From Alphaproteobacteria bacterium MarineAlpha3_Bin2 (GTDB lineage: Bacteria > Pseudomonadota > Alphaproteobacteria > Rhodospirillales > Casp-alpha2): a DNA stretch of 34,503 bases. Where the stretch lies: contig PTLL01000016.1 of assembly GCA_002938315.1 (NCBI GenBank), forward strand, positions 1 to 34,503. Reading direction: 5' to 3'. The translations under genes were made by a program, and so were the position numbers. The notes under the pieces were generated by a model. That model made no database searches, was not told the origin of the DNA, and saw only the letters and a program-made list of their open reading frames with translations. Positions within the stretch are counted from its first letter, which is position 1. Each line of letters starts with the position of its first letter. This document shows, one piece after another, positions 1-34,503 of this stretch.

Positions 1-2
1 CG

Positions 3-317
3 CAGTGGACGGCGAAGGGGGGCAGGATCGGCCAGGCGACCTATGCGCTCGACGACGGCAGCAAATTCGAGCGCATCTGGTTCGACGACACGGACGGCTA
101 CGCCGATCCGGTAACGTTCTGGGAAGAAGTCTACGAGGACCCTGAGTCGGATGAGCACAGCAAAATCCTTCACCGGGCGATGCTCTACGGCCGCAATCTG
201 GAGGACGGCAAGAAGAACGAATATTTGATGGTATCCGTTGAATCCTGTGACGGCGAAGAGACCGTCGAAGTGATGATTGGCGTTGACTTGGAACTGTCGA
301 TGCTGAAAGTAATATAA
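3..317 (+). CDS. DUF2491 (YjfK-like) family protein, 3' end only
   Basis: An open frame enters from the left edge and stops with TAA at 315-317, giving about 104 C-terminal residues. It includes FERIWFDD near the start and an NEYLMVSVE segment near the end, which resemble the C-terminus of DUF2491 proteins (E. coli YjfK). No function is established for the family. The assignment is helped by the next two genes, which encode DUF350 and DUF1190 proteins in the same order as yjfK-yjfL-yjfM in enterobacteria. The start and N-terminus lie outside the window. The family call rests on remembered resemblance plus gene order, so it is moderate. Confidence 0.6.
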   Translation, partial: QWTAKGGRIGQATYALDDGSKFERIWFDDTDGYADPVTFWEEVYEDPESDEHSKILHRAMLYGRNLEDGKKNEYLMVSVESCDGEETVEVMIGVDLELSMLKVI

Positions 318-389
318 TAGGCGTGTCTGGACGCGGAGGCGCTTCAAGACGGCATCGGCCGCAACCAGACATCCATTCAGGAGTTTCAG

Positions 390-803
390 ATGAGCGAAAT
401 ATTTGCCGAATTCGTGCCCAGCCTGTTGGAGTTTCTAGCCTATTTTGGCGTCGCCGCGGTTTTGACCGTCATTTTCATCGCGATTTATTTAAAAACCACG
501 CGCCATGACGAGATCAAGCTAATCAAGGACAACTCGGTCGCCGCCGCAGTTGCGTTTTCGGGCAGCCTGATCGGTTTTGCCCTGCCGCTGGCCAGCGTCA
601 TGCTGAATTCGCTGAGCCTCATCGATTTGGTGCTTTGGGGGATCGTCGCGATGATCGTTCAGATCCTTGTTTATTTCCTCGTCCGCATGCCGATGCCGAG
701 GGTTTCCGAGCGTATCGAAGCGGGCGAGGTCGCGGCCGGTATTTGGCTTGGCGTCGCGTCTCTGGTCGCGGGCATCCTCAACGCCACCAGCATGACGGTC
801 TGA
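390..803 (+). CDS. DUF350 family inner-membrane protein (YjfL-like)
   Basis: This 137-residue, very hydrophobic protein has about four predicted membrane segments (roughly residues 12-32, 47-67, 73-95 and 112-133). The segment KLIKDNSVAAAVAFSGSLIG and a charged loop before the last helix are typical of DUF350 (E. coli YjfL). The biochemical role is unknown. A GGAG motif about 7 nt upstream supports the ATG at 390. It sits 72 nt after the DUF2491 gene and 16 nt before the DUF1190 gene, so the three are probably one operon. In other bacteria the set is often associated with a glutathionylspermidine-synthase-like gene, which is not seen here. Confidence 0.8.
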   Translation: MSEIFAEFVPSLLEFLAYFGVAAVLTVIFIAIYLKTTRHDEIKLIKDNSVAAAVAFSGSLIGFALPLASVMLNSLSLIDLVLWGIVAMIVQILVYFLVRMPMPRVSERIEAGEVAAGIWLGVASLVAGILNATSMTV

Positions 804-819
804 GAAAGGGGTCCCCGGA

Positions 820-1347
820 ATGAAACTCGCTGACAAATTCAAGCTGGCGCTTCTCGGGGCGGGCGTACTCGGCCTCACCTTCTACGTCTTCGGCGAGGAA
901 GCCGAGGAGGAAGCGCTGACGTATCCTTCGGTCGAGGCTTGCGTTAAGGCCGGCGTTACCGACGAGGCGACATGCAAGGCCGAGTTCACCAAGGCGCAGA
1001 ACCTCCACAACCAAGTCGCCCCCCGCTATGCGACTTCCGGGAACTGTTACTCCGACTACGGTTACAACAGGTGTTACCAGAATCGTATGTCCGGCGGCTC
1101 GGTTTGGCTGCCCTTCATGATGGGCTATATGTTGGCGCCCCGGGGCGGCTCCGTGTTCACGCAGCCACTCTATCGCACGAGTGGCAATCCCAACCGCTAC
1201 TATACCTCCAGCGGTGGCCGCGTTGGCGCCGCGACCGCCAACGGGCGCACCAAGGTCGCCAAGTCACAGACCCGCCAGCCGAGAGCCCGCACCCGCACGG
1301 TTGCCCGGGGCGGCTTTGGCAGACGCGCGACCAGCGCCGGCGGTTAG
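820..1347 (+). CDS. DUF1190 family protein (YjfM/YgiB-like)
   Basis: A 175-residue protein with one N-terminal hydrophobic segment (residues about 8-25), which could be a membrane anchor or signal sequence. An acidic stretch and a cysteine-containing region follow (EACVKAG, ATCKAEF, then NCYSDYGYNRCYQN near residues 74-87). A Gly/Ser/Tyr-rich middle leads to a strongly basic C-terminal tail rich in Arg, Gly and Ala. This layout fits DUF1190 (YjfM/YgiB), whose function is not established. It starts 16 nt after the DUF350 stop with a GGGG-type ribosome site. Its last 4 bases overlap the end of the convergent rhomboid gene. Confidence 0.75.
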   Translation: MKLADKFKLALLGAGVLGLTFYVFGEEAEEEALTYPSVEACVKAGVTDEATCKAEFTKAQNLHNQVAPRYATSGNCYSDYGYNRCYQNRMSGGSVWLPFMMGYMLAPRGGSVFTQPLYRTSGNPNRYYTSSGGRVGAATANGRTKVAKSQTRQPRARTRTVARGGFGRRATSAGG

Positions 1348-1907
1348 GTGTCCCCGGTCCGGGACTGAAACTTATGATCCAGCCAGGCGACGGCGATGCC
1401 GGCGATCAGGCCGAACAGGTGGCCCTCGAAGGAAATGTAACTTCTAAGCGGCAGGAGGCCCCACAGGATACCGCCGTAGAAGATCATCGTAAGGCATGCA
1501 ACGGCGATGGAGATGAAGCCGCGCTCGAAGTAGGCACGGGCCAACAAGGCACCGAAATACCCGAACACCAGACCGCTGGCACCGACGTGAAGTACGTCAC
1601 GCGCGAACAGCCAGACGAGGACCCCCGACAATAATACGATTCCGACGGTGCTCGCCCAAAACCGCGTTTTGCCGCCGGTCAGGATGAGCCCGCCCAGAAT
1701 CAATAAGGGCACTGTGTTTGAAATGATGTGCCACAATCCGATGTGAAGAAAGGGCGCAAGCGGAATCCCGATCAGCCCGCTGACCCGGCGCGGCAGGATG
1801 CCCCACGACGTCAGGCCGTGGCCAAGGACGAAATTAGCAACCTCCACCGCCCAGATCGCAGCGACAAGGAAGATAATGGGCTGAAATTTATTCTTGATGA
1901 GTTCCAT
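1344..1907 (-). CDS. Rhomboid-family intramembrane serine protease
   Basis: A 187-residue polytopic membrane protein with about six transmembrane segments, the size of a minimal bacterial rhomboid. The catalytic pair is visible: serine in GASG (Ser111) and histidine in EGHLFG (His163). The conserved HxxxN of the oxyanion region is present as HIISN (His60, Asn64). Rhomboids cleave single-pass membrane proteins within or near the bilayer; the substrate here is unknown. The gene is convergent with the DUF1190 gene, overlapping it by 4 nt. The upstream side is the AT-rich degraded region, which probably carries its promoter. All catalytic residues are present, so it should be active. Confidence 0.9.
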   Translation of the reverse strand: MELIKNKFQPIIFLVAAIWAVEVANFVLGHGLTSWGILPRRVSGLIGIPLAPFLHIGLWHIISNTVPLLILGGLILTGGKTRFWASTVGIVLLSGVLVWLFARDVLHVGASGLVFGYFGALLARAYFERGFISIAVACLTMIFYGGILWGLLPLRSYISFEGHLFGLIAGIAVAWLDHKFQSRTGDT

Positions 1908-2405
1908 GAAACAGGCGATCTTTTAACAATTTCATTGATTTAGGTTTAGAGACCAAACTGTCCGTCATCAAAACATTTGGGACAGCTGAGCCTGCATAGT
2001 TAGACAGTTTGGCAGCGAAGTTAAGGTGTATTCCGTTGTCTGATCATGCTGCCTGAATCCTGTTTATCATATTTTGTTTCTGTTGTTGAGCCTGTCCGAA
2101 GCGGTGGGCGATCCCCTTGTGGGGATGTGGGCAAGCCGTCAGGCTTATCCATTATATCCATAGGCCCCTCGATTCCGTAGGCTTGCGACAGCGCCCGAAC
2201 AACATATTGAAATTTAAGGAGTTTCCGTAACACCCGGCCCCTTCGGAGGGCAGCACAAAAGTCTCCAGTCATTTTAGCTTGATTCAGATTGAGACTTGCA
2301 GGGTCCATTCTCGGTGGTTTCGTGCTCCCGCAACCACTTGCAGCGTACAGTTACACGTACCTAGTTATTGTAGGGTCTTGAGTGATGCATGCCCTGGATT
2401 TGAAC
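1908..2405. other. Gene-poor degraded interval
   Basis: About 500 bp between the rhomboid start and the recombinase relic. It is more AT-rich than its flanks near 1910-2020. It contains a perfect 10-bp inverted repeat (1953-1962 / 2003-2012) and a short hairpin, ATCCCC/GGGGAT, at 2111-2126. A 95-codon minus-strand frame (2021-2308) ends in a Pro/Arg/Gln-rich stretch. I recognise no family in it and its codon use looks non-coding, so I do not call it a gene. The interval looks like remains of a mobile insertion. Confidence 0.5.
1953..2012. repeat. Perfect 10-bp inverted repeat, 40-bp spacer
   Basis: CCAAACTGTC at 1953-1962 is matched by its exact reverse complement GACAGTTTGG at 2003-2012; the bases just outside do not pair. 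It lies just upstream of the rhomboid gene and near the serine-recombinase relic. It could be the subterminal repeat of a decayed element, an operator, or chance in AT-rich sequence. No U-rich tail follows, so a terminator is unlikely. Confidence 0.45.
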
Positions 2406-2894
2406 CTACCTAATAAAAACGTCACTCGTTATATTAAGAGCTATAATCTTATGAGGATTGGGCGTACGCTCGGTAACGACGAAATCCCTCTCTCTCCGCC
2501 ACCCCCGATCAGAACTGGGCACTTCGCCCCTAAATATCAGATCCGCTTCGCAAGCCGCCGCCAATATCGCTTCGTTTGAGCCCTGAATGCGGATTTCCTC
2601 TTCACCGACAATAACGCTATCGACAAGGTGCTGGATATAAGCCTTCCGTAATGGGTCTCGGAGTTCGTTAAGCTTGGATTGAATGGTCTTTGATAGGCCG
2701 TCCAGGTTTTTCTTGGTGAACAGACTGGCGTGCAATTCGCGCTTGCGCTCAAGCTGGCTCTTGAGGCGGGTCAGTTCATCCCGCCTTCGCTTGCGCTTGG
2801 ATAGGGATCGCCGGAAAAGCTTTTCATCCTCCACCAAGCCTTGAGCGAGGCTGTTAAAGGACAAGCCCCCACCTGTGCGGCTCCCCGCTACCAA
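2406..2894 (-). pseudogene. Large serine recombinase, C-terminal remnant
   Basis: The frame encodes a Lys/Arg/Glu-rich coiled-coil stretch (about residues 25-80) followed by LRDPLRKAYIQHLVDSV, EEEIRIQGSNEAILAAA and a Trp-Arg-rich end (GWRRERD). This matches the distal coiled-coil and C-terminal tail of resolvase/invertase-type large serine recombinases found on alphaproteobacterial prophages and islands. The catalytic resolvase domain, the central recombinase domain and the zinc ribbon are all absent. Only about 160 of the usual 500-600 residues remain, and the far N-terminus of the frame does not look native. It is a non-functional relic of an integrated element. The residues after RERD also differ from typical endings, suggesting a second break. 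Confidence 0.7.
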
Positions 2895-2943
2895 TACTGG
2901 ATAGCCTTATGCCCCGAATCAAGCCATAAGACTATGATCCCTG

Positions 2944-3693
2944 TCACATTTTTATGAATTCAACCTGACATCCGATCCTCAGGTTCAACATCTCGTCCGC
3001 TCGGCCTTGGTTGACGGATATTTCCAGCAACCCATTGGCATTTTCATAACACAGCAAATCACCTTCTGAGACATCGGAAAACTTTTTGACGCGCCGTACG
3101 GATTGTCCGGCAACGGATAATTCCGTGTCTTCGGGAACCGTATCCGCACGAATCCCAGTCATCGCGTTTCCGAAGCCGTCAATATAAACGATTTCCGCTA
3201 GATCGTCCGGCCAATCCAGGCGCTGAATCCGCTCCAACGGGGCGTCTTCAAAATCGTCTCCCCCACTTCGCGGTGTTTCCCCCCGAGCCAGTCGTGCGGC
3301 AATGGGGGCGAATAAGTCGCGGCCATGAAAAGTTTCAGACAAACGGTCCGGGCGCCAAAGGATATTCCACCATTGAGGCGTACCATCGCAACGCCGCGCA
3401 ACCACTTCAAAAAGTCCATTATCGGGGCCAACAAACCAACGCCCATCGGCTTCAAGAACGCCGGGCGCCCGGATTCCACCGACCCCGGGATCGATGACCG
3501 CCAGAAACACCGTCTGTTCCGGAAATTCGCCGGTATATGCCGCCAGCAAATATGCCGCCGCCTTTGGGTCGTGAGCGGGAGCATTGGCGAACAGGTCAAT
3601 GACAGGAACCCCTGGCGCTTCTTGGTGAAGCACGGCCTTCACCTGCCCCTGATAGGGACCAGCGACGCCGAAATCGGTGTAAAGAACGATCAT
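2944..3693 (-). CDS. S-adenosylmethionine hydrolase (DUF62 / SAM hydroxide adenosyltransferase)
   Basis: A 249-residue protein with the N-terminal TDFG motif (Asp7), the IDPGVG motif (Asp68), Arg75 and FHGRD (His123). The spacing fits the Asp-Arg-His set of SAM hydroxide adenosyltransferases, relatives of fluorinase and chlorinase that hydrolyse SAM to adenosine and methionine. The C-terminal domain has DGFGNAMTGI, typical of the family. The long halogenase-specific loop is not evident, so hydrolysis rather than halogenation is expected. It begins 42 nt after rpoH on the same strand and is probably co-transcribed with it. The physiological role of these enzymes is unsettled. Confidence 0.88.
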   Translation of the reverse strand: MIVLYTDFGVAGPYQGQVKAVLHQEAPGVPVIDLFANAPAHDPKAAAYLLAAYTGEFPEQTVFLAVIDPGVGGIRAPGVLEADGRWFVGPDNGLFEVVARRCDGTPQWWNILWRPDRLSETFHGRDLFAPIAARLARGETPRSGGDDFEDAPLERIQRLDWPDDLAEIVYIDGFGNAMTGIRADTVPEDTELSVAGQSVRRVKKFSDVSEGDLLCYENANGLLEISVNQGRADEMLNLRIGCQVEFIKM

Positions 3694-3735
3694 TGACCGC
3701 CGTCACGAACAGGTTTGACGCAAAGGAAAGCCAGC

Positions 3736-4623
3736 CTAAACAGCGGATTCGTTTTCCGCCGCCACCGCCTCGGTCACCGCCTTTTGAACCTTATCGAAGG
3801 CCCGCACCTCTAGCTGGCGCACTCTTTCGCGGCTGATGCCATATATTTTGCCCAGCTGCTCAAGGGTCTTCGGGTCCCCCTTCAAGCGGCGTTCAACAAT
3901 AATATCACGCTCGCGGTCAGGCAGCGTTTCAATCACCCTTCTCAAAATAGAGCTGTGGTGAGAGAATTCTTCAGCCTCGGCAACCTGATATTCAGGCGTG
4001 GGTGTAGCAGAGACCAGGGTATCCTGAAATTCGGCGCCTTCTTCGTCCACCGACAACGGCGCATTCAAAGACATATCCCGCGAAGACAGACGCCGGTTCA
4101 TCTTGATGATCTCATCGGAAGAAACATTCATTTTGTCCGACAATTGACGCGCCTGGTCCAGGGTCAACTCGCCTTTATCAAGAATATTGAGTCGACCTTT
4201 AAGGTTGCGCAGCGAGAAGAACAGCTTCTTTTGCGAGGCGACCGTGCCCAATTTCACCATCGACCAGGATTTCAGGATGTATTCGGTGATCGAAGCCTTG
4301 ATCCACCACATGGCATAGGTCGACAGGCGGAACCCCAAATCAGGATCGAATTTCTTGACCGCCTTCATCAGCCCAATATTGCCTTCGGAAACCAGGTCCG
4401 CAACGGGAAGGCCGTATCCCTTGTATTTCATGGCCATTTTGGCAACCAGACGTAAATGCGACGTGACCAGTTTATGGGCGGCCTCGGTGTCGCCATTGTC
4501 GCGCCAGCTGATAGCCAGATCTTGTTCTTCTTGTTTTTCCAGGATCGGAAAGCTCCACACTTCGCGAAAGTACCGCGACAGGCCGCCATCCACAGGAACC
4601 GCTGGTAACGTCAATGCTGTCAT
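3736..4623 (-). CDS. rpoH: RNA polymerase sigma-32 factor (heat-shock sigma)
   Basis: A 295-residue sigma-70-family protein. Region 2 is seen at residues 50-115 (HLRLVAKMA, DLVSEGNIGLMKAVKKFDP, TYAMWWIKA). The RpoH box is present as QKKLFFSLR at 131-139, where most RpoH proteins have Asn in place of Ser. Region 4, with its helix-turn-helix, is at about 230-285 (LPDRERDIIVERRL, GISRERVRQLE). It directs RNA polymerase to heat-shock promoters. The RpoH box contributes to core binding and FtsH/chaperone-dependent turnover. An AGGAAAAGGG ribosome site precedes the ATG. Alphaproteobacteria often carry more than one rpoH, so this may be one of several. It heads a probable two-gene unit with the SAM hydrolase. 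Confidence 0.95.
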   Translation of the reverse strand: MTALTLPAVPVDGGLSRYFREVWSFPILEKQEEQDLAISWRDNGDTEAAHKLVTSHLRLVAKMAMKYKGYGLPVADLVSEGNIGLMKAVKKFDPDLGFRLSTYAMWWIKASITEYILKSWSMVKLGTVASQKKLFFSLRNLKGRLNILDKGELTLDQARQLSDKMNVSSDEIIKMNRRLSSRDMSLNAPLSVDEEGAEFQDTLVSATPTPEYQVAEAEEFSHHSSILRRVIETLPDRERDIIVERRLKGDPKTLEQLGKIYGISRERVRQLEVRAFDKVQKAVTEAVAAENESAV

Positions 4624-5063
4624 AACTTATTTCCCTTTTCCTTCATGTCCTTTGCCAACGGTACCAGGACCGCGGCGCCAAGTGGACTATCAGACCTCAG
4701 CCGCGCCAAAAACGCGCACCAAGGGAGAACGATTAGGTACAACTTCGATCAAAACAGAAGGAGGCAAACAAAACGCACACGCGTCATTCACGTATGCGAT
4801 AGGTGCGATGGTAACGCACATGGTCATATCCTCCGTTCGAAGCAATACGCCTGTTGGTCTACCGTTTGGTCAGACCGCTAAGCCACCGGCCCCAATGGGC
4901 ACCGGCGACAATGTGAATATTGCATATCACCTGGATAAAGTCAAGAGAATTCGAAATATTATCATTATTATCAATAGGTTAATATATGCAACGAGACCCA
5001 CGGCCCCACCGACACCAATCGATCATGGAAATGACCTCAAAAACAGCTTTGTCGTGAAATGGT
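4624..5063. other. Intergenic region upstream of rpoH and downstream of mlaA
   Basis: About 440 bp with no recognised gene. The part from 4920 to 5000 is distinctly AT-rich. On the minus strand it holds the rpoH leader and a 43-codon frame with a good ribosome site (4690-4821). I see no convincing terminator after mlaA and no clear sigma-32-type promoter, although a long rpoH leader with RNA-level control is plausible. Confidence 0.4.
4690..4821 (-). CDS. Possible small leader ORF (43 aa) ahead of rpoH
   Basis: An ATG at 4821 is preceded by a perfect GGAGG at 4834-4830 with 8-nt spacing, the best ribosome site in this interval. The frame runs 43 codons to a TGA at 4690, 66 nt before the rpoH start. 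The peptide starts MCVTIAPIAY and contains three cysteines (positions 2, 15 and 18). I recognise no family. It may be a leader peptide affecting rpoH expression or a chance frame; the only support is the ribosome site and position. Confidence 0.25.
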   Translation of the reverse strand: MCVTIAPIAYVNDACAFCLPPSVLIEVVPNRSPLVRVFGAAEV

Positions 5064-5960
5064 TTATTGAGCCGCCGGTTGCTTGACATTAGCCAAAGAC
5101 TGGCCAAGGTCTTCAGGCGTAATATCGTAACTGAGGTCCGGGATCGGCGGTAATTCCAGAGAAGATCCGTTACGGATTTCGTTTTTCCGCTTCTGCCGGT
5201 AAAGACTCCGCACCGCCGCATAATAATCCACAGAGGTATTTTTCACCTGGTTGAGCTCATCAACGATCCCCGCGTATTCATCGATTCCCCGCATTGCAGC
5301 CAGAGAATAAATGATCGTTGTCTCATCCGCGTCATCCAATGCCATGCCGATAGGGTCAAAATAACCATCAACCAAGAACTTGCCGACGACATCGCGAGGA
5401 TTGGACGGTCCGAAAACCGGCAGTACCAGATAAAAGCCTTCCCCCACCCCATAGACACCGAGGGTCTGGCCGAAATCCTCATCGCGGCCTTCCATTCCCA
5501 GCTCCCCCGCAACATCCGCAAGGCCGCCAATGCCCAGGGTGGAGTTGATTAGGGCCAGGCTCAAAGTCCTCATGGCGCGCTCTACCTCGCCCTGAAGAAG
5601 TTCATTGATGATAACAACAGGAGCCGAAAGGTTTTTCAGGAAATTGCCGATCCCCTGGCGGACGGTCACGTTTACATTTTCGTTATAAAATTTCGAAATG
5701 GGACGCAGAAAGGCATCCTGAATCCCTTCGTTGAATTCGAAAATAATTCGGTTTAGGGGTTCCAAAGGATCGTTAACATCCTCTTCGGTGCCGTTGGGGA
5801 TGGCTGTCTTAGCCTGCGCCGTTTCCACACCGACGGAGGCGGTTACCTTGATTTGTCCATCCGCCGACCAAACCGGATCAGGCGCCAAAAAGCTGAACAC
5901 CACGGCAAAGACAATCACGGCACGCAAACCGACTAGGGATTTAAAATTACGTATTACCAT
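5064..5960 (-). CDS. mlaA: MlaA/VacJ-family outer-membrane phospholipid-trafficking protein
   Basis: Starting at the ATG at 5960 gives 298 residues; an in-frame TTG at 5978 is the alternative. The family core begins with DVNDPLEPLNRIIFEFN and includes LNSTLGIGG-like and EDFGQTLGVYGVG segments and the GPSNPRD block. MlaA extracts mislocalised phospholipids from the outer leaflet of the outer membrane and passes them to periplasmic MlaC. The N-terminus is a signal peptide, probably cut after WSA. It has no lipobox cysteine, unlike the lipoprotein form in E. coli, so it would not be lipid-anchored. A 7-bp dyad, ACCTATA/TATAGGT (5978-5995), lies just upstream. Two HpnM genes diverge from it, consistent with lipid transport. 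Confidence 0.9.
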   Translation of the reverse strand: MVIRNFKSLVGLRAVIVFAVVFSFLAPDPVWSADGQIKVTASVGVETAQAKTAIPNGTEEDVNDPLEPLNRIIFEFNEGIQDAFLRPISKFYNENVNVTVRQGIGNFLKNLSAPVVIINELLQGEVERAMRTLSLALINSTLGIGGLADVAGELGMEGRDEDFGQTLGVYGVGEGFYLVLPVFGPSNPRDVVGKFLVDGYFDPIGMALDDADETTIIYSLAAMRGIDEYAGIVDELNQVKNTSVDYYAAVRSLYRQKRKNEIRNGSSLELPPIPDLSYDITPEDLGQSLANVKQPAAQ

Positions 5961-6071
5961 CAAAGCCGTTTCCCGCAACCTATACCTTTATAGGTATGCT
6001 GATAAAGACGCTTCTGGGACGAAAACGCCCTAGAAGATCAATAACTAATACTACGCTTTTAGGGGAACTTT

Positions 6072-6143
6072 ATGAATCCCGCAACTATCTTTTCGACTCT
6101 TTTACCCACCCTTGATACAAATTCGCTTCGTCTTGGGAATTGA
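6072..6143 (+). CDS. Possible leader peptide ORF (23 aa)
   Basis: In the space between divergent mlaA and hpnM there is an ATG at 6072, 6 nt after AGGGGA, and a 23-codon frame ending TGA at 6141-6143. The peptide starts MNPATIFSTLLPT. No homology is recognised. It could be a translated leader for the downstream lipid-transport genes or a chance frame. The rest of the 5979-6239 spacer must also hold the divergent promoters, which I could not fix with confidence. Confidence 0.2.
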   Translation: MNPATIFSTLLPTLDTNSLRLGN

Positions 6144-6239
6144 TCAAAGTTACGCCAGCCCCACATGGTTAACATTGTCTTGAGGTATTTCACCTACTAC
6201 TCTCTCCCATCCACCACCAAACGGTTCTGAAAAGCGCCC

Positions 6240-6854
6240 ATGCTACGTAAAATTTATTATATTAAACTTTTGATATTGCTGGCAATTATTTTCATTGCGC
6301 CCGCCGTTAATGCTGCTGAGATGACTTCCAGTAAAGTCGTCGAACGATTTCAAGCCAACCTGCTGGAAGTCATGAAGGAGGCGAATACTCTCTCCGTCCA
6401 GCAACGGTATGCCCGCCTACGGCCCAGCGTCGAAAAATCTTTTCACCTTCCCCTGATGATCCAAATTGCCATCTCGAACCATTGGAAAGATTCGACCACA
6501 TCCGAACGCAGGCAATTGGTTAACGCTTTCCGGCGAATGAGTATTTCGATTCTAGCGACCCTTTTCGATGGATATTCGGGCGAAACCTTCAAATTGGTTG
6601 AAGAAAAACCGGGCCCCCAGAACACCACCCTGGTGGTGACCAAGCTGGTGAAATCAGACCAATCGACTGTAGAAATCTCCTACGTGACCCGCCAGTTCAA
6701 GAACGGGTGGCGCATCATCGACGTAATTCTCGACCGCGGTATCAGCGAACTGATGGTGCGCCGTTCGGAATACCGGTTGATTCTGAAAAACAGAGGCGTT
6801 GCAGGTCTTATATCTGTTTTGAACGGCAAGGCAGACGAACTCGTTTCCAGGTAA
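6240..6854 (+). CDS. hpnM: HpnM-type periplasmic MlaC-family protein, copy 1
   Basis: A 204-residue protein with a signal peptide (hydrophobic residues about 8-22, likely cut after VNA). The MlaC/Ttg2D fold follows: a SFHLPLM segment, then YSGETF, EKPGPQ and ISELMVRRSEYR. These signatures match the HpnM branch rather than classical MlaC. Members bind a lipid in the periplasm and are linked to hopanoid or phospholipid movement between membranes. It lies 53 nt upstream of a clear paralogue with the same motifs in the same order, so it is a tandem duplicate. The region is noticeably more AT-rich than the hopanoid operon. The exact lipid cargo is unknown. Confidence 0.8.
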   Translation: MLRKIYYIKLLILLAIIFIAPAVNAAEMTSSKVVERFQANLLEVMKEANTLSVQQRYARLRPSVEKSFHLPLMIQIAISNHWKDSTTSERRQLVNAFRRMSISILATLFDGYSGETFKLVEEKPGPQNTTLVVTKLVKSDQSTVEISYVTRQFKNGWRIIDVILDRGISELMVRRSEYRLILKNRGVAGLISVLNGKADELVSR

Positions 6855-6907
6855 ACGCCCATCCAGCCGCCATCTGATCGCCATAATCACCCTCTATTGA
6901 AAGTCCC

Positions 6908-7537
6908 ATGAACCGTATTCGCCTTTTCATCTGGATTTTAACGCTTCTCCTGGCAATACCGCCGATTGGGCCGGTTCGGGCCGCCCAGGAAGCGACCAAA
7001 CCAGCCGGACCCAGCCAAATTGTCACCGCTTTTCATGGAACCCTTCTCGACGTGATGAAAAATGCCAAATCCCTTGGCATCCAGGGCCGTTATGAAAAAC
7101 TGAATGGGCGTATTGAACAGACGTTTCACTTAGGTCTGATGGCCCGCATTGCCAGCGGTTCTTACTGGAGGAAGGCGTCACAAACAGAAATCGAAAAACT
7201 GATGGCGGCTTTTTCCCGCCTCTCCATCAGCACCTACGCATCCCAATTCGACGGTTTTTCCGGACAATCGTTTGAGACCCTGGGCGAAAAACCGGGGCCC
7301 CAGAAAACTACACTTGTTAAATCACAGATCATCGACCCCACCTCAGGCCGCGTCGATATCACCTACGTTACCCGTAAAATTAAAGGCCAATGGAAGGTCG
7401 TTGACGTGCTATTGGATAGCGGCATCAGTGAACTGGCAGTGCGCCGTTCGGAATATCGAAGGATTTTAAAAACCGGCGGGATCAGCGGCCTAATTGGCGT
7501 CCTCAATGCTAAGGCCGATCAATTGCTAGCCGAATAA
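6908..7537 (+). CDS. hpnM: HpnM-type periplasmic MlaC-family protein, copy 2
   Basis: A 209-residue paralogue of the preceding gene. It has a signal peptide cut near VRA-AQ, the TFHLGLMARIASG segment, FDGFSGQSF, EKPGPQKTTLV and ISELAVRRSEYR. It is probably co-transcribed with copy 1 (53-nt gap). Its stop lies 1 nt from the convergent hpnL stop, so hpnM, hpnL and hpnN are clustered as in other hopanoid producers. It is expected to carry lipid across the periplasm, perhaps with the HpnN transporter encoded nearby. I assign HpnM by motif resemblance and context; a general MlaC role is the alternative. Confidence 0.82.
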   Translation: MNRIRLFIWILTLLLAIPPIGPVRAAQEATKPAGPSQIVTAFHGTLLDVMKNAKSLGIQGRYEKLNGRIEQTFHLGLMARIASGSYWRKASQTEIEKLMAAFSRLSISTYASQFDGFSGQSFETLGEKPGPQKTTLVKSQIIDPTSGRVDITYVTRKIKGQWKVVDVLLDSGISELAVRRSEYRRILKTGGISGLIGVLNAKADQLLAE

Positions 7538-7538
7538 T

Positions 7539-8528
7539 CTAGACATTTTCCTCCTTCGGGGAATTTAACGAATACAACGCGCCAACGGCGAATCCCCAAA
7601 CAATCCAAATGATCTCGCGGATCCGCCTAATCACCGATACCGCCACCCCAAGCGGCGCAGACCCCGTGATCGCCCCACAGATCAACAGGAACGCCCCTTC
7701 CTGGACCCCGATGGCCGCAGGGATGAAGAACGCCCCGGTCCGAACCATTTGCGCCACCGCCTCGATAATCCAGGCCTCGGCCCATGTAACCGGGCGGTCC
7801 AGAAATACCAGCGCATAATAGATTTCGACCACGCCCAGCATCCAATTGACCAAGGCCAGGAAGAGGGCGGCGGCGAAGCGGCCCTTGGTCTCGGTATAAA
7901 AATGAACCAGCCGGTCGTCCATATCGTGGATGTGATGAAGGATATCCTCAACCCGCCGCCCCATGCGCCACCGGCTGATCCATGTCCCGGTCAGCGATGT
8001 AATGGAAAGCCATTGAATGACGAAAAAAAGAAAAACCCCGACCGCAAACGCCAACAGACCGGCGCCGGCCACATATTCATAAACCTGAGGCAAGGCCTGG
8101 GCCTGAATCATTAGGGCGAATCCGCCGATCAGGAAAATCACAAGGGCGATCATATTGATGGTCTTGGCCAGGATCAGCGACGCCGTGCCTTCGCGAAGAT
8201 TGATGCCGTAATGGGACTTCAACATTGACGCCTTCACCGGCTCGCCGCCCATGCCGCCGGCGGGAATAACCGCATTGAAGGATTCGCCGACCATGCGCAA
8301 TTTCCAAATCCGGTATGCCCAAAGCCCATTTAAGGGCACACCCCGGATAGCCACCTGCCAAGAGATGGAATCGATTGCGAAGGCGATGAAATAAATTCCA
8401 ACGAGAACTAGAATCCCGAAGCCGACCTTTGACACCTGCAAGGCGACTTCGGCCAAGTCAATTTCGGCGATGACAAATCCCAGCAGAAGAATGCCCAAGG
8501 CAAAATAAAATATTTTCAACAACCGCAC
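7539..8528 (-). CDS. hpnL: HpnL-type lysylphosphatidylglycerol-flippase-like membrane protein
   Basis: The frame is open from 8597, but a GTG at 8528 preceded by AAAGGG and lying 23 nt after the upstream stop is the better start, giving 329 residues. The protein has about eight hydrophobic helices and the conserved block PAGGMGGEPVKA (near residue 85) seen in UPF0104/LPG-synthase transmembrane domains. HpnL is associated with hopanoid clusters; its reaction is not settled, and a lipid-flippase-like role is suspected. It is the third gene of the hpnN - CDP-alcohol transferase - hpnL unit. It ends 1 nt from the convergent hpnM copy 2. Confidence 0.82.
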   Translation of the reverse strand: MRLLKIFYFALGILLLGFVIAEIDLAEVALQVSKVGFGILVLVGIYFIAFAIDSISWQVAIRGVPLNGLWAYRIWKLRMVGESFNAVIPAGGMGGEPVKASMLKSHYGINLREGTASLILAKTINMIALVIFLIGGFALMIQAQALPQVYEYVAGAGLLAFAVGVFLFFVIQWLSITSLTGTWISRWRMGRRVEDILHHIHDMDDRLVHFYTETKGRFAAALFLALVNWMLGVVEIYYALVFLDRPVTWAEAWIIEAVAQMVRTGAFFIPAAIGVQEGAFLLICGAITGSAPLGVAVSVIRRIREIIWIVWGFAVGALYSLNSPKEENV

Positions 8529-8551
8529 GCCGTCAGCCCTTTGACATAGGG

Positions 8552-9235
8552 TTACACATGGAAATCGTTGGCGCCTTGTGCGAATTGGGTGATCCAATAG
8601 ACTTGAGATCCGATGGCGCCCGCCGGAACCAGAACCCAGGTCACATCAAAGACCGCCAGCACCAAAACGATAAAACAAAAATCCGCTCGTGTCAGTTCAC
8701 GGAAGATGTACAAGGCCCAATCGCTGAGACCTTCCGGCACACGGTAGGTTTCTCCGGTTTTTCCGGCAGCCCATTCCTCCTCTGACTCGGCAGCGGCTTT
8801 ATCACGAGCGTCCAGGATAAATACAAGAATGTAATTAATGGTGCCGCCGGCGGCTGCCACCATCCCCATCCAGAACCATAACTCGTTGTCGAATCGAGCC
8901 GCTGCGCCAATGCCGAGACCGGCAAACAAAGCCGTATGGACCACCCAATCGACGAAGGTATCAAAGCGCATGCCGAAGGTCGAACACTGGTCCTTGAGCC
9001 GGGCGATTTCACCGTCGCAATTGTCCAAAATATAGGTGATCACGAACAGCGCCCCGGCGGCAATATCCGCGCCCGGTGTGCCCAGCGTCACACACCAGGC
9101 CGCGGCCAGCCCCGTAACCATGGAAGCGGTGGTAATCATATTGGCCGACACGGGTAAGCGCATAAAGACAGGGGTGGCGAATTTCGACAAATGCCGGATC
9201 AGGGGAAACAACGGGGTATTGACGGTGGCATTCAT
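8552..9235 (-). CDS. CDP-alcohol phosphatidyltransferase, membrane-bound
   Basis: A 227-residue membrane protein with an intact CDP-alcohol phosphotransferase signature: Asp71, Asp74-Gly75, Ala78-Arg79, Gly88, Asp92 and Asp96 (DNCDGEIAR ... FGMRFDTFVD). Such enzymes displace CMP from a CDP-linked substrate with an alcohol, forming phosphodiester lipids or osmolytes. The alcohol and CDP partner cannot be read from the sequence. It is not an obvious PgsA or PssA. It sits between hpnN (3-nt gap) and hpnL (23-nt gap), so it should be co-expressed with hopanoid transport genes. It is more distant from the two small paralogues at 12687-13880 than they are from each other. Confidence 0.9.
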   Translation of the reverse strand: MNATVNTPLFPLIRHLSKFATPVFMRLPVSANMITTASMVTGLAAAWCVTLGTPGADIAAGALFVITYILDNCDGEIARLKDQCSTFGMRFDTFVDWVVHTALFAGLGIGAAARFDNELWFWMGMVAAAGGTINYILVFILDARDKAAAESEEEWAAGKTGETYRVPEGLSDWALYIFRELTRADFCFIVLVLAVFDVTWVLVPAGAIGSQVYWITQFAQGANDFHV

Positions 9236-9238
9236 GGC

Positions 9239-11893
9239 TTATCCGTTTCTATTCCGTCCGGTCACCGTCATTAACGCCGGCAAAACAACAAGGGTGCACC
9301 CCAGCGACAAGGCTATAGCAATGGTCAACAACACGCCCATCGACGACGTTCCCGGATGGGAAGACAATGCAATACTGCCGAAGGAACCGATGGTGGTCAA
9401 AGCGCTAAACAAAACCGCCCTCGGCGTCGATGTTTCCAATACCCCATCAATTCCGCTTTCCTCACGATCTCGGACCACCAAATGAATGCTCCCCGCAACA
9501 CCGAGGCCGAACAATAACGGCAGCACGATGACATTGGCAAAATTGAATGGAAGACTGAACACAACCGACGCCGCCACCGTCAGCATCGCCGCCAGGGCCA
9601 ACGGCACGAACACCAGAACCACGTCCCGGAACCGCTGCAGGACGACGATCAAAATCAACGCAATCAGTACCACCGAGACTATTCCCGCCTGCCAAAATGC
9701 ACGAACAACTGTATTTCCCGCCTCCAGGATGACCACCGAAGAGCCCGTCGCATCAGGGGTGACAGTCCTGACGGCGGCGACAAAACGGGCTAGAGCTTCG
9801 CGGTCGCGCAGGTCGTGTTTCGGGAACGCCTCGACCTTGGCCCTACCGTCGGCGGCGATCTGATTACCCCTTATCGCTACAGGTAACGTCGCCAGGCTCA
9901 CCGGCCCAGCCAGCAGCGCCTGATTAAGCGCCACTAGACGACCCGGCAACGCCGTCAGCAGCCGTTTCTCGAATTCCTTGAGGGCGTCTTCCCCTTGAAT
10001 GCCCTTCATCGCCAGGGACAGGCGCTGCGCCGCCTGCTTTGCCGGTGCATCGCCCGGCAATTGGGCAAGCGCCTTAAGCTTATCCAGGAAACGGTCAAGT
10101 GCCGCGCCGCGTTGCTCCGCCGAAGGCGGCGCGGCTGTCCCTTTGGCGGCGAAGGCCGGGGCTAAAAATAGCGCCATCGAAGAAATGACCTCCAGTTTCT
10201 CGCCTTGGTTGGTGGGGACGTAATCCGTCAGGGTCGCAGCGTCATCGACCTCGGGCAGGGTTTTCAGTTTATCGGCCAGACCCATCGCCATATTCAGGTC
10301 GCGGCTGAGAACGGTGACGGTATAGGGGCTATTGCGGTTATCGGCCATCAGGTCGAACAGCGTGGCTACGGATTCTGTTTTGGAATCCTTCAAGTTCAGC
10401 GGGTCGAAATCGAACGCCGCCTTCGGCAGCATCAAGGCCGAGCCGATCCCTAAGGCCAGGGCCGTCCAGCAAACGGCACGGCTGTTGCGCCGGATGAAGG
10501 ACTGAAACGCCGGACCCAAAGAAGTGGGTCGGACGGGCTTATCTGTGGTCCCGGCCCCGGCTTTTACATGGGTTTTCGGCATCACCGTCAACATCGCCGG
10601 CAGCACCGTCATGTTGGCGAACAGGGCGATGAACATACCGGTCCCAGCGATCAACCCAAGTTCGGCGAGGCCTAAGTAATCGGTCGGCAGGAACGAATAG
10701 AACGCAATGGCGGCGCTGACGGCGCATAGGGTCAGCGCACCGCCGACCTGGTTGGCCGCTTCGCCGAGGGCCAGGGCATGAACTTCGCCCCGCCGCCTGG
10801 ATTCTTGATACCGAAGCCCGTAGTGAATCCCGAAATCGACGCTCAGGCCGATAAACAATACGGCGAAGGCAACGGATATCAGGTTGAGCGTGCCCAGCGC
10901 CAAAATCGCGAATGCCGCCGTCCATACCAGACCCATCACCAACGTTACCAGGGTGGCGATGACCAGGCGAGATGAGCGAAGCCCAACCATCAACAAGCTG
11001 ATCACCAGGACCAAGGATACCGCCCCGGCCAGCCCCATACCCTTCTCGACGCTTTTCAGTTCCTCATGGGACAGCGCCGCCGACCCGGTCAGCCGCACCC
11101 TGACACCCTTTTCCGGGGTCAGGCCCAAGCCAATCGCTGCTTCGCGAACACCGTCCATGGCATCGGCCGCAGGGGACAACGATGCAAAATCCAGGGCCGG
11201 CTGGATCACTAGAATTCGGCGGTTGGCGATCTCATTGTCTTTTTCAGCGGCATCGCCGGACATTAATGCCTGCCACGACAGCTGCGCGAATTTCCCCACC
11301 GTTTGCGCCATGGCGACGTCGGTGATGGCGTCCAACACGCCGGCGATTTCGATAGGCTGGGCGGGTGTCTCCTTGAGAGCCTCATCGGCGGCCATATTCA
11401 GCATCTTGAACAACCCGACAAGACTGGGGTCGCGCCACAGTGTGCCCAAGAACGGCTGCGCCTCGGCCAACCGATCGCTGAGGTCGTAAAGGTCTTCCAG
11501 GTCCAAAAACAAAAAACCGTTGCGGCGGAAAAAATCACTGCCGGCCGGATCATCGACACGGCCGAACAAATTCGGCCGTTGGCGCAAGCGGGCGGCGAGC
11601 GCACGGGCTGCGTCATCGGCGATATCCGGGGTCACACCATCAATGACGACGACCAAATTGTCGGAGAATTGCGGAAAGGCCCGGCTCACCACCTCGCTGT
11701 TGCGGCGGAAGTCCAAATCCGGCGACAGCATGTCCTCGGTATCGGTGTTGATACGGACATTTTCAGCCAGGAACACCCCGGCACCGAGCGTGGCAACCAC
11801 CGACGCCACCACCACCAGCCCGGCGAGGCGGCTAACACCGGCGGTCCAACAAACAAGGGCGCGGCGGTAAGCTTGGGAAAAGACACCAAACAT
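9239..11893 (-). CDS. hpnN: HpnN, hopanoid-associated RND/MMPL-type transporter
   Basis: Starting at the ATG at 11893 (in-frame alternative at 11938) gives 884 residues, normal for HpnN. There are two MMPL halves. Each has an extracytoplasmic domain and a bundle of five or six helices; the first bundle is around residues 270-440 (VSLVLVISLLMVGLRSSRLV, GLSVDFGIHYGLRY) and the second is after about 720. The N-terminal helix is followed by a periplasmic domain with DTEDMLSPDLDFRRNS. HpnN moves hopanoids to the outer membrane in characterised alphaproteobacteria. It leads the unit with the CDP-alcohol transferase and hpnL. Upstream is a repeat-rich patch and an OxyR relic, so its promoter may be rearranged. 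Confidence 0.92.
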   Translation of the reverse strand: MFGVFSQAYRRALVCWTAGVSRLAGLVVVASVVATLGAGVFLAENVRINTDTEDMLSPDLDFRRNSEVVSRAFPQFSDNLVVVIDGVTPDIADDAARALAARLRQRPNLFGRVDDPAGSDFFRRNGFLFLDLEDLYDLSDRLAEAQPFLGTLWRDPSLVGLFKMLNMAADEALKETPAQPIEIAGVLDAITDVAMAQTVGKFAQLSWQALMSGDAAEKDNEIANRRILVIQPALDFASLSPAADAMDGVREAAIGLGLTPEKGVRVRLTGSAALSHEELKSVEKGMGLAGAVSLVLVISLLMVGLRSSRLVIATLVTLVMGLVWTAAFAILALGTLNLISVAFAVLFIGLSVDFGIHYGLRYQESRRRGEVHALALGEAANQVGGALTLCAVSAAIAFYSFLPTDYLGLAELGLIAGTGMFIALFANMTVLPAMLTVMPKTHVKAGAGTTDKPVRPTSLGPAFQSFIRRNSRAVCWTALALGIGSALMLPKAAFDFDPLNLKDSKTESVATLFDLMADNRNSPYTVTVLSRDLNMAMGLADKLKTLPEVDDAATLTDYVPTNQGEKLEVISSMALFLAPAFAAKGTAAPPSAEQRGAALDRFLDKLKALAQLPGDAPAKQAAQRLSLAMKGIQGEDALKEFEKRLLTALPGRLVALNQALLAGPVSLATLPVAIRGNQIAADGRAKVEAFPKHDLRDREALARFVAAVRTVTPDATGSSVVILEAGNTVVRAFWQAGIVSVVLIALILIVVLQRFRDVVLVFVPLALAAMLTVAASVVFSLPFNFANVIVLPLLFGLGVAGSIHLVVRDREESGIDGVLETSTPRAVLFSALTTIGSFGSIALSSHPGTSSMGVLLTIAIALSLGCTLVVLPALMTVTGRNRNG

Positions 11894-11944
11894 GATGCCG
11901 CGCTTATAGCCCCGTTGTGGGCAAGGGAACAAGGACATGGAGAC

Positions 11945-12006
11945 CGGGTAAGGGCATCACCCGGCGCAGGCTCATATCCCGGCCCCCTTTCCCCTGCCCT
12001 TACCCG
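11945..12006. repeat. Intergenic 12-bp inverted repeat
   Basis: CGGGTAAGGGCA at 11945-11956 pairs perfectly with TGCCCTTACCCG at 11995-12006 across 38 bases, within C/G-rich intergenic sequence between hpnN and the OxyR relic. It resembles the dispersed palindromic spacer elements seen between genes in many alphaproteobacteria. It reads into the 3' end of the OxyR fragment, so its insertion may have altered that end. Confidence 0.5.
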
Positions 12007-12376
12007 TTCCTGTCCGCTTGCGCTGAGGGAGCAAGGGAGTCGCTAGTTCGTCGCGGAAGTATTCGGCCAACAACGCGAAGTCCCCCTTACGTGACGACGA
12101 TGCCCGCCAAGCAATTCCGATCTGCCGGGAAAAGGTTTTTCCCTCCACGGGACGCACCTGAACCCCGGTTCCCCTGGTGATACCGGAGTCGATGGCCATT
12201 TTCGGCAACAGCGTCAGACCGAGCCCATTGTCGACCATCTGCACCAGGGTATGCAGGCTGGAAGCCTTTAATGCGATTTCCCAGGCCGAACAAGAAAAGG
12301 TGATCGGCCGCACCAAGCCCGACAGCATCGAACTGGAAGGCGACGCCATGCCCGCGTCTTCCCATGTCTCGCGCAC
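11972..12376 (-). pseudogene. OxyR/LysR-family regulator, C-terminal fragment
   Basis: The 134-codon frame carries the end of an OxyR-like effector domain: KASSLHTLVQMVDNGLGLTL, LLPKMAID, then RQIGIAWR and a terminal ALLAEYFRDEL. This corresponds to the last third of a LysR-type regulator. Upstream the frame closes at a TAG a dozen codons before the GTG, and no DNA-binding helix-turn-helix domain or redox-cysteine region is present. The last 20 or so residues are a Lys/Gly/Arg run read through the palindromic repeat, not a native end. It is therefore a truncated relic sitting at the junction between the hpnN unit and the phosphonate locus. Confidence 0.75.
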
Positions 12377-12686
12377 CGACTTGTCCGAGGACGGTATTGC
12401 GCTAAAAATCTAACGGCGCAGTGCGCCTTTTGGATCAGTTGGGCAGCATGGCCTCTATTTCCTCGCCTTTTCCTGTGACCTGCACCGTTTCGACGTCCAG
12501 TTACGCCGGATGTTCGGCGTTTCCGGCGACGGAAAACACGACCGGTTAACTGATTTTTCCGAACCGGTCAGCAGTTCCTACTGGTTCGCGCCATCCATTG
12601 AGGACTTGAAAGGACCCTCCGGCACTTGACTTCCCGAACCGGCTAAAACACCCTCCCCGCCTGTTTCGCATCTTCGGGAGCCGCCG
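12377..12686. other. Intergenic region between OxyR relic and CDP-alcohol transferase
   Basis: About 310 bp without a recognised gene. The left part should once have held the rest of oxyR but shows no readable homology. The right part carries repeated CGAACCRG-type motifs (12540-12644) and probably the promoter of the transferase at 12687. Confidence 0.45.
12540..12644. promoter_or_regulatory. Cluster of GAACCGG-type repeats, possible operator
   Basis: GACCGGTT (12540-12547) and AACCGGTC (12562-12569) form a perfect 8-bp inverted repeat with a 14-bp spacer. Further copies follow: CGAACCAG on the minus strand near 12581-12588, and GAACCGGCT at 12636-12644. They lie 40-150 bp before the ATG at 12687. 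Repeated half-sites of this kind suggest regulator binding, but no regulator is identified and GC-rich chance repetition is possible. Confidence 0.3.
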
Positions 12687-13301
12687 ATGAAAAGCCCGCC
12701 TTGGGACCAACGCCTTGCAAGGGTTCTCGTTAAACCCCTGGTCAAGTCGCCGGTGACGCCGAACCAATTGACCATCTTCACGCTAATGATCGCGCTCGGC
12801 GGTGCCGGGTTGTTGGCGACGGGCGACGCCGCCGATGCCAACTGGGGCGCCGGGCTGTTCGTGCTGGCCCGGTTCATGGACCATTTCGATGGCGAATTGG
12901 CGCGGCAAAAGCAGATGACATCGCGGCTCGGCTATTACCTGGATTATATCTCCGGCGCCCTCAGCTACGGCGCGTTGTTTCTGTGTTTGGGGATCGGCTT
13001 CATGCATTCCGGCCTCGGCAATTGGGCTTTGGCGCTGGGCCTAGCCGGCACCGCGTCGGCGGTAATTTCCATGTTCACCAACCTCGGCATCGACCAGCAG
13101 CTAGATCTAGAGAACGACGCCGACCACGATGCCGTCGGCTATCCCGGTTTCGCCGGCTTCGAGCTGGAAGACGGCATCTACCTGATCGCACCGATTACCT
13201 GGTTTGGCTACTTGCAGCCGTTTTTCGTCCTCGCTGGCATCGGCGCCGCGGTCTACTGCCTGTGGACGTGCTGGACCTTACTGCGGCTCCGCCGCGCGTA
13301 A
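12687..13301 (+). CDS. CDP-alcohol phosphatidyltransferase-like protein with altered motif
   Basis: A 204-residue membrane protein with SPVTPNQLT near residue 21 and the CDP-alcohol phosphotransferase signature DHFDGELAR ... LGYYLD. Asp65, Asp68-Gly69, Ala72-Arg73, Gly82 and Asp86 are present. The fourth aspartate, the proposed catalytic base, is Gly90 (GGC at 12954-12956); its neighbour on the other strand has Asp90 at the identical position. It is the same length and pattern as that neighbour, so the two are paralogues. It overlaps the neighbour's 3' end by 24 nt in convergent orientation. It may be inactive, use another base, or work as a partner subunit. Its alcohol substrate is unknown. 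Confidence 0.85.
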   Translation: MKSPPWDQRLARVLVKPLVKSPVTPNQLTIFTLMIALGGAGLLATGDAADANWGAGLFVLARFMDHFDGELARQKQMTSRLGYYLDYISGALSYGALFLCLGIGFMHSGLGNWALALGLAGTASAVISMFTNLGIDQQLDLENDADHDAVGYPGFAGFELEDGIYLIAPITWFGYLQPFFVLAGIGAAVYCLWTCWTLLRLRRA

Positions 13302-13880
13302 CTGCCGCCAGTACATCACGAAAAACAACAATGCCGCCAGCGGCGCGATGACAGCGGCGGCGGTGAGCAAGCCGTCAGCTATGCCCAGCCAGACAAACAC
13401 CGGGATCAGCAGCACCGCGTCATCGGCATCAAATCCGCCGAGGCTGGGCAATTCGGCGGCGCGGTGGCCACCCATCTCCTCCATCCGCATCACCATCCAC
13501 AGGATCACCGCCACCGACAGGCCGGCCAAAACGCCCATGGGGATCGACCACTCCCCCCCTTCCCTGAGGCCGATGCCGAGACCGATCAGGATCAAGGCAT
13601 TGCAAACAGCATCGGCGATCATGTCATAGCGATGACCGCCGGGACTGGTTTTTCCGGTCAGTCGCGCTAGGTCGCCGTCGGCCCGGTCAAGCACTACCGA
13701 CAACACGAAAACGCCCGCGGCGATACCCTGCCAGGCGGGACCAATAGCCATGATCCCGGCGGCGGTGAGACCCGCCAGCAGGCGCGCCGTGGTCAGTTGA
13801 TTGGGGGTCACCGGTGTTCCCGCCAGGGGTTTGACCACCGTCGGGCGGACCATGCGGTGTATCCAGGTGTTGTGGCTCAT
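13278..13880 (-). CDS. CDP-alcohol phosphatidyltransferase of the phosphonate operon
   Basis: A 200-residue membrane protein with TPVTPNQLT and a complete CDP-alcohol phosphotransferase signature: Asp65, Asp68-Gly69, Ala72-Arg73, Gly82, Asp86 and Asp90. Its ATG overlaps the ppd stop in an ATGA junction, so it is translationally coupled to phosphonopyruvate decarboxylase and the PEP mutase-nucleotidyltransferase. In that setting its likely donor or product is a CMP-activated phosphonate joined to a lipid alcohol. That is inference from operon structure and from known nucleotidyl activation in phosphonate pathways. It could instead make an ordinary phospholipid. It converges on, and overlaps, its motif-altered paralogue. 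Confidence 0.88.
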   Translation of the reverse strand: MSHNTWIHRMVRPTVVKPLAGTPVTPNQLTTARLLAGLTAAGIMAIGPAWQGIAAGVFVLSVVLDRADGDLARLTGKTSPGGHRYDMIADAVCNALILIGLGIGLREGGEWSIPMGVLAGLSVAVILWMVMRMEEMGGHRAAELPSLGGFDADDAVLLIPVFVWLGIADGLLTAAAVIAPLAALLFFVMYWRQLRAAEPQ

Positions 13881-15031
13881 GAGGTGAGGAAATCCTTAAA
13901 CCGTAACGCCACCTCGGCCGGGGTCACGGTCGGGCGGCCCAGGTCCTTCATCGATCCCGGTTCGATGCGCATATGGATCAGGTGTGGGCCGGGTTCCTTT
14001 TGGGCCATCGCCAGTGCCTGCGTAAAACCGTCGGCGCCGTCGCACTTTAAGCCACGGGCGTAACCGCAATCGGCGGCGACGGCGGCAAAATTCACCGAGC
14101 CGGACACCGTTGGCTGACCGCCGGTGGAATCGTAGGTGCCGTTGTCGAGAACGATATGAACCAGATTGGTCGGCGCATAGGCGCCGATGGTCGCCAGCGT
14201 CCCCATTTTCATCATCGCGGCGCCGTCGCCGTCCAACACCACCACCGGCTTGTCCGTATTTAAGGCGACGCCCAACCCCATGCCCGCGGCACAGCCCATG
14301 GAGCCGACTTGATAGAGGTGTTGGCGCCGGTCGGCAATGGTAAAAAGCTCACGTCCGCATTTACCGGTGGTGGCGATGATCCCGGTATCCTCGGACACCG
14401 TTGAAAGCACCAATTCCATTGCCTGATAACGCGTCATCGCCGCGCCTTGGCCGGAATAATCAGACGCTTCACCAGCGACGCGGGCCGGCGGCGCCATCAT
14501 CTCGTCGCCGCCCCCGTCTTTAGCAACATCGTTACTAACGTCGCCTTTTTGCATGATGAAGGCGAACGGCAGCCCGGTGCTGTCCATTTCGGCCAGGGCT
14601 TCTTCGATCGCCGCCGGGGCGTTCGCCGCATCCGCCGGAAACGGCCGGTGCGGGACCTCCATCAGTTTCAATAGATCGGGCGTGATCCGGCCCATCAATT
14701 CGTGTTGGGGCTCATCCTTCAGCCCCGGCCCGGCCCGCCACGTGACCACCATCAGGGTCGGAATCCGGAACGGATAATTCAGCGATGTGATCGGATTGAC
14801 GGCGTTGCCCAAACCTGAGTTCTGACAAATGACGGCGGTCCGGTGCCCGGCCAACCAGGCCCCGGACGCAATCGCCACCGCCTCACCCTCGCTGGCGGCA
14901 CCGACATAGGAGAGATGTGGAGAGACGATGGCGCCATTGATCAGCGGCGTCAGAAAGGAACACGGAACACCGGTAAAAAAATCGATGCCGGCGGCAAATC
15001 CCCGATCAAGGAATTCGGCGGCGGCGATCAC
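13877..15031 (-). CDS. ppd: Phosphonopyruvate decarboxylase
   Basis: The open frame extends upstream to 15082, but the GTG at 15031 overlaps the pepM stop as GTGA and the family homology begins right after it, giving 384 residues, the usual size. The enzyme is thiamine-diphosphate dependent and converts 3-phosphonopyruvate to phosphonoacetaldehyde, making PEP mutase chemistry irreversible. Visible features are TGVPCSFL near the start, [14 protein letters not shown] with the cofactor-activating Glu, NSGLGN, and the diphosphate-binding [10 protein letters not shown] followed by [11 protein letters not shown]. It is the middle gene of pepM - ppd - CDP-alcohol transferase, with 4-nt overlaps on both sides. 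Confidence 0.93.
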
Positions 15032-16689
15032 AGGAAATTGCCGGCCTTGGTGATGTCGGCGGCGTCGTCTACATCCAGCCATTGGCCGGGAACGTAAATC
15101 ACCCGGATGGAAGTACCTTTTTCCGCTAACCGCGCGAACAAATCCGGCAGACTCATTTTCGGCAGGCTACCGTCCTTGCCCATAGCGGCGATTTCGTCGC
15201 ACACTAGCTGGCTCCCCTTGGCGCTGAGCTTAGCGACACCGATCCATTCGCCATCAACCTCGGCGGGATCGAGATCGTTGCCGATGCGGCGCAGGCTCAC
15301 CGGATCGTCATCCAAATAGTCACCGGAAAACGGCCGCGAGCACTGGATCAGGTCACGGACCCAACCGTCAGCATCGGAATTGCGTTCCTTCCACAGGGCA
15401 TCCACCAGCACCGTAATGTCGTCTTCGGCGGCCAACAGCTGATCGAGATAATATTGGCGGAACAGGATGTCGCCGTAGGAAATGATGCAATCCCCCTGGA
15501 TATGGTCTATGGCGGCGGAAAGGCTGGCGACTTCGCCGGTATTGTCGAAAAGGTCATTGTCGACGGTGGTGATCGACGGCAGGTTGATCTGCTCTTTCTT
15601 ATAGCCGCGAACGACGGCGATATCCTGGACGCCGGAATCCTTGAACGTCTTGACCAGACGCGACAGCAGCGGCTTGCCCCGGACATCGATCATGCATTTC
15701 GGCTTGTCCTCGGTCAGTGCGCCTAACCGGGCGCCTCGGGATGCGGCTAGAATGACGGCGTTTGGCTTTTGGCCTTGTTGAGGCAGGTAGCGTTTTTCGG
15801 CCTCGGCCAGTTCGTCATTTCCGGTCAGTTCGAACACTTCCTTGACCAAGACCATATCGCCATCCACACCGGCCAGGCTTTGTTCGCGAAATATCCGGCG
15901 CGAGGTTTCGCGCATCACGGTAATGGCGGCACGAAGATTGTGGTTGGCCCAGATGGCGACGGAAATCCCGGCCTTGCGGAAATCATCGGTCGGGGTGCGG
16001 AAGTATTTGGTCGGCACGATGACGATAGGGCACCGGCCCGCCCATTCCTTGGCGAAGGCATCGATTTCATCGGGGGTGGAAAGTTTTGAATGAACCAGCA
16101 CCGCATCGGCGCCGGCGGCATGATAGGCCTCGGCGCGCCTCAACGCTTCATCGAGGCCGCGCCCGGCGATAAACGCCTCCAGGCGGGCAACGATGGAAAA
16201 ATTCGGGTCGGTCTGGCTGTCCTTGCCGGCTTTGATCTTGCCGCAAAACTCGTCCATGTCGGCCAGGGGCTGACCTTCACCGATAAAGGAATTGGTTTTG
16301 GGAAATAATTTATCCTCGATACAAATCCCGGCGATGCCGCGCTGGCAAAGCTTGGAAACAGCCCGGCGCATGTTGTTGAAATTGCCCCAACCGGTATCGC
16401 CATCGACCAGGATCGGCACATTGGTAGCATCGGCCATAAATTCCAACACATCCATGATCTGGGTCCATGACGCTTCGTTGTTGTCGCGAACGCCCAAGGC
16501 CGCCGACATCGAAAGCCCGGATGCCCAAATGCCCTTGAATCCGGCCTCTTCGACAATTTTCGCAGACAAGCCGTTGTGGGCTTCCATCAGGAATTCCAGT
16601 TCCGGCGACGTCAACATGGCGCGCAACTGCTCCGTTTTGGTCAAAGACGGAAGTGGGTTTGTTTGGTTTCGGCTGGGCGCTTCGCGCAT
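15028..16689 (-). CDS. pepM: PEP mutase fused to nucleotidyltransferase (phosphonate activation)
   Basis: The ATG at 16689, with AAGGA upstream, gives 553 residues; the frame is open to 16776. Residues about 25-290 are phosphoenolpyruvate mutase, with VDGDTGWGN and the diagnostic EDKxxxxxNS (Glu125-Ser134), which separates mutases from isocitrate-lyase-type relatives. Residues about 310-553 are a sugar-phosphate-type nucleotidyltransferase: [34 protein letters not shown] and a C-terminal WLDVDD. The first half makes phosphonopyruvate from PEP. The second half probably transfers CMP onto a downstream phosphonate, as in described PepM-PntC-type fusions. It begins the three-gene coupled operon and diverges from the PhyH oxygenase gene. 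Confidence 0.93.
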
Positions 16690-16731
16690 TGAAATGGTCC
16701 TTACTATTCGTACATTTGTTTTGGTGGGGGC

Positions 16732-16760
16732 ATATAACTCTTGTTTCCCTGTCGGTTCAA
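16732..16760 (-). promoter_or_regulatory. Candidate sigma-70-type promoter for pepM
   Basis: On the minus strand TTGAAC (16760-16755) is separated by exactly 17 bases from TTATAT (16737-16732). This would place a transcript start about 35 nt before the pepM ATG at 16689. The spacing is ideal and the hexamers are partial matches. It lies in the divergent pepM/PhyH spacer. Confidence 0.4.
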
Positions 16761-16832
16761 GACGGCGTTGATGCATAGCCCCTCTCGGATTAGTATCCCC
16801 TCGCCTTTTTATACAAGCCCCAAGGAACTTTT

Positions 16833-17591
16833 GTGCTGAACACGCCGATCCTTAGCGAAGAACAGATTGAGACGTTCGAGCGCGATGGTTATTTGATCGT
16901 CAGCCAAGCCTTCACTCCCGATGAGGTGAAGCGCATCGAAACCTGGACCCAGGAACTGGTGGCGCTCCCGGAAGAATCGGGAAAACACTGGGTTTATCAT
17001 GAAAAGAGCCTGAAGGGTGACGATGCCGACCTGATCAGCCGGATTGAAAATATCGTGCCGTTTCACGATGGGTTCGAGAAACTTAGCACGGTGCTGAAAG
17101 GCCCCGTCGGCCAGCTTCTTGGCGAGGAAGCAGCATTGTTCAAAGAAAAAATTAATTTCAAGATGGCCGGTGGTGACGGGTTCAAGCCGCATCAGGATTC
17201 ACAGGCCGGATGGGATTCCTATGCCGATTTCTTCATCTCCGCCCTGGTCAGCATCGATGAGGCGACGGTTGAAAACGGCTGCCTACAGCTGGTCAACGGT
17301 CACCACAAACGGGGCTTGTTTAAATCCTGGGAGCCGTTGACCGAAGACGATATGGCCGATATGGAGTTCGTGCTGTGTCCGACCAAACCGGGCGACATTA
17401 TCTTTTTCGATTGCTACGCGCCGCATGCTTCGGAACCCAATTTGACCGACCAGACCCGACGCCTTTATTACGCCACCTATAATCGGTTGTCGGAAGGCGA
17501 TCATCTGGCTCAATACTACGCCGACAAACATAAGAATTACCCCCCCGACATCGACCGCGAGCCCGGCAAAGATTACGTGTTCAGAGTCTGA
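16833..17591 (+). CDS. PhyH-family Fe(II)/2-oxoglutarate dioxygenase
   Basis: A 252-residue protein starting at a GTG with AAGGA 7 nt upstream. The iron ligands are visible as HQD (His120, Asp122) and the distal PHASEPN (His198), with Arg209/Arg210 placed to bind 2-oxoglutarate. The block [17 protein letters not shown] resembles phytanoyl-CoA-dioxygenase relatives, including the phosphonate hydroxylase PhnY*. Because it diverges from pepM, hydroxylation of a phosphonate is the likely job, for example the carbon next to phosphorus. The substrate is inferred, not shown. It is followed after 21 nt by a DMT transporter gene and is likely co-transcribed with it. Confidence 0.85.
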
Positions 17592-17612
17592 AGATACCGA
17601 GCCGCTGACGCC

Positions 17613-18452
17613 ATGGACCCCTTCGTATTTTCCCTGGTCCTGGCCGCAGCCATCTTGCACGCTAGCTGGAACGCGCTGCTCAAAAGCGGTGGCGACCCCT
17701 GGGTGCGCATGGCCCTAACCAACATTATCGGCACGGGGTTCGGGCTGGCCATGCTGCCCTTTGTCGAATTTCCCAATGCCGAAGCCTGGCCGTTTATCTT
17801 CGGCTCCATCGCCGTTCACCAGATTTATTTTGTCACGGTATGCCTGCAATACCGATACGGCGACCTGTCCCATGTTTATCCCATCTCGCGAGGGATTGCG
17901 CCCATATTGGTCGCCATCGGAGCCTTCATTTTCGTCGGTGAGACCCTTCCACCCCTCGGCATCGTCGCCGTTGTCATCATATCCACCGCCATCATCAGCC
18001 TGACTTTCTCCTCCACCTGGAAGCCGGGCGAAGGCAAGGGCGTTCTTTTTGCGCTGATGACCGGCGGCACCATCGCCATGTATACGGTGATTGATGGACA
18101 AGGCGGGCGGCAGGCCCACGATATTGCCGGTTACATCGCCTATTTGTTTCTCCTAGACGCTTTGCCCTTCGGAATGCTGGTCTGGTATATGCGCCGGCAC
18201 GAACTGTTCTCGGCACTCAAGGCCAACTTTAAATCCGGCGTGCTTAGCGGGGCACTATCCTTTCCCGCCTATGCACTGGTTATCTGGGCCATGAGCCTGA
18301 GCCCGCTAACCTATGTATCGGCGTTACGGGAAACCAGCGTAATCCTGGCGGTGTTGATTGGCACCCGGCTATTAGGCGAACCCTTCGGCGCCCGGCGCAT
18401 CATCACCGCCACCGCCGTCGCCGCCGGGGTGATATTATTGCAGGTCAGCTAG
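17613..18452 (+). CDS. DMT-superfamily (EamA) membrane transporter
   Basis: A 279-residue protein with about ten transmembrane helices arranged as two EamA repeats. The first begins at FVFSLVLAAAILHASWNALLKSG and the second near GVLFALMTGGTIAMYTVIDG. EamA transporters export or import small metabolites; the substrate cannot be read from sequence. It follows the PhyH gene by 21 nt, so a product or intermediate of the phosphonate locus is a reasonable candidate cargo. Its last 8 bases overlap the 3' end of the convergent nucleotidyltransferase gene. Confidence 0.85.
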   Translation: MDPFVFSLVLAAAILHASWNALLKSGGDPWVRMALTNIIGTGFGLAMLPFVEFPNAEAWPFIFGSIAVHQIYFVTVCLQYRYGDLSHVYPISRGIAPILVAIGAFIFVGETLPPLGIVAVVIISTAIISLTFSSTWKPGEGKGVLFALMTGGTIAMYTVIDGQGGRQAHDIAGYIAYLFLLDALPFGMLVWYMRRHELFSALKANFKSGVLSGALSFPAYALVIWAMSLSPLTYVSALRETSVILAVLIGTRLLGEPFGARRIITATAVAAGVILLQVS

Positions 18453-19227
18453 CGGCTTTTTCGCCGAGGCTTTCCAGGATTCGGGGCATAATGACCTCTT
18501 CCGCAAAGGTCACGTCGGCGAGGAAATCGATTTCAGTCCACGGAATTCCGGTGACGTCCTCAAAATTGAAAGTTCCCACAGGTTCCGATTTCAGCACGTC
18601 GCGCATCGCGTCCTCATAGGGTGCGGTCAGGTCGTCTTTATCAATACGGGCCTGGACGGCGTCAGCGACCTTGACGGCAATCCCTGGGGACATCCGCATG
18701 AAACCGGGCCATTCGCCAATGGTGTGGTAGTCATCAGTGACCAGCTTGCCGAAATCTATGAGATCACCGTCACGGAGGCACAATTTTACCGGCTCGTCTC
18801 CGTCTTCGAATTCGTAATCCAAGGTGAAGCAGTTCGGATGGCGGGAATGAATTAGCCGGGCTAGGACGTCCGGGTGGTACAGAACGTCGGCGTCCATGAA
18901 CATGACATCATCGCCGCTTCGCAGCACTTCATCGGCGGAATATAGCGACAGCAGGCCGCTTTCCTTATAGCGCGGGTTGAATATGGTGCGCACAAAGTCT
19001 TTCGGGCCCCCCAAGCCCTCCAGAATGGCATCGACCTCGGCCATAAGGTCCTCCTTGCGGTGACCGATCACCAACACAAGCTCATTGATGCCGTTGTCGA
19101 AAAGGCACTCCATATGGCGGGCTATAAGCGTCTTGCCGCCGAAACGGAGTATTGCCTTGGGCAGGTGATTGTTTTCGTCGCCGTGAAGACGCCTTCCGAC
19201 TCCGGCGGCGAGCATGACCACTTTCAT
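18445..19227 (-). CDS. Nucleotidyltransferase (LicC/PntC-like), stand-alone
   Basis: A 260-residue single-domain NTP transferase. The nucleotide-binding loop is LAAGVGRRL (residues 6-14) followed by LPKAIL with Lys24, then GGKTLIARHM and the metal-binding FMDADVL. A late Glu/Asp pair (PWTEIDFLADV) matches the WxDxD-like end of cytidylyltransferases such as LicC. It should activate a phosphate- or phosphonate-bearing small molecule with CTP or another NTP. It is the second such domain in the window besides the PEP mutase fusion. It lies 71 nt downstream of hpnA on the same strand and could be co-transcribed with it. The substrate is unknown; phosphocholine, phosphoethanolamine, a sugar phosphate or a phosphonate are all possible. 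Confidence 0.85.
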   Translation of the reverse strand: MKVVMLAAGVGRRLHGDENNHLPKAILRFGGKTLIARHMECLFDNGINELVLVIGHRKEDLMAEVDAILEGLGGPKDFVRTIFNPRYKESGLLSLYSADEVLRSGDDVMFMDADVLYHPDVLARLIHSRHPNCFTLDYEFEDGDEPVKLCLRDGDLIDFGKLVTDDYHTIGEWPGFMRMSPGIAVKVADAVQARIDKDDLTAPYEDAMRDVLKSEPVGTFNFEDVTGIPWTEIDFLADVTFAEEVIMPRILESLGEKAAS

Positions 19228-19277
19228 GAGATTTTAGTTACCCCCAACAATTCAGTTGCCGAATTCATAAAGCGGCA

Positions 19278-19291
19278 TGCCCCTCGGGGCA
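19278..19291 (-). terminator. Terminator-like dyad after hpnA
   Basis: TGCCCC (19278-19283) pairs with GGGGCA (19286-19291) just after the hpnA stop on the minus strand. A weaker GCCG/CGGC dyad follows toward the nucleotidyltransferase start. No T-run is present, so it may attenuate rather than end transcription between hpnA and the next gene. Confidence 0.3.
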
Positions 19292-19298
19292 AGTTCCC

Positions 19299-20288
19299 TT
19301 AGGGAACATATCCATTATCCCGAAACCACTGGACGGCATCGGCAAGGGCGTGCGCCGCGGGCCGGGGCGTATATCCCAATTCCTTCGCGGCAAGCATGTG
19401 GGTAAAGAACATCTTCTTCTTGGCCATCTTAAGCCCGTCGGTGGTGGCGAAGGGCTCGGTGCCGCCGCTTAGCCGGGCCCAGGTTTCGGCCACCAACGCG
19501 AAGGGCATGATCAAATTATGGGGGATTTTAAGGCGCGGCGGCCTGCCGCCGGTGATCTCGGCGAGGGCGCCAAGAATCTCTTTCAGCGACATATTCTCTC
19601 CGCCGAGAATATAGCGTTTTCCCACGTCTCCTTTATCGAAGGCCAGCAGGTGACCTTCCGCGACGTCATCCACATGAACCACATTGAGCCCGGTATCAAC
19701 GTAGGCCGGCATCCGTCCGGAAGCCGCCTCGACGATCATCCGCCCGGTCGGCGTCGGCTTGATGTCGCGCGGCCCGATGGGCATTGACGGATTGACAATC
19801 ACCACCGGCAGGCCTTGGCTTTTCACCAGTTCCCGGACTTCGGCCTCGGCCAGGAACTTGGATTGCTTATAAGGCCCGATCATGTCGGTGAATTGGACCG
19901 GGGTGTCTTCGTCCGCCGCACCTTCGCCCGGCACTGTGCCTAAGACCGCCACGGACGACGTATAGACAATACGCTCCACCCCGCATTCGCCGGCCGCCAG
20001 CATCAGGGATCGGGTGCCGTCCACGTTGGCCTTGAACATCGGTTCCGGCTTCGGCGCCCAGAGGCGATAATCGGCGGCGACATGGAACAGGCCGGCGCAG
20101 CCCCGCAAGGCGGGCTTAAGGCTGTCCGGTTCATGCAAATCGCCCTCGACGACCTCAACATCAAGGCCATCCAGATTTCGCCGATCGCTGGACGGTCGCA
20201 CCAAGGCGCGAACCTCTAGGCCGCGACTGACCAATTTGCGCAAAATCGCAGAGCCGACAAATCCGGTGGCGCCGGTCATAAAAATCAT
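19299..20288 (-). CDS. hpnA: HpnA, hopanoid-associated NAD-dependent epimerase/dehydratase
   Basis: A 329-residue extended short-chain dehydrogenase. The NAD(P)-binding TGATGFVG is at residues 5-12, the catalytic serines lie in [11 protein letters not shown], and the Tyr-Lys pair is in GPYKQSKF. The C-terminal [10 protein letters not shown] motif is shared by HpnA proteins. It acts in hopanoid side-chain or sugar metabolism; the exact reaction is not firmly established. It is divergent from ispH-hpnH with a 123-bp AT-rich spacer that must contain both promoters. The nucleotidyltransferase lies 71 nt downstream. Confidence 0.9.
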
Positions 20289-20411
20289 CGATATCCGCTC
20301 TTATCAGGCATAAACATTTTTTTCATATGGAAAAAACCCACAAAAAAGGCTAAACACCCCTTAACCTTTGGCCCTGGAGAACTTATTTTCAACTACGGGG
20401 TCAAATTTTTA

Positions 20412-21404
20412 GTGGATAAAATCTACCGTATGGCATCGAAAAAGAAGAAAAAATTAGACGTTTGGCTGGCCAGTCCGCGTGGATTTTGCGCCGGCGTTGA
20501 ACGCGCCATTGAAATCGTCGAACGCGCGTTGGAACTTCACGGGCCGCCAGTCTATGTGCGACACGAAATCGTTCACAACAAACGGGTGGTCGAAACCTTG
20601 CGTGACAAAGGCGCCGTCTTCGTCGAGGAAGTCGACGATATTCCGGATGGCGCGGTGACCATTTTCAGCGCCCATGGAGTCGCCGAAAAAATCGAGATCG
20701 AAGCCAAAAATCGTGGCCTGCCGGTCATCGACGCCACCTGTCCCTTGGTCTCCAAGGTCCACAAGGAAGGCCAGAACCACGCCAAAAAGGATCGCCAGGT
20801 CATCTTGATCGGCCATGAAGGCCATCCTGAGGTCGAAGGCACCCAAGGCCGCATTCCCGGTGGAGTCCTGTTGGTGACCAAGCCCGAGGATGTCGCCGGG
20901 CTCAAGGTCCGAAACCCGGATATGCTCGCCTATGTCACCCAGACGACCTTGAGCGTCGATGAAACCCGCGACGTGATCGAAGCGTTGAAAGCCCGTTTCC
21001 CGAATATCATCGGTCCCGACGTCAAGGACATCTGTTATGCCACCCAAAACCGCCAGCAAGCGGTGCGCGATCTTTCCGAACACGTTGATCTGCTGCTAGT
21101 AGTCGGCGCGACCAACAGTTCCAATTCCAACCGGCTCAGGGAAATCGGATCGGAACTGGGCATCCCCAGCTACCTGATCGACGACGCCGAAAATTTCGAC
21201 CCCTCCTGGCTGGACGGCGTCAATATCGTCGGTGTATCGGCCGGTGCTTCCGCGCCCGAGGAATTGATCCAGGAAGTGATCGAACGCCTTAGCGAATTCT
21301 GCGATGTCAAATTGAAGAAGTTGGACGGGGTCGAGGAAAACATCACCTTCAAGTTACCCCGCGAACTAATAGACGCGGAGCGCAATAACGCTTCCGCCAT
21401 CTGA
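20412..21404 (+). CDS. ispH: 4-hydroxy-3-methylbut-2-enyl diphosphate reductase
   Basis: A 330-residue IspH; the GTG at 20412 is used here, and an ATG at 20430 (MASKKKKK) is an equally plausible start. The three iron-sulfur cysteines are Cys26 (GFCAGV), Cys110 (DATCPLV) and Cys208 (DICYAT). Active-site residues appear in HEIVHNK, SAHGV and [11 protein letters not shown]. It makes isopentenyl and dimethylallyl diphosphate from HMBPP in the last step of the MEP pathway. It is 15 nt upstream of hpnH, placing precursor supply in the same transcript as hopanoid side-chain extension. Confidence 0.96.
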
Positions 21405-21419
21405 AAGAACTCACCCTCT

Positions 21420-22586
21420 ATGTCCATTCCCTTAATACAGAAAATTCGGGTCGGGTCCTACATCATGGGCCAGCGTCTCAAGGGCGTTGAAAAATACCCG
21501 CTGGTTTTGATGCTGGAACCTTTGTTCCGCTGTAATTTAGCGTGTTCCGGTTGCGGCAAGATCGACTATGAGGACGACATTCTCAACAAACGCCTCAGCG
21601 TCCAGGAATGCTTGGAGGCGGTTGATGAATGCGGGGCGCCAATCGTTTCCATCCCCGGCGGCGAGCCGTTGATCCACAAGGAAATTGTTGGAATCGTCGA
21701 AGGCATCACGGCGCGCAAGAAGTTTGTCTATTTATGCACCAATGCCTTGTTGCTGGAAAAAAAGCTGGATGAATTCACGCCGTCGGATTATTTGACCTTT
21801 TCCGTGCATCTGGACGGCCTGGAAGAACACCACGACCGCGCCGTTGACCAACCGGGAACCTTCAAACGCGCCGTCTCCGCCATTCGAGCGGCCAAAGCCA
21901 AAGGATTTCGAGTAAACGTCAACTGCACCCTGTTCGACCAAATGAACGCCGACGAGGCCGCCGAATTTTTCAATTTCGCCAGCAACGACCTTAAGGTCGA
22001 AGGCATTACCATTTCGCCGGGATACGCATACGAACGCGCCCCCAACCAAGAGCATTTCCTGAACAGGACCAAAACCAAGCAGTTGTTCAGGGATATTTTT
22101 AAACGCCAGGGGAACAATAAATGGCAATTCTCCCAGTCGGTCCTGTTCATGGATTTTCTGGCCGGCAATCAGCAATACCAGTGCATGCCCTGGGGCAACC
22201 CGACCCGCAACATTTTTGGGTGGCAGCGGCCGTGTTACTTGTTGAGCGAAGGCTACGCCGATAGCTTTGATGCGTTGATGCGGGAAACGCGTTGGGATGA
22301 CTACGGCACCGGGCGGTACGAAAAATGCGCCAATTGCATGGTCCATTGCGGCTATGAGGCGACAGCGGTTACCGATGTCACCTCACATCCCCTAAAAGCC
22401 CTTGGCGTGTTCCTCAAGGGTATTGAAACCGAAAAACCGATGGCACCGGAAATTCCCTTGGACAAACAGCGCCCAGCTGAATTTGTCTTCGAGGGTTTGA
22501 TCAAGACACTCAGCCAAAAAAAGGCCGAGCAAGAAGCCGCCCTAAAGTCCGAACAAGGGGCCAAGACGACCAGCAACGCTGCGTAA
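21420..22586 (+). CDS. hpnH: HpnH, adenosyl-hopene transferase (radical SAM)
   Basis: A 388-residue radical SAM protein with the cluster motif CxxxCxxC (Cys38, Cys42, Cys45) and the SAM-binding GGEPL. A C-terminal cysteine-containing domain follows (QYQCMPWG, RPCYLLSEGY, CANCMVHCGYE). HpnH adds a 5'-deoxyadenosyl group to hopene (diploptene), the first step of the C35 bacteriohopane side chain. It follows ispH by 15 nt. Its last 45 bases overlap the 3' end of convergent hpnG, which encodes the next enzyme in the pathway. Length and motifs are normal. Confidence 0.95.
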   Translation: MSIPLIQKIRVGSYIMGQRLKGVEKYPLVLMLEPLFRCNLACSGCGKIDYEDDILNKRLSVQECLEAVDECGAPIVSIPGGEPLIHKEIVGIVEGITARKKFVYLCTNALLLEKKLDEFTPSDYLTFSVHLDGLEEHHDRAVDQPGTFKRAVSAIRAAKAKGFRVNVNCTLFDQMNADEAAEFFNFASNDLKVEGITISPGYAYERAPNQEHFLNRTKTKQLFRDIFKRQGNNKWQFSQSVLFMDFLAGNQQYQCMPWGNPTRNIFGWQRPCYLLSEGYADSFDALMRETRWDDYGTGRYEKCANCMVHCGYEATAVTDVTSHPLKALGVFLKGIETEKPMAPEIPLDKQRPAEFVFEGLIKTLSQKKAEQEAALKSEQGAKTTSNAA

Positions 22587-23219
22587 GGAAATAAGCGCCC
22601 TTTTGCTGTCGCTTTTCAACCTAAACAAACCGGGTACTTCCCAAGGATGCATAGCCAGCCCGGCAAGGATGGCTCCATAACTGGGGGTGCCGTTTTCAGA
22701 AATTTTCCCCGTAACCCAGGCCGGGATGGCGCGGCTGGCAGGATCGGCGACGGCCCTAATTGCCAGAAACAGAATCCCGGCCTCCTCGGCGGCGGCGGCA
22801 ACGGCATGGCTTTCCATATCGACGAGGGCGGCGTCCCATTTCTCTGCCAGATTCAGCTTTGCCTCAGGCGTCGAGACAACCTTGTCGGACCCGGCGATGG
22901 TAGCAATGGTAGCCCCTTCGCCGAGGATCTCCCTGACACCTTCCAACCATGGCTTCGACGTTTCAAATGCCTGCCCCGCCGGGCTGACGACCTTTGACGC
23001 TATGATCAGGTCGCCCGGCACCAAATCTGGCCTCAACCCTCCCGCCAAACCGAAGCTCAACAAAGCCTGACAGCCGTCCTTGATCATTTCCTGTGACAAA
23101 TTATAGGCCCGTTGTGTCCGAGCGGCGGCGCAACCCACATACGGACGGTCGTCGATTGGAAATACATCCAGGCAATCGGCTTCTTGTGCCAGCCCGGTAA
23201 TGACTCCCAGGCGTCCCAC
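22542..23219 (-). CDS. hpnG: HpnG, adenosylhopane nucleoside phosphorylase
   Basis: The open frame reaches 23396, but it overlaps shc. The GTG at 23219, four bases after the shc stop, fits the family start (GRLGVITGL) and gives 225 residues. Phosphorylase-superfamily motifs are LSFGLAGGL and VDMESHAVA. HpnG removes adenine from adenosylhopane to give (phospho)ribosylhopane. It is the last gene of the large minus-strand hopanoid operon. Its 3' end overlaps hpnH by 45 nt on the opposite strand. Confidence 0.92.
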   Translation of the reverse strand: MGRLGVITGLAQEADCLDVFPIDDRPYVGCAAARTQRAYNLSQEMIKDGCQALLSFGLAGGLRPDLVPGDLIIASKVVSPAGQAFETSKPWLEGVREILGEGATIATIAGSDKVVSTPEAKLNLAEKWDAALVDMESHAVAAAAEEAGILFLAIRAVADPASRAIPAWVTGKISENGTPSYGAILAGLAMHPWEVPGLFRLKSDSKRALISLRSVAGRLGPLFGL

Positions 23220-23223
23220 GGGC

Positions 23224-25191
23224 TTAAAGGCCGTATTTAGGAAACTTAGAATTGGTTTTCTTGAGCGAACGATATCTGGATAACGTCCACAGCGGGAAAT
23301 AGGCGCTATAGCCGTGGTAGCGGAGATAGAAAATGCGCGGAAAGCCGACGGCATTAAAATATTCTTCGTGCCAATTGCCGCCGTCGCGCTCTGCATTCAA
23401 CAAATATTCTACACCGCGTGCAACGCTATTACTGTCCACTTCCCCGGCCGCCATCAGGCCCATCAGCGCCCAGGACGTCTGCGACGGAGTGCTGGTTTTT
23501 ACCTCGTCGCGGCGGTACTGCCAATAAGTGGAGCAATCTTCGCCCCAACCACCGTCAGGGCGCTGCACGTATTTCAACCAATCTACGGCTTTGCGGATAT
23601 GGCGGGCCTGCATGTTCTCCCCGGCGGCATTAAAGGCGCACAGAACTGACCAGGTTCCGTAGACATAGTTATTACCCCAGCGACCGAACCAGGACCCCTC
23701 CTTTTCCTGCTCGCTGCGGAGAAACGCCAGCCCCTTGGCCATCACCGGGTGATCTGTTTCATAGCCCAGTTGCGCCAGCATCCCCAAACACCGGGCACTA
23801 ACGTCGGCCGTTGGCGGGTCCAGAAGGGCGCCGTGGTCAGCGAAGGGAAGGTTTTGCAGGAAAAAATGGTTGTTATCGGCGTCGAATGCCCCCCAACCGC
23901 CATTTATGCTCTGCATGCCGATGATCCATTCGGTGCCACGTTCAATGGCTTCGCGGTATTTTTCGGGATCGGCCCGGTGCAGCGCCATGACAACGACGGC
24001 GGTGTCGTCCACATCCGGGTAATAATCATTCCAATATTGGAAAGCCCAGCCCCCGGGACGAACGTGGCCGCGATTGGCGGCCCAATCGCCTTGGACCTCG
24101 AATATTTGGCGCCCGAGCAGCCACTCATTGGCCTTGGCTAGAATCGGATCGTCCTTTGTCAGGCCTGATTCCAACATCGCGTGCGCAGCCAGCCCGGTAT
24201 CCCAGACCGGCGACAGGCAAGGCTGGCAATAGCCCCAGTCATCGCGCAGCACTAAAAGCTTGTCGATAGCTTGGCGGCAAATGACGTAATCGGGATGGTC
24301 CTTCGGGTATTCCAGGGCATCGAAGGCCATCAGGGCATTGGCCATGGCTGGGAAAATTCCGCCCAGACCGTCCTCGCCGTTAAGCCGTTCAGAAATGAAG
24401 TCCACGGCCTTGCTGATGGCTCTGCGTTCCAACCATTTGGGCATTAACGGCTGCACCATCCGGGCGGCGTAATCGACGCCCAGCATCACCCAGCCCAAAA
24501 ACTTGCCGGTTGGATTGGTAAGATAGAATCGATGTTCGTGCGCCGGCTTGACGAATAATTCCCGGATATCGACGCCGTGCTGATTGCGGGCCAGCGGCTT
24601 TAACGCCGCCAAAATTTTCAATGGCACCATCACCGTGCGGGACCAATAGGACACCTTGTTAATGTGAAACGGGGCCCATTTCGGCAACAGCAACGCCTCG
24701 ACGCGGATCACCGGCACCGCCCGCCAAGGAACCTGTCCGAAAAGTGCCAAGGCAAACCGGGTGAAAACGTTGGCCTTGGCGGCGCCGCCATGTTCCAGGA
24801 TAGCCTTGCGCGCCCATCTCATGTAGGGCGCCTCGATGTCCTCGCCGGTCAGCTTGAGAGCGAAATACGCCTTAACCGATGCGCTGAGATTGAAATCACC
24901 GTCATGATATAACGGCCAACCGCCGTGATCGCCCTGGGTTTCCTTGAGATAGGCCGCCAATTTGGATTCGGTATCTTCATCAACCTCATCCAGGTAGTGG
25001 TTTAGCATGATGTACTCAGACGGGATGGTGGCATCGGCTTCCAGTTCGAACGCCCAATGGCCGTCGGAAGCCTGACGATCAGCCAGCCAGGCGCGTGCCT
25101 CTTCGACGACGGCGTCTACTCCGTTTAAATCAAAATCCTTGGAGGCTTTTGACCCGTCTGTGGGGTGTGGGACTACTTCCAACTTGACCAT
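23224..25191 (-). CDS. shc: Squalene-hopene cyclase
   Basis: A 655-residue triterpene cyclase with the protonating DxDD motif as DVDD at residues 393-396. Several QW repeats are present, for example DGHWAFELEAD near 43, GDHGGWPLY near 87, GGWGAFDAD, GSWFGRWGNNYVYGTW and GGWGEDCSTYWQ. It is a monotopic membrane enzyme converting squalene to hopene and hopanol. It lies 101 nt downstream of hpnE and 4 nt upstream of hpnG. The longer gap before it may contain its own promoter. Length and catalytic motifs are all standard. Confidence 0.97.
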   Translation of the reverse strand: MVKLEVVPHPTDGSKASKDFDLNGVDAVVEEARAWLADRQASDGHWAFELEADATIPSEYIMLNHYLDEVDEDTESKLAAYLKETQGDHGGWPLYHDGDFNLSASVKAYFALKLTGEDIEAPYMRWARKAILEHGGAAKANVFTRFALALFGQVPWRAVPVIRVEALLLPKWAPFHINKVSYWSRTVMVPLKILAALKPLARNQHGVDIRELFVKPAHEHRFYLTNPTGKFLGWVMLGVDYAARMVQPLMPKWLERRAISKAVDFISERLNGEDGLGGIFPAMANALMAFDALEYPKDHPDYVICRQAIDKLLVLRDDWGYCQPCLSPVWDTGLAAHAMLESGLTKDDPILAKANEWLLGRQIFEVQGDWAANRGHVRPGGWAFQYWNDYYPDVDDTAVVVMALHRADPEKYREAIERGTEWIIGMQSINGGWGAFDADNNHFFLQNLPFADHGALLDPPTADVSARCLGMLAQLGYETDHPVMAKGLAFLRSEQEKEGSWFGRWGNNYVYGTWSVLCAFNAAGENMQARHIRKAVDWLKYVQRPDGGWGEDCSTYWQYRRDEVKTSTPSQTSWALMGLMAAGEVDSNSVARGVEYLLNAERDGGNWHEEYFNAVGFPRIFYLRYHGYSAYFPLWTLSRYRSLKKTNSKFPKYGL

Positions 25192-25292
25192 GTAGGCCGC
25201 CTAGTTTCCAAATTTCTCAGAAGCACGTTTGGGGAATGCCCGATGCCGTCCCGCCGAAATGCCAATAGACCGTTTGTGTCAAATAAAACCAA

Positions 25293-26546
25293 CTAATTCA
25301 AGTTTTCTAAGTCAGCGTCAGACGCCATGACACCGGACCTGAGGGTTCCCTCGATGGTCGCCGGAAGGCCGGTATCGGTCCAATCACCGGCCAGGAACAG
25401 GTTGTTCAACGCCGTTCTGGCCGGTGGCCGGCGCCCAACCTGGCTTGGTGTTTGCGCGAAGGTGGCGCGCTTTTCCTTGACGATTCGCCATGTCGGCATC
25501 GGTGCAACGCCTAGATTTAACGCCTTGGCGACGTCCGCCCACAGACGTCCGGCAATCACTTCCGTCGGCTGCTCGACCAAATCATCGGCGGCGCTGACAG
25601 TAACCGAAACGATATCGCCGCGCACGAATAGCCATTGCGCCACCCCGCCGATCAGTCCCAGAAATGAGAAGCCTTCGGTTTTTTGCGCCAGCCGGAAATG
25701 CCCGTTAACGATGGCGCGGAAATCATCCGGCGCGCCCAGGCCCGGCACCAATTCAGCGGCGGCGCTGGGCGGCACCGCCAGGATAATGCTGTCGCCCTCA
25801 CCTAGGTTCACCGTGTCCTGGCCTAGGGTCAATGCTGTCACCCGGTTGCTGTCTATGGTGAGTTTTCTGAGCCGGTTATTGAAAGACACCTCGGCGCCCC
25901 GGTCCTTAAGGACCGCCAAGGCCGGATCGACGAAGCTTTCGCTTAATCCCACCTTGGCCGTCAACGGGCGGCAAGCCGACCCGCCCCGGCCCATCGTTTC
26001 AAAGATCACCGGCCACAACAGCGAAGCGGCGGCTTCATCACCATCGGTATTGAGAACGGCAACCGCCAGGGGCTCCCAAAAACGCCGGTAAAGGGCGTTA
26101 TCAGGGCCTAAGCATTGGGCGACGGTGGCCTCCTTCCCGGCAAACGCCAAGTGAAACGCCTTCAAGTAATCTAAACGCCGGGCACCGGGAACGCGCCCAC
26201 CTTTCGACAGCATCGCCCGGGGCAGGAAACCGGCGTCGAGGGCGACCGTCCATTGTTCGGCGCTTTCAAGGTCGTAAAAAGGGAATTCCGGCGCCGTGGG
26301 CCCGGTGAGACTGTCCGAAGCGCCAATTTCTTTCAGGTAGCCCATGACCGCCCGGTTGCCGCTAAGCACCAAGTGATTGCCATTGTCGATGCGGTGATCA
26401 AGAGTGGCGTCATGGTAGGATCGGCAGCGGCCACCGGCGTGGCCTGAGGCCTCATAAAGGCTGACGTCGCGCCCGGCCTTGAGCAGATTGATCGCTGCTG
26501 ACAAGCCGGCAAGACCGGCGCCGACAATGTGCGTGTGCCCCGCCAT
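25293..26546 (-). CDS. hpnE: HpnE, hydroxysqualene dehydroxylase (FAD-dependent)
   Basis: A 417-residue flavoprotein of the amine-oxidase/phytoene-desaturase type. The dinucleotide-binding VGAGLAGLSAA is at residues 8-18, with EASGHAGGRC following, and the FAD-binding C-terminal block is LAGDWTDTGLPATIEG. HpnE reduces hydroxysqualene to squalene in the HpnC-D-E route. Its ATG overlaps the hpnD stop by one base (TAATG), so the two are translationally coupled. The family and pathway placement are secure from gene order. Confidence 0.95.
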   Translation of the reverse strand: MAGHTHIVGAGLAGLSAAINLLKAGRDVSLYEASGHAGGRCRSYHDATLDHRIDNGNHLVLSGNRAVMGYLKEIGASDSLTGPTAPEFPFYDLESAEQWTVALDAGFLPRAMLSKGGRVPGARRLDYLKAFHLAFAGKEATVAQCLGPDNALYRRFWEPLAVAVLNTDGDEAAASLLWPVIFETMGRGGSACRPLTAKVGLSESFVDPALAVLKDRGAEVSFNNRLRKLTIDSNRVTALTLGQDTVNLGEGDSIILAVPPSAAAELVPGLGAPDDFRAIVNGHFRLAQKTEGFSFLGLIGGVAQWLFVRGDIVSVTVSAADDLVEQPTEVIAGRLWADVAKALNLGVAPMPTWRIVKEKRATFAQTPSQVGRRPPARTALNNLFLAGDWTDTGLPATIEGTLRSGVMASDADLENLN

Positions 26547-27406
26547 TAAAAGACCCCATACCGCAGCACCACCCAGAACTTGCTAATATTGGACAAGCTC
26601 ACCGGCTGGTTCAGGTGCTGCCAGCCACGCTGCTTGAGCTTGGTGAAAATCCGCCTGTAGATTTCCATCATCATGATGGCAGGGCGAATTTGTTCTCGGT
26701 TGCATTCGGCGGCGGCGGCATCGGCCTGGCTAAAATGGCGCTGGGCGACGTCGGCCAGGGTCTCGCAGGCCTGTGGGAAGGCCGGATGCCTAAGAATGGA
26801 CGGCAAATCCTCGGCATCGATGTCATAAGACTCCAACAGGTCGCGGGGAACGTACAAACGCCCGCGTTTAGCATCTTCGGAAATATCGCGCAGAATATTG
26901 GTCAATTGCAGGGCCAGGCCTTGGTGAAAGGCCAGCCGTTGGCCCATTTCATCGTCAAGGCCAAAGACACGGACGGACAGCCTTCCGACGGCGCAAGCGA
27001 CGCGATCACAATACAGCGTCAGTTCGTCCATATCGGCGATTTTGATATTGATTTCGGCATCCATTTCCATACCGTCGATGACGGCGCGGAAATCTTCTTT
27101 TTTGAGCCCGAATACTGCCACCGGGCGCTGCAAGGCCAGGGCGATGGAATTTCTAGGCCTGTCCGCGTAAAGCCGTTCGATCTCGCCGCGCCAAAGTCCC
27201 AAGACGGCGCGTTTTTGCTCTTCGCCGTCGGCGCCGTCGGCGATATCGTCGACCTCGCGGCAGAATGCATAAATGGCGTACATGGCCTGGCGTTTTTGCT
27301 CAGGGAGTCGCCGCATAGCCCAATAAAACGACGTTCCGGCACGCCGCACGATGGCTTCCACATAAGCTGTGGATTCTGCTTCGGTGAGGGGGGACGCAGT
27401 GCTCAT
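26546..27406 (-). CDS. hpnD: HpnD, presqualene diphosphate synthase
   Basis: The frame is open upstream to 27628, but the ATG at 27406 starts the conserved protein, giving 286 residues. The two aspartate-rich motifs for magnesium-diphosphate binding are DDIAD (near residue 53) and LRDISED. They are flanked by AIYAFCREVDD and GRLYVPRD. It condenses two farnesyl diphosphates to presqualene diphosphate. It lies 41 nt after hpnB and is coupled to hpnE. It is a paralogue of hpnC two genes away. Confidence 0.95.
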   Translation of the reverse strand: MSTASPLTEAESTAYVEAIVRRAGTSFYWAMRRLPEQKRQAMYAIYAFCREVDDIADGADGEEQKRAVLGLWRGEIERLYADRPRNSIALALQRPVAVFGLKKEDFRAVIDGMEMDAEINIKIADMDELTLYCDRVACAVGRLSVRVFGLDDEMGQRLAFHQGLALQLTNILRDISEDAKRGRLYVPRDLLESYDIDAEDLPSILRHPAFPQACETLADVAQRHFSQADAAAAECNREQIRPAIMMMEIYRRIFTKLKQRGWQHLNQPVSLSNISKFWVVLRYGVF

Positions 27407-27447
27407 GGGGCTATGGATACACGCAAGTGGCTTCTGCGTCACCCTTC

Positions 27448-28596
27448 CTAAGCGGTTTTGTAATGACGCCCTTTCCAGGCGCCGCCCCGGCCCCGCCAGT
27501 AACGGATAGCCGATGAAACCGTCATCAAGGTGAACAGAAACGCCGCCACCGGCAACAGCAGGCTCCACGCTTTCGGCATCCCATAGAGGATCAACGTCGG
27601 CCAGAAGGCAATTCCCATCAGCCCCCACCAGGTTAGAACCCCCAATGCCGCTCCAGCTCCCCCGCCGAGAACACCTGACGCCGCAATCGGCGGCACCAGA
27701 TAGGCGATGCTCATGGCCAGCACCGTGCCGATCAGGGCCAGAATCGAGTTGCCCAACTGCCCGAAGGCGGTACGCGCCACCATCTCCCAGATTTCCGATA
27801 ACGCCCCGTAGGCCCGCTCACTTCGCACCTTGTTCGACAGCCCGAGCCAGATGGGACCGTATTTTTTGATCTGCCCGGCCAGGGCGCAATCGTCAATCAA
27901 GCGGTCGCGAATAGAGTCGACGCCGCCGATATGGCGCAGGGCGCCGCGGCGGATCAACATGCACCCCCCCGCCGCCGCGGCAAGCGGGCGGGCCGGATCG
28001 TTGACCCACGGAAATGGGTACAGCTTCTGAAAAAAGAAAATAAACGCCGGGATCAGCAGCTTCTCCCACAAGCTTTCGCACCGGAGCCGTACCATTAATG
28101 AGACCAGGTTAAGCCCGTCGACCTCTGCCTTGGCCACCAACCGGCGCAGGCTTTCCGAATCATGGGTGATATCGGCGTCGGTCAACAAAACGTATGCGGC
28201 ATCAGCGTCGATTTCCTCGGCGGCGTCGAGCCCTTGTTTCACTGCCCACAACTTGCCCGACCACCCATCGGCCAACGGCTTTCCGGTCACCACGCTCAGG
28301 CCCTTGGTCGCTGCGGCGTTAGCCACCTGGGCGGTGCCATCGTCGCTGTTGTCGTCGACCACGATTACCGAAACGGGGCCAGGGTAATCTTGTTCCAACA
28401 AGGACTTGACCGTACCCCCGATGGTCGGCGCCTCGTTGCGGGCCGGGATAACGCAGACTACACCGGGCCAGGGGTTCAAATCCGGGGTCGAATCAGTGAG
28501 GCGCTGATCGGCCCGCCAAAAACCGCCGCGCAGTATCAGTACGCCGACCCAGAAAAGCAGGGAAACGGACGCCACGATCAGGCCTGCCTGTTCCAT
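27448..28596 (-). CDS. hpnB: HpnB, hopanoid-associated family 2 glycosyltransferase
   Basis: The ATG at 28596 overlaps the hpnC stop by one base and gives 382 residues; an upstream in-frame start at 28632 lies inside hpnC. After an N-terminal membrane helix comes a GT-A domain with VIPARNEA, VIVVDDNSDDGTA and LLTDADI, then three or four C-terminal hydrophobic helices. HpnB is found in most hopanoid clusters. Its acceptor is not proven, but a hopanoid or linked lipid is expected. It sits between hpnC and hpnD in the operon. Confidence 0.92.
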   Translation of the reverse strand: MEQAGLIVASVSLLFWVGVLILRGGFWRADQRLTDSTPDLNPWPGVVCVIPARNEAPTIGGTVKSLLEQDYPGPVSVIVVDDNSDDGTAQVANAAATKGLSVVTGKPLADGWSGKLWAVKQGLDAAEEIDADAAYVLLTDADITHDSESLRRLVAKAEVDGLNLVSLMVRLRCESLWEKLLIPAFIFFFQKLYPFPWVNDPARPLAAAAGGCMLIRRGALRHIGGVDSIRDRLIDDCALAGQIKKYGPIWLGLSNKVRSERAYGALSEIWEMVARTAFGQLGNSILALIGTVLAMSIAYLVPPIAASGVLGGGAGAALGVLTWWGLMGIAFWPTLILYGMPKAWSLLLPVAAFLFTLMTVSSAIRYWRGRGGAWKGRHYKTA

Positions 28597-29471
28597 TAGA
28601 TCCAAACTCGGAGAGCGCCTTTGGCGCAGCACCAGATGTATTCACCCTTGGTCAATTGAACCCTTTCCGGCCCCAGTGGGTCACGTTCCCGCAGCCGCCG
28701 AACCAGTTGAAAGGCGATTTCCAGGATCGCCGCCGATTCCATCGCCAACCGCCGGCTTTTCAGGCCGTCCGGCAGCCCCTTGGCATCGGCCAACAGGGTT
28801 CCCGTGGCGCCCAGGCAACGGTCCAGAACCTGTCGCAGCGCCGGCGAAGTGCGGTCCTTAGCCAAGGTCTGGTCCAAGTCCTTGACGTCGATGCCCGCCG
28901 CGGCCATCCAATCCTCAGGCAGGTAAACCCGATCCAGGCTCAAATAGTCTTCCTGGCAGTCCTGTAAGTGATTGATCACCTGCAAGGCCATACACAACGC
29001 ATCCGAGTGACCATAGCCATCGGCGGAACCGCCGTGTAAATCCAGAAGGTAGCGCCCGACCGGGGCCGCCGACAGAAGACAATACCCCATCAGGTCATCC
29101 CAATCCCGATAGCGTAATTTGGTGGCATCCTGCTTGAAGGCGGTAATCAGGTCGATGCAATGATCGCTCTTGACCCCGGTTTCTGTCAGGCTATCGCGCA
29201 TTCTGTAGGCGGTTTGGTAGGCTAGATCCTTGTCGCCTTTGCCGAACAGGGCACGCTCAAACCCGTCGAGCCTTCGGACCTTTTCCTTTGCAGCCAAGTC
29301 GGGGCTATCGGCGATATCGTCGATGGCGCGGGCGAAAGCGTAAAATGTGGCGATGTGGGGACGCAACGCCGCCGGCAGCAGCCAAGAGCCGACGGGGAAA
29401 TTTTCGTAGGCCGCATCCTTGCCCGACGGCGTTTCCACACCTGCACCGGGATCACCTTTAACTTTTGGCAT
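28596..29471 (-). CDS. hpnC: HpnC, hydroxysqualene synthase
   Basis: A 291-residue squalene/phytoene-synthase-fold protein with AIDDIADSPD and NHLQDCQEDYLSLDRVYLPED, the two aspartate-rich magnesium sites. In the HpnC-D-E pathway it converts presqualene diphosphate to hydroxysqualene. The start at 29471 gives a short polar leader before ENFPVGSWLLP, where homology begins. It is 25 nt after mlaC and coupled to hpnB by a TAATG overlap, making the probable operon mlaC-hpnC-B-D-E-shc-G. Confidence 0.95.
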   Translation of the reverse strand: MPKVKGDPGAGVETPSGKDAAYENFPVGSWLLPAALRPHIATFYAFARAIDDIADSPDLAAKEKVRRLDGFERALFGKGDKDLAYQTAYRMRDSLTETGVKSDHCIDLITAFKQDATKLRYRDWDDLMGYCLLSAAPVGRYLLDLHGGSADGYGHSDALCMALQVINHLQDCQEDYLSLDRVYLPEDWMAAAGIDVKDLDQTLAKDRTSPALRQVLDRCLGATGTLLADAKGLPDGLKSRRLAMESAAILEIAFQLVRRLRERDPLGPERVQLTKGEYIWCCAKGALRVWI

Positions 29472-29496
29472 CAGGGAGACAACCCGAAACGCGCCA

Positions 29497-30138
29497 TCAG
29501 TAGTTGTCTTTTATCCGTTTCTTGAGTTCCACGAGCAAAGGGTTCAGTTCACCACCGTTTGATTTGATGAACGACGAGAATTCCGATTTCTGGGTCATAA
29601 TCATGGAAATGCCTTCGACCATGACATCGATGATGGTGTAGACACCGTTCTTTTGCCTCACCCGCCAATTAACCTTCAGCGGTTTGGCGCCGTCATTGGC
29701 CTTTACCATGGTGGTATAGACAAGGGCGTCTTTCTTGTTTCGTACCTCGACACGCTTAACCAGCAGTTTTTCACCCGAATATTTTTCAAACCGCTCGGCG
29801 TAGATAACCACCATCAAGTCCTCGAAAAGCTTGAGGTATTCACTCTTTACCTCGTCACTGGCCTTTCGCCAATGGCGCCCAATCACAAATTTCGCGATAC
29901 CCTTAAGGGCAAAATTCTTGTGCATCAGGGTACGGAAACGGTCGGCGCGTTCAGCTTTGGTAATGTCCTTGACCGTCAGCATGGTAATCGCGTCTTCGGT
30001 CACTCCCTTGATAAAATTCATGGCGCCATCGCCGAATTCATCGGCGCGGGCCGTGCCCGGTAGCGAGCCAAAGGAGATCAAGGCAACAATCAATATGGAA
30101 GCCAGCCAGGGGCTGAAAAAATTACTACGGCGTGCCAT
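29497..30138 (-). CDS. mlaC: MlaC-family periplasmic phospholipid-binding protein
   Basis: A 213-residue protein with a signal peptide cut near ARA-DEF and the MlaC/Ttg2D fold: KFVIGRHWRKAS, YAERFEKYSGEKL, VNWRVRQKNG and DVMVEGISMI. The VEGISM segment marks classical MlaC rather than the HpnM type seen at 6240-7537. MlaC shuttles phospholipid between MlaA and the MlaFEDB complex. No mla ABC genes are in the window. It is the first gene of the hopanoid operon, 25 nt before hpnC, tying a lipid shuttle to hopanoid production. Confidence 0.87.
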   Translation of the reverse strand: MARRSNFFSPWLASILIVALISFGSLPGTARADEFGDGAMNFIKGVTEDAITMLTVKDITKAERADRFRTLMHKNFALKGIAKFVIGRHWRKASDEVKSEYLKLFEDLMVVIYAERFEKYSGEKLLVKRVEVRNKKDALVYTTMVKANDGAKPLKVNWRVRQKNGVYTIIDVMVEGISMIMTQKSEFSSFIKSNGGELNPLLVELKKRIKDNY

Positions 30139-30269
30139 AAAAAAACCCTCCGGAAACTATCCCGTATCCTATCAGATTAGGAAAATCCTGTCGGCACGGA
30201 AATTCGCAATCCGCAATGACCAGAATATCCCTTCTCCGATACTACAGACTGCCAAAGGCACAGAGGAAA

Positions 30270-30503
30270 TCAAAGAAGAATCGGCACCGCCCCTGAGAAA
30301 TCAGCTTCCTGCAAATCGGCCGAAGAAAAATCCGCAAATTTAACATTTGCGCCTTTGAAAATTGCTTAGCTCAGATTCTTTTTAACAAAATTTGAGCGTT
30401 CAACATTTGCTCCGGAAACGTCAAACCGTTCTCCGTTTTTTCCATCAGATGATAGCCACTCCAGATGGAGACTTAATTTATCATGAAGGGATTTTTTCGG
30501 CAC
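30270..30503 (-). pseudogene. Pentapeptide-repeat protein gene interrupted by a stop codon
   Basis: Reading from a GTG at 30503 (GAG-rich ribosome site upstream), the frame gives an N-terminus ending DGKNGERFDVSGANVERSNF. An in-frame TAA then falls at codon 46 (30368-30366). The same frame continues as AIFKGANVKFADFSSADLQE and stops at 30270 after 77 codons. Successive quintets (ANVER, SNFVK, KNLS*, AIFKG, ANVKF, ADFSS, ADLQE, ADFSG) show the A(D/N)LXX pentapeptide periodicity, unbroken across the stop. The stop takes a variable position of a quintet. Pentapeptide proteins form a right-handed beta-helix; functions vary. It is a recently broken or short decayed gene, or a base error in the sequence. 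Confidence 0.7.
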
Positions 30504-30519
30504 CTCTCGCCGCCCTTGC

Positions 30520-30535
30520 AAAGGATTAATCCTTT
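30520..30535. promoter_or_regulatory. Perfect 16-bp palindrome AAAGGATTAATCCTTT
   Basis: AAAGGATT directly abuts its reverse complement AATCCTTT. It sits 17 bp upstream of the GTG of the pentapeptide-repeat pseudogene and 150 bp before the Fe-dehydrogenase gene. With no loop it resembles an operator for a dimeric repressor more than a terminator. The regulator is unknown. Confidence 0.4.
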
Positions 30536-30685
30536 TCTAGCATTTGTATAGAGTAACAAAATTCTGATCCGTTTGGAAATATCTTGCTCCATGGTGGGCA
30601 TTGTTATCTCTTTCGCTTCCGTCCTTTTTTGTTTCCACCCCCCCCACTATGATCAAATAAAGCCAAATATAGGAAAGCCAACACC

Positions 30686-31993
30686 ATGACCCTCGACCCT
30701 TATTTCGAACCTAGCGAAGGCGGTGACATCGCCTTTAGCGTCGAGGCGCCGAAAATAAAGTTCGGGCCGGGCTCGCTAGCCGAAATCGGCGACGACGCCA
30801 AAGCCTTGGGGATGACCCGCGTTGCGCTTTATACCGACCCCACGGTTGCCAAACTGAACCCAGTGGCGGTGGCCGAAGGCTCGCTGAAGGCCGCCGGCAT
30901 CGATGTCGCTATTTTTGATGAGACTGAAGTCGAGCCCACCGACCGGTCATTCAAGGCCGGCACCGCGTTTGCCGAAGAGGGGAAATTCGATGGTTTTGTT
31001 TCCGTCGGCGGCGGTTCGGTCATGGACACCTGTAAGGCATCGAACCTGTATGCCACCTACCCGGACGACTTCCTGGCCTATGTCAACGCCCCCATCGGCG
31101 AGGCCAAACCGGTGCCGGGACCGTTGAAGCCCCATATCGCCTGCCCGACCACGTTCGGCACCGCGTCCGAATGTACCGGCATCGCCGTGTTCGACTTACT
31201 TGAGATGGAGGCCAAAACCGGTATCGCCCACGCCCGGCTGCGGCCCAATTTAGGAATCCTCGACCCCACTGCGCTGGCCACCCTGCCGCGCTCCATCGTC
31301 GCCGCCAACGGCTTCGACGTTTTTAGTCACGCCGTCGAAAGCCTGACCGCCCGACCGTTCAGCCATCGACCGGCGCCTGAAAATTCAACCCTGCGGCCCT
31401 TGGGCCAGGGCGCAAATCCCTATAGCGACCTGGCCTGTACCGAGGCGATCCGGCTGATCGGCGCCAATCTGATCGGCGCCGTTAACGACGACGATAACAC
31501 CAAGGCCCATGAGCCGTTGATGTTCGCGGGCATGCTGGCCGGTATCGGTTTCGGCAACGCCGGGTGTCACCTGCCGCACGGCATGTCCTATGCCGTCGCC
31601 GGGTTGGTGCGGGGCTACAACGCGCCGGGATGGCCTTCCAACCACCCGATGGTGCCGCACGGGATTTCGGTCATCGTCAACGCGCCGGCGGTGTTCCGGT
31701 TTACCGGGCCGGCGTGTCCCGAACGCCACCTGAAGGCCGCAGAAGCCATGGGCGCCGATATTTCCGGCGCGGGCCTAGAAGACGCCGGCAATGTCCTTGC
31801 CGACCGGGTTATCGATATGATGCGCCAAACCGGCATCCCCAACGGGTTATCCGGCGTCGGCTATGACGAAAACGACCTCGATGCCCTGACCGACAGGGCA
31901 TTCATCCAAAAACGCCTGCTTGTTAATTCGGCGCTGGAGCCCGATCGGGAACAACTCAAGGATCTGTTTAGGGACTCGCTAAGTTATTGGTAG
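30686..31993 (+). CDS. Iron-containing alcohol dehydrogenase, hydroxyacid-oxoacid transhydrogenase-like
   Basis: A 435-residue group III Fe-dependent dehydrogenase. The nucleotide-binding GGGS is at 108-111; probable metal ligands are Asp211, His215, His298 and His325 (NGFDVFSHAVE, GCHLPHGMSYAV, MVPHG). The insert RPFSHRPAPENSTLRPLGQG and the overall length match the ADHFE1/HOT group, which oxidises 4-hydroxybutyrate using 2-oxoglutarate without free NAD release. AGGAAAG precedes the ATG. It converges on the comC-type gene with an 11-nt gap. The family is secure; the exact substrate in this organism is not. Confidence 0.88.
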   Translation: MTLDPYFEPSEGGDIAFSVEAPKIKFGPGSLAEIGDDAKALGMTRVALYTDPTVAKLNPVAVAEGSLKAAGIDVAIFDETEVEPTDRSFKAGTAFAEEGKFDGFVSVGGGSVMDTCKASNLYATYPDDFLAYVNAPIGEAKPVPGPLKPHIACPTTFGTASECTGIAVFDLLEMEAKTGIAHARLRPNLGILDPTALATLPRSIVAANGFDVFSHAVESLTARPFSHRPAPENSTLRPLGQGANPYSDLACTEAIRLIGANLIGAVNDDDNTKAHEPLMFAGMLAGIGFGNAGCHLPHGMSYAVAGLVRGYNAPGWPSNHPMVPHGISVIVNAPAVFRFTGPACPERHLKAAEAMGADISGAGLEDAGNVLADRVIDMMRQTGIPNGLSGVGYDENDLDALTDRAFIQKRLLVNSALEPDREQLKDLFRDSLSYW

Positions 31994-32004
31994 GGGGTTA
32001 GAGC

Positions 32005-33006
32005 CTAGCCCCCGGCCAGTTCCGTTAAAACCGCGAGAAGTTTTTCCGGGATGTCGACACCGTCGGCTTCCGCCTTTTTACGGTTCTCCAGCCGCCTTGC
32101 TCCCGGTAGCCGGGTGCCCGGCTGTTCAAGGATCGCTACCATCAGCTCTTCGGCGCGATCAAGGAAACTTTCACCGCCGAAGCTTTCTGGCTTGAACACA
32201 ATGAACAAATGGCCGACGTGGGGCGGCGGCCCCTCAGCATCGTAAAATGAACTTGCCTCATAGGCAAAATTGGAGCCGGTCATGGCCGAACACAACATTT
32301 CAACCATCAATACCAGCGCCGCCCCCCGGGCGTCGCCCATGGGCAGAAACGAGCCCTTAAAGCCGGCCTTGGCGTCGGTGGTCGGATTACCTTCCACATC
32401 CAGGCACCAACCTTCCGGGATGGCTTCGTACCGGTCGGCGGCGAGCTTTACCTTGCCGCGCGCGATCTTGCTGAGGGAGACATCAATGACCAACGGCGGG
32501 CCATCCTTGTGCGGGCACGAAAAGGCGATCGGATTGGTGCCGTACAGGGGCCGGCTACCGCCCCAAGGGGCGATGGCCCCGAACGAATTGGTAAACGCGA
32601 TGGCGGCGAGGCCCTGTTCCGCCATGCGCTCTGTATGATGTCCCATCACCCCGGCGTTGTGGGAACGACCGACGGCGACGGCGGCGATCCCGGTCCGCCC
32701 GACAATCTCTTTGGCTTTGTCGAGGCCCATATCGATGGCGGGAAAGGCGAAGCCCGATTGGGCATCAATGCGGATCGCCGCATCACCGGTAACAGTGAGC
32801 GCGGGTTCGGCGAAACCGTTCACCTTGCCGGCAATGGCCTGGGCCGAGAATGCCGGCAGCCGGTCTACGCCATGGGACGACAGGCCGTCGCCATCGGCTT
32901 TGATGAGGGCATTGGCGACGGAGACGGCGTTTTCGTGCGACGTTTTCGACGCCTCCAACACCCCGACAGCCAGGTCATGAAGATCACTGAGGCTTAGGAC
33001 CGCCAT
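32005..33006 (-). CDS. comC: Ldh-family 2-hydroxyacid dehydrogenase, probable sulfolactate dehydrogenase (ComC type)
   Basis: A 333-residue NAD(P)-dependent oxidoreductase of the malate/L-lactate dehydrogenase (Ldh_2, YlbC/ComC) fold, not the classical Rossmann LDH. Recognisable blocks are SSHGVDRLPAF near residue 55, AVGRSHNAGVMGHH with the catalytic His, and FGAIAPWGGSRPLYGTNPIAFSCP. The adjacent upstream suyB suggests the substrate is sulfolactate, interconverting it with sulfopyruvate and thereby inverting stereochemistry with a partner dehydrogenase. It starts 39 nt after suyB and is probably co-transcribed. Other 2-hydroxyacids remain possible; the gene name rests on context. Confidence 0.75.
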   Translation of the reverse strand: MAVLSLSDLHDLAVGVLEASKTSHENAVSVANALIKADGDGLSSHGVDRLPAFSAQAIAGKVNGFAEPALTVTGDAAIRIDAQSGFAFPAIDMGLDKAKEIVGRTGIAAVAVGRSHNAGVMGHHTERMAEQGLAAIAFTNSFGAIAPWGGSRPLYGTNPIAFSCPHKDGPPLVIDVSLSKIARGKVKLAADRYEAIPEGWCLDVEGNPTTDAKAGFKGSFLPMGDARGAALVLMVEMLCSAMTGSNFAYEASSFYDAEGPPPHVGHLFIVFKPESFGGESFLDRAEELMVAILEQPGTRLPGARRLENRKKAEADGVDIPEKLLAVLTELAGG

Positions 33007-33045
33007 TTATTCCCTCCGGTCCAATCTTCGCGACCTGGTCCCGGT

Positions 33046-34257
33046 CTAGGCGCTGCGGTAAAGCTTCGTCAGCACGAATTCCCGATGCCCCAACGACTCG
33101 GCCGCGGTCAGGCGGCCATTGCAGGTGCGCATCGTCATATCGATCAACGCGTCACCGGCCTTATTGAGGGTCATCTCACGGCGCAGAATCCCGGAAACGT
33201 CCAGATCAACATGTTCGGCCATGGTGCGCACGGTGCGCGGGTTTGCGGACAGCTTGATCACCGGCTCAATAGGATTGCCGATGATGTTGCCTTGACCGGT
33301 CGGGAAAAGATGCACGACAAACCCGGCCGCCGCCTGCAAGGTCACGCATTCGGCAGCAGCGGATGAGGTGTCCATGAAATAAAGGCCGGGGCCTTTGCAT
33401 GGCGCCTCGGCGGGGCCGAGGACGTCGATATAGTTGGTTTTCTTGCCGATCTTTTCAAGATTGCCGAAGGCCTTCTCCTCGATGGTGGTCAAGCCGCCTT
33501 CAATATTGCCCTTAGTCGGCTGGGAATCGGACAAGTCGTCGGTCTTGTTAGGCTCGATGACTTCATCCATGTAGGCCTGCCAGGTTTTCATGAACTTCTT
33601 GCCGGCCGCCTTTGTCTTGCCACGCTTTTCGCAATTCAACTCGGCGCCGGTGATTTCCGACGTTTCACCGAAGCACGTCGTTGCGCCCCAAGCATCCACC
33701 TTGTCGATGAAATTGCCCACCGTCGGGTTCGACGCCAATCCCGACGTAGTGTCGGACTCGCCGCACTTGACTGAAACCCACAGGTCCTTGACCGCACATT
33801 TTTCGCGCTGAAGTTCGGATGCCCATTGCACGTATTCTTTTGCCTTGCGGCTGGCATCGGCAATGGTCTGATGGTCGCCGTTCTGTTCGATGGCGAAGCC
33901 TATCACCGGCTTGCCGGTTTTGGCGATCCCCTTGACCACGCGTCCCGTCCACTGTGGTTCGATGCCGATAACGATGACGGCGGCGACATTGGGGTTGGCG
34001 CCGGTCCCGATGAGGGTGCGGAAATGAAGCTCCAGGTCTTCACCGAACTGTAGGCGGCCATAGGGATGGGGGATCGCCATGGTGCCCTTGATATTATTGG
34101 CAACCGCCTCGCAGGCGGAATTGGACAGGTCATCCAGGGGCAGAATGATGACGTGATTCCGCACCCCGACACGACCGTTCTTACGTCGCCAGCCCAAGAA
34201 CGTAGGCTTCTTGCCGCCCCGGCCTCGGGAACGGGACTTCTTCGCTTTGACTGCCAT
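33046..34257 (-). CDS. suyB: Sulfolactate sulfo-lyase large subunit (SuyB; UxaA/altronate dehydratase family)
   Basis: A 403-residue UxaA-family protein. After a basic leader ([17 protein letters not shown], residues 1-17) come [34 protein letters not shown], and [20 protein letters not shown], characteristic of SuyB rather than altronate dehydratase GarD/UxaA. SuyAB splits (R)-sulfolactate into pyruvate and sulfite. A gene for the small subunit should lie just upstream, and a gene 8 nt upstream enters from the window edge. The Lys/Arg-rich N-terminal extension is unusual. The substrate is inferred from family and the neighbouring dehydrogenase. Confidence 0.8.
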
Positions 34258-34265
34258 GTTTGACC

Positions 34266-34503
34266 CTACCTTTTACGTCTGGATGCCTTGGTCCGCCGAT
34301 TGGGCTTGCCGCCGGGACGCTTGGCCGGTTTGGCGGCGCGCCGGGGGGGCTTGTTCCGCTTATTGGCTTTAGCCGAAGTCTTTTTCTTAGCAGGGGCCTT
34401 CTTCTTAGCCGCAGCTTTTTTCTTAGCTGGCGCCTTCTTCTTGGCGGCTACCTTTTTCTTAGCAGGGGCCTTCTTCTTAGCCGCAGCTTTTTTCTTAGCT
34501 GGC
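34266..34503 (-). CDS. Partial CDS ending in histone-H1-like Lys/Ala tail (possible suyA)
   Basis: From the right edge to a TAG at 34266-34268 an open frame encodes about 78 residues. It has repeated [11 protein letters not shown] units, then a tail rich in Lys, Arg, Pro and Gly (ending TKASRRKR). It resembles histone H1-like or AlgP-like tails. It ends 8 nt before the suyB ATG, with the suyB ribosome site overlapping its stop region, so it should be co-transcribed. By position it could be the C-terminus of the SuyA small subunit, or a separate nucleoid-type protein. The domain upstream of the tail is outside the window, so the identity is unresolved. Confidence 0.6.
34380..34503. repeat. 72-bp tandem repeat encoding the Lys/Ala tail
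   Basis: The 52 bases at 34380-34431 recur exactly at 34452-34503, a period of 72 bp (24 codons), and the second copy runs off the window. The interval between them (34432-34451) is a diverged version of the same 36-bp half-unit. Exact conservation at synonymous positions indicates recent duplication, slippage or gene conversion rather than selection on the protein alone. Confidence 0.85.

Follow-up and report, generated by a model that had tools for sequence, protein, structure and literature searches.

A phosphonate biosynthesis cassette within an alphaproteobacterial hopanoid locus suggests a Pnt-type phosphonolipid pathway

Membrane lipids with 2-aminoethylphosphonate (AEP) occur in bacteria and protozoa, including the 1-hydroxy-AEP sphingolipids of Bdellovibrio/Bacteriovorax; like the lipid proposed here, they carry AEP or hydroxy-AEP as their head group. 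We know of no link between these lipids and hopanoids or the present gene set. To our knowledge, little has also been established about what alphaproteobacterial pepM genes of the present kind ultimately make. In the Pnt pathway of Treponema denticola, as described in the available sections of Rice et al. (2019, PMC6697681), a Ppm-NTase fusion and Ppd act with an AEP transaminase and a second, PntC-type cytidylyltransferase (PntC-AEPT). Hopanoid genes linked to PEP mutase genes were noted in a 2021 paper on Roseomonas (Acetobacteraceae) as a hopene cyclase/PEP mutase 'hybrid cluster', for which the authors suggested an 'undiscovered terpene-phosphonate'; the available part of its main text contains no occurrence of CDP-alcohol, nucleotidyl or PhyH (PMC8776678). 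Our literature search turned up no earlier account of three features described below: the arrangement's broad conservation, the assignment of PntC and a transferase that lacks D4.

The window, the whole 34,503-nt stretch of DNA analysed here, carries a gene set similar to both systems (Table 1). Unlike the T. denticola pathway in the sections cited, it has a free-standing PntC-like protein, two or three CDP-alcohol phosphotransferases (CDP-APs), a PhyH oxygenase and a hopanoid setting, and both the taxa and the gene set are wider than those in the Roseomonas account. The cassette is flanked by hpnL and hpnN on one side and hpnA on the other, with further hpn genes extending to 30138. The complement expected of a hopanoid locus (shc with hpnC, D, E, G and H) was found, with only HpnG falling just under its NCBIfam cut-off (185.3 versus 187.1 bits); the HpnM-like gene also scored below its own (101.8 versus 160.1 bits). 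MlaA/MlaC-like genes lie near the locus. All genes named in the original prediction (PEP mutase-NTase, Ppd, CDP-alcohol phosphotransferase, PhyH, DMT transporter, second transferase and second NTase) were recovered with Pfam and NCBIfam profiles, as were the hopanoid genes that it placed on both sides; a third transferase gene between hpnL and hpnN, CAPT_N, had been overlooked.

Table 1 Features of the phosphonate cassette and the surrounding hopanoid locus (window coordinates)
Feature	Position	Strand	Assignment and evidence
hpnL, flippase-like membrane protein	7539..8597	-	TIGR03476, 157.5 bits (below cut-off 195.65)
CAPT_N, third CDP-alcohol phosphotransferase	8552..9235	-	PF01066; canonical motif
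hpnN, hopanoid RND-like transporter	9239..11938	-	TIGR03480, 994.9 bits
CAPT_B	12687..13301	+	PF01066; CDP-alcohol phosphotransferase fold, D4 replaced by Gly
CAPT_A	13278..13880	-	PF01066 (CDP-OH_P_transf); canonical CDP-alcohol phosphotransferase
ppd, phosphonopyruvate decarboxylase	13877..15031	-	TIGR03297, 428.8 bits (cut-off 312.5)
pepM-NTase fusion	15028..16776	-	TIGR02320, 377 bits (cut-off 319.55); PF13714; PF12804 (NTP_transf_3)
PhyH-type Fe/2OG dioxygenase	16833..17591	+	PF05721; NF052437, 169.9 bits (below cut-off 500)
EamA/DMT transporter	17613..18452	+	Related to TIGR03340 (phosphonate-associated membrane protein), 146.7 bits (below cut-off 288.15)
NTP2 (second NTase), PntC-like cytidylyltransferase	18445..19227	-	Candidate CMP-AEP synthase; sequence profile and predicted structure
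hpnA, hopanoid-associated epimerase	19299..20288	-	TIGR03466, 492.9 bits
ispH, hpnH, hpnG, shc, hpnE, hpnD, hpnB, hpnC, HpnM-like	20412..30138		Remaining hopanoid block; NCBIfam matches

The predicted coupling by 4-nt overlaps could be read directly from the sequence, with GTGA joining the pepM stop to the ppd start and ATGA joining ppd to CAPT_A. The ppd start is thus the GTG at 15031; the mechanical ORF had begun further upstream, with an ATG at 15082. CAPT_A and CAPT_B are convergent and overlap by 24 nt. Among relatives, the 4-nt overlap recurs in 29 of 69 unique same-strand pepM-ppd pairs and 13 of 23 ppd-CAPT_A pairs, and similar gene orders are found across many families; because of this recurrence a chance neighbourhood was rejected.

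Conservation of the neighbourhood next to hpn genes, the comparative check named beforehand, was borne out. Of the pepM neighbourhoods retrieved, 19 of 40 within the order of the source genome and 13 of 31 in the rest of the class contain hopanoid genes, and pepM does not adjoin such genes at the other 21 and 18 loci. These loci were hand-picked from the listed matches: 40 of 81 in the order (20 of 22 from the same genus or family plus 20 other genomes) and 31 of 42 genomes outside it. Genes were initially labelled by best BLAST hits to the window proteins and first-round relatives, a loose procedure in which a few 'pepM-NT' labels (e.g. L112 and L136) were antisense reading frames over PhyH. 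Of 80 pepM rows, 13 stayed unlabelled because of short flanks. A strict recount by tblastn with the window proteins (PhnW from locus L072) and per-gene identity floors of our own setting left both linkage counts the same. The 32 hpn-linked pepM loci contain hpnN in 29 cases and NTP2 in 26 (28 by the looser labels). Among 80 CAPT_B loci, core hpn genes accompany CAPT_B in 58, pepM, ppd or PhnW in 41, and both in 33 (59, 43 and 34 by loose labels, a slight overcount); 25 have hpn without an AEP gene and 14 have neither, many of these contigs ending early. Because many loci stop at contig edges, genes scored as absent make such counts lower bounds.

The association also extends to whole genomes. 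Squalene-hopene cyclase was found in 41 of 44 PepM genomes, versus 79 of 298 genomes overall in the class-wide sample, with Fisher p-values that, like those for co-occurrence of CAPT_B, PepM and PhnW, ignore relatedness and use genome lists compiled by hand. In the order sample, 67 of the 96 genomes with a CAPT_B match at 1e-30 have a strong one (best E up to 1e-80), and of these 49 carry PepM and 59 PhnW; a PepM match at 1e-60 was not found in 18. CAPT_A, CAPT_B, PhyH and PntC-like genes are moreover present at hpn loci without pepM and ppd (L107, L109, L117 and L119), suggesting that the phosphonate is not obligatory or is supplied from elsewhere; together with the PepM-less CAPT_B genomes, these loci make another head group possible. 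Rokubacterial loci (L198-L200) were not usable as evidence that the pathway extends to a second phylum: the L198 'PhnW' match is only 26.6% identical, and neither hpn nor AEP genes were found there in the strict recount.

For the phosphonate chemistry, the profiles, motif and gene positions support the PepM/Ppd assignment originally made. The PEP mutase part of the fusion (residues ~51-321) has the EDKxxxxxNS motif, as do all 81 aligned rows, the window protein included, and both PepM and the adjoining Ppd score above their cut-offs. The step missing from the window is the transaminase, which by its profile is encoded on another contig of the source genome (PhnW, G000:C102:31223-32278; 467.9 bits, cut-off 360.8), in an AEP-uptake operon that is probably catabolic. 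PhnW matches above curated cut-offs lie within hpn-linked cassettes of two relatives (L072 and L064), and PhnW is labelled at more loci (e.g. L158, L165, L176 and L182). Because relatives carry this transaminase inside the cassette, the product of the cassette is, judging from gene content, most likely AEP. An Fe-alcohol dehydrogenase at 30686-31993 was considered as a phosphonoacetaldehyde reductase of a hydroxyethylphosphonate branch and is not favoured, because its best models, sulfoacetaldehyde and lactaldehyde reductases, all score below cut-off (PsrA 100.6 versus 423.7), it adjoins Ldh_2 and altronate/galactarate dehydratase genes, and relatives have PhnW in their cassettes.

Nucleotidyl activation of the phosphonate, as predicted, is supported, but the likeliest enzyme is the separate NTP2 rather than the PepM-fused domain. 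By sequence and fold, NTP2 is closest to the AEP cytidylyltransferase PntC and is a candidate CMP-AEP synthase. Its profile matches 6PD1 with an E value of 1.6e-22 versus 7.2e-16 for LicC, and its predicted structure matches 6PD1/6PD2 best (Z 29.7 for PntC versus 24.5), other nucleotidyltransferases following at Z of about 22-24 among the VIA-align matches listed. Residues aligned to R15, K25, K153 and E196 of T. denticola PntC, whose roles are described in the available sections of PMC6697681 and which include the catalytic Arg and two catalytic Lys, stay the same in 48-49 of 49 rows, and the position of Glu104 is occupied by Asp112, as in LicC. The fused MobA-like domain (C-terminal, residues ~338-582) has weakened as an AEP cytidylyltransferase: its best PDB match is LicC, and although the window protein has Arg at 350, the position of the canonical signature Arg, this position varies across 81 rows (Ala 35, Glu 15, Gln 12, Lys 9, Ser 5), while Arg347 is kept in 78. 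It may act on another substrate.

The predicted transfer of the phosphonate to a membrane transferase holds in that CDP-alcohol phosphotransferases are present; the two transferases of the cassette, however, are not equivalent on sequence grounds, because CAPT_B lacks the presumed catalytic base, and diacylglycerol is not an obvious acceptor. In the signature D1xxD2GxxAR...G2xxxD3xxxD4, CAPT_A keeps D1, D2, G2, D3 and D4 in 67 of 67 unique sequences, and CAPT_N keeps the canonical motif in 42 of 44. CAPT_B departs from the full signature: across 93 unique sequences the D4 position has Gly in 84 cases, Val in 4 and Asp in 1 (the CAPT_A-like L071), the other 4 being not scorable (pattern elsewhere on an extended ORF in L199, L200 and L203; L204 truncated). 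The fold is kept in its AF2 model (pLDDT 86), which matches AF2299 (Z 19.9) and PIP synthase; the VIA-align matches listed include no second fold family with a comparable score. CAPT_B thus shares the fold, D1, D2, G2, D3 and six helices with AF2299 and mycobacterial PIP synthase and differs from them in lacking D4 and probably in its substrates. The extra C-terminal helices of the 10-helix CPT/EPT/CEPT enzymes, which use diacylglycerol as acceptor, are absent from the CAPT_B model (204 residues; a short helix at the N terminus plus six more) and, judging by its length of 200 residues, probably from CAPT_A. Since the six-helix type is described for soluble acceptors in the available text of PMC4634129, a simple reaction of CMP-phosphonate with diacylglycerol would not be the obvious one.

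All 45 aligned rows of the PhyH protein keep H120, D122, H198 and R209. The protein is related by sequence to PhnY*-like methylphosphonate hydroxylases; it scores well below the cut-off of that model and is a possible head-group hydroxylase. Taken together, these features suggest a Pnt-type pathway that works together with hopanoids and puts AEP, possibly 1-hydroxylated, on a membrane lipid, a reading to which we give a probability of roughly 0.6. PepM would convert PEP to phosphonopyruvate, Ppd would convert this to phosphonoacetaldehyde, PhnW would form AEP, and NTP2 would activate AEP as CMP-AEP. CAPT_A would then transfer the phosphonyl group onto an acceptor hydroxyl located at the face of the membrane, with CAPT_B as its partner or as a second acceptor-binding subunit; PhyH may hydroxylate the head group, and HpnL/HpnN/HpnM-type proteins may carry the lipid outward. 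We infer each of these reactions, the lipid nature of the acceptor and the export step from gene identities, motifs, order, conservation and co-occurrence, which are themselves observed. Counted against the pathway are the CAPT_B genomes and hpn loci that lack pepM, the CAPT_B loci with no AEP gene, the likeness of CAPT_A and CAPT_B to CDP-APs with soluble acceptors, the pepM loci away from hpn genes, the position of PhnW in an AEP-import operon, and Asp112 of NTP2.

How the cassette relates to hopanoids can be read in several ways. The acceptor could be the hydroxylated side chain of an extended, bacteriohopanetetrol-like hopanoid, the AEP ester then being carried by HpnN/HpnL. The cassette lies between hpnN and hpnA in several families, hpnN and NTP2 recur at the linked loci, PepM is nearly restricted to hopanoid makers, the six-helix CDP-AP model may fit a polyol better than diacylglycerol, and a terpene-phosphonate was guessed in the available text of the earlier survey (PMC8776678). 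Nevertheless, the acceptor's identity is deduced from gene context, shared regulation or transport could also give co-localisation, and pepM often lies apart from hpn genes in hopanoid makers, so that this acceptor is possible though doubtful. Its fullest form, a new class of membrane lipid in which the CAPT pair, one member D4-less, places AEP or hydroxy-AEP via CMP on the polyol side chain for HpnL/HpnN export, the trait being widespread in Alphaproteobacteria and some lineages taking up AEP rather than making it, is slightly more speculative; we infer the phosphonolipid product in general and hopanoid decoration in particular.

An ordinary phosphate head group, of the phosphoethanolamine or inositol type, could instead be made by a CAPT_A/B-NTP2-PhyH core using CDP-diacylglycerol, with pepM, ppd and PhnW as lineage-specific insertions. 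The core does occur without pepM and ppd, the CDP-AP folds match PIP synthase and AF2299, and NTP2 also matches IPCT; yet NTP2 is clearly nearest PntC, CAPT_B co-occurs with PepM and PhnW, PhyH is nearest a phosphonate hydroxylase model, albeit below cut-off, and pepM-ppd-CAPT_A can be translationally coupled, which together make this reading unlikely. That AEP is added to a cell-surface glycan or lipid A, with hopanoid genes adjacent since both serve the outer membrane, would agree with the nearby MlaA/MlaC-like genes and with the prediction, in the available sections of Rice et al. (2019, PMC6697681), that most phosphonate clusters make cell-wall phosphonoglycans or phosphonolipids. However, the Pfam scan of the seven proteins at 12687-19227 found no glycosyltransferase or LicD-type transferase, and the cassette transferases are CDP-alcohol phosphotransferases, leaving such a product distinctly improbable. 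Least credible is CAPT_B as a catalytically dead remnant with CAPT_A alone mattering: D4 is lost in 88 of 93 sequences, and in PIP synthase the corresponding D93N substitution leaves almost no activity, with substrate binding retained (PMC4634129, available text), but CAPT_B has many invariant residues and shows higher conservation than CAPT_A (14 others are 57-82% identical to the window protein for CAPT_B and 12 others 53-70% for CAPT_A; the locus sets differ), arguing against a decaying gene.

In summary, this locus is best read as encoding a Pnt-type pathway to an AEP phosphonolipid, with ties to hopanoid metabolism, and phosphonate genes within a hopanoid block, recurring in many relatives, suggest an undescribed membrane lipid. 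Hopanoids are important both as major lipids of bacterial membranes and as biomarkers, and the roles of hpnA, hpnL and their neighbours are poorly known. A CDP-AP without D4 would raise a new question of mechanism for this large family of enzymes. The conserved tie between phosphonate and hopanoid genes, both physical and phylogenetic, opens a concrete and testable way towards a new lipid and towards a possible source of phosphonate in lipid-bound form.

Contig C32 (34,503 bases) is the entire window and belongs to a draft genome of 2.27 Mb in 123 contigs. The sequence bore out the predicted run of a PepM-nucleotidyltransferase (NTase) fusion, ppd and a CDP-alcohol phosphotransferase (CDP-AP), coupled by GTGA and ATGA overlaps and with hopanoid genes on both sides. 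PhyH (+), an EamA transporter (+), the second nucleotidyltransferase NTP2 (-) and hpnA follow beyond pepM, with further hopanoid genes up to 30138. On the opposite flank, CAPT_N, a third transferase, lies between hpnN and hpnL, with MlaC/MlaA-like genes beyond. The genes listed in the original prediction were confirmed, except that CAPT_N had been missed and the start of ppd needed correcting. Relatives repeatedly show MlaA and rpoH as neighbours.

Coordinates of the cassette and of neighbouring features in the window
Feature	Position	Strand	Remark
pepM-NTase fusion	15028-16776	-	GTGA overlap into ppd
ppd	13877-15031	-	ATGA overlap into CAPT_A
CAPT_A, CDP-alcohol phosphotransferase	13278-13880	-
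CAPT_B	12687-13301		convergent to CAPT_A, 24 nt overlap
NTP2	18445-19227	-
LysR-type regulator fragment	11972-12376	-	apparent gene remnant upstream of CAPT_B; matches the substrate-binding domain at 46.3 bits (profile positions 130-208 of 209)
HpnM/MlaC-like genes (three)	6240-6854, 6908-7537, 29497-30138		around hopanoid block
MlaA gene	5064-5978		around hopanoid block
Iron-type alcohol dehydrogenase, Ldh_2, altronate/galactarate dehydratase	30686-34257		probably a separate sugar-acid module
(R)-SAM hydrolase-like gene	2944-3693	-	adjoins rpoH; NF058624 187 bits, below cut-off 350

PepM (TIGR02320, E up to 1e-60) was found in 81 of the 297 genomes sampled from the order, and pepM neighbourhoods of up to ~9 kb per side were taken from 40 of these and, outside the order, from 31 of 42 PepM genomes of the class sample. 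The comparison proposed with the original prediction showed that the linkage recurs, with core hpn genes or hpnA within the fetched neighbourhood in 19/40 and 13/31 cases, respectively. Several families share, wholly or largely, the order hpnN / CAPT_B> <CAPT_A <ppd <pepM / PhyH> <NTP2 <hpnA / ispH> hpnH>, and genomes outside the order show related arrangements of pepM, ppd, PhnW, NTP2, hpnN and hpnA. On the pepM tree, linked (42 rows) and unlinked (25 rows) states, with 13 rows unscorable, require 9 changes, at least 8 of them forced by well-supported branches; shuffling the labels gives 20.3 on average. The linkage is therefore clustered and long-lived, yet with several gains or losses. One genome (G420) has a single run of pepM, ppd, hpnN-like, hpnL-like, NTP2 and CAPT_A genes without other hpn genes (L225/L235, contig C6), its cyclase sitting on a different contig.

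PepM also co-occurs with hopanoid synthesis. At E up to 1e-95, it is present in 44 of 385 class-sample genomes, 41 of which encode squalene-hopene cyclase (background, 79/298 sampled genomes overall). Among genomes in both samples, as judged from handle numbers, cyclase is found in 31/32 with PepM versus 48/266 others, and HpnH in the order sample in 74/81 versus 98/216; these counts ignore kinship, the cyclase-bearing PepM genomes covering 20 class-sample families. Thus, the alphaproteobacterial PepM-NTase is distributed as if nearly confined to a subset of hopanoid-producing genomes. The three class-sample exceptions (G495, G611, G615) have short PepM frames (438-452 aa). Of the seven order PepM genomes lacking HpnH, G122 and G179 have the cyclase; the others have neither, comprising two with short PepM frames (G037, G067; 434-439 aa), two with PepM scores below cut-off (G072, G211) and one that is 82% complete with a 556-aa frame (G156).

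The product of the pathway is likely 2-aminoethylphosphonate (AEP), judging from gene content. The window's cassette has no transaminase, and the single PhnW match of the genome lies on contig C102, where its operon also encodes an AEP ABC transporter (phnS2 488.7 bits, cut-off 392.75; PhnT2 513.4, 457.7; PhnU2 815, 593.25). In five relatives' loci (L072, L064, L070, L071, L065), PhnW/AepZ above curated cut-offs adjoins ppd/pepM or lies in the same cluster. PhyH keeps its Fe/2OG ligands in 45/45 aligned rows, and its top NCBIfam match is the methylphosphonate hydroxylase model (169.9 bits, below the cut-off of 500); at a guess, it may hydroxylate the head group.

The NTP2 profile (26 rows) matched the AEP cytidylyltransferase PntC of Treponema denticola (6PD1) over almost its full length (1.6e-22), and LicC (7.2e-16) and inositol-phosphate cytidylyltransferase (2.5e-11) more weakly. 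The predicted structure (pLDDT 95) likewise aligned with PntC (Z 29.7, 240 residues, 2.3 A), LicC (Z 24.5) and IPCT-DIPPS (Z 24.0). Of 49 rows, 48, 48, 49 and 49 keep the residues matched on an alignment to PntC R15, K25, K153 and E196, respectively, and all 49 have Asp in place of E104, like LicC (residue roles from PMC6697681). The PepM-fused NTase keeps the PK lysine in 81/81 rows, the residue at the signature Arg position being variable; residues 343-360 of the fusion hold an unusual signature (A-[ST]-R-G-x-x-L), with Arg shifted to position 347 in 78/81 rows. Clusters bearing a Ppm-fused plus a separate NTase are described for Pnt (phosphonyl tailoring) pathways by Rice et al. (PMC6697681) and share both with the window, so the two-NTase pattern is already known.

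The full CDP-AP signature is present in 67/67 unique CAPT_A and 42/44 CAPT_N sequences, one exceptional row being truncated and the pattern falling elsewhere in the other. CAPT_B (93 unique sequences) keeps D1, D2, G2 and D3, with D4 replaced by Gly (84 sequences) or Val (4). Its model (pLDDT 86) resembles AF2299 (Z 19.9) and PIP synthases (Z 15.5-17). In PIP synthase, the presumed base is D4, and the D93N change almost abolishes activity with substrate binding retained (PMC4634129, PMC6506517). Between the two alignments made, conservation is higher for CAPT_B than for CAPT_A, suggesting that CAPT_B is probably functional, either as a partner or acceptor-binding subunit or as an enzyme that uses a different base. 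Four loci (L168, L175, L178, L196), with no gene labelled CAPT_A, have two CAPT_B-like genes flanking hpnA, one with D4 replaced by Val. According to PMC4634129, CDP-APs with six helices go with soluble acceptors, and those with additional helices with bulkier hydrophobic ones; the six-helix form would thus speak against simple ethanolamine-phosphotransferase-like transfer to diacylglycerol and leave room for a polyol acceptor, e.g. a hopanoid side chain.

A strict phosphonate role is counted against by CAPT_B genomes without PepM and by hpn loci without pepM/ppd. No PepM match at 1e-60 was found in 18 of 67 strong-CAPT_B genomes, 14 of which have PhnW. Four hpn loci (L107, L109, L117, L119) have CAPT_A, CAPT_B, PhyH and NTP2 without pepM/ppd, and five (L106, L108, L111, L112, L118) have ppd without pepM. 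Among 80 CAPT_B loci, a non-exhaustive set because the scan used two short peptide patterns, 25 have hpn genes but lack an AEP gene, 8 show the reverse and 14 have neither; those with names are mostly MAGs under Rhodospirillales, Rhodospirillaceae, Alphaproteobacteria or Proteobacteria, and three are Candidatus Rokubacteria. AEP scavenging, supply in trans or cut contigs fit these partial loci, and so does another head group. In G005 (L109) and G060 (L108), pepM is located elsewhere in the genome. In close relatives, pepM is mostly lost by internal deletion (L105, G171:C1, 8526-8852) or wholly lost (L106, G159:C8, near 8804-9076), ppd and the remaining locus being kept in both; assembly error could also account for these losses.

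In Roseomonas, a hopene cyclase linked to a PEP mutase gene has been taken to suggest an undiscovered terpene-phosphonate (PMC8776678), beyond which open-access searches for hopanoid with phosphoenolpyruvate mutase or aminoethylphosphonate found no further paper. The cluster was not described in titles or abstract openings of the papers listed by open-access searches on hopanoid/AEP with CDP-alcohol phosphatidyltransferase, bacteriohopane with phosphonate, or pepM with Rhodospirillales, phosphonate and lipid. The term 'hopan' is absent from PMC9381506 and PMC8931226, and 'hopanoid' from the best 20 of 218 matches of a broad open-access search.

In summary, the pepM cassette in the hopanoid locus is real and wider than the original prediction could know. 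A hopanoid may be the acceptor, at rather low probability; the most likely reading, with a probability of about 0.6, is a Pnt-type AEP phosphonolipid pathway coupled to hopanoid metabolism.
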